Assembly (NCBI GenBank): GCA_963969595.1 | Contig: OZ018412.1 | Location: 7,256,501-7,320,500, forward strand | From: Neckera pumila | Taxonomy: Eukaryota > Streptophyta > Bryopsida > Hypnales > Neckeraceae | DNA: 64,000 bases | Direction: 5' to 3' | In this document: piece after piece, positions 1-64,000 of the stretch | How positions within the stretch are numbered: position 1 is the first letter of the stretch | How the letters are laid out: each line of letters starts with the position of its first letter | Translations under genes and position numbers: made by a program | Notes under the pieces: model-generated | Told to the model about the DNA's origin: nothing | Databases searched by the model: none | The model's input: only the letters and a program-made list of their open reading frames with translations

Positions 1-1168
1 CATAAGGTCCAGCATAAGGTACATTCAATTAAGATTGCAAGATCGAATTATCTTTCATATTATTTTTCTGCCCATACGTGTAAAAGCATCTCTTGAAGCT
101 TCAAATGGACCACTTTATATGGGAATTTTACCATGTTTTCACTTAAATGCACTTGTTGTAGCCAATATTGTCTAATATCAAAGACTACAACAACAAGATA
201 TGAAAATGCACATCCAACACCTTTTTTCTTTGCTAAGATGATTGGTTTTCAACCCAAGAAGTATCTACAAAGGTTACATGTGCTCCTCAAACCATACATT
301 GAAATAAGATAAGATGATGACAAAACTAAATAAACATGCCACTTTTTAAGCATACGTAAATGGAACAAAAATCATGATCACAAACTCTCAAACATTTTAA
401 AGACAAATCCACACATTTCTAACATACAAATAACCCACTTACTCAAAATCAAATACAAAAAGTATATGGGCTATGCCCGTACACTTCTCTTTGGACCAGC
501 AAAGTTTCTACTCGTTGTTTGTCACCCCTCAACAATTTAAACCAAATCAACCACTAAAGTCCTACTACTCTTTCCTCTAAAAAACAACTCAAAATTTCCA
601 TATCTACAACATTGACCTAAAACAATTAAGAAATAAACTTTTTGGAATCTAACCAAAGGATTTGGAGCTACATTTGGAGAAGCTTTAGAAGTTTGACCAT
701 ATATAATGCAAGATACAAAGCATTCAAAATGAAAGAAATCCTAAATTAAATTTTATATGACTTTAACCATCGTTGGTGTCAAACTTTTGAACTACAATTT
801 TTGAATTAAAAAATCTATCATACTCAAGACCACTTTAGGCATATCTTGACCAATTTTTATGGATAACAAAGGTGTGGAAAAAAATCCAAAATAAACTATA
901 CAATTGACAATACACTGCAATTTTTTGAAGATACGTTTCTTCCACATACTTTCAAGAAATAAGAAACCCAATGGTCAATTGAATATTTAATCATCCTTTG
1001 CAAACACACAAAATAAAAATAAAAAATTAATATCTGTAATTCCTACACAATGTAGAAAGATAATTACTGGTATGCAAATTCCAAGAGTCTAAGATATAGG
1101 GCAACAAGGCAATGAAGGGACCTTTCATACGCCTATTTTGCTCTTGGCTAGTTCCCAATTTAACGTGG
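1..1168. other. AT-rich spacer, no gene recognised
   Basis: No open frame with recognisable protein character and no clear repeat ends. The sequence is uniformly AT-rich, resembling the transposon-rich spacer that follows. Confidence 0.5.
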
Positions 1169-2092
1169 TTAACCCCTAAAGTTCCATGACTATGTTTTCA
1201 CCAAAAAAGCTCAAAAACTGCCATTTCTAGTACAAGTACCAAATTTTTGATTTTTTTTTTGAAACATGTAACCATAGGATCTTGTAGTACTCTGACTTGA
1301 AAACATGTGGTAAAAATATCAAAAACTTCCACCACGTGGATTGCAAGATATAAGCATTCAAATTCATTGAATCATTTTTTTGGCCTTGCGAAAAAAAGGA
1401 CAGTGGCACTTTACAAGCTCACTTTTCTATGAAAAAATGTCCAAAATGGTGGTGCTTCTTTAGGTTCTTTTTCCTAGACAAGTTGGCTACATGCTTGAAA
1501 AAATTCAAATCATTTGGAATTGTACAACATATAGGAAAAAATAGTAAGTAGAAAAAAATAGAGAATGATTCAAAATACTAAATTGTTAAGAATTTAATTA
1601 TGGAATTGAAAAATGCCAATTCCAAAGGTTGAAAGATTGCAATAATCAATCTACATTCTACAATTTTATTTTTTTCAAAAAATCTTGAAAATTGAGTAAG
1701 ATAAAGGATTTCAAAGTTTATTTTAGAGTAAAAAATCAATAACTGCTCGCAAACAAAAAATCCTCATAACTTGTGACTCATTGATCAAAATGGAATGATT
1801 CAAAGCTTTCCACATATATATAACTCTAGAAAACTAATTTCAAATTTTTGTTTCTAAAAAAAGTGATTTTTATGATTTGCCCAAATTGCCCATCTACAAA
1901 AAAAATAACATATAAGGCCATAACTTTTTACTCATATTTTCAAATGTCATGAAATTTAGTGCATATGAAAGATATTCCTTGTTCCCACCATTTGTTAAAA
2001 TTTGGGCCAAAAATATAGAAATCTTCAATCACATGTACCTACCCATTATTTCTATGTAGCCAAAAAACGCATGTTGGTCCTTTAGGGGTTAA
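1169..2092 (-). mobile_element. TTAA-flanked element, type 1 (piggyBac-like, non-autonomous)
   Basis: Bounded by TTAA at 1169-1172 and 2089-2092. The left end reads CCCCTAAAGTTCCATGAC inward. The right end, read inward on the minus strand, is CCCCTAAAGGACCAACATG. The two ends share the first nine bases and then diverge. The interior is AT-rich, lacks a transposase and is homologous, in reverse orientation, to the copies at 3676, 8806 and 57041. The TTAA flank with a CCCC-starting terminal repeat fits the piggyBac superfamily; the assignment is inference from ends and target site. Confidence 0.72.
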
Positions 2093-2289
2093 TTTACAAA
2101 AGTAATTTTATATCATCATATCACATAACATTGTTAACCAGTGTAATAGGAGGAAGGTCCCTTCTCTCATTCCCCAAATTGAAGGTGACCTCTCTCAACA
2201 TTCGTTAACACATTGTGGAAACCAATGATAGTCTCTAATTTAGTCTAAAGTTCCACTTAAAGGTATCAGAGAAAGAATTATACCTTTCC
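2093..2289. other. short spacer between elements
   Basis: AT-rich sequence with no recognised gene. It lies where the left part of the interrupted type 2 element would be expected, but I could not match it to that element. Confidence 0.4.
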
Positions 2290-2582
2290 AAGCAAGGAAG
2301 CAAAGGAAATTATATTTTTCTATATGGAAAGGTTTCATTCAATTTGTTCCAACAAGTGATGAGAAAGTCATGGAGCATCTTGCTTTATAGGCAACAAGAA
2401 CATCCTCATGAAAAATAATATACTGGATTCTTTTTTGAGCCAATTTTTGCATCCCCCATCCCCGTTCGACATGGTTAAATTTGATTATTAGAACAACCTC
2501 ACCATTAGGATTAGTGCATTTCAATTCTATCTGAAAACTATTAACACTTTAGTTTTCCCCTCATTTTCATATCAACTTTTGC

Positions 2583-3496
2583 TTAACCCCTAAAGGACCG
2601 AGGCCTTTTTCCTGCCAAAGAACTCTCAAAACTGCCATTTCTAGAGCAGAGAGTAAAAAATTCTGAAAATTGTTTCTTTTGCACATCGAACCATTAGATC
2701 TTATACCTAACTAGTATGACAAAGTGTGGAAAAAATTTCAGAATTTTTGACTACACAGATTGCAAGATATCTGCGTTCAAGGTGAAAAAAACAAGATTTT
2801 CAACACACTGTGGGCTTAGATATTTTGACTTTGAACATTTTTAACTTAAATTTTTTGCACTACAAAGTTTCGAGATATAAATATTTATAGTGGAGAATTG
2901 AGTTGAGAGTCTGGGGAAAAAAAAGAAATTCAAAAAAACTTAATTTTCATTCTGAAAAAAATTGTTTAATAGAAGATAGTACAAAATAGAAGGAAAATCT
3001 AAAATATTAATATCTTTTAGATGGAATTAAAATGCACTAATCCCAATGGTGAGATCGTTCTAGCTAGAAAACTTAACCATGTGAAACTTTTTTTTTGAAA
3101 AATTGCAAAAATTGCATTCCAAAATGAATCCTACAAGTTATTTTTTCAAGAAGATGCTCTAATTGCCCAAAAAACAAGAATGTCCATAACTTTCTCATAA
3201 AAAATCCAAATGAAATGAATCAGAGCTTCCCAAATAATCAAAATTAAAATCTATAAGGGAAAAAAAAAAATTTAATTAAATTTTTTGCAAATTTTTTTTG
3301 TTGCCCGCTCTTTCTTGTTTGAGCATAATTTTTGTTCCCGGGCACCGATTGAAAAAAAAATTATACTCCCATGAAGCTTATAAGTTTTTCTATCTTCAAA
3401 AAAAGTTTCAAAAAATCAAGACAAAATTTCAGCCCGTAGGTACCTACCCGAAATCCCATTTGTCCCCCGAACGAACAATGGTCCTTTAGGGGTTAA
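2583..3496 (-). mobile_element. Type 2 TTAA element nested in an older type 2 copy
   Basis: TTAA at 2583-2586 and 3493-3496, with ends TTAACCCCTAAAGGACCGAG and, inward from the right, TTAACCCCTAAAGGACCATT. The right end carries an imperfect subterminal palindrome ending in GGGGACAAATGGG. The older copy resumes directly after it. The equivalent point in the copies at 10031 and 59520 has a single TTAACAATTTT, so the insertion duplicated TTAA. No transposase frame is present. Confidence 0.8.
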
Positions 3497-3675
3497 CAAT
3501 TTTAAAAGGAATAGAAATCAAGTTGTTGATTTCTGAACTTTTTTTCTTAGACTCTCAACTCAATTCTTTATAGTGTGAGTTTCTCACTTCAAAATCTAAA
3601 ATGCAAATAGTTTAAGTTAAGAGGATTCAAAGTCTTAAAAACGGATTTGCCACGGTGTAACAAGTCCATATTTTT

Positions 3676-4673
3676 TTAATCCCTAAAGGACCAGCATGCG
3701 TTTTTTGGTTGTATAGAAATTTTGGGCAGGTATGTGTGACTAGAAATTTCCATATTTTAGGCTAAAGTTTTAATAGAAGGTGGTCGCAAGGAGTATCTTT
3801 CATATGCACTAAATTTATGACATTTGGAAATGTGAGTAAAAGATAATGGCCTAATATATTATCATTTTTTGAAACTGGGCAGTCTGGGCAGATAAAAAAA
3901 AGTCACTTTTTTCTAAAACAAAAATTTGGAATTGGTTTTCTAGAGTTACATATACGTAAAAAGCTTTCAATCATCCCATTTTGATCAATGAGTCAAAAGT
4001 TATGAAGATTTTTAGTTTGCGGGTACTTATGGATCCTCTACTCTAAAATAAACTTTGAAGTCCTTTATCTTACTCAATTTTCAATATTTTTCGAAAAAAA
4101 CAAAATCATAGGATGTAGATTATTTATGGCAACATTACAACCATTGGGATTAGCATTTTTCAATTCTATAATTAAATTCCTGACAATTTTGTATTTTGAA
4201 TCATTCTCTACTACTATCTACTTACTATTTTTTTTTTCTATATGTTGTACAATTTCAAATGAAGTGAAAATTTTCAAGCATCTAGCCATCTTATCTAGGA
4301 AAAAGAATCCAAATTAGCACCATCATTTTGGACATTTTTTCATCAAAAAGTGAGCTTGTGAAGTGTTGCTGCCCTGTTTTGTGCAGGGCCAAAAAATGGT
4401 TTAACCCCTAAAGGACGGAGCCCATGACCGTATAGTCAATTTGCGTACGTTGAACAAACACTTGGTCCTTTAGGGATTAAGTGAATTTGAATTCCTATAT
4501 CTTGCAATCTGCGCAGTGGAAAGTTTTGAAATGTTTTTGAGTCAACATACTACAAGATTCTACGGTTACATGTGTCTAAAAAAGTTTTTTTTCATAAATT
4601 GGATATTCGTACTAAAAATGCCAATTTTAGAGCATTTTCGGTGAAACCATAGTCGTGGAACTTTAGGGGTTAA
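3676..4673 (+). mobile_element. Type 1 TTAA element nested in the same older type 2 copy
   Basis: TTAA at 3676-3679 and 4670-4673. The left end is TCCCTAAAGGACCAGCATG (first base changed from C) and the right end, read inward, is CCCCTAAAGTTCCACGAC. It has the same architecture as the copies at 1169 (opposite orientation), 8806 and 57041. An 80-bp mini-element lies inside at 4401-4480. No coding capacity is seen. Confidence 0.78.
4401..4480. mobile_element. 80-bp TTAA mini-element nested inside a type 1 copy
   Basis: TTAA at 4401-4404 and 4477-4480. Ends are CCCCTAAAGGACGGAGCC and, inward from the right, TCCCTAAAGGACCAAGTG, with only 72 bp between the two TTAA sites. Paralogous positions near 9525 and 58040 run uninterrupted through TTTTAG or TTTTGG, consistent with insertion into a TTAA-like site. 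It is too short to carry anything but ends. Confidence 0.75.
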
Positions 4674-4886
4674 TTTAGAATTCAAGATTCTTGCAATTTA
4701 TGCTATCAAAGTATCTGAAATTTCTTCTACACATTCTTATGCTAGTCTATTGCAAGATCCTACAATTAGGTATGCAAAAAATGAAATGAAATGAATTTTT
4801 TTTTGGCTCTTTGCACTAGGAAAGGCAGTTTTAGTGATTTTTGACCTAAAAAAGAAAAAGGTGGGTCTTGGGACTTTAAGGGTTAA

Positions 4887-5470
4887 TGTTGTGCATTAAC
4901 TTACCACCCAAAAATCTTGTGTCAAGGCCTCATCATTTCTGAAATGTAAAGTAATTTGCTCTCCCTGACTGGTTCTCCCGCACTGGCTTGTGTGTCGCAC
5001 ACCCCAACCTCATGTTGTGGCTTTATATGCCCCCTCTATGGCCTCCATCCTATGACAAACAATAGTGGCAAATGCAGTGTAAGAATTTTCAGTAGAGACA
5101 ATGTGAGCCATGCCCCAACCTGCTATAAATATCGTTAGCCCATGCTTAGAGTCAACATTACATATTGGATGTTTTATGTTCCCAATACGTGGAACCAAGT
5201 GCTGTCGCTTGATTAAGTCTTATTCAAATTCCAACTAAAATTACGTAGAAACAGCAATTTGTCCATGGACGGTGGTTGCATGGTTCTTTGTTTTTTTTGA
5301 CACAAGGTTGCATGGGGCTTCAAAGCAATTGTAATGAGAAGAGAATGGAGGACATTAGTTCCCGAGGGGTGCACGTACATACAAAGGTAACCACACCTAA
5401 TTGTGACATTTATTTAACCCCCTAAATGTTGACATGAACGTTTGGCATCCGATGGATGACAAGAAATTCT
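4887..5470. other. Spacer with one isolated TTAA-element end
   Basis: No convincing gene. At 5414-5417 a TTAA is followed by CCCCCTAAATGTTGACATG, which resembles an element end, but no partner end is found before the next element starts at 5471. It is probably a remnant. Confidence 0.4.
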
Positions 5471-6913
5471 TTAACTTCTAAAGTTCCATGACTATGTTTT
5501 TACCAAAAACGCTCAAAAATTGCCATCTTTAGAAGAAGTACCAAATTTTTGGAATTTTTTTTTCACACATGTAAACGTAGGATCTTGTAGTACATTGGTT
5601 TGAGAAGATTTGAAAAAAAATTCAGAATTTTCCACCATGTGGATTGCAAGATATTAGCATTTGAATTGACAAAAATCCTTTTTTTTTCCCTGCAAAAAAC
5701 CAGGCAGTTGCATTTCACAAGGTTGCATTTGTGTGAAAAAATGTCCAAAATGGTGATTACTCCTTGGATACATTCTTCAAAGCAAGTTGGCTGCATGCTT
5801 GAAAATTTTTAGATCATTTGGAATTGTACAACATATAGGAAAAAAATAGTTAGAAAGAAATAGAGAATGATTCAAAACACTAAATTGTTAAGAATTTATT
5901 TATGGAATTGAAAAATATCAATTCCAAAGGCAGCAATGTTATAATAAACAATCTGCATCCTGTACTTTTATTTTTTTCAAAAAATATTAAAAACTGAATT
6001 AAATAAAGGACTCCAAAGTTCATTTTAGAATAGAAAGTCTATAATTGCCCGCAATTATCAAATTTAAAAGAAAAACTTTAGGACATATGTATCGTATGAT
6101 CTTGTAATAAACTTGTTTGAGAATACGTAGAATTTTTTTTGAATTTTTCTTTATGTAGACTGCAAGATATTAGCATTTGAATTGACAAAAGACTTTTTGG
6201 CCCTTTGAAAAATCGGGTAGCGGCACTTCACAAGGTCACATTTAAAAGAAAAAATGTCCAAAATGATTGTTACTCTTTGGATACAATCTCTAAAGCAAGT
6301 TGGCTACATGCTTGAAAAATTTCAAATCATTTGTATTTGTATTTGTACAATATATAAGAAAAAAATAGATTGTAGAAAGAAATAGATAATGATTCAAAAC
6401 ACTAAATTGTTAAGAATTTATTTATGGAATTGAAAAATACCAATCTCAACAGTTGTAATGTTGTAATAAACATTATACATCCTATACTTTTATTTTTTTC
6501 AAAACATATTAAGAATTGAGTTAAATAAAGGACTTCAAAGTTTATTTTAGAATAGGGAATCCATAACTGCCCGCAAAGTGGAACATCTCATCATTTCATC
6601 TCATAAATCAAATGGATTAATTCAAAGCTTTATACATATGTAACTCTAGAAAACCAATTTCAAGGTCTTGTTTTTTCATAAAGTGATTTTTCATAATTTT
6701 GTTGAGTTGCCTGCTGCCTATTGAAAATGACATATCATCCAATAACTTTTTAACCATGTAGTCAAAAGATTGAAAACTGTTGGGCCTTAAAGGATACTCC
6801 TTGGACACATGTTGTGTGAAATTTTCAAAGAAATAAAATAAAATTGTTGTTTGTAGTGAGTTGCCCAAAATTGCTATGTTGCCAAAAACACTGTTTGGTC
6901 CTTTAGGGATTAA
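5471..6913 (-). mobile_element. Chimeric or tandem type 1 TTAA elements
   Basis: The left boundary TTAA (5471-5474) is followed by CTTCTAAAGTTCCATGAC, a mutated type 1 end. The right boundary is TTAA at 6910-6913, preceded by GGTCCTTTAGGGA. Around 6053 the internal sequence restarts near the beginning of the type 1 interior, so the segment appears to contain most of one copy joined to most of another. Its right half preserves the uninterrupted version of the site where a MITE sits at about 57160. Confidence 0.6.
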
Positions 6914-7200
6914 GTCATTTCTTTGAAGAAAAATAAAATACAGCATGTGTTTTTTAACAGGATTTCAAAAACTTCAAAAACACAAGACTACAAGAATCCA
7001 TAGAGTATAGATGCTTGCAACAAAATTCTCACCAATAGAATTGACATGCTTCTATTCCATTTTAGAAACAATAATATCTTAGTATTCCATTCTAGAAATA
7101 ATAATATATTAATATTCCATTCCTCACTGATTTACTTCTACTCAGTAATTTCTTAAAAAATGAAAATCAAGTTTTCTTTGAATTTTGCTTGTGCTTTACG
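6914..7200 (+). repeat. Type 2 element fragment with short tandem repeats
   Basis: Part of this stretch matches the middle of type 2 (the region around 10420-10560). It contains two to three imperfect copies of an ATTCCATT-TAGAAA-AATAATAT unit at about 7057-7110. No element ends are visible. Confidence 0.45.
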
Positions 7201-8160
7201 TCAGGCAATACTCTTATCGTTGGGCATTGCCCTATACATAAAACATACTCGACAAACTTGAAAGTGTTACACAGATGTGATTGTAGACCTGTCAACTCTT
7301 GGTTCCATATTAGTTACAAGCATGAGATAGGCCTGCTCCTGTTTCCGAACAAATATTAAACTCTTGGTTCCATAAGAAAGCAAAAGCACAAAGATTTTTG
7401 GAAGAAGCTACTGTAGTTGAAGTAATCTTAGGTTGTTTAGAGTAGGCTCCTCCAAACTTTTTGGACAAGTTTGACAATTGATAAGTTAAAATATTACATG
7501 AGTGACGTCCAACTCTGCATTGCATTTGAATGAGTGTCAAAAAAACAAAAAATCCACATTTGCAATCAAGTAGTGAATAGTGTTGCGGAAAATATCTCTA
7601 CCACCATGGTTTACCCAACTAGGGACATTCTGTTTGATTGTCAAAGAAGAAGACCTTTGGGGGAGAAGAGGAGAGGAGAAGTCCATATATTTATAGTAAT
7701 TTAATGATAAAATTTACTTTCATGAGTCTTATCATGAAGGCGAAATATTTTAAATAGAAGTTTTTAGTCAAGTTGTGCTTCAAATGATGCTATTACCGAT
7801 TGTAGGAGGAATTTGATAAGCAAGTAATATTTGACAAAAAAAAATGGTAGGATTATTTGGAACTTTTGAATTTTGTACAATTTTGACTTATGATATTTAA
7901 AACTTTGATTCCCGGTTATGATGAAGTGCTGAACTTTGTAGAAACTGAGAAGAGAAAATTCATTGTGTATGTCCATATGTATTCAACCTTCTCTAATGAC
8001 ATTGCCTTGAGATATGAATGGGCTTCTATTAGGACTCTCATGTATGTCTACAATTTGACATGGTAAAATTGTCACTCAAAAAAATGTGCACACAATATGA
8101 TAGATTCTCATAATATACATGGAAATCAACTTGCAATTGCAAGAAGAAATATAAATGTAC
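7201..8160. other. Spacer without recognised gene
   Basis: Open frames here are short and show no family motif. No repeat structure was recognised. Confidence 0.4.
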
Positions 8161-8166
8161 ATGTAA

Positions 8167-8580
8167 GATAAACTAGTCCACTGTGGTCAAAATTTGGAGT
8201 CCACCGTCATGCCATCGCTGAAAGTTTTCAAAAAAATTCTCACATGAAGACAAGTGTGAGAAATAGTGAGAACAATTGAATTTGTTATAGATTTTTGAAG
8301 TGATCTATCCAAAAGAGTCAGTAGACTACCCCATAACCAACAAAACTTATATCCATATGCTCTTCTTAATCATCTAAAGTGGACACAATAATTCTAATGT
8401 AGAAGGCCATGAAAAGTTAGTTCCTACAATGATTTACACTAAAAAAGCAGGTATTCCTAATGAGGTCACTAATCACTCCATTGATGTCAGATTAGACATT
8501 GATTGTGGCCAAAGAAGTTGCCATGGAGTCATTAGGTGTCCACTATGGGTCATCCGACCACAATGGGCTGGTTTACCTTA
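8167..8580. mobile_element. Dispersed repeat related to the 18561 element
   Basis: The terminal repeats face inward: TAAACTAGTCCACTGTGGTC at the left and TAAACCAGCCCATTGTGGTC inward from the right. The interior matches, in reverse orientation, the element at 18561-19201 and, more weakly, 41400-42050. It is non-coding. The superfamily is not assigned. Confidence 0.6.
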
Positions 8581-8805
8581 GTAGTAGTTATTGCAAATAA
8601 GGATTTGACAATCGTCCAAATTTATTATATGATAGATATACTTTCCTTTTAATCTCATGTAAACAAACAAAAAAATTGTTCTCTTATAAATAATGAATTA
8701 ACTCATCTAGCATCTAATACCAATACAAAAGTAAATGAAGGTGATGATACATCTAAGATTCTAAGGAAGATTCATAACAAAAATAAAATACTTGGCAGTT
8801 TTTTT

Positions 8806-9732
8806 TTAACCCCTAAAGGACCAACATGCGTTTTTTGGCTACATAGAAATTTTGGGCAGATACATGTGACTAGAGATTTCTATATTTTTATAGAAGGTGG
8901 AGACAAGGAATATCTTTCATATGCAATAAATTTTATGACATTTGGAAATGTGAGGCAAAAGATATGGCCTAATATGTTACTTTTTTTTGGAATTGGGCAA
9001 TCTGAGTAGATCAGAAAAACTCACTTTTTTCCAAAGCGAAAATTTGAAATTTATTTTCTAGAGTTATATGTTCATGGAAAACTTTGAACCATTCCATTTT
9101 GATCAATGAGTCAAAAGTTATGAAGATTTGTAGTTTGCGGGCAGTTATGAATTCTCTACTCTAAGATAAACTTTGAACTCTTTTATCTTACTCAATTTCC
9201 AATATTTTTTGAAAAAAATAAATTGTAGGATGCAGATATTTTATTATAAAATTACCGCTCACAGAATTGGCATTTTTCAATTCCATAATTAAAATCTTGA
9301 CAATTTCGTATTTTGAATCATTCTCTACTACTATCTATTTACTATAGATAGTAAATAGATATTTTTTTCCTATATTTGTACAATTTCAAATGAAGTGAAT
9401 CTTTTCAAGCATATAGCCAAAATGTCTAGGAAAAATAATGCAAAAAAGCAATACCACTTTGAACATTTTTTCATTGAAAAGTGAGCTTGTGAAGTGCCTT
9501 GTTTTTCATAGGGCCAGAAAAATGATTTTAGTGAATTTGAATGCTTATATCTTACAATCCACACGGTGGAAATTTCTAGAAAATTTCCACAAATTCTCAA
9601 GTCAGCATAATACAAGAACCTACGTTTACATGTGTCAAAATCTATTCTTTTCAAAAATTTGGTACTTGTACTCAAAATGATAGTTTTTGAGTATTTTCGT
9701 TGAAAACATAGTCATAAAACTTTAGGGTTTAA
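8806..9732 (+). mobile_element. Type 1 TTAA element, full-length copy
   Basis: TTAA at 8806-8809 followed by CCCCTAAAGGACCAACATG. The right end is ...ACTTTAGGGTTTAA with TTAA at 9729-9732. The length of 927 bp matches the 1169-2092 copy. An internal palindrome of ATCTATTTACTATAGATAG type lies at about 9333-9360. No coding frame is present. Confidence 0.78.
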
Positions 9733-10030
9733 ATAGTATAATAATAAAATGTAGCAATTCAAGCCGTGAAGTGTGAATGAAGTGTGAATGCTATAGAATG
9801 GTCCTTGATCATCTTCATACTCTACATGAAGAGGCAAAACCACAAAGAAATAAAGTTCTAAACCTCAAAAGTTGATGAAAAAAAGCATGTTCACATTGGT
9901 AGGCTTGATGTCGAATTTTGAAAGATCCATTTTCTTTCAAAACACTTGATAGTTTCAATTTAGTTTTCGGTGCACCTCTCCTTGTCCAAAATTGCAAGAA
10001 CAAATTGAGCACATGGACAAGCACTGAAGT
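9733..10030. other. Spacer between TTAA elements
   Basis: No gene recognised; the short open frames do not resemble known proteins. Confidence 0.4.
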
Positions 10031-10900
10031 TTAACCTCTAAAAGCCCATTGTCCCTTCAGGGGACAAATAGGATTTTGGACAAGTATCTACGGGCTAAAT
10101 TTTGTCGTGATTTTTTGAATTTTTTTTTGAAGATAGAAAAACTGATAAGCTTTGTGGAAATATAATTTTTTTTTCAATCAGACGGTGGGCAGGAAAAAAA
10201 AATTTGCAATCTTTTTTGTTTTCATTTTTTTTTCTTATAGATTATATTTTTGTCTATCTGGAAAGCTTTGATTCATTCCATTTGAATTTGTTATGAGAAA
10301 GTTATGGACAATCTTGTTTTCCGGGCACTTAGAGCATCTTCCTGAAAAAAGTAACTTGTAGGATTCATTTTTGAATGCAATTTTTACAATTTTTCAAAAA
10401 AAAAGTCCCACAAGGTTTAGTTTTTTTGCTAGAAAAATCTCACCATTGGGATTAGTGCTTTTTAATTCCATATAAAAGCTATTAATATTTTAGATTTTCC
10501 TTCTATCTTGTACCTACTTCTAATTAACAATTTTTTCAATAATGAAAATTAAGTTTTTTTGGATTTTCTTTATTTCCTTAGACTCTCAGTCAATTCTCCA
10601 CTATAAAGATTTAAAGCTCAAAACTCTGCAATGCCAAAAATTTAAGTTAAAATGTTCAAAGTCATAAATCTAGTCCCGCAGTGTGTTGAAATTTTCTTTT
10701 TCACTTTAAACGTAGATATCTTGCATCTATGTGGTCAAAAATTCTGAAATTTTTTCAACGCATTTTTATACTAATTTGGTGTAGGATCCTACTATTAGAT
10801 GTGCAAAAAAACATTTTTCAATTTTTTTATTCTTTGCTATAAAAATAGCAGTTTTGGATGTTTTTTGACAGAAAAAAGGCCTTGGGCCTTTAGGGGTTAA
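10031..10900 (+). mobile_element. Type 2 TTAA element, full-length copy
   Basis: TTAA at 10031-10034 (then CCTCTAAAAGCCCATTG) and at 10897-10900 (preceded by GGCCTTTAGGGG). A subterminal palindrome, GTCCCTTCAGGGGAC, lies 20-35 bp inside the left end. The interior is non-coding. This copy provides two uninterrupted reference sites for the nested insertions at 2583 and 3676. Confidence 0.78.
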
Positions 10901-11369
10901 GAATGTCTACAACTATCCTATTCACAACAGGCTTCACTGGTAGTAGAACATGGGATCTTTTCTACTTGAAAAAAATAAAATTGTAAGTTTTAGAAAATAA
11001 TGTTTTTGCAAAAGACAAGGTGGCCAAACTTCCCAAGTCCATAAGAGAAGATGAATACTGGTTTTAAACCTTTATCTTTTAGTCTTCTAAGAAAATATGG
11101 AGACCCATGCAGGCGTTACATAATGTTATGGTACAGATGGTAAGGTATACCTTACTTTTGATACATCAAATCTAGAAAACTATTTTTTTTCAATTGGTTC
11201 CTATCTTTAAAACTATAACCACCTCTTATATGATAGAATAGGACCTTATAGGTGAACTAACTAGTGTTCATGAATGTTGAAATCATAAAATAATAATTAT
11301 GATCAGTTACAATTGGTTAGTTTATCTCCAAGTTTAATTTTAATTAGTTAGATGGAATAATGTTGATAA
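10901..11369. other. Spacer without recognised gene
   Basis: AT-rich, with no motif or repeat ends seen. Confidence 0.4.
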
Positions 11370-11855
11370 TTAACCCCTAAGTGCCCAAGGCACCAAATTT
11401 TGGTGTTGATAGAACTTTGAAGTTAAAAAAACCCTAACCAAGTTGCTATTTTTTAAAATCTATTTTTTTATGCTAAAACTAGACTTCAAAAAGAATTTAA
11501 ATAATATATAAATTACTAAATTGATTATGATTTTTCTATTCAAGATTTTGTGCAAGGGTACCCATTGCAATCTTGAAGACTTTCTGTAGTGTTGAGGGCT
11601 CTTGGAAATGAGCCTCAAATACACGAGGTCTTGGAGGAAAAACCACATTAGAAATTCATTTAAAAAAATTGTAGAGTAGATTTTGAAAAGCCATAAATTA
11701 GTTGGAATTATGCAAGTTAGGTCCTTTAACTCATATTTTCTTGTTGACCAAATTTTTAGATTTGGCATGTGAAAAGAGGATTGAAATGTTTCAAATCACT
11801 TTTGCAGTTTTAACACCCTCACATTCAAACATTATAATCTTTCAATTCATAAGTG
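11370..11855 (+). mobile_element. Type 3 TTAA element, right-truncated
   Basis: Starts with TTAA at 11370-11373 and the end CCCCTAAGTGCCCAAGGCACC. The following ~480 bp match the type 3 copy at 56268 onward; similarity stops near 11855 and no right end is found. This end is closest in style to animal piggyBac termini, which often begin CCCTTTGAGTGC. Confidence 0.6.
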
Positions 11856-12276
11856 ATATTATAAGTAGAAGCATTTTACATAGCATGATTCAACAATATA
11901 GAAGTCTCCCCTTAATACAAAGTAAAAAAATATTTTATAGTTGTCAAAGGTTGAAAATTCAACAAGTTGATGAATTGGAGAAGGTGCACATACAATGTAG
12001 TCAAAGAGTATGTGAAACAAGTTTTTATAGTGAAGGAATATTGCCACCAAGTAAAATATAATGGTCTTCTTTATTATATTGATTTATCCTACTGGAAACA
12101 ATGGTGTACTAGTTTACCCAAAATTGTACTATTGCAAAATAGTGCGAGCAAAAATATTACTAAATTGCACTAATTTTCACAATTTTTTGGGTAGTGACAT
12201 CAATTTTGTAGGTGGAGTTACACTATAATAATTTGTCTTATTAGTGCATGTTACAAAATGAACTTTCATATAGTTA
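11856..12276. other. Spacer without recognised gene
   Basis: Overlapping short open frames on both strands, none with protein family character. Confidence 0.35.
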
Positions 12277-12278
12277 TA

Positions 12279-12451
12279 TAGTAGAACCTCTGTTAGTGCA
12301 TAATATGCAATAAGAGAGTTAGTAGGATGAGCCCAATTTCAAGGCTTTTTTTTTGAAAGTAGTGTAGTTAGATGCCACGTTAGTTAGTGGCCATTATTGC
12401 ACCTCTCTTAATGCATAGTCCCAACATTATGCACTAAGAGAGGTTCTATTG
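12279..12451. mobile_element. Emigrant/pogo-like MITE with TA target duplication
   Basis: A 173-bp non-coding element. The left end is TAGTAGAACCTCTGTTAGTG; inward from the right it is CAATAGAACCTCTCTTAGTG. Both ends continue into GCATAAT-like sequence. TA dinucleotides flank it at 12277-12278 and 12452-12453. The core AGAACCTCT matches the terminal pattern known for Emigrant/Lemi1 pogo-like elements of flowering plants (CAGTAAAACCTCTATAAAT). Family placement rests on this resemblance. Confidence 0.7.
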
Positions 12452-12465
12452 TAGCTTATTATAGA

Positions 12466-13756
12466 GGCTCTTCAAGATACATATTACTATCTAGTAAAGA
12501 AACAATCCCTATAAATGTCTAAACTTATTCAAATCCAGCTCAACCCAAATTTTATTCATATTTATAAAGATATATAAAATATTTTTTATACATATAATTA
12601 TACACAAATGCATCATTTTCATCAAAATTTGCAATCTTTTTTCTTGTATTATTTTTTAGAGCTACTTATTGATGAACAATAACTACCTTAGTCTACGGTA
12701 CTTAGCTAATACTCCGTATTAAAAAGCTACAATAAAGTGACTCCCAAAAGTAATTGGCCACCATATAAATTGCTCTCATAAATTGAGAAATTGGAATTAT
12801 AAATTGGGATTTGGACATGTTGTTGTACAAAAGGGATTCTACCTTCATGTATAATTTCACTTAAAACAGACTATATTTAGACCTATTTTTATTTAAATGA
12901 AATTACTATGCAAAAAGAAAACTTTTTGTGAAAAGTCAAAATGTCTCATTCTTTTTATAGGAAGAATGTACATTGACTAGAATCTCATGTCACAAGTTTC
13001 ATAAATTTTGGATTTTTATTGATTGAAATCTTATTGATTGAAATTTGACCTCAAAATTTTGAATTTTTTATTTTTCAATCAATAAATTGCAAACGATTAT
13101 GTTTTTGGAATATACAATAATTTGATGTTATTTCAGAATTTTATTTTATTTCTTTGCAATTTATAGAGTGAAAAATTAAAAAAATAAAAATTTAAAGGTC
13201 AAATTTCTATTAATAAGATTTCAATCAATAAAAATCTAAAATTCATGAAACTTGTGACATGTGATTTTGATCAAGATGTACATTCATCCTACAAAAAGAA
13301 ATTAGACATTTTGACTTTTTACAAAAAGTTTTTTTTGTATAGAAATTTCATTTAAATAATAAGAGGTCTAAATATAGTCTGTTTAAGTGAAATTAAGCAT
13401 GAAGGTAGAATCCCTTTTGTACAACAGCACATTCAAATTTCACTTTATAATTCCAATTTGTCAATTTATGAGAGCAATTTATTTTGTGGCCAACTACTTT
13501 TGGAAGTCACTGTATACTATGAAACAAGTTGGCAATAGACAAATCTAGTACATGTAAACAATATTCTTTTCAACAACATCCCTTGAGACCAAAGTACTAC
13601 CTTCTTATCCTGCATTTATTTCTTGACGATTTTCTATATCCAGAAGGTGCCAACATCTTCAAACATTCTCTATCTCCTCGAGGGATAAAATCTTAATTTT
13701 TTTTTCTTCATAAAAATGAAAACTTAGCCATAGTACTAACAATTGTCCAAACATGC
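12466..13756. repeat. Segmental duplication, copy A (interrupted)
   Basis: Matches copy B at 14612-15135 almost throughout, with several short indels and substitutions. Copy A is split by the palindromic element at 12735-13512; copy B is not, so the duplication predates that insertion or the element entered only this copy. Nothing in it looks coding. Confidence 0.75.
12735..13512. mobile_element. 778-bp near-complete palindrome: foldback MITE, Tc1/mariner-like
   Basis: Left terminal sequence AAGTGACTCCCAAAAGTAAT; inward from the right CAGTGACTTCCAAAAGTAGT. The inverted repeats continue for some 350 bp per arm and meet around 13110. TA dinucleotides flank it at 12733-12734 and 13513-13514. 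Duplicated copy B (near 14875) has the uninterrupted site with a single TA. The CAGTG...CCAAAAGTA terminus and TA target fit Tc1/mariner. A transcript would fold into one very long hairpin. Confidence 0.8.
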
Positions 13757-13801
13757 CTAAAGTTGAAGCATTCTATACCATCTAAATGACCTAATCTACT
13801 C

Positions 13802-14454
13802 TCAAACTCTTATACCCCACCATGGAGAGATATTTGGATGAAAGCCTGCCCTCAGAAGGATGCAACATTCATATGGCCTATTTGGCACAATGCTGTAGCA
13901 ATCAACTTCTGGCGGGCTCAAATTGCTCCTGGTATTGACCAATACTATAAATGCTGTAGTTCCAGAGCCATAGAAACCCATATCTACAAATTTTTGGAGT
14001 GCTCTCAGGCCCAAGAAATTAGGAATTATGCATCTTCAATTATGCACCACTCTTGATGTGCATCTTCAATCTTGGGCTCCATTATAGATTCAATGTGACC
14101 CAATGTATATTTGGTACACCTATCTCCTGAATGTTTCATGGATTCCGCACATTATGGGCACTTATTCGTGGGGCTGCCCTATAGCTTTATTGGATCTTGT
14201 GTAACCACATGTTTTTTGCGCAAGATTGTTGGCCCAAAATTCTTTTCCAAAAATCACTATGGAATGCTCTCCTTGACCCAGGCCAGGCAACCTTACTCAA
14301 GATTGAGCTCACTGCTCGTTGGCGGCGTCAACATTCAGATAGAACTTGGTCTAGGTTCACTAATATTTGGCTCCTAACTCCAGTTTTAGCAACTAGGGTT
14401 GGCTACTCAGTTAGTTGGAGTAAAGAGGGCCCTTCCCTCTGCTCCTTCATTTGA
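13802..14454 (+). pseudogene. Decayed LINE-type retroelement: zf-RVT region and C-terminal tail
   Basis: A frame at 13838-14056 resembles the zf-RVT segment that follows plant LINE reverse transcriptases: a W..IWHNAVAINFWRA-type start, a CC pair, then ETHIYKFLECSQAQEI. After a short gap a second frame, about 14147-14454, reads WALIRGAAL, a TAG stop, then LYWILCNHMFF...WNALLD, typical of the same proteins' C-terminal portion. The frame change and stop show it is dead. No upstream reverse transcriptase core is visible. Confidence 0.65.
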
Positions 14455-14611
14455 TTCTTTGTTTTGTTTGACTTGTTGTTCATCTTCTCTTCATTTGTCT
14501 AGCCTTTGGCTTGGCGGTTACTCTGATTTCTTAATACAATGGTTTCCATTTGTTATCCCCCCAAAAATAACTTGTTATAGAGGAAGAATATGTATTACCA
14601 ATGATATTTGT

Positions 14612-15135
14612 GAAGACTCTTCAAGATGAACATCACTACTAACTAAAGAAACAATCCCTGGCAATGTCAAAACTCGTTCAAATCCAAGCTCAACCCAAAT
14701 TTTATTCATATTTATAAAGACATATTTTTTATACACATACACACACAAATATATCATTTTCATAAAAATTTGCAATCCGTTTTTCCTTTTTTCTTGTATA
14801 TTGCTATTTATTGATGAAGAACAATTACCTCCGTCTTGGTACTTAGCTGATACTCCATATAAGAAAGTTACAATATGTGAAACTTGTTGGCCATAAACAA
14901 ATCTAGCACCGCACCGACAGGTGACCAATTTTCTTTCAACAACATCCCCTTGAGACCAAATTACCACGTACTTTCTTATCATGCATTTATTTCTTGACAA
15001 TTTTCTATGTCCAGAAGGTGCCAACATTTCCAAACATTCTCTATCTCCTCGAGAGATAAAACCTTAATTTTTTTCCTTCTGATAAAAATGAAGATTTAGC
15101 CATAGTACTAACAATTGTCCAAACATGCCCAAAGT
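14612..15135. repeat. Segmental duplication, copy B (uninterrupted)
   Basis: Homologous to copy A at 12466-13756 without the palindromic element. It carries the sequence TTACAATATGTGAAAC where copy A has the insertion. An open frame on the minus strand spans it but has no recognisable protein features. Confidence 0.75.
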
Positions 15136-15370
15136 TTTAAAAATCAAAATAATAATGACGATATTACCCATGCTGACTGTGCTTCCAAGGTCACCCAGTT
15201 GCTCTCCATCTTGGGCGTGTTGCACTTGTTGGGACTTGTGTGTGAAAGGCCCCTTTGCTGCAAATCATGGCCGTAGCAGTGTACAGTACTATTGATTCCA
15301 CACTCCAAGGAGTTGGGTGGTATTCTGCTATTCAAGCACAGCTCCCGAGATGCAGTGTGTGTATGATGCC
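15136..15370. other. Spacer without recognised gene
   Basis: Slightly more GC-rich than its surroundings; no gene or repeat end recognised. Confidence 0.35.
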
Positions 15371-15634
15371 TACACTAAATAGTGCAATTGGGTTGTCTTC
15401 ATAATTAGGTTGCCTTACCCCAGAGAAGTTACCTCATGTTACCTCATCACTCATGACTTGTCCAGATGGAGGCACAAGCCATTCTCTGATCCTGAGATAT
15501 GAATTAGTGAACCAACCCATATAACATACATGTTTCTCTACGTCTCTGCATCCGTCTACAGTAACTCGGATACTGATATAGTGTAGAATGTCAAGATATT
15601 AGTCTTGGGCAACCTAATTGCATTATTCAGTGTA
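15371..15634. mobile_element. MITE with CTACACT ends (copy 1)
   Basis: Left end TACACTAAATAGTGCAATTG; inward from the right TACACTGAATAATGCAATTA. The element is ~264 bp and non-coding. Both outer flanks contain TA, so a TA target is possible. The ends resemble those of the 18561-19201 element (CACTAAACAG / CACTGAATAG), suggesting one terminal family with different interiors. Confidence 0.65.
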
Positions 15635-18560
15635 GCTCTCAAGTAGGGGACTTGGTCAGTTGTTCATAGTCACAAATATACTCCATCTTCATAAGTTAGG
15701 ATGGATTGCACTATGTACCACAAAAGAGGAGGACGGAGAGCTATTATTTGTGGAGTTGCTTACAAAGTCCAATTGCAATCATGGAGTGAGTGTCTGTAGT
15801 TTTTTTCAGGGGATTTGGGGTGGTGTGGTGTTTGCAGTGAACGTCCCATCATTTTCTTTATTCGAGCAAATAGATGAGACTTTATAGACGCACATTCACA
15901 CAATGACAATGAGTCACAGTGCTTTTTGGTGGTGGTGGTGGCACAGTCTGCGTAGTTCTGTACAGAAAATGGACAGTTTCCTAGCTTCTAGAAGGTGGCT
16001 CGGTTTTTTTTATTTATACCCGGAAGTGGGCCTAAAGAGTGCAAATTTTATCGGTTTGTATCCCCCATTTCTTAATGTACTTAGGCAATTAGCCGCCATT
16101 TTTTATTTCAATTATCTACTTTCCTAAATGTCTAAAATGGGTCTGGTTTTTTTGTTTTGGTGGGGGATTTTTATTCCCTCCCCATTTTCTTTTTGCTTTA
16201 GTTTCATTGTCATTCATTCCCCATTCTTTTTTGCTTTAAGTTTCCTTGTTATTCATTCCCCATTTTTTTTTGCTTTAAGTTTCCTAATCATTCATTTTCC
16301 ATTTTTTTTCCAAGTGTTTAGGGTTAAAAATGTTGGCATTCATTATCTACTTTTTTTTGTCTAAAAAGTATCCTTGGCAAGAGTTGAACCTAGCAAAGCC
16401 CCTACCACTTTAGGGCCAAGGATGTAGCCTTTGGAAAATACAAGGATCCACAAAGGGTCCAAGTATTTTCCGGAGGCTGGTTAGTATGTTAGTATTAGAA
16501 GTCAAGAAATATGCGTACCATTGCCGTTAGTATCAACTGCCCCAAACAAACAAGCTGGATCACTCGCACTTGGTTGATTAGGAAAATTCAAGTAAGAAGA
16601 CGGGTTAGCATACAAAAAATGGTAGTTAATATCATTCTTTTTTACGAGCACCCAGAATTTACGATTCTACGCAATAGTGCAATACACAAGCAAAAATGCA
16701 GCAAGCCAGCAACCCAAATTGAAAACTCAGCCAAAATCAATAAGCCAAGAAAGTGACGCTGTCACGAGTGAGACTGCCTGCTAGTAAGCAAGTGACCGAG
16801 ACAGACTGAGAGTGAGTGACCAACGGCAAAACGGCGAAATCCAAGCCATCGATCAATGCGAGGATGGACGACCCAATTAGATAGGGGCTAGGATTTAGTG
16901 TGATTTCCCTTGAATAGTTGAGCCAACAGGGCAGTTTTAGTGGGCAACTGGGGTATTGGCCTACTGGGATATTTGGGCAAGTGCAATGGTAATTCACTGT
17001 CTCACACAGACTTTCATTAATTCAGTCTTCCAGGCTGTTCCAACTTCCATAAATTCCATTAGTTCCAGATCCCCGCCATTTCCCAATTCCCAATTACTTT
17101 GGGCCTGTCAGCCTTTGAATGAGGCATATTGGTATATTTGATTATTAGGAATTTGGTACTTGGTACTTGGTACTTTAGCTTTGGTTACCTTGGTTACTGG
17201 GTGCAATAGAATACTATACATAGTATTAAAAAAAATTCCTAAAAAGTATATGCATGGTCGGCTACCTGCCATGAAAAATGCCTTTCAATCGGTAATTTGC
17301 CGTGGGTACTTCTAGGACAGCTTGCCAAAATGCCAACATTTTTTTTTCTAGTCGGCTCGTTTCCGAAAACCTTCATTTTTCTTCCAGAACCCCTTCCTAA
17401 ACATTTCTATCTCATTTGGAAATTCTCAATATCAACCGGCTAGCTTGTAACTAACCGGTGGCACTCCCCGTTCATTGGGTGGTGGATGTCCCTCCATTTG
17501 GATTCATTCATGGATTTTGATGGAGTGATAAAAAATAAAAAACTTCAGTAAGTTGCTCATTCAAGTGAGAAATACGTCTCAGTATGTGGCTAACAATTTC
17601 TATCTTGAAAGAATTTTAAAGCAAGAATTGGCTGATTGATTGGCAGGAGATTTACAGTAGTGTGCTCCCCAACAGAATCCAATACTGATGCCACCACTGT
17701 CTACTAATTCTAACATGTCAGCCTTGCTTATTGGCTTGTGAACTTCAAATGGCTTCTAAAACATTGGTGCATCTTGGACTGGTCTTAAACTTTTTACCAC
17801 ACAAATTAGAAGAGAGAACGCAGATTTCTCAACAAGTTTTATTGAATTTGGACATTGGATGCAAAAGTTATAACACTTTGAATTGGTCTTCTAGACCACA
17901 TAATCATGATACATAGTTATTCTCCAACCAACCTTTGAACTCATGACTTGGTGATCCTCCACCATTGCACATTGCATCTATAATCCATATTCACCCAACC
18001 ACCATAACCTTGGTTAATTTAATCTAGATATTGGAAATTAAAGTGTCTATTCTTGAAAAGAGAAAGTAGTTTTGCATCAATGGGCCTTGATCCGATGGAC
18101 ACTGGCTCATTGTCATTACAAATAGACACTTTATTCCCGCCGGCCTTCTTTGCAAACTAGAGTTTCTATTTATCTTTTCTATCTATTTGGACTTCTAGAC
18201 TATGTGAGGACACTTTAATTTTGGTTCCCTAGGGCACTTAGATGTTCATATTGATGGCGAGGGCAAAAGAAAAAACTTGTTTGGGACCCCAATTGTTGTA
18301 TTTTGGACTCCAAAAAGGTGTTGCAGATGTGTATGGGAATGAAATTAGAACTAGAATAATGATAAACAAAGCTGTTGTCCAAAAATTTCGAGGACTAGTT
18401 AAAACTTTGTGTGTTTGAGAACACTCATTTTCCAAGAAGTGAGAACTCTGGTCCTACTGGACTGGCATGAATGAATGTCCATTTGTTCAAGAGGTCTTAA
18501 ACATAGTAACCGCTTAGCTAGTTCACTCAAGCTAGTTAAGCAGTTACTACGTTTAGAGAC
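15635..18560. other. Spacer with minor repeats, no gene recognised
   Basis: No credible coding region. A 39-bp tandem repeat is at 16180-16306. An inverted repeat (ATCCTTGGC / GCCAAGGAT) spans about 16378-16435, a second (GGAAAATAC / GTATTTTCC) about 16433-16471, and short GGTACTT repeats lie at 17153-17175. A hairpin-forming inverted repeat (AGTAACCGCTTAGCTAG with its near-complement) lies at 18503-18549. Confidence 0.45.
16180..16306. repeat. Minisatellite, about 39-bp unit, three copies
   Basis: Units begin CCCCATT followed by a T-run, then TTGCTTTA-GTTTC and CATTCATT. Three successive units are well conserved and a fourth partial unit follows. Confidence 0.75.
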
Positions 18561-19201
18561 TACTACACTAAACAGGGGTATTAAGGTAAAGCAGCCCATT
18601 GCGGTCAAATGACCCATAGGGGACACATGATGATCCCATTGTGTTTTTTCTGACCACAATCAATATCTCACCTAACTTCAATGGAGTAATTAGTGACCTT
18701 ATTAGGAACATGCAGTAATTTCAGTGTAAGTCATTGTAGGAAGTGACTTTTTATGGCCATCCACATATAAAAAAAATTTGTCTCCTTTAGAAGAGGTAGG
18801 TGAGCATTATGGATACACTTGCAGTTGGTTTTGGGGTGGTCTGCCAACTTTTTTGGGCTGAACACTTGAGAAATTCATAGTTAATTCATACTTTGTCTGA
18901 AAATTATGATTTCAATTGCCTTCACAAACTCTCATACTTGTCTTCACATGGGAAAAAAATTGAAAAACTTCAGTGATGGGATGATGGCAGACTTCTAATT
19001 CTGACCACAATGGGCTGCTTTACCTTAAGGGGACCAAAAAATTAAAAGGATTTATTCTCAAAAACAGTAGATGTTTGAAACATGATGTACAGTCCCGCAC
19101 ACTTCAATAACTATTGATGTACATCAAAGGTAGATATTTGTATAGTGTGAGATGTTGATTAATTTATATGGGTCCCCTTAATACCCCTATTCAGTGTAGT
19201 A
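18561..19201. mobile_element. DNA element with TACTACACT terminal inverted repeats (copy 2)
   Basis: Left end TACTACACTAAACAGGGGTA; inward from the right TACTACACTGAATAGGGGTA, both then reaching TTAAGG. Inside lies a second inverted layer (AAGGTAAAGCAGCCCATTG on both sides) shared with the 8167-8580 repeat. It is about 640 bp and non-coding. The target duplication is unresolved because the outermost bases are themselves symmetric. Confidence 0.7.
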
Positions 19202-22172
19202 AGCTTAAGAACTTTTGTGTGGGGTACGAATTCCTCTTTGATAGAATTTGCCAGTATGGCTGCAAAGCTTTAATCTCGAGCTCCGCTGCTTTGGTTTTGG
19301 AGCTGAGGTTTTGGAGCTGTGTTCTGCACATACTTCTGTACTACCAAATTTTTTTGCGGCTACTCTCTCACCCAGCAAAAGAATTGCAGCAAATTTTTTC
19401 GGGAGGGCATTGTACAGTACTAACATTGCAAGGGACCTGTATGTTAGCTTTTGCACTCAGTGGGTGAGATCATACAATGTCCTTATCCGAGCAGTCCTTT
19501 ACAAACAACCCATACTTCCTGAGTAAAGTGAAGAGGTGTTGTGAAATTTACTCATAATTTGATGTGGCAATGCCATTTTACGCAAGCACATCGTTGAACT
19601 GAAACACTATTTGGTGGTCCCACATGGGTGGTTCAACTCAAGGATATTGAATTTGCAAATCTCTTGTTGGTCGGTTTGGTCTTTGAGGTGGCTTGTGCTC
19701 AAATATTCAATTGACAGAAATTAAAAAACATAAGAACATTCATGTGGCATCACTAAATTGGTGAATACATACCTGTGAAAATTTGATGTGAAAATTCACT
19801 TTTGCAAGTAGAAGTATGGATCTCCCGCATACTACTAAGGTGCTAGCAAGTAGATTATTTTGTGTTGAATCTGGTATAGTTGTGCCACATTCATTTTTTC
19901 AAGCCAAATATGTTAAGCTTATGATTTGTGATATACTCTAAACCCTTTGTAGTTGCCCCTTGCACATGATTAGAAAGTGTTCATGTACCTAAGAATCATA
20001 CTAGATCATACTGTGGCTGTGGAATCATGAGTCCATCACAATTTGAATCCAATATGTACCACAAAATATGATTCTTTTTTTGTATCTAGAAGTTACAAGT
20101 TTTAACAAAATAATTGACTAGTTGCACTAGAGTTTGCAATCATTCTCACAGCAACCAAGCACTCACAATTTATTTCCTCTTTGTCACAGTCTACATGAAT
20201 CACACATACTCTCGCTGTGACAAAAAATCATCTCAGCCCACATACTTAGCAAGTACTTTGGGTCACGACGACGATGGATGGGTTAGGGTGGCCCTTGCAA
20301 CTTTGGAAAATAATCACCAGCTCCTCATTTCTTTTGTGCAGCTGATGTTATTTGTGAATTTAACTGTTAAATCGACTTGTCAGTTCCATTGCTGCATGGT
20401 GCATTGTGGTTGGAAATCAGAGGAGGGTGTAGCATCACAATGCCAGGACCAAGTTCCGAGGAGACACGTGTCATTCTTTCATAGATCAATTACGCAAAGA
20501 TCGAAACCATAGCCATAAACCTCATGCGTAATGTGAATCCTTTGGCCTACCAAAGAGTTGAGATTGAGACATTCAACAACTTGGCAATATGTTCCATAAT
20601 CTTCTCAACTCTCCGGGAATGCATGTATGTAGACCAAAACTCCAGGCACCCTTCCCAGGATTCAAAGGTTATAACAAAAATATTCCATTGAAATTCAAAT
20701 ATGATTCTAAAGGCCAAATTGAACTATAAAACAAAGCTTTTATGTACTCACCAAAACCCCATTCTAACGAGCTCAAAGATTTGTAGATATCCAAGATAAG
20801 ATGTCCATGCTTTAGATGCCACATTTAACTACTTTTGGACTTTTGAAAGTCCAGAATTAATAATGGTCATCAGGAGAGAAAAAAATGGTCATCAAGAGAT
20901 AATCCAAAACATTGAGATATCTATGCAAATTATCCAGAGATCTATACAAAAATTGAGAGATCTATACAAACATCGGGGGATCTCCCGATGTTATTATCAG
21001 GAGATCTTTGGACGTTTAGTCCAAAATTCATTGAATAGTTTAGAAATAGTTACATGTGGCAATAGTCTTAAGTAGAATTATGCACAAAAATCATCTTGGA
21101 CCTCCTGGTCCTCAATTAGCTAATTTATTTCTGATCATGGGATACAAGGAGACAGCCATAACTTAACTTGGGAATCAAGTTTGAGTTCCACCAACTGAAG
21201 CAGACTCGGTCTGTCTTGCACATGGGTGGTCCACTTACTTAAACTGTGCATTGGCTTTACAGTTAGTCGCCAAGGAGCAACTGTACGAAACTCCAGGTAT
21301 GTTTGTTTGTATCACAATGCCATTGACATCTCAAGTGTTTCCAATGAAATGGGACGTCGTCTAAGCCCGATCCAAATTATTCCTGACTCCAAAACGATTG
21401 TACTACTAAACCTTGGGCCACATTGGCTATTACGGACAAGTGGCTTGAATGAGGCAGACATAAAATGTCCTCCCAGCAACACCATCGAAGTGGCATACTG
21501 CTGCATTTCTACGCCATCTTTAAGAGCCTGAGCCAAGTACCAGTTTGTCCCCTTGCACGGTGATTACAACACCAACATGTCTACTTTGATGTGCCCCACA
21601 GTTTGGAATCAAGAAATATCATCACTGAGTCACAGGACGGTCCAGTGACTAAAGAAACATGGTTCAGGACCCTATTGTCTCATATATATGCGTTTTGGCA
21701 CAGTTTTGGTATAATTACAATTGCAATTCACTGGATATATATTGACAGAATGACAATCTTACAAAAGATTGAAGATTGATAGAGTGTGAAATTCCAAGTA
21801 CATATTCAATAGTAAAAGTAATGCAATTGCATGGTCATGGAAACTTATATGTGGATGGTCCTCGATCAGGACAATGTCATCGTACATGGCTCCTTTCGGC
21901 GCGCCTCATGGAGGCAGGCCGAGAGAATCATGCTGCTCACCCAAAATTCACATGTAATCGATTTCCTCCACTTCTATACTGGAAATCTGGTGCAGATCAG
22001 ACCATGTACAACCAACCATATATTCCCATGGGTACTAGCTGTACCAAACTCTCATCAGTTACTTTCACAAAAAACTGGAGCTAGTTGAAAACTCGAAATA
22101 TGGTCTGTAGTAGTACTGTAGCTTCTACTTGTAACACAGAAAATTGTGTTTATTGCTAAGAAAAACCCCTTG
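19202..22172. other. Spacer and probable 3' region of the MORN gene
   Basis: No recognised gene. A palindrome, ACATCGGG-GGATCT-CCCGATGT, lies at about 20971-20993, beside short GAGATCTATACAAA repeats. A 75-codon minus-strand frame at 21312-21536 has no known motifs. The last several hundred bases lie downstream of the MORN stop codon and probably include its 3' UTR. Confidence 0.35.
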
Positions 22173-24819
22173 TCATTTGAATTTCATGGGTATGACAAAA
22201 GAAGGCAAACTTTGGACATCCACAGGAGGAGCGAATAATGAGGGCGCAGCTTTCATGGCATACTCCAGTATCAATTTGGCAGGGGTTTGTTTTGTCGATC
22301 CTGTCGTCCATTTGCCTTTCTCGAAGGTACCATTGACCGTGGATTTGGACCGGAAGAACATGAACTTCCCGGGTCCAGTAGGTTTGCTCTTGGCGAAGTC
22401 ACCCTCGTAGAAATCGCCGTTCCGGAACAGCCACTTCCCTTTCACGAAGAATCCCTTCTCCCAATCTCCAATGAACTTTGAACACAAGCCCATCCAACAG
22501 TTAAGACATTGTTAGTAGTAATTTTAATGGTGTCCCAAGTTAAGTCACATTCTCCAAGCTGCAATGTGTCGACATTCTTCTAGAACATCGATCTTCGACA
22601 CCAGAAAATAAAACAAGGCCGTTGGGGAACCACCAGAATACTTTTTCGGAACAGAATCACATGATTCTTTGCAAAGAAACAACACTAACTACAAGCCACT
22701 GTAGAATCTCGTCCTGTTTGCAGTACACCTTTGATGTGCCTGCAAGCTTAGCAGCAGCATTTTTTATTAATTTTTTTTTTAATTTTTCGGGTGGATATCA
22801 ATGCAGTAACGAGTTGGGAACAATTTTCTTAAGGTGACTTACTTGAGCCATGGAATTTTTGAAGAAATAAGTGCCGACACCATGTTTCTTATTCTCAGAC
22901 CACTGTCCCTTGTAGATGTCGCCATTTGCATATGTATACTGACCTTCGCCGCTCCTTGTGTCTTGATACCATGCTCCTGCAAACCTCAAATGTAGATCTG
23001 TGAATCTCTGTACTTACATAAACGAGAAAGTTTGCGATGAAAGCTCTTGAAAGTAAGTAATGTGACACATGTAAGAGTCAACCTCAATGGACATCCTTCA
23101 ATGAACCACAACACTCTCGAGTATTGTTGAACTTGCATCCGATCCACTGTAGTACGAAAGTAAAACTCATAGATCACTAATGATCTGAAAGTCAACCCTT
23201 GTTAAATTGGCGGTATTCCATTTGCCATTTTGCCATTTACATTAGCTTGGTGTGCTGATAGATGTGCAAGTTAATGTGCAAATTGCATTGCATTCACAAC
23301 ATTGTGCACAACTAAGCCAGGAATTTCACCCCCCCCTATCCCTCCTGCTCCCTAAGAAATCATTCCATTTCATTCCTTTCTTGAGTGTCGATCCATCACG
23401 CTATTTTAACGAAATTCATGGTAATCATGTGAGAACTGGTAATGCGAACAATGATGTGACCCCAAGACTCTGCCACTTAAGAAACATTAGGCAGATTTGA
23501 CTGCTCTATAACCATGCTGTATGGGTTCCAAGACTTCATCTTTAGAATCTGTGTGTCATGACGTTTGCTTTCAACTGTTGTTCCCAACATATTAGCTAAG
23601 AATGTAAATGTAAAATTATCGTTGAATCTTGAACACCTTGATTCTCCCTTGACTAGCAGATGGGTTCTCCCAATGGATGTGTCCGGACCTGATTTCAAGA
23701 ACGGTATACCAGAAGAATGTTTCTTTGAATGTGTTCTGTGTTCCAGTTTTTTATTTGTTGGAAATGGAAATCGCAAACTAAGCTGAAGATTGCAAATTAA
23801 TGAAACCTGTGTAGATGCTTTTGTCAGGGTAGCTCATGGTGCCGAATCCAGCTTTTCGGTTGTTGGTGTAGTTTCCTTCATACGTTGCGCCGCTCTTGGT
23901 AAACGTGTATTTCCCAAGACTGTTCCGCTTGCCGTCGTAGTAGGAGCCTTCGTAAGTATCGCCGTTGGGGTACCCAGCAATGCCTGGCCCGATTGGTTCA
24001 TGGGATTCGATGGTTCCACTCCATGTGAATTCCTGAAAGTGCACCAGAAGAACGGCATTAAGACTTGTTGAATGCAGGAACGATTTGTTGTACTTGCTCA
24101 TGATGTTCACAACTGTTACAAAGTGTGTTTTACTAGAGAAAGAATGAATGCAACAGTCCATAACATTCGTTGATTGTTGTAGTGAAAGAGTGCACTCATC
24201 ATACTGCATCGTCAATTTCGTGAAATTGGCACAATTCCAGGCACAATTTTTTGAAATTCATCTAAATTAGGACTCGCATGGATTTGCATTTCAAAGTTAT
24301 GCATGTTCTTGCACGTCCCAAAGTTGAGGAATTCTGCCAATTTAATGAATTTGACATTCTATTTGATTCATTCAAATTACATGTAGCCTGTGAAAAATTT
24401 GGATATGATTTGGATTCAAGTAATATGGCATGGAGTGGGGTGAGCTGCTTTTGCTTGCTTTCAATCCAAGAGCAATTGTGAAGGAGCTATTGAAGTGACT
24501 TCACGTGTGGGATTACCTTCTCTCATATTTTTGAACTCAAGATGAATGAGGATGTCTCTCAACAAGTAGATACTAAAAACATTGAAGCACTTGGATACCT
24601 TGATTTCGACATCTTTAACTCTACATACATTTGTAAAAGCAAGGCAAGGATGCAATAAAAGATCAAATTCATTTGAATTAGTAGATGAACCCATGGTATT
24701 AGGAGGTCATTTCAGGAATGTTATGGTTATGTTGAAGAAGGTTTACAAAGCTAGGAATGAAATTGTACCTTGTCTCCCTCCTCTCCCTCTTCGTCTTCTT
24801 CGTCCTCTTCACTCGACAT
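22173..24819 (-). CDS. MORN-repeat protein, radial spoke head 1-like
   Basis: Four exons on the minus strand: 24819-24769, 24032-23807, 22976-22843 and 22475-22173. They join in frame to give 237 residues. The start ATG opens a short acidic leader (residues 1-17, mostly E and D), as in RSPH1-type proteins. About six MORN units of the pattern Y-G-D-x-Y-x-G follow, for example YPNGDTYEGSY, YANGDIYKGQW and FRNGDFYEGDF, then a GPGKFMF segment comparable to the end of the RSPH1 MORN array. Known family role: a radial spoke head component in 9+2 axonemes. In a plant this would serve swimming sperm. All introns are GT-AG. It is divergent from the LdpA-like gene, with start codons 742 bp apart. MORN repeats also occur in lipid kinases and other proteins, so the RSP1 call is inference. 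Confidence 0.75.
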
Positions 24820-25560
24820 TATGAAGTGTGATCCACTCCCCCCTTGAAGTTCTTTATGTCAGCAAGTTGCCAATAGTACATGAATGGTACCCTTCAAATC
24901 TTGATGAATTCAGAATCAATTCGTGAAGGCTTGAACTCTTGAATAACACTTGTTAGAGGAAGAAAGAAACCACCATCACAAAGTATTTGTGCAACTTCTG
25001 TTTGCCCTTCTCATCACAAAGTAGGAAACAAGTGTAGAAGACAAAACAAGAACATTCATCATTGACATCCTGAAAAGACACAATCATAAAAGAATTTCAG
25101 AATTTCTAAGAAATATATTCAGACACAATCTCAACAAAATCAAATTCGAAAAGGAAAACAAAACCGACGAGTTGAAATTAAACGGGAGAGATTTGCAACT
25201 ACAACTTTCCAAGCCTCACTCAAGAGCATTTCGAACACCAAGAGGCTTTCAGTTTGAATCTGCCGCCAGCATGCGTTTTGAAAGGGAATGGAGGAAGAGA
25301 GAGAGGCACCTCGTAACTGTCCGCTTTGCTTTTGCAGTGTTACTTCCAAGTTCCCAAAGGTTCTCAATGACTTCAGCGGAACAATCACGGGAATCTGATG
25401 ACACGGCTAAAAGACAAAGCAACTGCATTCTTCTTCTCCTGCCATTCAAGACTCGTACTGCTTTTGGGTTCTTTCGAAATTTGGGTTCTATCGATATTTG
25501 GATTCTGCTGAAATTTGGGTTCTGCTGGTGGGAGACTGCGAGCATTTGGAGTATTGGGCC
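24820..25560. promoter_or_regulatory. Shared head-to-head intergenic region
   Basis: 741 bp between the start codons of the minus-strand MORN gene and the plus-strand LdpA-like gene. It must hold both 5' UTRs and probably both core promoters. I cannot point to a convincing TATA box. Confidence 0.4.
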
Positions 25561-28500
25561 ATGGCTCTCAAATGTGGCTATGGCTTTTCTCCCATCAATT
25601 CTGTTTCCAATACTGCTACTGTGGTGCAATTTCCGAGTTTTCTGTATTGCAAGAGCTATTGCAAGTTTGCATGTGGTCGAATTCGAGCGTCAGGGGTGGA
25701 GACTTATGAAAACGCCGCGATTCGGTGTTCGCAAGAAGTACTGCAACGAAATTCAGGTTTATCTCTCTTCCCTCTCCTAGCTTCTTTGACGCCATGGATT
25801 TGCAGCATTTGTTGTGCAAATCGATACAATTGTGCAGGAATGTATGTATGTCGTATGAAAGCAGAATTGTCGAGAGTATAACGTCTTCTCAAGGCGCTCG
25901 CATCCAGGAATGCATTTGCAGAATCTGAAAGCAGAGTTGTCAAGAGAATCATGGTTTAGTGTTTGACAGAGAGAGGTTTCGTTAGTGTGCAATTTTGGAT
26001 TTTAGAATGATAAGGATGACGTTCTCGAATGTGACCCTTAACCCTTGAAGACTAAGAGGCCCGAATTGGGCCTTACGAGATATTTTAGCAGTTTTGAGTA
26101 GGTCGTATGTGGACTTCCTTTTGTCCATTTTCTTGATTTTTGATGTTATTTGACACATTCCACGTTCTTCACTGATTCTGGTGATATAAAATTTATTCCC
26201 ATTTGCATTAATTTTCTCAGCATATGATCATTTGAATTGGTCATTTTCTAATCCATCAATCGTTTTGGGGATGAGACGTCTGCAAAATAATTTACCTCGA
26301 GTATGTGCTTCCAGCTGAGCAGGACAGGAGTTTTGTAAGGGGTGCTTTGTCGGACCTTGTTCGTCAATCGGCTATGTCAAGTGGTTCGAGAACTCCAGAA
26401 TTGTCTTTGCGGGAAGGGAGATGGGTGAAACTTATTTGTGGAGCAAGCTTCGAGGTTTCTACTTGTCTTAGTATTCTCCTTTATCACGCTTCGTAGGGAT
26501 TGTGTTGTGAGATGGAATACAAAAGCTTTCAATTACTGGAGATTCAGCATTGTCTGTTTTTTGTATGTTGCAGAATGGGTTAAGTAGAGATGAGGCCTTA
26601 ATGTTGGAGGAATTCTGTGCAGGATGTGGTGGACATACGTAATCTTTCTCTTGTGTATACTTTGGCTGGAGGTAGGTCTTCCAGTCTTCAAGATATGGGT
26701 ATTTGCACAATTTTCTCATTTTACATTCATAACATTCTGTATCCCATCTGAGACACACCCTCAAATGTTAGGCAGCCTCTGATTCTATTCTAATACCCTC
26801 CAGTATCCTCTGAGCTTCCAAAGTGTGCTTTCTATTTTATCTTGGGCACTTAGGGTTCACAGGTATCTTCAAGCCATGGCTTTCAGTCGTAGCTTCACAG
26901 CTAAATTGATCGTTAAATGATCAACAGCAGCGAGCTGGCATGTTATCTTGGGCATTTTATTATCTACAGTAGCTTAAGAGTTGGAATATTCTCTCAGCAA
27001 GAAATGGCATGTGTAGTTGACTGCATTGACTGTGCGGCCGACTGTGCGGTCGTGGCTGCTGTCTTGGAGGGAGTGGCGGCCGCTCAGCATCTTGCTCGTC
27101 ACCTTAACGCTGCTGAGATGCTCAAATGTGGGAGGCCTTGGATAATGGTCAGCATAAATGATGATGAGGATCCTCACTTCAGAAAAGCAGGTGAGCTGCT
27201 TCAAAGTTTCATGATTTACTGAGGCTTTCTTAGAGGAATTTGTATATGGTACGAGGATGTCGTTGTTGACACCGTTTCTGGCATCTCATGTCGTTGCTGA
27301 TACTTTCATACTTTACACTACTTTTCATACTGTTCAATGGTGGTGATTCCTCTCTTGCACTTCAAGTAGATTGCGTAACCTTATTTGTTTTACATCGCAT
27401 TACATGCAGAATTTGATCCTGCTCTTTGTCCAACTGATTGTCTGCGTCCATGTGAGCGTGTATGCCCTGCCGCTGCGATTGCCTTCAATGCATCTACAGC
27501 TGATGGACGGCTTCAGTCAAGTTCTTTGGCGAGTTCAGGACACTCAAGTCAACGTTCAGCCTTTCAGTTGGTAAACTTGCTAGCTATTTATTGTTTCTGT
27601 CGAGCCTTGTTGTCCTTCTCGTCTGTATATGAAACAATAGTTTTGGGTGCTTACAAACTTACCATCCATTTCTACAGGATGGGGTCATCACAGAGCGCTG
27701 CTATGGATGTGGACGCTGCCTACCCGTATGCCCGTTTGGCCTTATCCGTGAGCACCTTACGTGACTATTTCCTTTCCATTGTCCAAGGTTCAATTTTTTT
27801 CTGGAGCCTGCCTTCATTAGCATCTCTATGGAGGCCCCACGAATTGATCTTGTATCTATAATACCTGTGATTCAGAAGTAGGCTCATGGTAAAGATCTAA
27901 TCTCTCCTTGCAATGCTGTGAAGATGCCAGGACATGTGTGAGGGACTTGGAAACTGTCGCCAATCTTTTGAGGAGTAATCACATCGACGCAATTGAAATT
28001 CACACGGGTGCAGGGTATGTGCTTTCATCCGACCTATTATTTCAGTCAGGGTTGTCCAGTAAACAGGTTAGACCTACTTGATGTCGAGTTAGATTTCTGA
28101 TGTCTAATGTTTTCTTAGAAGGGTCTCAAATATATTATATATAAGTATTCAAATATTGAAGAATATCCCCAAATACATTAGGAATATTCTAAGAGTATTG
28201 CTGTATTTTGTGAGATTAATTGAAGGATATGTTCGTGTAAAAGACGAGGAATCTGTTAGGGCACCTTGCCGAAATTACTAGACCGTTGGTATGTCTGTCT
28301 GTCTGGTCCGAAGACATTCTTGTTTTCAATGTCCGCCGACATTCTGTTGGTCATTTCTGGAGCGTAACCTTCTTCACGAGTCTGTTCATCAGTGGTGGAA
28401 CATTGACCTCTTCTGGGTCGGAGTTTGAGTTTGAGATCTGAACTAGGATGGCTTTGCCTTAATTCAGGATGGGCAGGGAACATTTCATTGTTTCTACCTT

Positions 28501-30294
28501 ACTCGAAGAATGCACCGTGCGTGTGCTTATTCCCAGGGTTAATTCTAGGTGCTTTGCAGGCATTTGGAAGCCTTCCATAGAGTGGTGGGAGACCTCTCCG
28601 ACGTGCTGCAATCCCTCAAACTAATCGCTGTAAGCATAAGAGTGGGTTTGCTTTTGTGATGAACCATCCCTCATCAAACTTTCGTGGGTGTCAGTTGAGT
28701 ATCAAGCCCAAAATACTCTTCGAAATCGTTTTAGGAGCACATATTATTGATTGTCGGAATTACTTATGCAGCAAAATGAGTTAGATACACAGTTATGTAA
28801 GGTGTTCTGCAGTTTCGAACGTTCTAAAACCTCTGATTTTAAACTAGAAATCGTTGCCTTTCGTCTACTGCCTCATGGCCTTTGATTCTGTTTGATCACG
28901 TTTTTGTTTTTCCCGTTTCTCGATTCTTTTTGTTTTTTGGTAACGCTGGTGTGCAGGTGAGTGTGCCAGATTTGGGCGACTGTATGATTCCAGCATTGTC
29001 TACCATGTACGAAAGCTTTAGACCCAGTATGAAAGGCCTCAATCTCTGGCAGGTGATTCGCTTCTCCTTGTTGTTACATGTGTTGGAAGTATTGAGACAG
29101 ACGACACGAAAATCGTTAGGAACCTGATCCTATTCTGACCGCTGTTATAAACAGCAACTCATCTAGCCATACATTTGGTTGGCCTTCAAGCAAGTGGTGT
29201 AAGCTTGACTTGGCTAAATTATATGGCCACTGATCTTTGAATGGAAAATGGGGTTGACTATTATCCCTTCCATAGTGGTCTACTACCTCCCAGTTTGACT
29301 GATTGCATAAGAATTTCATACTTAGTGATAAAAACTTGATCTCTCTTGAGCTCCTGTAGCCAATGTATCCCTCCACAGCTCTATAGTGATAAGCACACTC
29401 CTGCATATCGGTATTGGTTAAAATATTTAAAAGTGACGCAAATAGTATCTTCTATCTTCCCCTTATGGATTGAGGATTTGCAAACCGCAACACAGCCATG
29501 GTAACCGTGTGCCCTTGTTACCCAGTTGGATGGTCGGCCGATGAGCGGTGACATTGGTGCAGGTGCTACAAAGGCTGCAGTTGCTCTTGCTGCGAGAGTT
29601 GCTGCTGCAGAAGACCGTCCTCCAGGTATTTTCTCCACAAGATTCATTGGATTTTTCTTCTTTCATTGGCAGTTTAGGGTTTAGTTGCACCTAAGAATAC
29701 GTGAGGTGAACCTTTGGCTTTGTGGTTTGGATCGACGTCATTTTGAACTGCACGACTGATGAAACGCAAGAGAATTGGTTTCAGGTTATCTTCAGCTGGC
29801 CGGTGGAACGAATAGCCACACCGTTGATGCTCTGGAAAGAGAAGGTCTCTTCCTAACCCCTCACGAGGGCAAGGCAACCATTGCGGGAGTGGCCTACGGT
29901 GGTTATGCTAGAAAGGTATCTTCCCATGTCGCCGGAAGAGTATGATTTCTAACGAGGAAATTTGCAATGCCGACATGCATTCTTTTGGCGCAGGAGAGGC
30001 ATACACTCGAGTCTGTGTTATCTCCTCCCGGTTTTGTATTGTACTGTACAAACTAGCCCAGTTTTTTTTGACTCGGATCATTGCTAACATTCTCCTGCTG
30101 GCATCTGCAAACAGGTCGTGACCACGTATCTTAAGAAGATGGAGAACTGCCATGAAGCGTGGAAGGCCACGAACTCTGCGTCTCCTGTCTCACCATCATT
30201 AGCCATAGAGCACTATCCGTCACTGTTGCTGGGTGCTCTACAAGAAGCAACTGCCTTAGTGGGTCCATTCAAGGGCGTCCTTACAAGGCAATGA
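25561..30294 (+). CDS. LdpA-type 4Fe-4S protein, plastid-targeted homologue
   Basis: Twelve exons: 25561-25756, 26315-26454, 26623-26671, 27017-27190, 27410-27570, 27678-27760, 27931-28014, 28560-28629, 28957-29052, 29526-29625, 29785-29915, 30115-30294. They join in frame to 487 residues. Residues 1-65 look like a plastid transit peptide. The mature part begins with WVKLICGASFE and continues through LAGVDCIDCAAD and the ferredoxin-like clusters C193-x3-C197-x3-C201-x3-C205 and C248-x2-C251-x2-C254-x3-C258. The C-terminal LdpA domain includes VPDLGD, LDGRPMSGDIGAGAT and LQLAGGTNSHT. In Synechococcus, LdpA is a redox-responsive Fe-S protein that modulates circadian period; the plant role is unknown. 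The 27760 donor (AC|GTGACT) is the weakest splice call. Confidence 0.85.
29196..29407 (+). repeat. Dispersed repeat copy in an LdpA intron
   Basis: About 210 bp beginning GTGTAAGCTTGACTTGGCTA and ending CTCCACAGCTC...CACACTCCTGCATAT. It aligns with 33504-33740 in the DDAH gene. Both copies lie inside introns. It may be a SINE; a weak box-B-like string is present, but no clear box A or tail. Confidence 0.6.
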
Positions 30295-32186
30295 TGTAGA
30301 CAACATATTGACAAATCCGGTGTTTAAGACTACCATGTTTCGGTCTCTTTAACTAGTCAGAAAAGGATCATAACTCATAATCCGTCTCATTCTAAGCCCT
30401 TTGATCAACCGAGATTTTTGGACATTCTCGAATCAGTAAACAACTTGACATTATGTCCAATAACGCACTCACTCTTGAGCCTCCCGGCTCTTGCGCATTA
30501 TTTAATCCATAGTTCTGACACCATGGACACATTTGGTGCCATCAATTTTGTCATGACTTGTAAGTTCTGGTACAATTTTGAATAAAGCATAATCGTTTGA
30601 AAGTCTTTCATTGTCACGGCGAGAGCACAACCATTGCAATGAAGCCAATGAGTGCAAAGCAGTCACTCTGTTGTTTTGCTTGCGGAGTGTCATAGGATTG
30701 AGCCTACAAAAACCTGCAATCGATGAAAAAGTAATTTGAACTTGTCCTGATATCGGGAGTCTCCAATACTAGTATTATAGTCAAATGCCACACTCCTGCA
30801 ACTAAGCCTGCTTGGGATTCAAAAGTTTAGCAACTCATTATCTTCAAATGCAGCATGGTGTTTCATCACCGAGACAAGTCCTTCAGGATACCTTCCTTCC
30901 ACAAGTATGGACCTTCCTACTTGTCTACAGTAGCTGCATCTCAATTTTTGATGAAAAAGTGAAGAATATTCATATCAAATACATGTTCAAAAAATCTGAA
31001 AATTTAAATATAGGAATATATGTAGAACATTATATCGTAGGTGAACAGCAAGGTGGAATAGCAAGGTTAACACATCTGTGCTAAATAATTGATATTTTTA
31101 GAAAAATAAGTTTTGGCATATGCTAAAAAAAAGAACGGTTCCCTACAATTCTAATTTATATGTAGGTTCCCATACAATTCTAATTTAAGAAAAAAAACAA
31201 TCCCCCTAAACTTTGGCATCTATTTTAAAAATTATTTTCACATAACACCTACACAATAGTGTAAACCCAATTCATGTCATTTGATATGACATGGACACGT
31301 GACAAAAGGCTCTCAACTTTTTACCACAATAAGTTACTCATCTTTAGGATTTTTATAACATTTTCAAGCAACGTAGAAACTAGACTTGAGAAATTTCATT
31401 TTGTTGGTTCTACTCCAATGATGAGGTCATTTTGAGGAGTTTCATTGTCAAAATCCAAAGTCCAAAACTATGAGTGCTAAAATATAGTACATAAACACAA
31501 CACCTAGGTTTACTATTTTTTTGGAAACAAAACCCAATATAAAATCAGAAACACCTAAAAATGACTTCAATTGAATCATGTGTAAATACCATTGACAAAG
31601 CTGTACACAAAGAGCTTGATTAAAATCACCTATTTTCAGTATGACCATTCACTTGATTGACCATTCATGAGCCACTGTTTCACTCGGGTGACTTTCCATG
31701 GTTAATAATTACTCGACAAAACTGTAGGATGTACTATGAATCCTGTGCAATCATACTAGACCTAGCCCTGAACCCTCAGAGTTGCTCTAACCTGAGATCC
31801 TGATTAAGGTAAAAACACCCCAAACCATTAAAGCGTCAAAAATGAGCAATTCAGCATAATTGGAGAAACCTTTTTCAAGGAAAAAAACCCATTTTTGTGG
31901 TATTAGCAATTGAAAATCATGAATTTTCAAAAAAAGGAATAGAATTTTTGGATAAGACATGTAATTGCTATGAATTTTCCAAGTGGAAGCTCCCTATGCC
32001 TCTGAAACCTTCACATAACTTGGTCATAAAATTGAAATCTAAAGAATCAACAGTGAACTAATCACAATTAAGTGAAGGAACGGTTGAATGGCACTTTGGG
32101 GGACACTTTCAATGGAAGTCAACTTGTTAGGAATGGGAACAGGGATGGTTTTGGGTGTTTTCACCTTAGTCTGAAAGGATAATAAT
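30295..32186. other. Spacer between convergent LdpA-like and DDAH genes
   Basis: Contains the 3' ends of both genes. Beyond a short repeat (TACAATTCTAATTTA twice near 31145 and 31172) nothing is recognised. Confidence 0.4.
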
Positions 32187-34474
32187 TCATCTTTCAATGA
32201 GTAAAGAAAGGCATGTGAGGCCACCATCCATCTTGTGGAACTCTGAGATGTCCACGGGAATGACATGTTCAGCATGCTGCTCATAGTGAACTTTCAGGTC
32301 GGCCCCAAGTCCAAGCGTTGCAGAGCATACCACAGTGGCGCCCACCAGTACTGTGTTGGCTGCTCCTGGTCCCTTGGTTTTCACCATCGTGAAATGGCCG
32401 CCGGTCTTTTGTTGGATCTCATCAAACATGGCCATTGCAGCAACGCTATCTTCAACAGACAGAGTTTGTGGTGCAATCATGGTAATCACTGGAATTGAAT
32501 ATCACACAAAAACAAAATTGCAAGGATATGAGAAAGAGAAACTCGGGGACACTCGAGCGATCTGCAAAACGGTGCGAGAAGAAAGGTTGTTCAATTACTC
32601 TTTGGGGGTAAAAATTATATGCAATATGCAGAACATACTTCTAGGATAGTCTACGAATACTCTTCAAACTTGCAGTAGTGTCCACGGATATGCATATTAC
32701 TTACACCGCCCCAAAAAACTGTCTTGCATTTGCCTCCTAATTGTGCAAGAGTGTGTCGCATTAGAGCATGAGATATGTCTACATGAAAAGGACTGACATC
32801 GAGAAGGATGGTCCTACCTGACTTAAGATGCAGCCCCTCGACAACTGGGATGGTGTGCACTTTCACATCTGGAAATGCCTTTTGCAAAGAATCAATTCCT
32901 GCTGCATCTGTTCGGCTGCAATTGCAGGTCAAGGAATGAGCGCATCAGAAGACCTTTGGTGATGGGTTCAGAGTTTCTGAAGAGAAACTCGGTTCAAGAG
33001 GAGAAGTAATCTCAAGCTCCTGGTAGCGCAAGAGGAACCAAACAAGCACACTAGGTTCCCCAGGTCAAGAAACATGGCATGCTCGATTTGCTGAAATGGC
33101 GTAAGATGAACAGGAATGAAGTGCAAAAAGGTTCACAATCACAAGCCCTTGTCTAACCTGCTCTTGCCCACAAAGAGCATGCCCGAAGCATACAACACAT
33201 CACCGCCATCGATTGTACCAGCGGATTCCACTTCGGAGATGTCGATTCCCAACTGCTGCAAAGCCTCCCGAATGGCCACCTCCTCCCCTTGTCGAGAAGC
33301 TGCTCCCTGTCACACGAACAACGGGTTGTAAGAATTTAAACTTCAGAATGAGCAGTGGAAATGAAGATACTCTGGTCAATATCATAGTGTTCTTTTAGCC
33401 TTTGAAAGCCTGCAACAGTGTTCTTCTAAAGAATTTTACCAGGTGAAAGAATTGTGCAGTAAGGCAAAATTCATACACTCAGTTGGCCTACAAATATAGA
33501 GATGGGTGTAAGCACGACTTGGCTAAATGCCCATCGCCACAGCTCTTTGAATACAAATGGGGCTATGCTCTATCCCTTCACTAGTGCTCTACAACTCCCC
33601 ACTAAGAATAATTACACAAGAAATTCGTACATGGTGGTAGAAATTTGATCTCAAGTGAATTTGCCTTTTGTGCCCAAAGGTGATCTCTCCACAGCTCTAT
33701 ATGATCTCCCCCGAGTCACACTCCCGCATATTCGTTAAAGCGACAGAAAGAGTATACACTGCCTAGGGAGCAACACAGAAAATGGTTTCAACACTTTACT
33801 CAGAAGCTGGAACTACGGTCCCCCAATTGTGATTCAGTCAGCTCCCCTGCAACAACATCAATCTCCGCCCCCAGCATAAATCAACAAATTTCGTGAAGAT
33901 GGCTTACTGGATGCGTGATGAAAGCCCTGTTGCCAATCACTACCGCCGTGTCTTCAATGAAAGGGCAGTCAGGATACTTGTCATCAGCCGGCACCTCAAT
34001 CACCTTCTGCACCAATTCTGCACAATGATGAAGACAACATTTTTTTGAACTTTATATTCGTTTCCTGTTTTCGCTGGGGTGGCTACAGAATTTGATTGAG
34101 GCTACCAATTTTGGCGATATTGCATAATATTTTCACTACGTGGTACAATTTCTGGCAATTTTCAAGGAATTTTCTCTGTACAATTTGTATTTTCCTGCTT
34201 AAATTTATAGAAAAGAATTTCTCGAAAATTATGGCAAAGACCAAAGAATTCGTCAAAAATCTGGTGATTTTTAACCGAAAAAAGAACCACTGAAATTGAA
34301 GACTCTTGATGCGCCAGCTATGGCGGAGAGGGCGGTACCTTTCAGAACGTTTACGTACGCCTCATGTTGCAAACGCGCTCTGTCGAGGTTCACAGGCTGC
34401 GGTGGTGGCGTCAGAGACAGTGCATCGCAGAAGGAACTCGGCACACCACGAACAATCGCAACTCTCGACGCCAT
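32187..34474 (-). CDS. N(G),N(G)-dimethylarginine dimethylaminohydrolase (DDAH)
   Basis: Five exons on the minus strand: 34474-34339, 34017-33908, 33306-33158, 32915-32707 and 32488-32187. They join in frame to 301 residues, close to the ~285 usual for DDAH. The enzyme hydrolyses asymmetric dimethylarginine to citrulline and dimethylamine. Visible signatures are PDCPFIEDTAVV (exon 2), GAASRQGE, DGGDV at residues 115-119, GLHLKS with the expected catalytic His161, and near the C-terminus MDGGLTCLS with the expected nucleophile Cys294. There is no obvious targeting peptide, so it is probably cytosolic. The exon 4 donor is ambiguous by 2 nt; only GGCG|GTGTAAG keeps frame. It is head-to-head with the SET gene, start codons 444 bp apart. 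Confidence 0.87.
33504..33740 (+). repeat. Dispersed repeat copy in a DDAH intron
   Basis: Homologue of 29196-29407, starting GTGTAAGCACGACTTGGCTA and ending CACACTCCCGCATATT. It lies in the intron between exons 2 and 3 of the DDAH gene, antisense to that gene. Confidence 0.6.
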
Positions 34475-34917
34475 GGCAACAAGCTCAGACGTCGCCCTTC
34501 CGCCTATCAGAACCAACACAACAATCAAACACCCGCTAAATAAAAAACACTCTCAGCAATCAACGTTTCCCATCAAGCTCATCACCGAAAATCCTCAAAC
34601 CAGGTCCACCATAGCCACTCTCACACTACAATTCTAAACCCTGTTCCAACTCCAGGGCAAAAACCCAACTCAATTTTGCCAACTAGAGACAATCCCTCTT
34701 AACTTCAGATCCAGTATCGGCAATGCCGGCCTGCACACAATCGAAACAGCAGGGGAAAGAACCGAGCAACTGTAAGACAAAACCTGCAGAAAGATAATCA
34801 CAGCAACTGAAGCATATCTTGAAGGTCAACAGAGGCTTTCATCCATATAGGGTGTTAGGGTTTAAGCTGGGTTTTACGAGGTGGCTCCGGTGCTTTGCTC
34901 GAGTGCGTTTCTATAAT
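34475..34917. promoter_or_regulatory. Bidirectional promoter region of DDAH and SET genes
   Basis: 443 bp separate the two start codons. A TTAGGGTTT motif lies at 34855-34863, in the presumed 5' leader of the SET gene. Such motifs are common near plant transcription starts. Confidence 0.5.
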
Positions 34918-36027
34918 ATGGCGTTGCTGCAGCAGGAGACGATCACCGGGCGGGGTCGAGGCTTGATAGCCACGCGAGGATTGCGAGCCGGTGAGGTTCT
35001 GTTACGAGAATCGCCTCTCTTGTTCTATGAGGAGGCAGAAGCTGCAGAGAGCGCTTCCTTTTGCAGCCACTGTCTCCGCTTACTGTCCCATCGCCAGATC
35101 GTTTCATGCTCTGCTTGCAACGCAGCCACTTTTTGTAGCACTTCCTGCCTAGACTCGGGTAATCATAATTCTCGGACTTGCAATGGAATCAGCGCTTTGA
35201 AGAAGAAGCACCACGATTTCTCATTGGAGGAGCAAACCCTAGCGCGGTTCTTGATCACAGCATATAACTTGGATTCGAAGCCGATTGCGAAGTTGCTGGA
35301 GTTAGAAGGTCGGGAACAGGATGAGGAAGTCGTGAAGAAGCTCCACGCGTTTGTTGTTGAGAATCTCCCATCGGATGTGGAGCCAACGTTAAAGATGACG
35401 GGGGAGTTCTTAGCACGCGATGCTTGCAATACATTCGGACTTATGGCTCCTTCAAAACCCGGAGAAGAAAGAAAAGTCCGTGGCTACGCGATGTACGCGC
35501 AGGCTTCAATGTTCAACCACGATTGCCTCCCAAACGCTTGTAGGTTTGAGTATGTGGATCGTGATAGAGATGGCAACACCGACGTCATTGTGCGTGCTCT
35601 CCACGATATCGAGGAAGGCACTGAGGTATGCTTGAGCTACTTCCCCGTCGACTGGGCTTACGGCGACAGGCAGAAGAAGCTGCAGGAAGAGTATGGATTC
35701 TGGTGCAAGTGTGCGAGGTGTAAGGTGGAGTCCGAGTGGAAAGATGACGAAAGTGAGGAGGAGCTTGAATTGGAGACTATTGAAGTGAAGGAGGAGGAGG
35801 ATGTGGAGGAGGAGGAGGAGGAAGAGGACGACTTCGGCCATGCCATGTTCTTTGTGAAGTATTTGTGTCCTGTGGAGGAGTGCGGGGGGACCATGGCGCC
35901 CTTGCCTCCAGGTGAACTGGATGCGCAAAGATTGGAAGGATCCATGGAATGCAATTTCTGCGGACATGTCAGGTCGGACGAGGAGTTTCATCGGGATCTC
36001 GAGGAGCATGCTGTGGACGATGACTGA
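34918..36027 (+). CDS. SET-domain protein with split MYND-type zinc finger, ASHR2-like
   Basis: Intronless, 369 residues. The open frame extends 33 codons upstream, but 34918 is the first in-frame ATG, and GRGRGLIATR directly after it is the usual start of a SET domain. The SET domain is split by a MYND finger (C49, C52, C64, C67, C73, C77, H83, C88). It resumes with NHDCLPNAC at 200-208, the catalytic-region LSYFPVDW and post-SET cysteines FWCKCARC at 262-268. An acidic linker (279-305, almost all E/D) separates this from a C-terminal cysteine cluster (C317, C322, C345, C348). This SET-MYND class methylates lysines on histones or other proteins. Arabidopsis ASHR2 is a similar-sized single-exon relative; the specific assignment is inference. 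Confidence 0.85.
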   Translation: MALLQQETITGRGRGLIATRGLRAGEVLLRESPLLFYEEAEAAESASFCSHCLRLLSHRQIVSCSACNAATFCSTSCLDSGNHNSRTCNGISALKKKHHDFSLEEQTLARFLITAYNLDSKPIAKLLELEGREQDEEVVKKLHAFVVENLPSDVEPTLKMTGEFLARDACNTFGLMAPSKPGEERKVRGYAMYAQASMFNHDCLPNACRFEYVDRDRDGNTDVIVRALHDIEEGTEVCLSYFPVDWAYGDRQKKLQEEYGFWCKCARCKVESEWKDDESEEELELETIEVKEEEDVEEEEEEEDDFGHAMFFVKYLCPVEECGGTMAPLPPGELDAQRLEGSMECNFCGHVRSDEEFHRDLEEHAVDDD

Positions 36028-36029
36028 GA

Positions 36030-36188
36030 TTGCATGGCTCTTTGTAAGCTTGCATTGCCTCTTTCGAAGGCTTGCACTGTCTCTTTGAAAGCTTGCATTG
36101 GGTCTTGTAGCCTTGCATTGGCTCTTTGTAACCTTGCATTGACTCTTTGTAGGCCTGCTTTGCCTGTTTTGTAACTTTGCATTGCTTC
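36030..36188 (+). repeat. 20-22 bp tandem repeat just after the SET stop codon
   Basis: About 7.5 degenerate copies of a unit close to TTGCATTGGCTCTTTGTAAC begin 3 bp after the stop codon at 36025-36027, so they probably lie in the 3' UTR. Fragments of the unit recur near 36352. Confidence 0.75.
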
Positions 36189-39100
36189 TTCGGGATATCG
36201 TCGTCTTCGTCTCTCTTCTTATTTTAAAGAATGACAAATGTTGACGCAGGTACACAGCAAGGCATGTTGAGGGAAAGACTTGCGTTCATTTTCTTCACGC
36301 GAGTTTTTGTAGATCAATTGATGGAGCTGGATCGCGAGGTATTTGCAGAGCTTGCCTCTTTGTAAGCTTGACGGTGTTGTAAGCTTTCACCGTTATGAAG
36401 GCTTGGAGGTAGAGGATACTCTTTCCGTCACTTGAAGCATTTCAACCCATATGTAGGAGTGTTAGGAGTGTGATTTTGAATAGATCACTATGGGTACAAG
36501 ACCCAATTGTGGTTAGATCAATTTTTTGTCACTGTGTATTATGAATTTCTTATGCGATCATTTCAAAATTGAGAGGTTGTACAGTGGGAGTTTGAAGACC
36601 AGTAAAGTTGACAGAATGACAGAAGACAACCCCGTTTCCGTTCAAAAGATCAGTGGCCATTGAAAGGTCTTGTTAGATGGTCAGTGTGCTACATTGAATA
36701 GGTCTCTTAGGATGAGAAGGAGAACATCCTGGAATGTGTACAGTTGTTCTCGCTGTAAGGTTGCAAGTGTGACTGCCTCATGTTTCGGTGACGCAGGCTT
36801 TGTAGATCGGGCTACCAGGTAGTCCAACGTAAATTCTGATTCTGGTGATTGGAGAGATAAATTTCCAACATTGTTTGCAAGGTTCTAATTTTTCTTTGAT
36901 ATGATTCTAAGTTAGCAACTACTGGGATGATTAGTGTTCCAGGGAATGACATGATTGAAATGATTGACACTTGAGAAATGGATTGCTAGTTTGTTGAACT
37001 CAAGACACATTTCAGAATTCAAAGCTATGTTTGGTATTTTTACAATTGCCCAGGCCTTACAGAAATGGTGTCATACTTTTCTAGCCTTGTGAGGCGGGCT
37101 TGCCTTTTGGTCATCCTGTCCAGATCTTTCTTCTTTCTACTGCGACTTTGAGGACTGAGTGTGCCTTTGGAATTTGATGAGAAGCCGGAGAACACTTACA
37201 AGAGCCATATTGTTGATGCTCTGGAGGGAGAATGTTGCTTCCTATGTCCTAGCCTCACTAGTGTTTTTCTATCCACAATTTTGTCAATTGGCTACTTGAA
37301 AGATGGTAACTATTTTTTTGTAAAGGAAATTTTCATTCTCAGTTTTAGTTAAATTAGCCAGATTATTGTTGTATTTTAAGACCAATAGCCAAAATTTACC
37401 TAGGTATCACCTAGTTTGATATAGATTTCACAAAGTGTCACCCAAGTATTACAGTGATTATTGAAGAAACAGTTGGCTCCTTTTGTAAAATTAAAAAAAA
37501 GAAAACTAAGACTCACATGATATATAATAAGGTACTCCATTTGTTGATGATGGGGTTACAATAGATTTTGGTGAACTTTTTGAATTCTAGTTTTCAATCC
37601 CATTATTCTATTGGTTTAAAATAGAGGAATTAGGTTAAAAGCCATAATTCATTCTTTATGTATGTTTTTTGGTTGCCCATTTTCTCACCTTCAATGCTTG
37701 ATAAAGTAGGTTTTAACCTTGGAACATTAGAGGAGCCCAAATGTGATTTTTGGATGACAAAGAATACTTGTTAGAAGATGTAAAATGGTATATTTTCATC
37801 CAATTTTGGAGGGTTGGAGGAGAAGATTATCCTTGTCATAACACACATAAAAAAGGCCTTTTGGTGTGTTTTGGCAACTCCTACCTTTTTGTTTTTAATT
37901 TGAATCTCAAATTTTCTCTTTATTTCCTCTATTCATAAAAAAGGCCTTTTGGTGTGTTTTTCTTACTCAAACTTAGTTGCAAAATAGAGGAAATAAAGAG
38001 AAAATTTGAGACAAATATAAGCTTTGTCTTTCTATGGTCAATAATCTTACACTAACTTTTGAGTTCTAAAAGCATCATTAATGGATCACAACAAATAGGG
38101 TAGCAAATTAAATACCTTTTGAATAATTGATGCAGAATTAGAATTTGAAAACGCCATCTTTGGAAGTGCATTAAAAACTTGCATAAATAAATATTGTATT
38201 CAGTGGTGAAGGTTGGCATTCGTTGCCAAATAATTAAATTAAATTTGACAATTTATAAAAAAAAACTAAAATCCCATAGATCTTGGCATTTGTCTTTAGA
38301 AATATTTTTAGTCATGATCATATAGATTTCCTTGTATATTTGTATTTGGTCTTTTAGACAACTACAATAGTGCCCATTATAAGCAAGCAAAAAGATTAAA
38401 ACTATAGAAAATTGCAACAAATAATGCTTCAAAAAGATTTTGTTTGGCAATTTGTTTTGCCATTTCCATGAATATTTGTTAAGCATGATTTTGGTCTTTT
38501 GACTATAATTTTTGCCTTTTAGCTTATTTCTAATGGATTCTATTTATGTCATTCAAAGTCTAAACCCAAATATTCTTGTGTTTATTCTATGTAATTTTCT
38601 TAAAGCTTTCAATAATAGGAATCTCAAGTTTTAATTCCACACCAATGAAAAGATAGTAACACATTTGTTAGGCAATTTGTTGTGATTAATTGATGATGCT
38701 ATAAAGAAACCACATATCCATTCATCAAGATGGAACCTTTGCATATGCTAATGACAAAAGAAGAAGCTTTACAAATGTAACCTTTTTTTTGTCTCTATGG
38801 TTCCAAATTGTTTAGGGACTAATTCAACAACTAAACTCCGCTTTGTTTTATGATCCTTCAATTATTAAAAACACCAAGCTAATTTATAATGTCTACCTCT
38901 TTTCACAGTAGAGGTACCTTCATAAGTGCATCCAAAGAATTGAACTTCATTATACTCCTTCATTCACTTTTCATCCAATCTTCAAGCCCAACACTCATAT
39001 AAAGCCTCAATTCCTCCCACGGCCCCTACCTAGTCCAAATCTTCCTTGGTTGAAATTTGACCCAACCCCAATTCCTCCCATGGCCCCTACCTAGTCCAAA

Positions 39101-40040
39101 TCCTCCTTGGTCAAAATTTGACCCGTATCCATCTGTTAATATACCATGCACATGCTCAAGGCACTGCATGGCTTAATATTCCCAATTCTTCATTTGCCTT
39201 TCAGTTACAAATATTACATTTTTTTTTCACTTTTTGTGATGGAAGGTCTCATTGTGACTTTTTGAAGTCAATCGTGGGACCATAGATGATTAGACTCTCC
39301 ACATACTCAAATCATCCTAACTCAAGTGATTGGAGTTTCTCCCTTCATTTTATTCATTTATATATTTTTTCTTTAAATTTGAAGAGAATTTCATAAGACT
39401 TTCATGTTTTTTTTCCCTTCGGCATTTAAAAGCATTTTACAGTGTGAAGGGCACTCCAACATTTCGAATACTAAGAATTCTAATCTGACTAATGAAACAA
39501 TAATTTCGTCGTAAATCAGCACGAATAATGAACCAACTGGCACCCAGTTTCCAGCTAACCGACGACGACCGCAGCCTGTTCCCAGTCCAATAATGAACGA
39601 AAAGCAACGCTCCCATTGAGTTCCCTACCCGTTCTCTGTTTGTTCTCAATGCACGCGGGGTCCAACAGCGTTTTGTTCGAGAAAGGAGAGAGGGGTCCGC
39701 TATAGCCAGGAAGCGCTCTACACGCACAGCTCACCAACGCTTTGAGCTCTACGCCGTCCGTGTTTGTAACTCCCCGTGCGACATATTTCGCCTCAGATCT
39801 GCACTGCATTGCGTTTTTATTTGGTGAGTAATTTTTCTCTGGAGCATTTTGGTTCATTTTTCGCCTTGATCTGTGGAAGTGAGGGCCATATGATTCGGAA
39901 ACATACCTTGGTGTTTGTTATGCGCCAGTGTGGTGTTGCTGAAGGAGATCGTGCTTGTGTAGGTATTGGATTGTGAATCAGAAGCGTTTCTCTGCTATTA
40001 AGTGCGTGACAGAATCGAGAAAGAGCGTTTTGTGGGGGGG
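36189..40040. other. Spacer without recognised gene
   Basis: No recognised coding region. Two structures stand out: a 28-bp inverted repeat around 37905-37932 and 37983-38012 next to a direct repeat of AAAAAAGGCCTTTTGGTG (about 37848 and 37936), and a 61-bp tandem duplication at 39008-39125. The last few hundred bases are more GC-rich and probably hold the PRA1 promoter. Confidence 0.45.
39008..39125. repeat. 61-bp tandem duplication
   Basis: Two adjacent copies, each starting CAATTCCTCCCA and continuing GGCCCCTACCTAGTCCAAAT, with a few substitutions between them. Confidence 0.8.
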
Positions 40041-40049
40041 CTAGGGTTT
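40041..40049 (+). promoter_or_regulatory. CTAGGGTTT leader motif before PRA1
   Basis: CTAGGGTTT lies 19 bp before the PRA1 ATG. The same kind of motif precedes the SET gene and recurs near 52873. It is typical of plant 5' leaders; function is not shown here. Confidence 0.45.
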
Positions 40050-40068
40050 GTGGATTAGGAGTACCAAA

Positions 40069-40686
40069 ATGTCGCCTGCAGGCCAGCCCCCTGTGATTCC
40101 CGTTACTCAGCAAGGATCTTCTGGAGTTGTGACGCCACAGCAGGCGACGTTCTGGGTGCTTGCCGGAAAGGCGCAAGATGTGTTCAATCTGGCGCTCGCG
40201 CAGAAGCGACCGTGGGCGGAAGTGGCTGACCGGACGCAAATGGCGAAGCCGGAGTCTTTCAGTGAGGCTATTACTCGGGCACGCAAGAATTGGTTCTACT
40301 TCCGCATCAACTACGCGCTTGTGATGACGGGCGTGGTCGCATTGAGTTTGATCTTCAATCCCGGATCGCTTTTCTTCCTTCTTGCTCTCTTGGCCGGGTG
40401 GACTTATCTTTACCTTGTGCGCACGGAGCCTCTCGTCCTCTTTGGACGGACATTCAGCGAAAGGGAGGTTCTCCTCGGCATGAGCTTGTTCTCCGTGATC
40501 ATGATCTTCATGACGAATGTGGGATCGATCCTGATTTCCGCTATCATGATTGGCGCTGCCCTCTGCTTCGCCCATGGGGCTTACCGCGTTCCGGATGACC
40601 TGTTCCTCGACGAGCAAGAGACGACGGGAGGCATCTTGTCGTTCCTCTCTTCAGCCACTGTGCCGCAAGCGATGACCCATGTGTAG
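40069..40686 (+). CDS. PRA1 family protein (prenylated Rab acceptor)
   Basis: Intronless, 205 residues; the first ATG of the frame is at 40069. The N-terminus is hydrophilic and ends in RPWAEVADRTQMAKPESFSEAITRARKNWFYFRINY (residues 48-82), the conserved entry into the PRA1 domain. Two hydrophobic hairpins follow, about 83-118 and 134-170, separated by RTEPLVLFGRTFSE. The short tail is acidic (DDLFLDEQE). PRA1 proteins are integral ER/Golgi/endosomal membrane proteins that bind prenylated Rab GTPases and act in vesicle traffic. Single-exon structure is usual for plant PRA1 genes. Exon GC content is much higher than in the surrounding spacer. Confidence 0.93.
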   Translation: MSPAGQPPVIPVTQQGSSGVVTPQQATFWVLAGKAQDVFNLALAQKRPWAEVADRTQMAKPESFSEAITRARKNWFYFRINYALVMTGVVALSLIFNPGSLFFLLALLAGWTYLYLVRTEPLVLFGRTFSEREVLLGMSLFSVIMIFMTNVGSILISAIMIGAALCFAHGAYRVPDDLFLDEQETTGGILSFLSSATVPQAMTHV

Positions 40687-43600
40687 ATCCCTACACTTCC
40701 TGCATTATTGTAATGATAGGGTTTCCACTCCATTTTTTCAAAGTCGTCGGAGTCATCACGACGGTCGTGTATCACGACTCAGGTTCATTATATTTGATGC
40801 ATCGAGAATTAATAGCCTTCATTGCTGTAGACCTCCTTGCAGCTGCAACTGGGCTTCCAAGAACAGGGACATGCTTCTGTGCTGATGAGACGATGATTTA
40901 TCTGCGTAAGCACATTAGAACTCATTGAATTGTTGACTTGAGAGAGAAGAGAAGAGAGCGCTCAGGTATGTAGTATTAGATATTATCATGTCTTATAGGA
41001 TGTGATATCTATGTGTAGGATTGAAGAATCCTTTGCTATCTGTTCAGAAACCTTTACTGAGGTGTATCCACTTCATTTTCTAATGAACATCCAGTATTGA
41101 CTCACTGATTATTGACTGCATTGTACTTGTCTTAACTTGCCATGCCGCTTTGAGTAGCAGCTCAGGGAGATTTCTACGATTGCACAGGGATGCTGCACTT
41201 CAGTATTCAAACTTTGCCATTTGGTTAGATTCTTGAGTTCCACCTTTGTTTATACGCTTTGACTGTCGTGTCACATCATGTGAAATACGCCGTACTCTTT
41301 AATTAGGATTAGAATGGCCTAACTATGTATGGTAAACCAGCCTGTGGCAGGCAGAATGACTGGTTTGCCCTGTTGGCATTGTTTAAATTAAAAAAATTCC
41401 CCCATATGAAGCCAAATGTGAGAAATAGGGAGAGCAATTGAAATTTTATTTTTCTGACAAAGTATGAATTTTTTATGAATTTTTTAAGAATGCTGTCCAA
41501 ATGACCCCAACATGTGTAGACTTACCCCAAAACCAACAAATAGCGTATCTATAATGGTCATCTTACTCACCTAAAGTAGTCACAATATTTCTTGATATGG
41601 CTAAAATATTTCCTAACATGCTGACAACATAAAAGCCTAAAAAAGTCACTTTTTTGTGATGAATTTATACCAATAAGGTGAAAGTTCCTATTGTATCGTA
41701 CGTGTCGGCACTTTACTACCAAAATGGTTTAGTTCTTGTAGTTTGACAGTTCGGCAGCTTGATTTGGATTTTTTGGCTTTTGGCACTTTGATTTATCTAA
41801 TTTTTAGACACTCCTAATTTTGATTGACTTTTTTTATTTATGTTCAAATGTATTCTTTTTTCTAAATTTTCTCAAGAATAATTTTTGGATGTTTAGAATT
41901 AGCAACAATGAATTTTTTTCAGATTTCAAAATTATTTGTACAATTTTTAAAATTTTAGACATGATCCAAATTTCCCTACTTATTTCTAAAAGTGACCTAC
42001 ATGTGATATTAGTTCCTAATCACTCCATCACTCAAGACATTGATTGTGGCTATTAATTCAACCTAATGTAATCCAAATCTCATTAATTGAAAAAAGTCTA
42101 TCATGGATTGATGCAAAGACTTATAGTGTGGTTTGGTTGTCACTGCTTTAGTGGGGTCATTCTTCAAAAATTCATAGTGAGCTTGATATTCCTCGATATC
42201 TTTGAAGATTCATAGACTTTGATTGTAGTCACTACCTCAACCTAATGTAGCCCAAATCTCATTTACTAAAAAAAGTCTATCATGAATTGATGCAAAGACT
42301 TATAGAATGTCATAGGTGGTTTGCTTGTTATAGATTAGATTGTCTTAGTGGAATAGAAGTGCCTAATACCATCCATTTAAGCATCTACAGACCTTGGAGA
42401 TGATTCACATTAGAGGACATTTGAAGCCTCTAGAAGATTGCGAGTTACCCTGTGTTCCCATATTGCGGGAACACAGGATAATTGCTGGTTGATGTGGCTT
42501 GGATTATGCCACGTCATTTTTAGAAAAATAAATAAAAATAAATTGCTTTGAATGATATTTAGGAAAAAAAATTCTAACAACCTGTATTGACTGTTCACAG
42601 GATTAGGCCAGATTTGGGAACAGGTCTGAAATGGTCTTCTAGAGGCCTCAAATGTCTTCTAATGTGTAGTTATAAACTTTTCATATATTGATTAATTTGA
42701 GTGGAGACAAACCAATTGAAATTGTTTTTTTGGACAAAAAATTGTAACTTCTATAAAATTCCAAAGTGGTATGCCTTTAACCCTTGTACACATGAGCAAC
42801 CAAAAAGTTGTTGATGAATGACTTTTAGAGAAATTGTAGAAATGAAGAATGCACCTATTCATCCAAAGATCTACTTAATTTTTATTGATTACCTTGGTCA
42901 TAGGCCTTGTCTTTCCCAAGTCAACCCCTAAAGACAAGCCTAAGCCTACAAGGTCAAGCTCATAATCTTTTTTTGTGTTTGCTGCCATTTTGGAACTAGT
43001 ATGAATGAAATTTTTTACGTTTATTTTCTCAAGATGAAATTTGATGTCTTCTATACATGCTAGAAACCTCAATTTTTTCTATGAAAATTTGAAATTACAA
43101 TGGATTTTTAAAGAAAAAGTAAAGGAAATTGATATCAAATACAAAATATGCTCAAAAAATCTGAAATTTTCAACATAGGTGTATTTTCTTAATGTAGAAC
43201 ATCATGGTACAAATGAAAGTTACCATGTCATTCTTAAATTAGAAAATCAACAAACCATGGTTATAGGCCCAAAGTTCAAATTGCAATAAAACATTGGATT
43301 TTAAGACTTTATTGAATTTTTCCAATTGATGTATAAATGGATTTTGATAAAATTCATTTCATGAGTCAGCCTCAAATTCCAAAAAATATTGTTTTTAGGG
43401 CTAAAATTCATATAAAAAAGGAGCAAGAATTGACCAAAATACATTAGAAAGGTGATATGTGGATTAAGCATCTTCTTCTTCTAAAGAGTCAATAATACCA
43501 TAATGAAGGAATATGCAATACTATTTCCTAAAAATGCATTCAAGCAACTCCCTCCCAAAAATTGGAGGAAGAAGTATTTTTCTCCATCCTACAATCCCAT

Positions 43601-45418
43601 CTGAAGTCATCCAAAGGACACAAATCATTTGCAACATCCTTTAGGCATTAAAATACTAAACCATAGGGGCCATGGACATACCCAAAGAAAACTTCAATAA
43701 AATGTAATTTGACCTACAAAAAGTATTCTTGAACCATAACAAAATATATCCTAAAACCAACTTCCTTGAGGTATTCCTAAATGCAAAATTCATTCTAAAT
43801 AGTTTACCTCATGTGATTATATGTGAACTACTTAACCACCACCAAACAAGCCAATGACCATTTCATTGAGTGTTTGAAAGTGCCTTAATTGTCACAAATT
43901 TTTATAGCTCACCTCACCTCTATAGATTTCATTTTCACTACAATAAAAAATTAATGTGAAGAAGGGTGAAATTGGGGTAGTTTCATGGAGCAAAATTGTT
44001 GGATCCATGACAAAACTTAGATATTTCCACCTGGTTTTGGCTTGGTTCTACAACCACCCCTATACAATCATGAGCATCTACACTTAAATCATACAGTTAG
44101 TCAATTCCATTGCATATTTTTGTTTGCAAGATAGGGGAAACAAGTGCATGACAAATCACAAGGATGCTTGTGGTGCTCTAGATTTTCATTGTGAACATCA
44201 AATGAAACAATTGGATGATATTTCTCTAGGATGAAAACGTGATGGATTTTGTGACAAGAGTTGTGACAAGGGTCATGACACTGAGTACTTAATATAATAG
44301 ATTCTCTTTCATCACATCCCTCAACCTCCTCATTGTAGTTCCATACTACAATGAACATCATGGATACCCAAAATTAAAGCATCATGGTCAATTCCCAGGT
44401 GTTGCAAAGTGTCTATAAATGAAAATTTTCTTCTACTGTAGATATAAAGCAAACAGAGCAGGCAGCAAACAGACTCAAGCTCGCTCCGTCTGGTTGCCAG
44501 AAGAAGGGTCCCATGCACCTTCACTTCAGGATTTTGCGTGCCTGGAAAAAAGTGAATTAGTGCCAGTGCCTGACCATTGCAATTTCAAGACTACAGCACA
44601 ATAGTTCATGACGATTGAATATGTACACCCGTACATAGCACAACATTTCATGCACTCTCTTGATGAAAATCTTAAAATTTCTTAACATACTGCAGAAAGT
44701 TCAAAAATAATCGATCATACCTCCATGGTGTTGATGCAGACGTTGATCACTCAGCGTGTTATTTATGAAATTTTTGGAGCTCTCTGCCTCTAGGTCGTCC
44801 TTGTGCAAAGTGCTTAATCCCAAGATTGATGGAACTACTCCATGATTTCATCCAAGCTTCCTTATTTCTCGATGCACATATACAAGTTGACTGCAATCAG
44901 CTCATCCCTTGTGATTGTTTCTGGATTGAGGTATCTCCAATCTTGATCGGAAGCAGACACCAAGGACAACAAATGTGGAGGAGCTCTTTGAGGACACCGG
45001 CTAATTAAATAATTGATGCCATCACAGAAAGCCCGAGGCGATCAACTGTCAAGAGTAGGTCCTGAACATGTAGAGAGAATGCTTAGGTTTAGTCAATGAT
45101 AGTTTTGGCTCACATAGTGGACAAGCTCCTTGGCTACCGTGACCTGTTGAATGCAGCCTGCGGTCACAAAAGAACGAGAGATAAATGTGAGCATCAATTA
45201 CAGCTTACCGATGCCTTGTAGGATAACATAACATAAAGAACAATGAGGTCTATTCCTTGTTTACATCGATGATTATCCAATATATTCAAACATTGTCAAA
45301 GATCATCAAAAATAGTCAGAGACTGCCAACGATCATCAAGACTTATCAAAGATTTTGAGAAATTTGACCTGTGCTCTGCAACATATGATGCCACTATCAA
45401 TCGGGATTTCCAAACTGA
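40687..45418. other. Spacer with repeat fragments, no gene recognised
   Basis: 40687-41300 probably contains the PRA1 3' UTR. From about 41400 to 42050 there is a degraded copy of the 8167/18561 repeat. A block of about 90 bp (CTAATGTA-CCAAATCTCATT...) is duplicated at about 42060-42125 and 42243-42305. A MITE lies at 42406-42662. 43.0-45.4 kb holds short open frames on both strands without family motifs; 44340-45060 is more GC-rich and could be an old gene remnant. Confidence 0.4.
42406..42662. mobile_element. MITE with CATTAGA ends, copy 1
   Basis: About 257 bp with ~30-bp terminal inverted repeats: CATTAGAGGACATTTGAAGC at the left and CATTAGAAGACATTTGAGGC inward from the right. An internal hairpin, TGTTCCCATATTGCGGGAACA, follows the left arm. 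A second copy with the same layout sits at about 57166-57470. Confidence 0.7.
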
Positions 45419-48400
45419 TCACCAGTAATCTTTACACGAACACAAGCCATCTTTGAAGTGATGAAAGCGATTTGCATCCCTGACCACAATCTCTTTTCCA
45501 GTCACTTTGCACATCAATTTGATTGCTGTATGACAATCTGAACACACCCGAAGGTTCTTGTAAACACGAACAGGTTTACTACTACGAGTGCAAATAAGTC
45601 CATACGCAACAGCCAACTTCTCACTATGAGAGCAAAGAGAAAACTCTTTATCCTTCTCGTCAATATCATGCAACACAAGCCGGGTATCTGGAAGGTAGCC
45701 TTCAGCCTTGATTTTCTCAGTCAATCTGCTCAGCTCCGCATATATCTCCTTTGATTCCGGGTGAGATGTATCCCCTCCAACAAAGGTATGAATCTTGTTA
45801 TCCACTTCAATCCAGCTACGCCCCGGTTCCTTGCGTACACCTCTCTCCTGCATCATAGAGCGCACCAATGATACCTCCTCCCACTTCTCCTCTGCAGCAT
45901 AGATGTTGGAGAGGAGCACGTACGTCGAGGCATCCTTGGGTTCTAACTTGACGCGCTCTTTAGCCGCAAGTTCACCCAACTCCACATTCCCATAAGATCT
46001 ACAAGCACTGAGCAAGGCTCCCCAAGTAGTTCCATCTGGTTCAACTGGCATTTTATCAATGCAGAGCTTTGCTTCCTCCAGGTGACCTGCCCGCCCAAGA
46101 ATATCCACCATGCAGTTCCAATGCAGCACATTGGGAACGATGCCATAATCTTGCGACATAGCTAGGAAGAGTTGCCGGCCTTCGTCAACAAGCCCTGCAT
46201 GACTACAGGCCGATAGCACTGCCACAAATGAGTAACCATCAGGCTTCACACCGTCTGCATTCATTTTCCTGAAGACTTCTAGAGCTTCAGACCCACATCC
46301 ATGTTGGGCAAGTCCCCCAATCATCACAGTCCATGTCCTTACATCACGTTGCTTCATTCTATTAAAAACCAGTCTGGCATCATCAATGCTGCCACACTTT
46401 GCATACATGTGGACCAGCGCATTGCCCACCCGCAAATCCGACTCAAATCCCCCTTCACAAGCATGGCTGTGCACCTCCTTCACCCAATCCAAAGCCCCTG
46501 CGCTTGCACATGCATTGAGTATGCTCATATAAGTGACTGCATTTGGCTTGAAACCTTCTCGAATCAATTGGAGAAACAATCGATATGCTTCCTCACCACT
46601 CCCACTTTCAGCATATGCGCCGATCATCACAGTCCATGAAATCAAGTCCCGTTCCTCCATTCTGTCAAAAACCAGTCTGGCATCATCGATACTGCCGCAC
46701 TTCGCATACATGTGGACCAGCGCATTGCCCACGCGCACATCTGACTCCAGTCCCCCATCACGGGAATGGCTGTGAACCTCCTTCACCCACTCCAAAGCCC
46801 CTGCGCTTGCACAGGCTTTCAGTATGCTCATATATGTGACTGCGTCTGGTTTAAAGCCTTCCAGTATCAGTTGAAGAAACAATCGATATGCTTCCTCACC
46901 GCACCCACTTTCACCATATGCGCCAATCATCACGTTCCATGTAATTACATCCCGTTCCTCCATTCTGCCAAAAACTAGTCGCGCATCATCGATACTGCCA
47001 CACTTCGCATACATGTGGACTAGCGCATTGCCCACACGCACATCTGACTCAAATCCATCTTCGCGAGCATGGCTGTGAACCTCCTTCACCCACTCCAGGG
47101 CCTCTGCGCTTGCACATGCATTCAGGATACTCGCATAAGTAAATGCATCTGGTTTTAAACCTTCTCGTTTCATTCGGAGAATAAGTTCATATGCTTCACG
47201 CTCACACCCATGTTGAGCAAGCCCTCCAATCATAACAGTCCACGTCCTTACATCGCGGTGCTTCATTCTGCCAAAAACCAGTCTGGCATCATCGATGCTG
47301 CCGCACTTTGAATACATGTGGACTAGAGCATTGCCCACACGCACATCTGACTCAAACCCTCCTTCGCGAGCATGGCTGTGAACCTCCTTCACCCACTCCA
47401 AAGCCCCTGAGCTTGCACATGTATTCAAAATACTCGCATATGTAAAAGCATCTGGTTTTAAGCCTTTCCGTTTCATTTGGAGAAACAATCGATATGCCTC
47501 CTCACCACACCCAGTTTCAGCATATGCTCCAATCATCACAGTCCAAGAAATGACATTACGACTGGCCAACTTATCAAAAGTTTTCCTTGCCTCCTTTATG
47601 CGCCCACACTTTGCATACATTGTAAGGAGCGCGGTCCCTACACGCACATCTGACTCAAGGCCACCATCTCTGATATATGCATGAATTTTTTCGCCCCATT
47701 CTAAAGCTGATGGGCTGGCACATGCCTTCAGGATGCTCAAGTAAGTAACCGCATCTGGCTGCACACCTTCTTGGAGCATTTGATTGAAAACTTCCATCGC
47801 ATCTTTTGCGCGACTGTGCTGAGCATACCCTCCAATCATTTTAGTCCAACTAAGTAAGTCCTTCTCCACAAGTTCATCAAACACTCGGCATGCATCTTCC
47901 AATGTCCCACACCTGATGTAGGCACTCAGTAGGTTGTTTGCCAGATGTGTATTCTGTTGTATTCCACTTTCAATGATGCACTCATGAACTTGCTTGACTG
48001 CTGAAAGGTCTTCCTGCTTCAAGCACCGCTTCAGAACTCCAACATACATGTACGGGCTCAACGGACTCATAGCAATGCCTTGTTGTAGTCGGTTCTTCGA
48101 AACATCAATTGCTTCACTGTTTTTTGCACTTTGCATGCGCATATTGCCACCGCCAACTTGAGCATTTTGCTTTGACTGTCTTGCACTAGCGGGCAAAGTG
48201 TTTCTTCTTCCAAAAGCGCCCTTAGGTAACCTGGCTCATCAATATATTCTTCATGAGAACAACTCTCGAAACACGGGAAACTTTACTCAATCAATTCGCA
48301 CATCCTTAGGTGCGACAATATCTCTTAAATACAAAATATTTCCCAAAAAGTTCATTGCACTTTAAATGCACCTAATAAACACTCACAAAGTGACCAACAT

Positions 48401-49347
48401 AAAGCCAATACATAAACAAATGTTGCACAAACCAAATCCTCACGCCAACCCAAATCACAAGCTTCATGCTGCACCTAACAAAAAAAATTACACAGTGCAA
48501 GTTTGAAGTCCACCTTTAATATGCAAGCTTCATCTATAGCTTCATCTTCACGTTATTTGCACCTACATCTTGTCACAAAGGTAGTTAACTCATGTTTATG
48601 ACATACCTATTTGGTTTCACAATCTCCTGAGAATCATTGGTTTGATAACCAACATGAGAAGGTAATTTGCTTTGAGTCACCAATTTGAGCATCGCCTTCA
48701 CACGTGGCGGAGTTGACCGGCCATCTACCCAAAGCGCTTTCTTTGTTACCTTGTGTTTAAAGTCCGGTGATTCAGGATTCATCTATATGCACCACAACTC
48801 ATGATCAAATATGGAACATTGATCAATATTTTAAAGTTGTTAAACACTAGAATGACCTAATGAGCCTTCAATCCACTCCAAAACACATAAAGAATACACT
48901 ATGCTTGTTGTTTCCCAAAGCGCCCATGACCTTGAATATTTATGACCATCCTCAATGCTTGTTCACAACTTTCTAACATCAACTGGTAGTCCAGTTGATA
49001 GTCCTAGAGATACCTTGTAAACTCTTTTGTCCCACCATTGCAAAGGATCCGCAAAATACTCCTCCCATACTTGTTCAATTGTCTGTGCTTCGCCTGATTC
49101 AACTGGAACATACTTCAAAATGTCAGACATTCTTTCTGAGGGAGACAGGCAACACCCATTTTCTTGCCATGCGGATGGGCATCTGATACATACCTGAAGC
49201 ATTGGTACTCATAGATGGTTTCCTCCAAACAGATGACGATGAAAACCTAATTTCTCCGCTGCTTCTTTCCCCATGAGAGGACGAGACTAATAATAAAGAA
49301 GAATGTATAAGCCATGGAGACTTCAAAAGTGTAAGCACACAGGAACC
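45419..49347 (-). CDS. PLS-class PPR protein with DYW domain and N-terminal OSB-type PDF motif; 5' end unresolved
   Basis: Minus-strand exons 49347-49194, 49135-49014, 48782-48607 and 48230-45419 join in frame. Exon 1 encodes a Ser-rich, targeting-like segment; the only in-frame ATG is at 49212, and an AG acceptor at its edge suggests a further upstream exon. Exons 2-3 encode WEEYFADPLQWWDKRVYK then NPESPDFKHKVTKKALW, the PDF motif of OSB organellar ssDNA-binding proteins. Exon 4 has about six P-L-S triplets, four nearly identical (RVGNALVHMYxKCGSIDDARLVF), then E/E+ motifs and a full DYW domain: PGRSWIEV, HSEKLA, CSDCH and CSCKDYW. DYW proteins deaminate cytidine to uridine in organellar transcripts. 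The first intron would be only 58 nt. From 49212 the product is 1042 residues. The PPR-DYW call is certain; the PDF fusion is strongly suggested. Confidence 0.88.
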
Positions 49348-52269
49348 CTGGTCACACAAATTCCCAGCAATGCGTCAAAAAACATCAGTTAAGATTTGAG
49401 AGTAAAATATTCATCATCCTACTGTTTATTGTTTAACGCCCAACGAAACCGAGTTCATGTCCTTCAACTTTGGGAAAACGTAACATCCTATTTATCAAAT
49501 ATCCCTCAATTTATCAAATAGGGGAAAATGGACTCATACGTTGCTAACATGATCACAGTGGTTCAGTTGACACACATCTTAATCCACCAACCACGTAGGA
49601 TTAATAGGTGTACGGCCATAAATCAACAATTACTCACCCGTGCACCAGCTTCAGGCACCAAATAGCTCCTCGTTTGCTGCCTACGACGCAATAAAAGGAA
49701 CATGAATGCAAACGTTTTGTGGCTCGAATTTTTCTTCAAACGATTCCTCTACAAAAGCAAAATAACACCAGAAGCAGGAATCTAACTTCTTATGTCCAGA
49801 AAGTATATGAATGAATCTCTACGCGTCTTTAGTTCCCTTTCACGTCTATGTTCTTGGTCTATTAATGAAAACTCTTTGTCAAATTGTATGCAGTGTCTGA
49901 GACCTTGAGTAAAAGTTGATACGGTATAAAAGTCTCAATCTGCTTCTTTCAACTGAGTTTGTTCTTTTCACCAAATTGCTCAACCTCCAGGCAGAAGAGA
50001 AACCTTTCTTGTTTGCTTCATGTACTCCAACCTCAACATCGGAAACGCCCAATATATACAAAAAGCTACAAAACTCGACTTCAGCATTGACACAAAGTAT
50101 CATGTCACTAGCTTTAAGTCTGTTCAATTGTCGTCTGTTCCTTGTCTGTATTGTATCACTCCTCCTTTGTCCAGCATGACTAACTTCATATGTATGCAGC
50201 TTCCAAAATTTTTGACTAGAACTTCACTTGAGTCCAAACATCAAAGTCTCATCTCTTCAAGTCTTCCAATCCCCTTCAAACGTGTAATCATGTTCTCTTC
50301 CCGTTTGGTGGAATAACCTCGAAATTGTTAAACCCTCAGTTCGGAGAGAAAAACACCCTCAGCAGTTCTCTACATCAATAATTACCAATGTATGAGCCTC
50401 AATGCTAAGCTTCAGTTAAAAACAAATTATCACACAGACACTCTCTCTTCGGGTCTTCAGCTCCCTTTGAACGCCGCCTGTTCGATTCTCCACACTGCTA
50501 GACCTTAAGCTCTCTGGCCTCCAAGCAGCGAGGAAGACACAACAACGACAGCTCGACATGCTATGAACAACTTCTAATGTATTCAGCTCCCAAAACCTCG
50601 GCTAAAAGCTTGACTTTGGTCGGGAGAGTTACATGTGTGAAAGTATCAGCCGTTAAGGTTCCTCTAGTCCCTAACACTGTTCTATAGATAGTAAGCACGC
50701 CGCAACATTTGCTGAAAATTATACACATTCAAACTTCTACTACGTACTAAATTAAAGCAACTTATGAACAGCAAGAACTCTAATCCACAACACCTCCCCA
50801 TGAACAGGTCCAATATCTGTAGCTCAGAAAAACTTGACTAAAACTTGACTTCAACCTAGACACAAAGCATCATGTAAGATTCATCTCTTCAAATTAACTG
50901 CTCCTAGCCAATGCGTCTGCTCTATCCTAACATGAACCAATCTCTGGCGGATCTTGAGCTACCTTTATAACTGTGTCTCCAAATTGCTAAACCCTAATCC
51001 CTAACTTCAGTAACAGAAGCTCCATATGAACAACAACCAATGCAACCTTGATTTCAATCTAGACAAAGTATCATGTAAGAATCGTTCTCTTTGAATTTTC
51101 AGTCACCTTCCCACTATGTCCGTGCTTCCCTCCGAATTGCTAAACCCTAATCGAGCAAACCTCCACGCAGGTGGAGAGCCCACACTCTCGATGTATGCAA
51201 AAAGCTTCAGATACTGAATTTGTTGAAGAGAAGGATCACATGTGAGGAATTACGCTCTAAAAGTTTCTCTAAAATTATTCATTGAGAAGGTTTACCTGGG
51301 AGTGGAGACTCAACGAGGGGACAAGAAAACCCGGTGCAGCAAGAGGAGATGGTGAGACACCACATGCGTGAGCCTCACGACCCAACCTCAGGATCACAAT
51401 TGGAGGTTGAATGCTGCATTTGCACTTCGCAATGATATTTTAGGGTTTTGAAAGTCTTGTTCAGGAGCCACGTGCAAGATACCATTTTTTCTTTGTTCAT
51501 GGAGTCTCATAAGTCGATTTTGAGAAATCCAAACATCTCTTGAATGACAACAGAAGTGGAAGTCCTGAAATCCACAATCTGCGGAATCCTGTTCCCCACT
51601 CGAAATGGTGTCTGGCCCGCGACAATACCACGGACCCCTGCCTACAAACATTTGTGAGAATCCTCACTCCTCAATATTCTGTTATTCAAAGCCTCTTCCC
51701 AGGAGATTCGAGCCAGATTCATGCAAGCTAAGAAACGTGGTCTGATCAGCCAAGCAATCCAAGACCACCTTCTCTTCGACGAAGCAAAGAAAGTGGAGAA
51801 CGAATTCGATTCAAAAGATGCTTGGAATTCGCCATTGGTGATATTCATCAAATATGCCAAGATACTCTAAAACAGGGTACTTCAAACTACGACAGCTTAC
51901 CCTCGAAATCGGTAAGGAATCTGACGACAGGAGCACTAAGAAAGAATTCAGCCACAGCAACGAAAAAAATCCCAAGCTGTAAGTCACAAAATAGGGAATG
52001 CGTATGCCTGGAGCCCTCCTACTCCCGAAGAAATATGGATACCGCACACACCCGAGAACGCTACATACCACAACCCTAATACACAACCGAAAAGCAACAT
52101 GAAATGCAAGAACGCATCCTAAGAACAGCTCCGAAACCCTAATTACTCGCACAATCATCCAAGATTAAAATCACCCATAACGTGTTACGAACTTAGGACG
52201 GGCCGAAACTCTGGAAATTCTGGACGTCATCACCAAAGCTGGCAAACTATGCCCTCTGAGAATGGCTGG

Positions 52270-52320
52270 AAACCCTAAACCTAACCTAAGCCCTAAACCC
52301 TAAAAGCCCTAAAACACCCT
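52270..52320. repeat. Degenerate telomere-type CCCTAAA cluster
   Basis: At least five imperfect units (AAACCCTAAAC, CCCTAAACCCTAAAAG, CCCTAAAAC, CCCTAG) within ~50 bp. This is either a short interstitial telomeric repeat or a cluster of telo-box promoter motifs (AAACCCTAA), which would fit its position upstream of divergent genes. Confidence 0.6.
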
Positions 52321-52472
52321 AGTATACGCAGCCAGTTTCGGTATGCTCCGGTATTCGCCTTAATGGATCGCTAGGACGACCTCGCGGGGGCGCAAGTTTT
52401 AGCAACTACCTCTTTTCGAACCTTAAGTATTTGCGAATCATTCCACAACCTGGAGAGGTATCCGAATTTTCT

Positions 52473-52727
52473 CTATAATTTTCCTGCATGTAGGAAGCAC
52501 TGACGGACTCCCCATTGTTCATGTAAAGCTTGCTGTAACTCAAGGACTTGTGAGGAGTCTATAGGTTTTGAGAAATTAGAAACATACTGCTCTTGGAATA
52601 TGACAGCCATAATTCTCGGTTGATCGAATGTGAAAGCACTCATTTCCGGACTGTGCTCCTGCCAATCAGCAGCAGGTTCTTGTTTATGGAATGATTTCCT
52701 GCAGCTCCGCTTTGCTCGAGAACGCAT
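52473..52727 (-). CDS. Hypothetical 84-residue open frame
   Basis: Starts at a true ATG at 52727. The N-terminus is basic (MRSRAKRSCRKSFHK) and the rest is mixed, without motifs I recognise. It could be a real small gene, a 5' exon of the PPR gene or chance; no GT donor at its end supports the second option clearly. Confidence 0.2.
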   Translation of the reverse strand: MRSRAKRSCRKSFHKQEPAADWQEHSPEMSAFTFDQPRIMAVIFQEQYVSNFSKPIDSSQVLELQQALHEQWGVRQCFLHAGKL

Positions 52728-53692
52728 TTTTCAAGGTATCCGTTGCGCTCTTTTAGACCACAAAATCGACATGTAGCCGTGAGCTGTGAGTATCATTCGT
52801 CACAGTGCCTGAAATTCCCCAAAGTTTGGTATTGATGTTCAGTAGCATCCAAATCTCAGTGATACTCACACTCTAGGGTTTCTTCAACTGAACACAGACC
52901 ACCAACGAGTAGGCGATGTTAAGAGGCCAGTTTCCTACTTTAAGATTTAGCTGCTGCCGTTACGAGCTGGTACGTTCCTCCGATTTTCCTCGCATAATTT
53001 TAGCCCTAGAACTCTGCAAAGTTCTCTTTCGTTGTTTTTCACGTCAATGTATTCAATGTTTTCCTCGTTGTCATGCTGGATCGGCCTTCTAAGACGAGAA
53101 AGTGTTTTAGGTCAGAATTTTCTCCCAGCTGTTTCTTAGGTGGAGTTGTGTCCTCTAGAAGTTGCATTGCAATCCAGGAACTTGAGGGCTTGTGTTCGGG
53201 TTTAAGAGTGCTATTTCACTTGAGAGGTAGTGATTGGGGGTGTGGGGGGTGTGGGTGTATATATATGTGTAGATTTTTCCTTTATGTACATTGTTTATAT
53301 TGCGGAATCTGGATAGAGAGAAGCGTAGAATAGGGTTTGGGGGGTTGCAGACCATGTTGACGCTGTGCGGACATTGTGGGATTCGCTTAGATTTTCTTTT
53401 CATGTAAGTCAGTATTGCTTGGTCAAAAGCAACAGGTTTTCGACTTTGGAGAGTTATAGAATACACTTTCTGCATCATTTTTCAAGAGTGCAGTTAACTT
53501 CTTGATCATGTGTATCACCTTTGCTCATGGAACATGTGCCGAACATGTGTTACAGCTATATCTTGTCAGTATGGAAGAAACATGGGCTCGGCCAATAGAA
53601 GAAGCACAAAATGTTGTCCGAATTACCTCTTGAATTTGTGCCTGTGAGAATCTGAAGCATAAATAGGTTTCGTGAGCCACGGTTATGAAATC

Positions 53693-56112
53693 ATGGCGCT
53701 AAACCCTGGGCTACAGTCATCGTTTACATCACCAAAACGAAGTCAGAGGTGGTATGGAATTGCCAAGAGCTTTGAAGACTCCCAGAGCAGAGTGTATTGT
53801 CGGCAGATTGTTGGATGTGGTGTGGTGCCGATGGTCCTGCGAAATCGTTGTCAAAGTTCAGTTGTCACAGATAATTCTCGTGTATTGTCGCATGGTTACA
53901 TTGATGGAACCCATCTACGCAAGGAGAACGTGAACACTGGAATCACATGTTATGCACAAATTCATTCTGAGCCCTGCATCGATGAGGCCTCCTTCGTTGA
54001 GTTGCCCTACGTGTTACAGACAGGTAATAAACATACTGGCAGTGATATGTTACCTATGTCTTCCACGTTCTATTTTAATTTTTTCAGTTTCTGAATTTCT
54101 TTCACAACATTGATGCAAGGCAAGAGTTCTGCATGTCGATACGCATTCCAATTTCATATATGGAGAGATGTGCAATCTACAGTTTGTCAGTTTAGCAGAT
54201 TTGCAAGTGTCATTACCAGTGTGATTCGTCGTGTTAATTGTTTATGTTGTTTACGAATTGACATTCTCAGCTCTGAATGCTCATCAGACAGCGAAAAGAG
54301 CGGGCGTTGGGCTTCTGCGGTTGGACTCATCATGGGTATTTAGTTTTTTCTCCCTCTTTTGAGTTTCTCTGCATGTGTGCTCGGCAGTTGAATTGCGCAC
54401 ACCCTACTCTACTTCAATCATATCGGGTGCATACGTTGTTGACAGTGAATCTTTGATTATGGCGATGATGCTTGCGCCTGTGACGTGTAGAATTATGGAG
54501 GGACATCTTTCGTGTTTTACTTTAGTAATATGTGGGTGATTTAAATTGGCCCTGAAGTGGTGCTTGAGAGTGTGATTTGGGTCTGACACTGTTACGACCA
54601 CCATTGCTGTCAATCATTGTAGGCACTGCTGTTGGGCCTGGCATACTTGGACTTCCTGCTGCCACTCTGCACGCTGGTCTAATCCCGTCAACTGTAACGA
54701 TCGTTGTCGTGTGGGCGTATGTTATGGCTTCTATATTGTTAGTAGCAGAGCTGAGTTATGCCGGTGAGTCTCGTCTTCGTTGAGAATTGTTAAGCAGATG
54801 TGCAGCGAGGCAGCATCTAGTCTCTCAATTGTGAACCCCACTGTGTGCAGTTTGTGAATTGATGTGTCTTATGGTGCTCTTAAGATTATTTCCTGGAAGC
54901 GTCTTTATTTAGATCCCAATTGCTTCGAGGACAATATAAAAGGAATGGTCGAACTAAACTGATGCCATCTCCACAACCTCTTACAGCATGTAGAGATTCT
55001 TCAACTACTTACTTGTGCCACGTTTGACAGTGATGGCAGAGCAGGGAGTGGCGGAAGTAAGCTTCACTGGCTTGGCAGTGCGCACTCTTGGGCACTCTGC
55101 AGGGCGTGTTGTTGCTCTTGTTTACGCTTTCCTCAATTACGCTCTTCTGGTGGCCTGTGTGGCAGGGCTTCATTCGATTTTGGCACATTGGTTACCTTTA
55201 CATCCGGCTGTGGTTTGCATACTGAGCCCAGGGGTAGTCGCCTTCATGTTGGCATTTACCTCCTTTCAAGCTGTGGACACCCTGAATCGAGCTCTGTGCG
55301 GTCTTATGATTGCATCAATCACAGGTCTGGTCGGCATTGGTGTTTCCGTGGGAAGAGATTTTTGGCTCGGATCCATAGGCTCGGGCACTTGGTCCTTCAC
55401 TGCATTGTCTCCTGCAATTCCAGTAATTGTTCTCACCTTGGGGTTCCATGTGATCACGCCTGTGGTGTGCCAAGTGGTGGGAGGAAGACCACAGGAAGCT
55501 CGCAAAGCTATACTGTGTGGGGGAGCTGTTCCGTTGTTGATGGTTTTAGCTTGGAATGCCGTCATCGTAGGCCTAGCACAATCACGGGCAGAATCCGCTG
55601 TGGCTTCATTTGACCCCATCAAACTCCTCCTTTCCTTGAGTAGTACAGCAGCTCCTGTGGTTCAAGCTTTTGCATTTGCTGCTTTAGGTACAACTCTCAT
55701 CGGGTATGCCTTGAGCTTTCCAAAGCAGTTGATCGATACTGTAAGCTTGTTTGGGATGCATCCACATGCAGAAGAGAGCGTTCTAGTTGCAGAAGAGAGC
55801 GTTCTAGTTACAGAAGAACCGAGCCACTCAAGGAAAATGACAGCTCTGTTGCTGGCAATGGCTCCTCCAGTAGCTGTGGCCATGACATCTCCAACTGCGT
55901 TCGCCTCAGCACTTGATTTTGCTGGTCTCTATGCAAATTGCTTTCTGTTTGGTGTGCTGCCCCCGATCATGGCTTGGGTGTACCGGTACCAGGAACCTCG
56001 GTCCGATATAGAACGCCATCCTGAGCTTCTACCTGGCGGAAGAATTTTATTGATGGTGCTGCTTCTTATTGCAGTATATCTTGGTTTCAATCCTCCCAGT
56101 GCTAGAACATGA
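53693..56112 (+). CDS. Tryptophan/tyrosine permease family protein, plastid-type
   Basis: Four exons: 53693-54023, 54288-54335, 54623-54763 and 55031-56112. They join in frame to 533 residues. About 110 N-terminal residues are Ser/Arg-rich and look like an organelle transit peptide. The transporter starts at AVGLIMGTAVGPGILGLPAATL, the conserved first helix of the aromatic amino acid permease family (PF03222-type), and continues with AELSYAVMAEQGVAEVSFTGLAVRTLG and about ten further hydrophobic helices. Bacterial relatives (TyrP, Mtr, TnaB) are proton-coupled Tyr/Trp importers. Plant homologues are predicted to sit in the plastid envelope. A 21-bp in-frame tandem duplication (AEESVLV twice, residues from 55768) lies in a loop before the last helices. 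The acceptor of the 48-nt exon 2 was chosen because it alone keeps frame. Confidence 0.85.
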
Positions 56113-56267
56113 CATGGGAAGCTTGCCTGCACTGAGTTCTGAAATGAAACTCTGGATTTGAAACATTTAACCCCTAAATGCCTCAATCCTTTTTTGCTTT
56201 TTTGCACATCTTTGCTTGTATCTTTCTACAGAAATATCATTTGTCAAAATTTCATGAATTTGGTCAT
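56113..56267. mobile_element. 3' flank of the permease with an isolated TTAA-element end
   Basis: TTAA at 56167-56170 followed by CCCCTAAATGCCTCAATCC, an end similar to type 3 but not identical. The next 100 bp run into the complete type 3 element at 56268. The lone end could belong to a copy interrupted by that element. Confidence 0.5.
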
Positions 56268-56919
56268 TAACCCCTAAATGCCCGGGGCAACCAAATGTGG
56301 TGTTTGCAAAACTTTGAAGTTAAATAAAACTTAACCAAGTTGCTATTGTTAGTAGGTTATATTTTTAGAAAGTTCCTCTTGAAGTCTAGTTTTAGCATCA
56401 AAAATCCGATCTTGAAAATAAATGATAGTGATTTTTCTATTCATGATTTTGTACAAGGGTATCTAGTGCAATCTTGACTTCCCGTAGTGTTGAGAGCTCT
56501 TGGAAATGAGCTACAAATACACTAGATCTTGGAGGAAAATTTGCATTCAAAATTCATTTAAAAAAATTATAGAGTAGATTTTAAAAAAACGTAAATTGAT
56601 TGGGGTTATACAAGTTAGCTCTTTAACCTCAATTTTTTTGATCACCAACTTTTTAGATTTGACTTGTAAAATGAGGGTTGAAAGACTTTACATTACTTTT
56701 GTAGTTTTAACACCCTCATGGTCGATCATTATAATCTTTTGTTCCATAAGTGATTTTGTTGTGTTTTCTTTTTCTATGAGATCTCTTATATGTCTAGTTT
56801 GAATTTGTACGGTTAAAAAACAAAAATAATTGATACAACTTATCAAAATGTTGGCATTTTGTTCAAGTTAGAGCAAATTCCAAGAAACTCAAAACAAGCC
56901 TTAGGCATTTAGGGGTTAA
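56268..56919 (+). mobile_element. Type 3 TTAA element, complete copy
   Basis: TTAA at 56268-56271 then CCCCTAAATGCCCGGGGCAA. Right end TTAGGCATTTAGGGG with TTAA at 56916-56919, giving inverted ends CCCCTAAATGCC on both sides. 652 bp, homologous over its left ~500 bp to 11370-11855. Non-coding. Confidence 0.75.
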
Positions 56920-57040
56920 GAAAGGTTGTCTTTTCTAGATTCAAGTATTTCATTGGATGAATGAGAAGTTAGTTAGACTAAAGAGTGCCTTGAAACCCTG
57001 CATTCATCATCCAGAATATGGATGTCAGAGCACTTTAGGG

Positions 57041-57343
57041 TTAACCACTAAAGGACCAACATGCATTTTTTGGCTACATTGAAATTTTGGGCAGGTACTT
57101 GTGATTAGAGATTTTCATATTTTTGGTCCAAATTTGAATAGAAGGTGTGGACAAGGAATAACTTTAAGCATTAGATGAGATTCGGGGGTCTTAGAAGGCT
57201 ATAAGTTCCCCTGATGTCTGTTGCGTTACCAGACTGCGGGAACACAGCAGCAGCAGCTAGCTGATGTGGTCGAGCAACTGCCACGTCACTTTTTGAAAAA
57301 AATAAAAAAATAAAAAAATTGCTTAAAATGATATTTTGGTAAA

Positions 57344-57374
<31 letters not shown>

Positions 57375-58246
57375 AAAAATTTCTGACACACCCGTACTGG
57401 CGTTCACTGAATCTAGGCAAATCAAGGAACAGGACTAAAACAGCCCTCCAAGACCCCCAAATATCATCTAATGGCCCAACAACTTTCATAACTTTTGACT
57501 ACATGGATAAAAAGTTATTGTAGTTTGTTTCTCAACTTGGGCAATCCGGGCAGATAAAAAAAAATCAATTATTCCAAAAACAAAAATTTGAAATTGGTTT
57601 TTCTAGAGTTATATATACATAGAAAGCTTTGAATCATTCTATTTTTATCAATGAGATGAAAGTTATGAGGAATTTTTGTTTGTAGGCAATTATGGATTCT
57701 CTACTCTAAAATAAACTTTGAAGTCCTTTATCTTACTCAATTTTCAATATTTTTAGAAAAAAATAAATCATAGGATGCGGATTGTTTATTACAAAATTGC
57801 AACCATTGGAATGGCATTTTTCAATTCCATGATTAAATTCTTAACAACTTTGTACTTTGAATCATTCTCTACTTCTTTCTATTTATTAATTTTTTGCTAT
57901 ATCTTATACAATTTCAAATGATGTGAAAATTTTCAAGGATGTGGCCAACTTGTCAAGGAAAAAGATCCAAAGAAGCACCACTATTTGGGACATTTATTCA
58001 TAGAAAAGTGAGCTTGTGAAGTGTAGTTGCTCCCAAAAATGATTTTGGTGAACTTAAATGCTTATATCTTGCAATCCACGCAGTGAAAATTACTGAAATT
58101 TTAACCGTATGTTCTCAAAGCAACGTAATACAAGATCATACGGTTACATGTGTCAAAAAAAATTCAAAAATTTGGTACATATTTAAAAAATGGCAATCTT
58201 TGAGCGTTTTGGGTGAAAACATAGTCATGGAACTTTAGGGGTTTAA
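57041..58246 (+). mobile_element. Type 1 TTAA element carrying a MITE insertion
   Basis: TTAA at 57041-57044 then CCACTAAAGGACCAACATG. Right end ...GGAACTTTAGGGGTTTAA with TTAA at 58243-58246. Its 1206 bp exceed the ~925 bp of other copies because of an insertion at about 57166-57470. Non-coding. Confidence 0.75.
57166..57470. mobile_element. MITE with CATTAGA ends, copy 2
   Basis: Ends CATTAGATGAGATTCGGGGG and, inward from the right, CATTAGATGATATTTGGGGG. The interior matches 42406-42662, including the GCGGGAACACAG and ATGTGG...CCACGTCA segments, but contains a run of about 30 T. The host site is seen uninterrupted (in reverse orientation) near 6790-6800. Confidence 0.7.
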
Positions 58247-59519
58247 GATGATGAGTATCCAATATGAGAAGACCTATAGAAAAGTGTAATTGAAGCAACA
58301 TATTGGATGACGTGAACTTCATCTCAATAATAATTTTGAAGTTTTGTCTATTCTATTATTTTCCTTCTCAAAACTAATTTGTTGTCGTTTTTCTCCATGC
58401 AAAGATTAGATTTTTGTTTGTTTATTTTAACATGTCTTCTTTAATTATCAATTAATAAATAGAGAGTGAAAAAAACTAACTTTGAGGCATGAATTCTTAC
58501 TTGAGTCTTAAGGAAATTCTCAATTCTTAAAACTCAATGTTATTCACTTCTTTTTCTTAAATCAAAATTAACTTCTTTCAACCACAAAATAGATTTAAAA
58601 AGAGGGTTTGATTTCTTGCCTTGGAAAAGCAATCAATAAATCATAGTTCATCTTGATTGAGGTCCACAATCCACCTTTCAAAGCTCTTCAGTAGTAACTT
58701 GATGTCCAAAAGAAATTGTTCAATAATATTTCAAAAGCATCTTTAGCAATTTTCTTCAAATATGAAGATTCATGGTCAATTCTAATATAATTGCAAGGTA
58801 AATTACTCATAAGTTTGGAGTCAATCTACTTTGATACCAATGTAACAATCTCTATTCTAATATTCTTCTAATAGATTTCCACTAAATTAATTCAAAAGAA
58901 AACAAACATCAAGTCTATTTTGGCATGACACATACAACCATGAGGTAGAAACTCTAAAGTTCTTTCTATTTACAAATACATTATGAATAACAATCATAAA
59001 TATAATTCTTCTCTTTTGGATTCTTTTCTAAATGCCATCCCACCATGCCTAGTTGTCTTCTATTTTAATATTAATGAAAGTACATTAACTAAAATAAAAT
59101 TTATCTTTTACTATGTTTTTAGAAACTTCTAAAGCAACTTAGCAACTGCTATCTTATATTATTGTAAACATGTACTACTATGACCCATGTTACAGCTCCA
59201 AACTAATTCTACTGTATAAAGGTCCAAGAAGTATGAAATGATTAGGATTTGATGTTGAATCTATTCAGCTTTTATAGGAGATTTACTAAAATACATTTCA
59301 AATAGTTGTAATTGACTCAAAAATGGTTGCTTACTAAAACCTCAACACTAATTTTTCCTAATAATGAAGATGGAAATTTAGTATCACCTAGAAAATTAAT
59401 GTAACTACAAATTTTTTTATTTTTGTGGAAACTGGTACAACACAATAATATTTCAATTTACACTAATTCAAAATAGTGTGATTTTGGTAAATTAGTGTCA
59501 TACGCACCACTAGGACATA
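58247..59519. other. Spacer without recognised gene
   Basis: Very AT-rich; no motifs, element ends or long frames. Confidence 0.4.
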
Positions 59520-60451
59520 TTAACCTCTAAAGGATTGCTTGTCCCCTCAAGGGACAATTTGGGTCCGGGCAGGTTCCTACTGCTTCAATTTTTAGTAATA
59601 TTTTTTGGGATTTTTTAAGGTTGTGTATTTTTGCAAGAGCTTTCTAAATATATAATGTTTATTTTAATTGTTGTCTGGAAGCAAAAGTTATGGCACAATA
59701 AGCAAAATTGGAGTTTAGCGGGCAGCCCCCAAAAAATCACAAAAAGTCAAAATGTTTTTTTTTCAAATTTTTTTCTCAAAGTTTATATTTTTGTCTACAT
59801 GCAAAGCTTTGTTTTATTCAATTTGGACTAATAATGAGAAAGTTATGGACAATCTTAGTTTTTTAGGCAATCTAAGCATCTTCTCAAAAAAATAACTTGT
59901 AGAATCCGTTTTTCAATGCAATTTTTAGAATTTTTCAAGAAAAATTGTTAGACAAGGTTGGATTTTCTTGCTAGAACAATCTCACCACTGGGATTATTGT
60001 GATTCAATTCCATCTAAAAGCTATTAACAATTTAGTTTCTCCTTCAATCTTGAATCCACCTCTACTTAACAATTTTTTAATGAGTGAAAATTAAGTGCCT
60101 TTTATCCTAAATTTTTTGGGAGATTCTTGACTCAACTACTTAATATAAATAAGTAGAAAATGAAAGTCCATAGTGCAAAAAACTTGAACGAAAAAGACTC
60201 AAAGCCAAATAATCTAGTCAAGCAAGGTGCAAAAGAATTTGTTTTCTTCACTTTAAATGCATATATCTTGCAATCTACATGGTCAAAGTTTCTAAAATTT
60301 CTTCCACATATTCACATACTAGTCAAGTATAAGATCTTACAGTTGGATATGCAAGAAAAAACAATTTTAAAAGCTCTTTTCTCTTTGCAATAAAAATGAC
60401 AGTTTTGAGTGGTTTTTGATAGGAAAATCACCTTGGTCCTTTAGGGGTTAA
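59520..60451 (+). mobile_element. Type 2 TTAA element, full-length copy
   Basis: TTAA at 59520-59523 (then CCTCTAAAGGATTGC) and 60448-60451 (preceded by TGGTCCTTTAGGGG). A subterminal palindrome, TTGTCCCCTCAAGGGACAA, is present as in the other type 2 copies. 932 bp. Near 60068 it shows the single, uninterrupted TTAACAATTTT site. Confidence 0.78.
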
Positions 60452-63320
60452 TGTACCTTTTTGTGTAGTACTAGGCAATTATGTTATAGGCATTTATAAT
60501 TGAATCCCCTTTTGTGGTTAATGTTTTTGTTGTCAATCTACTTCTTAAAAATACACCATTTCCAATTTTTACAAGTTCTTTAAGTGTTTGCCCAAGTGGT
60601 TAGAAATATGAATTGTTGCCAAGTGATGACCATTTCATTATCTCATTGCATTTGTATTCACAAAAAATTGGCCACCAAACTCCCTAGATTTGAACCCTAT
60701 AGAATACAGAAAGAATTTATGAAAACCCAAGTTCAAAATTATTATTGGTCATAGAAGATGGATACATGGTTGTTACAATTCAATATGCACGGGAAGGAGT
60801 CTCTAAAGACATATTTGGTGTTCTCTTTATTTTCCACAATGCCTCAAAAAATGAGTTTGGTATTGATATCTAACGTGGTAGTACTAAATGGTTGACGTTA
60901 GGCTTAAAAAAGCCAAAAAGTTATACATTTTAATTTTTTTCTATGTCCAAATATTACATAATTTGAAAATCGATTCTCAAAATTTTCCAATACACTTTAT
61001 GGTTCTCAGTTTCATGAAATTCTTGAATGTATTAGATTAATTTCAATTTTGTACTCCACATTGTTGAAGTTCAAAGTATATGTGTCCATAATGCCAAGTC
61101 CAGTTTTCAAAGCAGACTTGTCAACATTCCATTGGATAGTCAAAAAAACATTGTAACTCATAACATAGCCTCTCTTTCTACACCCTTAAATTTACAAAAA
61201 AGTACAAATATGAACATCTATAATGAATAATTAGACTTGGTATAATTTCCCATAATGCTCTTAAGACTCTCAACTCTCAAGCATTATCTAAAATAACCGA
61301 CTCATTTCCAACCACTTAAGCAATTACGCATATTTACAGCACAGGTTTTTTGAGTGCCAAATTTCTCCCATGTACAAAAATAGAGTTTATAAAGATTGCA
61401 TATTTTTCCAAAATATATTACCAAAAAACGTAATTACTAATAATTTTTAAGTGGAAGATTCTCTTAGACCTATAATGGTGATATAGACCTTTCTATTTGT
61501 GACCATAGGTTGATTACAAAATTGACCAAGGGTTGGTTACAATATTGACCACATTACAGCCAATCATGTTGCGCCACACCTACTTCAAGAATTAAGCCAC
61601 AAATTCACAGAAAGACAATAATCTATATTACCAAAATGGTAGGGGGAGATCAAAAAGGGGTCGACTACCTTAGTCCATAACATTGTTGCTTGGTACCGTA
61701 CTTCTAGCAATGAAGGCTGCGGATCAAGAGCAGTGTTCTCAAAATAGGTTTAGGTCAATTCACCAATTGGCTATCACCGTGAGACTAGGGAGGGTATTCC
61801 TGCGACCTTGTATTATCGTGGTAGGACCAACCTGCTAAACTTTGAAATTTGAAGTTTGAGTTTTGGATACTTTATTTTTCTTGGTAAAAATAGAGTTGCG
61901 ACAAGGGAGGATTTGTGGTAGAGCTTGCATGGCTACTACTAGTCTTTTTTAGTGTCTCCAATTGCTCACCTCATGAAAGAATATGTGAACATTTGCGACA
62001 AAATGGCAATGTGACTTTGAAATTGCAAAGATTGCTTATTTGGTTTAAATGTGAAATAATGGAAACCAGAAACATGAAGAGAATACAATTGCACACGTTG
62101 AAAACTGAAAGCTTGAAGCCAAACATTCAAAATTGAGATTGCAAACTGGAAATTGAAAATTGAAAGTTTGGAAATACAAACTTGCATTAATTAGGGAATT
62201 GAAATCTATTTGCAAAAAGCAAGACTGCCCGTTTGTAGTAGGGTGATTGCAAGAAACGTTTGTGGCTCAAAACGCAATTTTTGGCATGGGACTAGCAGTA
62301 CTATGTTTCCACAGCGCCCCTATAGATCTCAACCGTTGATTCAAGGTGTCTGCAAATCTCAACCGTCGATTCAATATTATGTAGTACTATGTAGTACTAT
62401 AGAATGCTACAAAGTACTACAGAAGCCACTGGGAGCAGAAAATAGCAAAAAAAGAATTTGTGCACCTTTTTATTTTTAATAATTCAAAAAAAATAAAAAT
62501 AAAAAATAAAAAAATTCCATTTTGCTAGAAAAGATTGCACTTGCATTGCACCAAAAAAATAATGTGGGAAATTTTTTCCCTCTTTGTAACCTTCACAGAA
62601 AGGAAGGTCACTTTGACCCCATGTGGACAATTGACATGTTGCGGTTTTCATAAAAATTCATTGTCAATCTTTGTAATGTTAGTAGACCTCCAATATGTCC
62701 AATTTGTGGCTTCAAATTTGCATTTTTGGGTCAAAAATAGGACTCAAAACCCCCAAAATGGCCAAAGTAGACATCCAATCGGGGGCAATTTAAAAATAAT
62801 AAACTAATTTAACAAAATTAAAAAAAAATATTCAATGTCTGCAACTACCGTATGTATCTTCTTTCCAAATTTTACGCCAAATGGACAAACGGTGCAAAAG
62901 TTATGAGCAAAAAATCACCCATCCGAGGGCAAGAGGACAAAAAATAGGACAAGTGTTTCTTGCAATTTCCTAATATTAGTGGGACCTGCACACAAGACAA
63001 ACAAACAACATTACAACTACAAGCTAGATTAGAAGAGAACAACAAGTCCTGAACAGCTGCCACAATACAATAACAATTTTTAGACTTTGATGATGCTCTG
63101 ATAGACTTTGGTGATGTTGTGCCACACTTCACCGATGCTTTGCCAAACTTCAGTGATGCTCTCCCGCACTCCAGCTTATGACTATGTGCAACAGAAAGCA
63201 CATCACACCAAAGACACTGATTGTCAAGGAAACTCTTCAAATTTGAGATGAGAATCCAGCAAAATCTCATGAAAACTAAAGTACATAGAAACAGGAGGAT
63301 ACTGATGAGCTGTGGCCAAC
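60452..63320. other. Spacer with short repeats, no gene recognised
   Basis: No supported gene. Small direct repeats include TCTGCAAATCTCAACCG (62339-62370 region) and TATGTAGTACTATGTAGTAC (about 62379). The 62872-63270 minus-strand frame shows no motif but may be flanking sequence of the transposase remnant. Confidence 0.4.
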
Positions 63321-63980
63321 CTACAGATCACCATGTCGACCATTTTTCACAGCATTTCTCCATGAGTCAATGGCCTGCTTATACAGAAAAGTCTCCAAAG
63401 AACAAAACTTTTGCCCAAACAATTTGATCACAAGCGGCAAGTGCTTGCCCAAATGATTTCGGTGGCAGGACTTAAGGAATTTCAAGGTATAATTGAAGCA
63501 CCTCTCATCCTCCACTGAGCCCGAGACCATGCAGCAACCAATCTTGGCAACCTTGAAGTACTCAAATATCAAGTGGCCCAAGTGCCGTGATTGTGAGAGG
63601 TTTCTCTACAACTTGATTACTGGATTCACATAGAAGGGCGGTCCAAGTGTTGCATCAACATTTGATTTCATTGTCACTTTGAAGAGACTCTATTGATTGT
63701 CAAGCTTGGAAGAAGACAACATTTCAAGGGCTGTATAAGGGCATCCACATCCAGGCTTCCTACATTCAAGAGCTGGGTATGGCAGTAAAACTTCTGAAGC
63801 ACTGATAAGTGCTTCGGAAAACTTACATTTGCCCCTTCCTGTTTCCAGTATTTGGAGTAGATGTTGCCGAAGGCATCAAGTAACTCTTGTTGGGGAAATC
63901 ATTTGTTAAGTTTGTCACAAAGGGACTGAGCAATCTTTCCATTGAACAAGGCCAACAAGGACTGAGAGAAGTGCAATACA
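63321..63980 (-). pseudogene. Broken hAT-like transposase, C-terminal half
   Basis: The minus-strand frame 63581-63321 reads FEYFKVAKIGCCMVSGSVEDERCFNYTLKFLKS...HLPLVIKLF, matching the hAT C-terminal dimerisation pattern seen in plant DUF4371/ZNF862-like transposases (GSVEDERTFS...LRNRL..HLPLVV). Upstream, about 63976-63685, another frame reads ELLDAFGNIYSKYWKQEG, typical of the segment preceding it, with in-frame stops. The two parts are in different frames and the N-terminal half is beyond the window, so this copy is inactive. Confidence 0.65.
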
Positions 63981-64000
63981 AAACAAACAAGTGAACAACC

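Follow-up and report, generated by a model that had tools for sequence, protein, structure and literature searches.

Our analysis strongly indicates that the TTAA-bounded elements in the window, the whole 64 kb stretch of DNA analysed here, are non-autonomous MITEs of the piggyBac superfamily, resident in a moss nuclear genome and very probably moved by piggyBac transposases that are still encoded there. piggyBac is a family of jumping genes best known from animals, and the host here is a land plant, a moss, in agreement with the initial annotation. Presumably, the transposase would bind the CCCCTAAAG ends, the element would be excised by it, as with the studied piggyBac enzymes, and would then be inserted at another TTAA, which would be duplicated.

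Terminal repeats and the TTAA boundary

We counted 34 TTAACCCCTAAAGG-like ends in the window (up to 3 mismatches allowed) against a mean of 5.57 expected from 100 dinucleotide shuffles, of which the maximum was 11 and none reached 34. The elements bounded by these ends are ~930, ~650 and ~80 bp in size, and some are nested within others at TTAA sites [Table 1]. At their ends, TTAA is followed by the CCCCTAAAG inverted repeat, which has the CCY start of piggyBac, and the terminal bases of the elements are CCCC...GGGG. In the 339.5 Mb assembly, the motif occurred at 24,848 + 25,046 ends compared to 69 + 67 for the reversed pattern (up to 1 mismatch), i.e., a ~370-fold excess over the control, and MITEs cover ~14% of 200 kb sampled from contig C1. 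The proposal of TTAA-bounded elements with a shared terminal repeat is thus confirmed; the repeat, ascribed to all copies, is general among them, with some ends imperfect (e.g., TTAACTTCTAAAGT at 5471 and TAAACCCCTAAAGT at 58245). Most of the copies listed in the initial annotation have paired ends. The one placed at 2290, however, has no TTAA end there and is part of a family B copy (B4) split into three pieces by B1 and A2; the copy at 11370 does match family C, in its 5' part only, and the family C element thought to start at 56268 starts at 56267.

Table 1. Positions of the TTAA-associated elements and element pieces within the window
Element	Positions	Strand	Description
A1	1169..2092	+	Family A MITE, 924 bp
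B4, piece 1	2309..2582	-	Split family B copy, without a TTAA end here
B1	2583..3496	+	Family B MITE, 914 bp, nested in B4 at TTAA
B4, piece 2	3497..3675	-	Split family B copy
A2	3676..4673	-	Family A MITE, 998 bp counting M, inserted in B4
M	4401..4480	+	Same-ended element of 80 bp, nested in A2
B4, piece 3	4674..4886	-	Surviving end TTAACCCTTAAAGT at 4886, the sole recognised B4 end
A3	5471..6913	+	Family A MITE, 1,443 bp long because of a ~500 bp internal duplication
A4	8806..9732	-	Family A MITE, 927 bp
B2	10031..10900	-	Family B MITE, 870 bp
C2	11370..11860	+	Family C element, 5' part (matches C1 up to 11860)
C1	56267..56919	+	Family C MITE, 653 bp
A5	57041..58245	-	Family A MITE, 1,205 bp, with an unrelated ~315 bp insert at about 57166-57480
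B3	59520..60451	-	Family B MITE, 932 bp

To locate the boundary, we compiled a logo from 121 core matches gathered without using TTAA as a criterion; 45 of these lack an exact preceding TTAA, part of them being chance or internal matches. Conservation outside the element is restricted to the 4 bp TTAA (T, T, A and A in 96, 93, 94 and 94 of the 121 matches) and falls to the background level at position -5, and hence the possibility that boundaries extend beyond TTAA, which would have spoken against piggyBac, was examined and not borne out. Empty sites complement the logo in pointing to a 4 bp TTAA target duplication. Where B1 sits in B4, both B2 and B3 carry one TTAA at the homologous place, and where a transposase-bearing element on contig C9 sits in a family A copy, two relatives have TTAA at the homologous place. 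At the insertion sites of A2 and M the relatives do not read TTAA, and these two cases fit in length only.

Kinship, length and coding content of the families

Of the three non-autonomous families envisaged earlier, the presence of several stands and the division does not. The family A profile matches B1 over its whole length (E 1.2e-27), and on this comparison both are subfamilies within a single diverged lineage. Family C stands apart from that lineage, as does M (80 bp), and additional families occur outside the window (e.g., L034, 1,334 bp). The family alignments comprised 39 of 40 end pairs lying 880-980 bp apart, an overlapping duplicate (L012_2540_3483) being omitted. L009_2932_3851 (best match 59%) was kept in family A, as was L033_3231_4139, which matches no other element and is the probable source of the 0.43 maximum divergence in the boundary-logo set. 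The consensuses of A and B are ~41% different, yet they share one common register of 932 bp. The length figures are shaped by the 880-980 bp filter on end pairs; without it, 16 of the 39 end pairs found within 3,000 bp were 908-947 bp apart. We tentatively propose, as a possibility that we ourselves hold to be rather doubtful, that mosses have an old, still living piggyBac branch of their own, which carries no name in the protein collections searched, and that its main MITE lineage, whose diverged subfamilies A and B still keep the same register, is under length selection. If so, transposition or escape from silencing may require the interior of the elements or a given spacing between their ends.

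The consensuses of A and B contain no long frames, the longest stop-to-stop stretches being 93 (A) and 85 (B) residues, and the substitutions between them have no codon phase (128, 135 and 120); coding MITEs were therefore rejected. The window frames inside or at elements (6617-6961, 8653-9006 and 9370-9708) had no Pfam match except one at E 0.081. When a single copy each of A and B was folded, the z values were -2.3 and -5.4 (20 shuffles each), part of which is expected because the terminal repeats pair, and we draw no inference from it.

A transposase-bearing element with the same ends

From 872 candidates in the assembly, 116 matches to the piggyBac transposase profile PF13843 (DDE_Tnp_1_7) were scored, spread over 11 contigs (C1 to C11). 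All 116 exceeded the cut-off, compared to 0 of 14 control genomes. We read one copy in full, along with the ends of two others. The former (L037, contig C9) is an element of 5,634 bp with an uninterrupted 894-codon frame and the DDD triad, inserted within a family A MITE on a 23.8 Mb contig. It bears a perfect TTAACCCCTAAAGTCCCA at both ends, which read CCCCTAAAGTCCCA, perfect for 14 bp after TTAA, and the two ends match each other over 18 bases. Its frame matched PF13843 at 4.9e-81, PDB entry 6x67 at 3.2e-35 and piggyBat (9c0f) at 1.7e-23. Among 123 aligned relatives, the catalytic aspartates are retained in 102/107, 116/119 and 87/89 letters; at the C terminus, a Cys/His-rich pattern is visible in the sequence, where the alignment is loose. 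One complete copy therefore combines the ends of the MITEs with a frame for a DDE_Tnp_1_7 transposase that has the DDD triad. This supports the piggyBac source, present or past, that had been suggested, and the counter-case of a transposase from another superfamily was looked for, the one copy read with its ends being of the piggyBac type.

Sister copies on contigs C2 and C8 have TTAA at all four ends in differing flanks, and their end bases are 99-100% identical to those of the C9 element (102/103, 106/107, 98/98 and 103/103). In protein, they are 98% alike (two TAG) and 93% alike (one TGA and one TAG), i.e., both frames carry stops. The uninterrupted frame, together with sister copies whose ends are near-identical, tilts the evidence towards a present rather than a past source. 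L034 is related to the C9 element but has an internal deletion, its ends being 92% and 82% alike.

The likeness between L037 and the MITEs lies in the ends. Beyond the terminal repeat, the ends of A and B are 58-61% identical to the C9 element at one end and 50-61% at the other; the 50% of family A is near the 44-48% of a shuffled control, which was made for the whole consensus. In a search for a common interior, profiles A and B found nothing in L037 (best E 1.3, for B) and profile C gave one weak match (E 0.0026). A different clade of transposase copies is therefore the probable direct source of A and B, whose resemblance to the C9 element is distant. The elements have the attributes of MITEs, being short, non-coding, present in many copies and sharing ends with a transposase-bearing element of the same genome; no direct parent for A and B turned up in the copies read.

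Competing explanations and comparison with known systems

TTAA by itself cannot separate piggyBac from other superfamilies such as Kolobok, and Sola3 is also among the TTAA-using superfamilies. Such a superfamily could have made the MITEs, with the piggyBac genes merely present in the same genome, and the distant likeness of A and B to the C9 element leaves some room for this. According to PMC9587614, Kolobok likewise makes TTAA duplications and has ends of the form 5'-RR and YY-3', whereas the MITE ends here are CCCC...GGGG; Kolobok was rejected on these terminal bases. Since these ends recur on a transposase-bearing element that is piggyBac, we consider a Kolobok or Sola3 origin very unlikely. 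Still less credible are Tc1/mariner-type (Stowaway-like) MITEs with a TA target and ends that read ACCCC by chance. Empty sites alone cannot split TA from TTAA when all targets are TTAA; however, the outer T at -4 is as conserved in the logo as the inner bases, by which a TA target with free outer bases was rejected, and here too the transposase-bearing element is piggyBac. Moss samples often carry animals, and the closest named proteins to the transposase are two arthropod proteins (26-29% identical), which could suggest contamination from animals living on the moss. Against this, the MITEs share the 64 kb with PPR-DYW and other plant genes, the transposase element lies within a MITE of the same family on the 23.8 Mb contig, and the matches are scattered over 11 contigs, which makes contamination extremely improbable.

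The piggyBac reading is also favoured by comparison. Like Trichoplusia ni piggyBac and piggyBat, the moss element has a TTAA target, an inverted repeat starting with CCC, a DDE_Tnp_1_7 domain and the DDD triad, and a Cys/His-rich pattern is visible in its C-terminal sequence; it differs from autonomous piggyBac in its moss host and its distant protein. The classical element is ~2.5 kb (PMC10813416), shorter than the moss element. The MITEs resemble other piggyBac-derived MITEs in being short, without long frames, numerous and ended like a transposase-bearing element, and differ in their very large scale and in having two ~930 bp subfamilies in one register. As a tool for gene delivery piggyBac is standard, and most work on it has been in animals. 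With near-identical full-length copies, >100 matches to the transposase and MITE ends in the tens of thousands, this moss provides a native land-plant system, in which an ancestral plant piggyBac versus one gained by transfer, and a plant-derived enzyme for precise marker removal, become testable. Plants are named among piggyBac hosts in reviews (PMC8086355), and the insect piggyBac, as described in PMC5505980, has been used in rice and was yet to be tested in Physcomitrella. The closest relatives of the moss transposase are unnamed environmental proteins, and their large number suggests that this piggyBac branch may be common and overlooked.

Element families and their boundary

The initial annotation had described TTAA-flanked elements with CCCCTAAAGG ends, and this description is borne out, as the window holds 34 TTAACCCCTAAAGG matches (≤3 mismatches) against a mean of 5.57 and a maximum of 11 in shuffles. 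Element families were defined by reading the sequence and comparing the copies among themselves. Family A has five copies, 922-927 bp when without inserts or duplication, with 79-82% pairwise identity among A1, A2, A4, and A5 and 70-75% between A3 and the others. Family B has three whole copies (870-932 bp) and one split copy, B4; family C is represented by one complete copy (653 bp) and a 5' part; and element M measures 80 bp. Since the A profile matches the whole of B1 end to end (E 1.2e-27), A and B are regarded as one lineage. B1 and A2 are nested inside B4, and M inside A2. The copy annotated at 2290 is element sequence, though not a separate copy, being one of the three pieces into which B1 and A2 split B4. 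Individual features are collected in the table.

Positions of individual features (window coordinates unless another sequence is named)
Feature	Position	Length	Details
Decayed A/B-lineage fragment	547-797		Profile B, E 2.1e-9
Direct duplication in A3	5565-6054 / 6083-6576	~490 bp	81% identical
Decayed A/B-lineage fragment	6921-7191		Profile B, E 2.7e-10
Possible decayed element of another family	42921-43651	731 bp (end spacing)	Weak end pair TCAACCCCTAAAGA / TTAATGCCTAAAGG
Tandem repeat in PPR-DYW gene	46317-47556	303 bp (unit)	4.1 copies within the reading frame
Insert in A5	57166-57480	~315 bp	Inverted ends ATTAGATGA... / ...TCATCTAAT; 27-T run; part is a 75% match to 42451-42567
C9 element (transposase-bearing, contig C9)	880-6513 of 6,700 bases fetched	5,634 bp

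At the B1 site, the joined B4 flanks keep one TTAA, and B2 and B3 likewise have one TTAA there. At the A2 site, the joined B4 flanks align at unchanged length and TTAA is absent at the homologous place in B1, B2, and B3; the M site in A2 behaves in the same way, without TTAA in A1, A4, and A5. We then considered 121 CCCCTAAAGGACC matches (≤3 mismatches), gathered without assuming TTAA both in the window and in 10 kb samples taken at 20 evenly spaced points on contig C1. Positions -4 to -1 were T, T, A, and A in 96/121, 93/121, 94/121, and 94/121 matches, position -5, outside the element, was at background level (0.05 bits), and exact TTAA stood directly before 76 of the 121. The target is therefore TTAA, a TA target being ruled out by the retention of the outer T (-4), and the elements end at TTAA with no extension further out, which upholds the annotated boundary.

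A transposase-bearing element with the same ends

TTAA is used by piggyBac and Kolobok alike, while their terminal bases differ (PMC9587614), and animal piggyBac repeats start mostly with CCC (PMC10813416). Of 872 first-look candidates, 116 were scored for the piggyBac-type transposase domain PF13843 (DDE_Tnp_1_7); all 116 exceed the curated cut-off, 35 of them have no stop in the matched stretch by row count, and none of 14 control genomes matched (0/14). The best match was fetched as stretch L037, followed by the adjoining L039 and L038 on both sides. L037 holds an open frame of 894 codons (PF13843 E 4.9e-81), upstream of which the sequence reads as a putative short first exon and intron. 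This frame matches PDB 9c0f (piggyBat) at 1.7e-23 and PDB 6x67 ('Transposase'), which we take to be T. ni piggyBac, at 3.2e-35. The aspartates in its TIDE, MDNFF, and GVDVADQ motifs align with those of 6x67, presumably residues 268, 346, and 447. Among 123 aligned relatives, the three positions are D in 102/107, 116/119, and 87/89 of the sequences with a letter there; aspartate residue 268 appears in PMC9499001.

L037 on its own has no TTAACCCCTAAAGG-like end. Its 3' part matches DNA near MITE ends in two other stretches, L034 and L016, so an end was predicted ~210 bp beyond, and it was found on fetching the adjoining stretch. The resulting C9 element carries TTAACCCCTAAAGTCCCA at both ends, so that an element sharing the MITE ends and encoding a piggyBac-type transposase, as the annotation had anticipated, does exist; its assignment to the piggyBac superfamily is settled. 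When its left 211 bases were used as a DNA query (40 of 1,734 candidates scored), the best two further matches among those scored were copies of 99% identity on contigs C8 and C2. The left end lies 2,424 bp (C8) and 2,425 bp (C2) from the transposase match, against 2,425 in the C9 copy. Both sister copies have TTAA at 4/4 ends and different flanks, and their ends are identical to the C9 element at 102/103, 106/107, 98/98, and 103/103 bases. For the C2 protein identity is 98%, with two TAG stops; for the C8 protein, compared across residues 191-894, it is 93%, with a TGA and a TAG. An intact frame is therefore known for the C9 copy alone.

Source of families A and B and genome scale

A protein-query genome search gave at least 62 matches (51 of 1,293 candidates scored), with identities of 44-83% apart from the C9, C2, and C8 copies and short fragments, and 76 and 91% for a split copy on contig C6; there are thus several transposase clades. 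Alignment of the 1,334 bp L034 with the C9 element gives 92% identity for the left 199 bp and 82% for the right 658, making L034 a relative of it with an internal deletion. The consensus ends of A and B match the C9 element at 58% and 61% at one end and at 50% and 61% at the other, A's 50% being barely above the 44-48% of a shuffled control made with the whole consensus. Through the shared ends, A and B very probably belong to the piggyBac superfamily; their consensus ends are distant from the C9 element, and the immediate source of both families is therefore probably another clade.

The A and B consensuses, each 932 bp, are 58.7% identical (44-48% in 20 shuffles) with 5 gap columns on each side, a difference of ~41%. 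The best B match lies at the same position ±1 base for 23/30 A windows of 60 bp, against 0 in each of 20 shuffles of two-base blocks; windows starting at 211-301 and 661-721 showed no such register. Against their own consensus, single copies have diverged by 16-18% on average and show a mean of 13-14 bases deleted and 8-15 inserted. From the shared register and equal length, the source lineages seem to have accumulated substitutions with scarcely any net length change, a lead only, as copies were selected by length (880-980 bp) and the consensus masks minor indels.

Across the assembly (339.5 Mb, 18 contigs; the window being C5:7256501-7320500), counts for the end motif (≤1 mismatch) are 24,848 on the forward strand and 25,046 on the reverse; the reversed motif, as control, gives 69 and 67. 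The A, B, and C profiles cover 27,687 bases, or 14%, of 200 kb sampled; with every sample taken from contig C1, this value is indicative, not genome-wide. Five of the 20 samples (L017, L018, L019, L028, and L029) are free of A, B, and C sequence and the remaining 15 average ~18%. The density of MITEs may differ strongly from one part of the chromosome to another.

Host, relatives, and proposed mechanism

The host is a moss, in agreement with the annotated land plant. The window carries genes for a DYW-domain PPR protein of 937 residues, a PRA1 protein, and a tyrosine permease. The permease shares 93% identity with a protein of another assembly, 76% with Physcomitrium patens, and 55-56% with two Sphagnum species. 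The main claim of piggyBac MITEs in a land plant was right, with details corrected, and it places piggyBac on a very large scale in a host unusual for it. Plants are named among piggyBac hosts in general terms (PMC8086355), a MITE review includes PiggyBac among angiosperm superfamilies (PMC10004981), and 1,230 'PiggyBac' entries are listed in a repeat table for Ceratopteris (PMC6890710). Among the matches listed, drawn from titles and abstracts mostly outside the subscription literature, none reported an autonomous moss piggyBac. A full-protein database search, seeded with words taken from residues 1-500, a region lying mostly outside the domain, gave four relatives, the nearest two without a name and the rest arthropod. 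A three-sequence profile search gave 225, with a species name on 0/120 among the matches listed. From the same search, a large environmental protein set (P0121-P0242), many members having PF13843 and 45-77% identity to P0121, is perhaps an undescribed piggyBac branch.

The ends and targets are observed directly; if it acts as studied piggyBac enzymes do, the moss transposase would recognise CCCCTAAAG ends, excise the element with TTAA restored, and insert it at another TTAA. Old MITEs are themselves AT-rich targets. Of the three autonomous copies, C9 sits within a family A MITE: once joined, its flanks can be aligned to six further A copies, and two of these, L011 and L025, have TTAA at the insertion site. 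The C2 copy also seems to lie within an old MITE, as its flank, by eye, resembles B copies.
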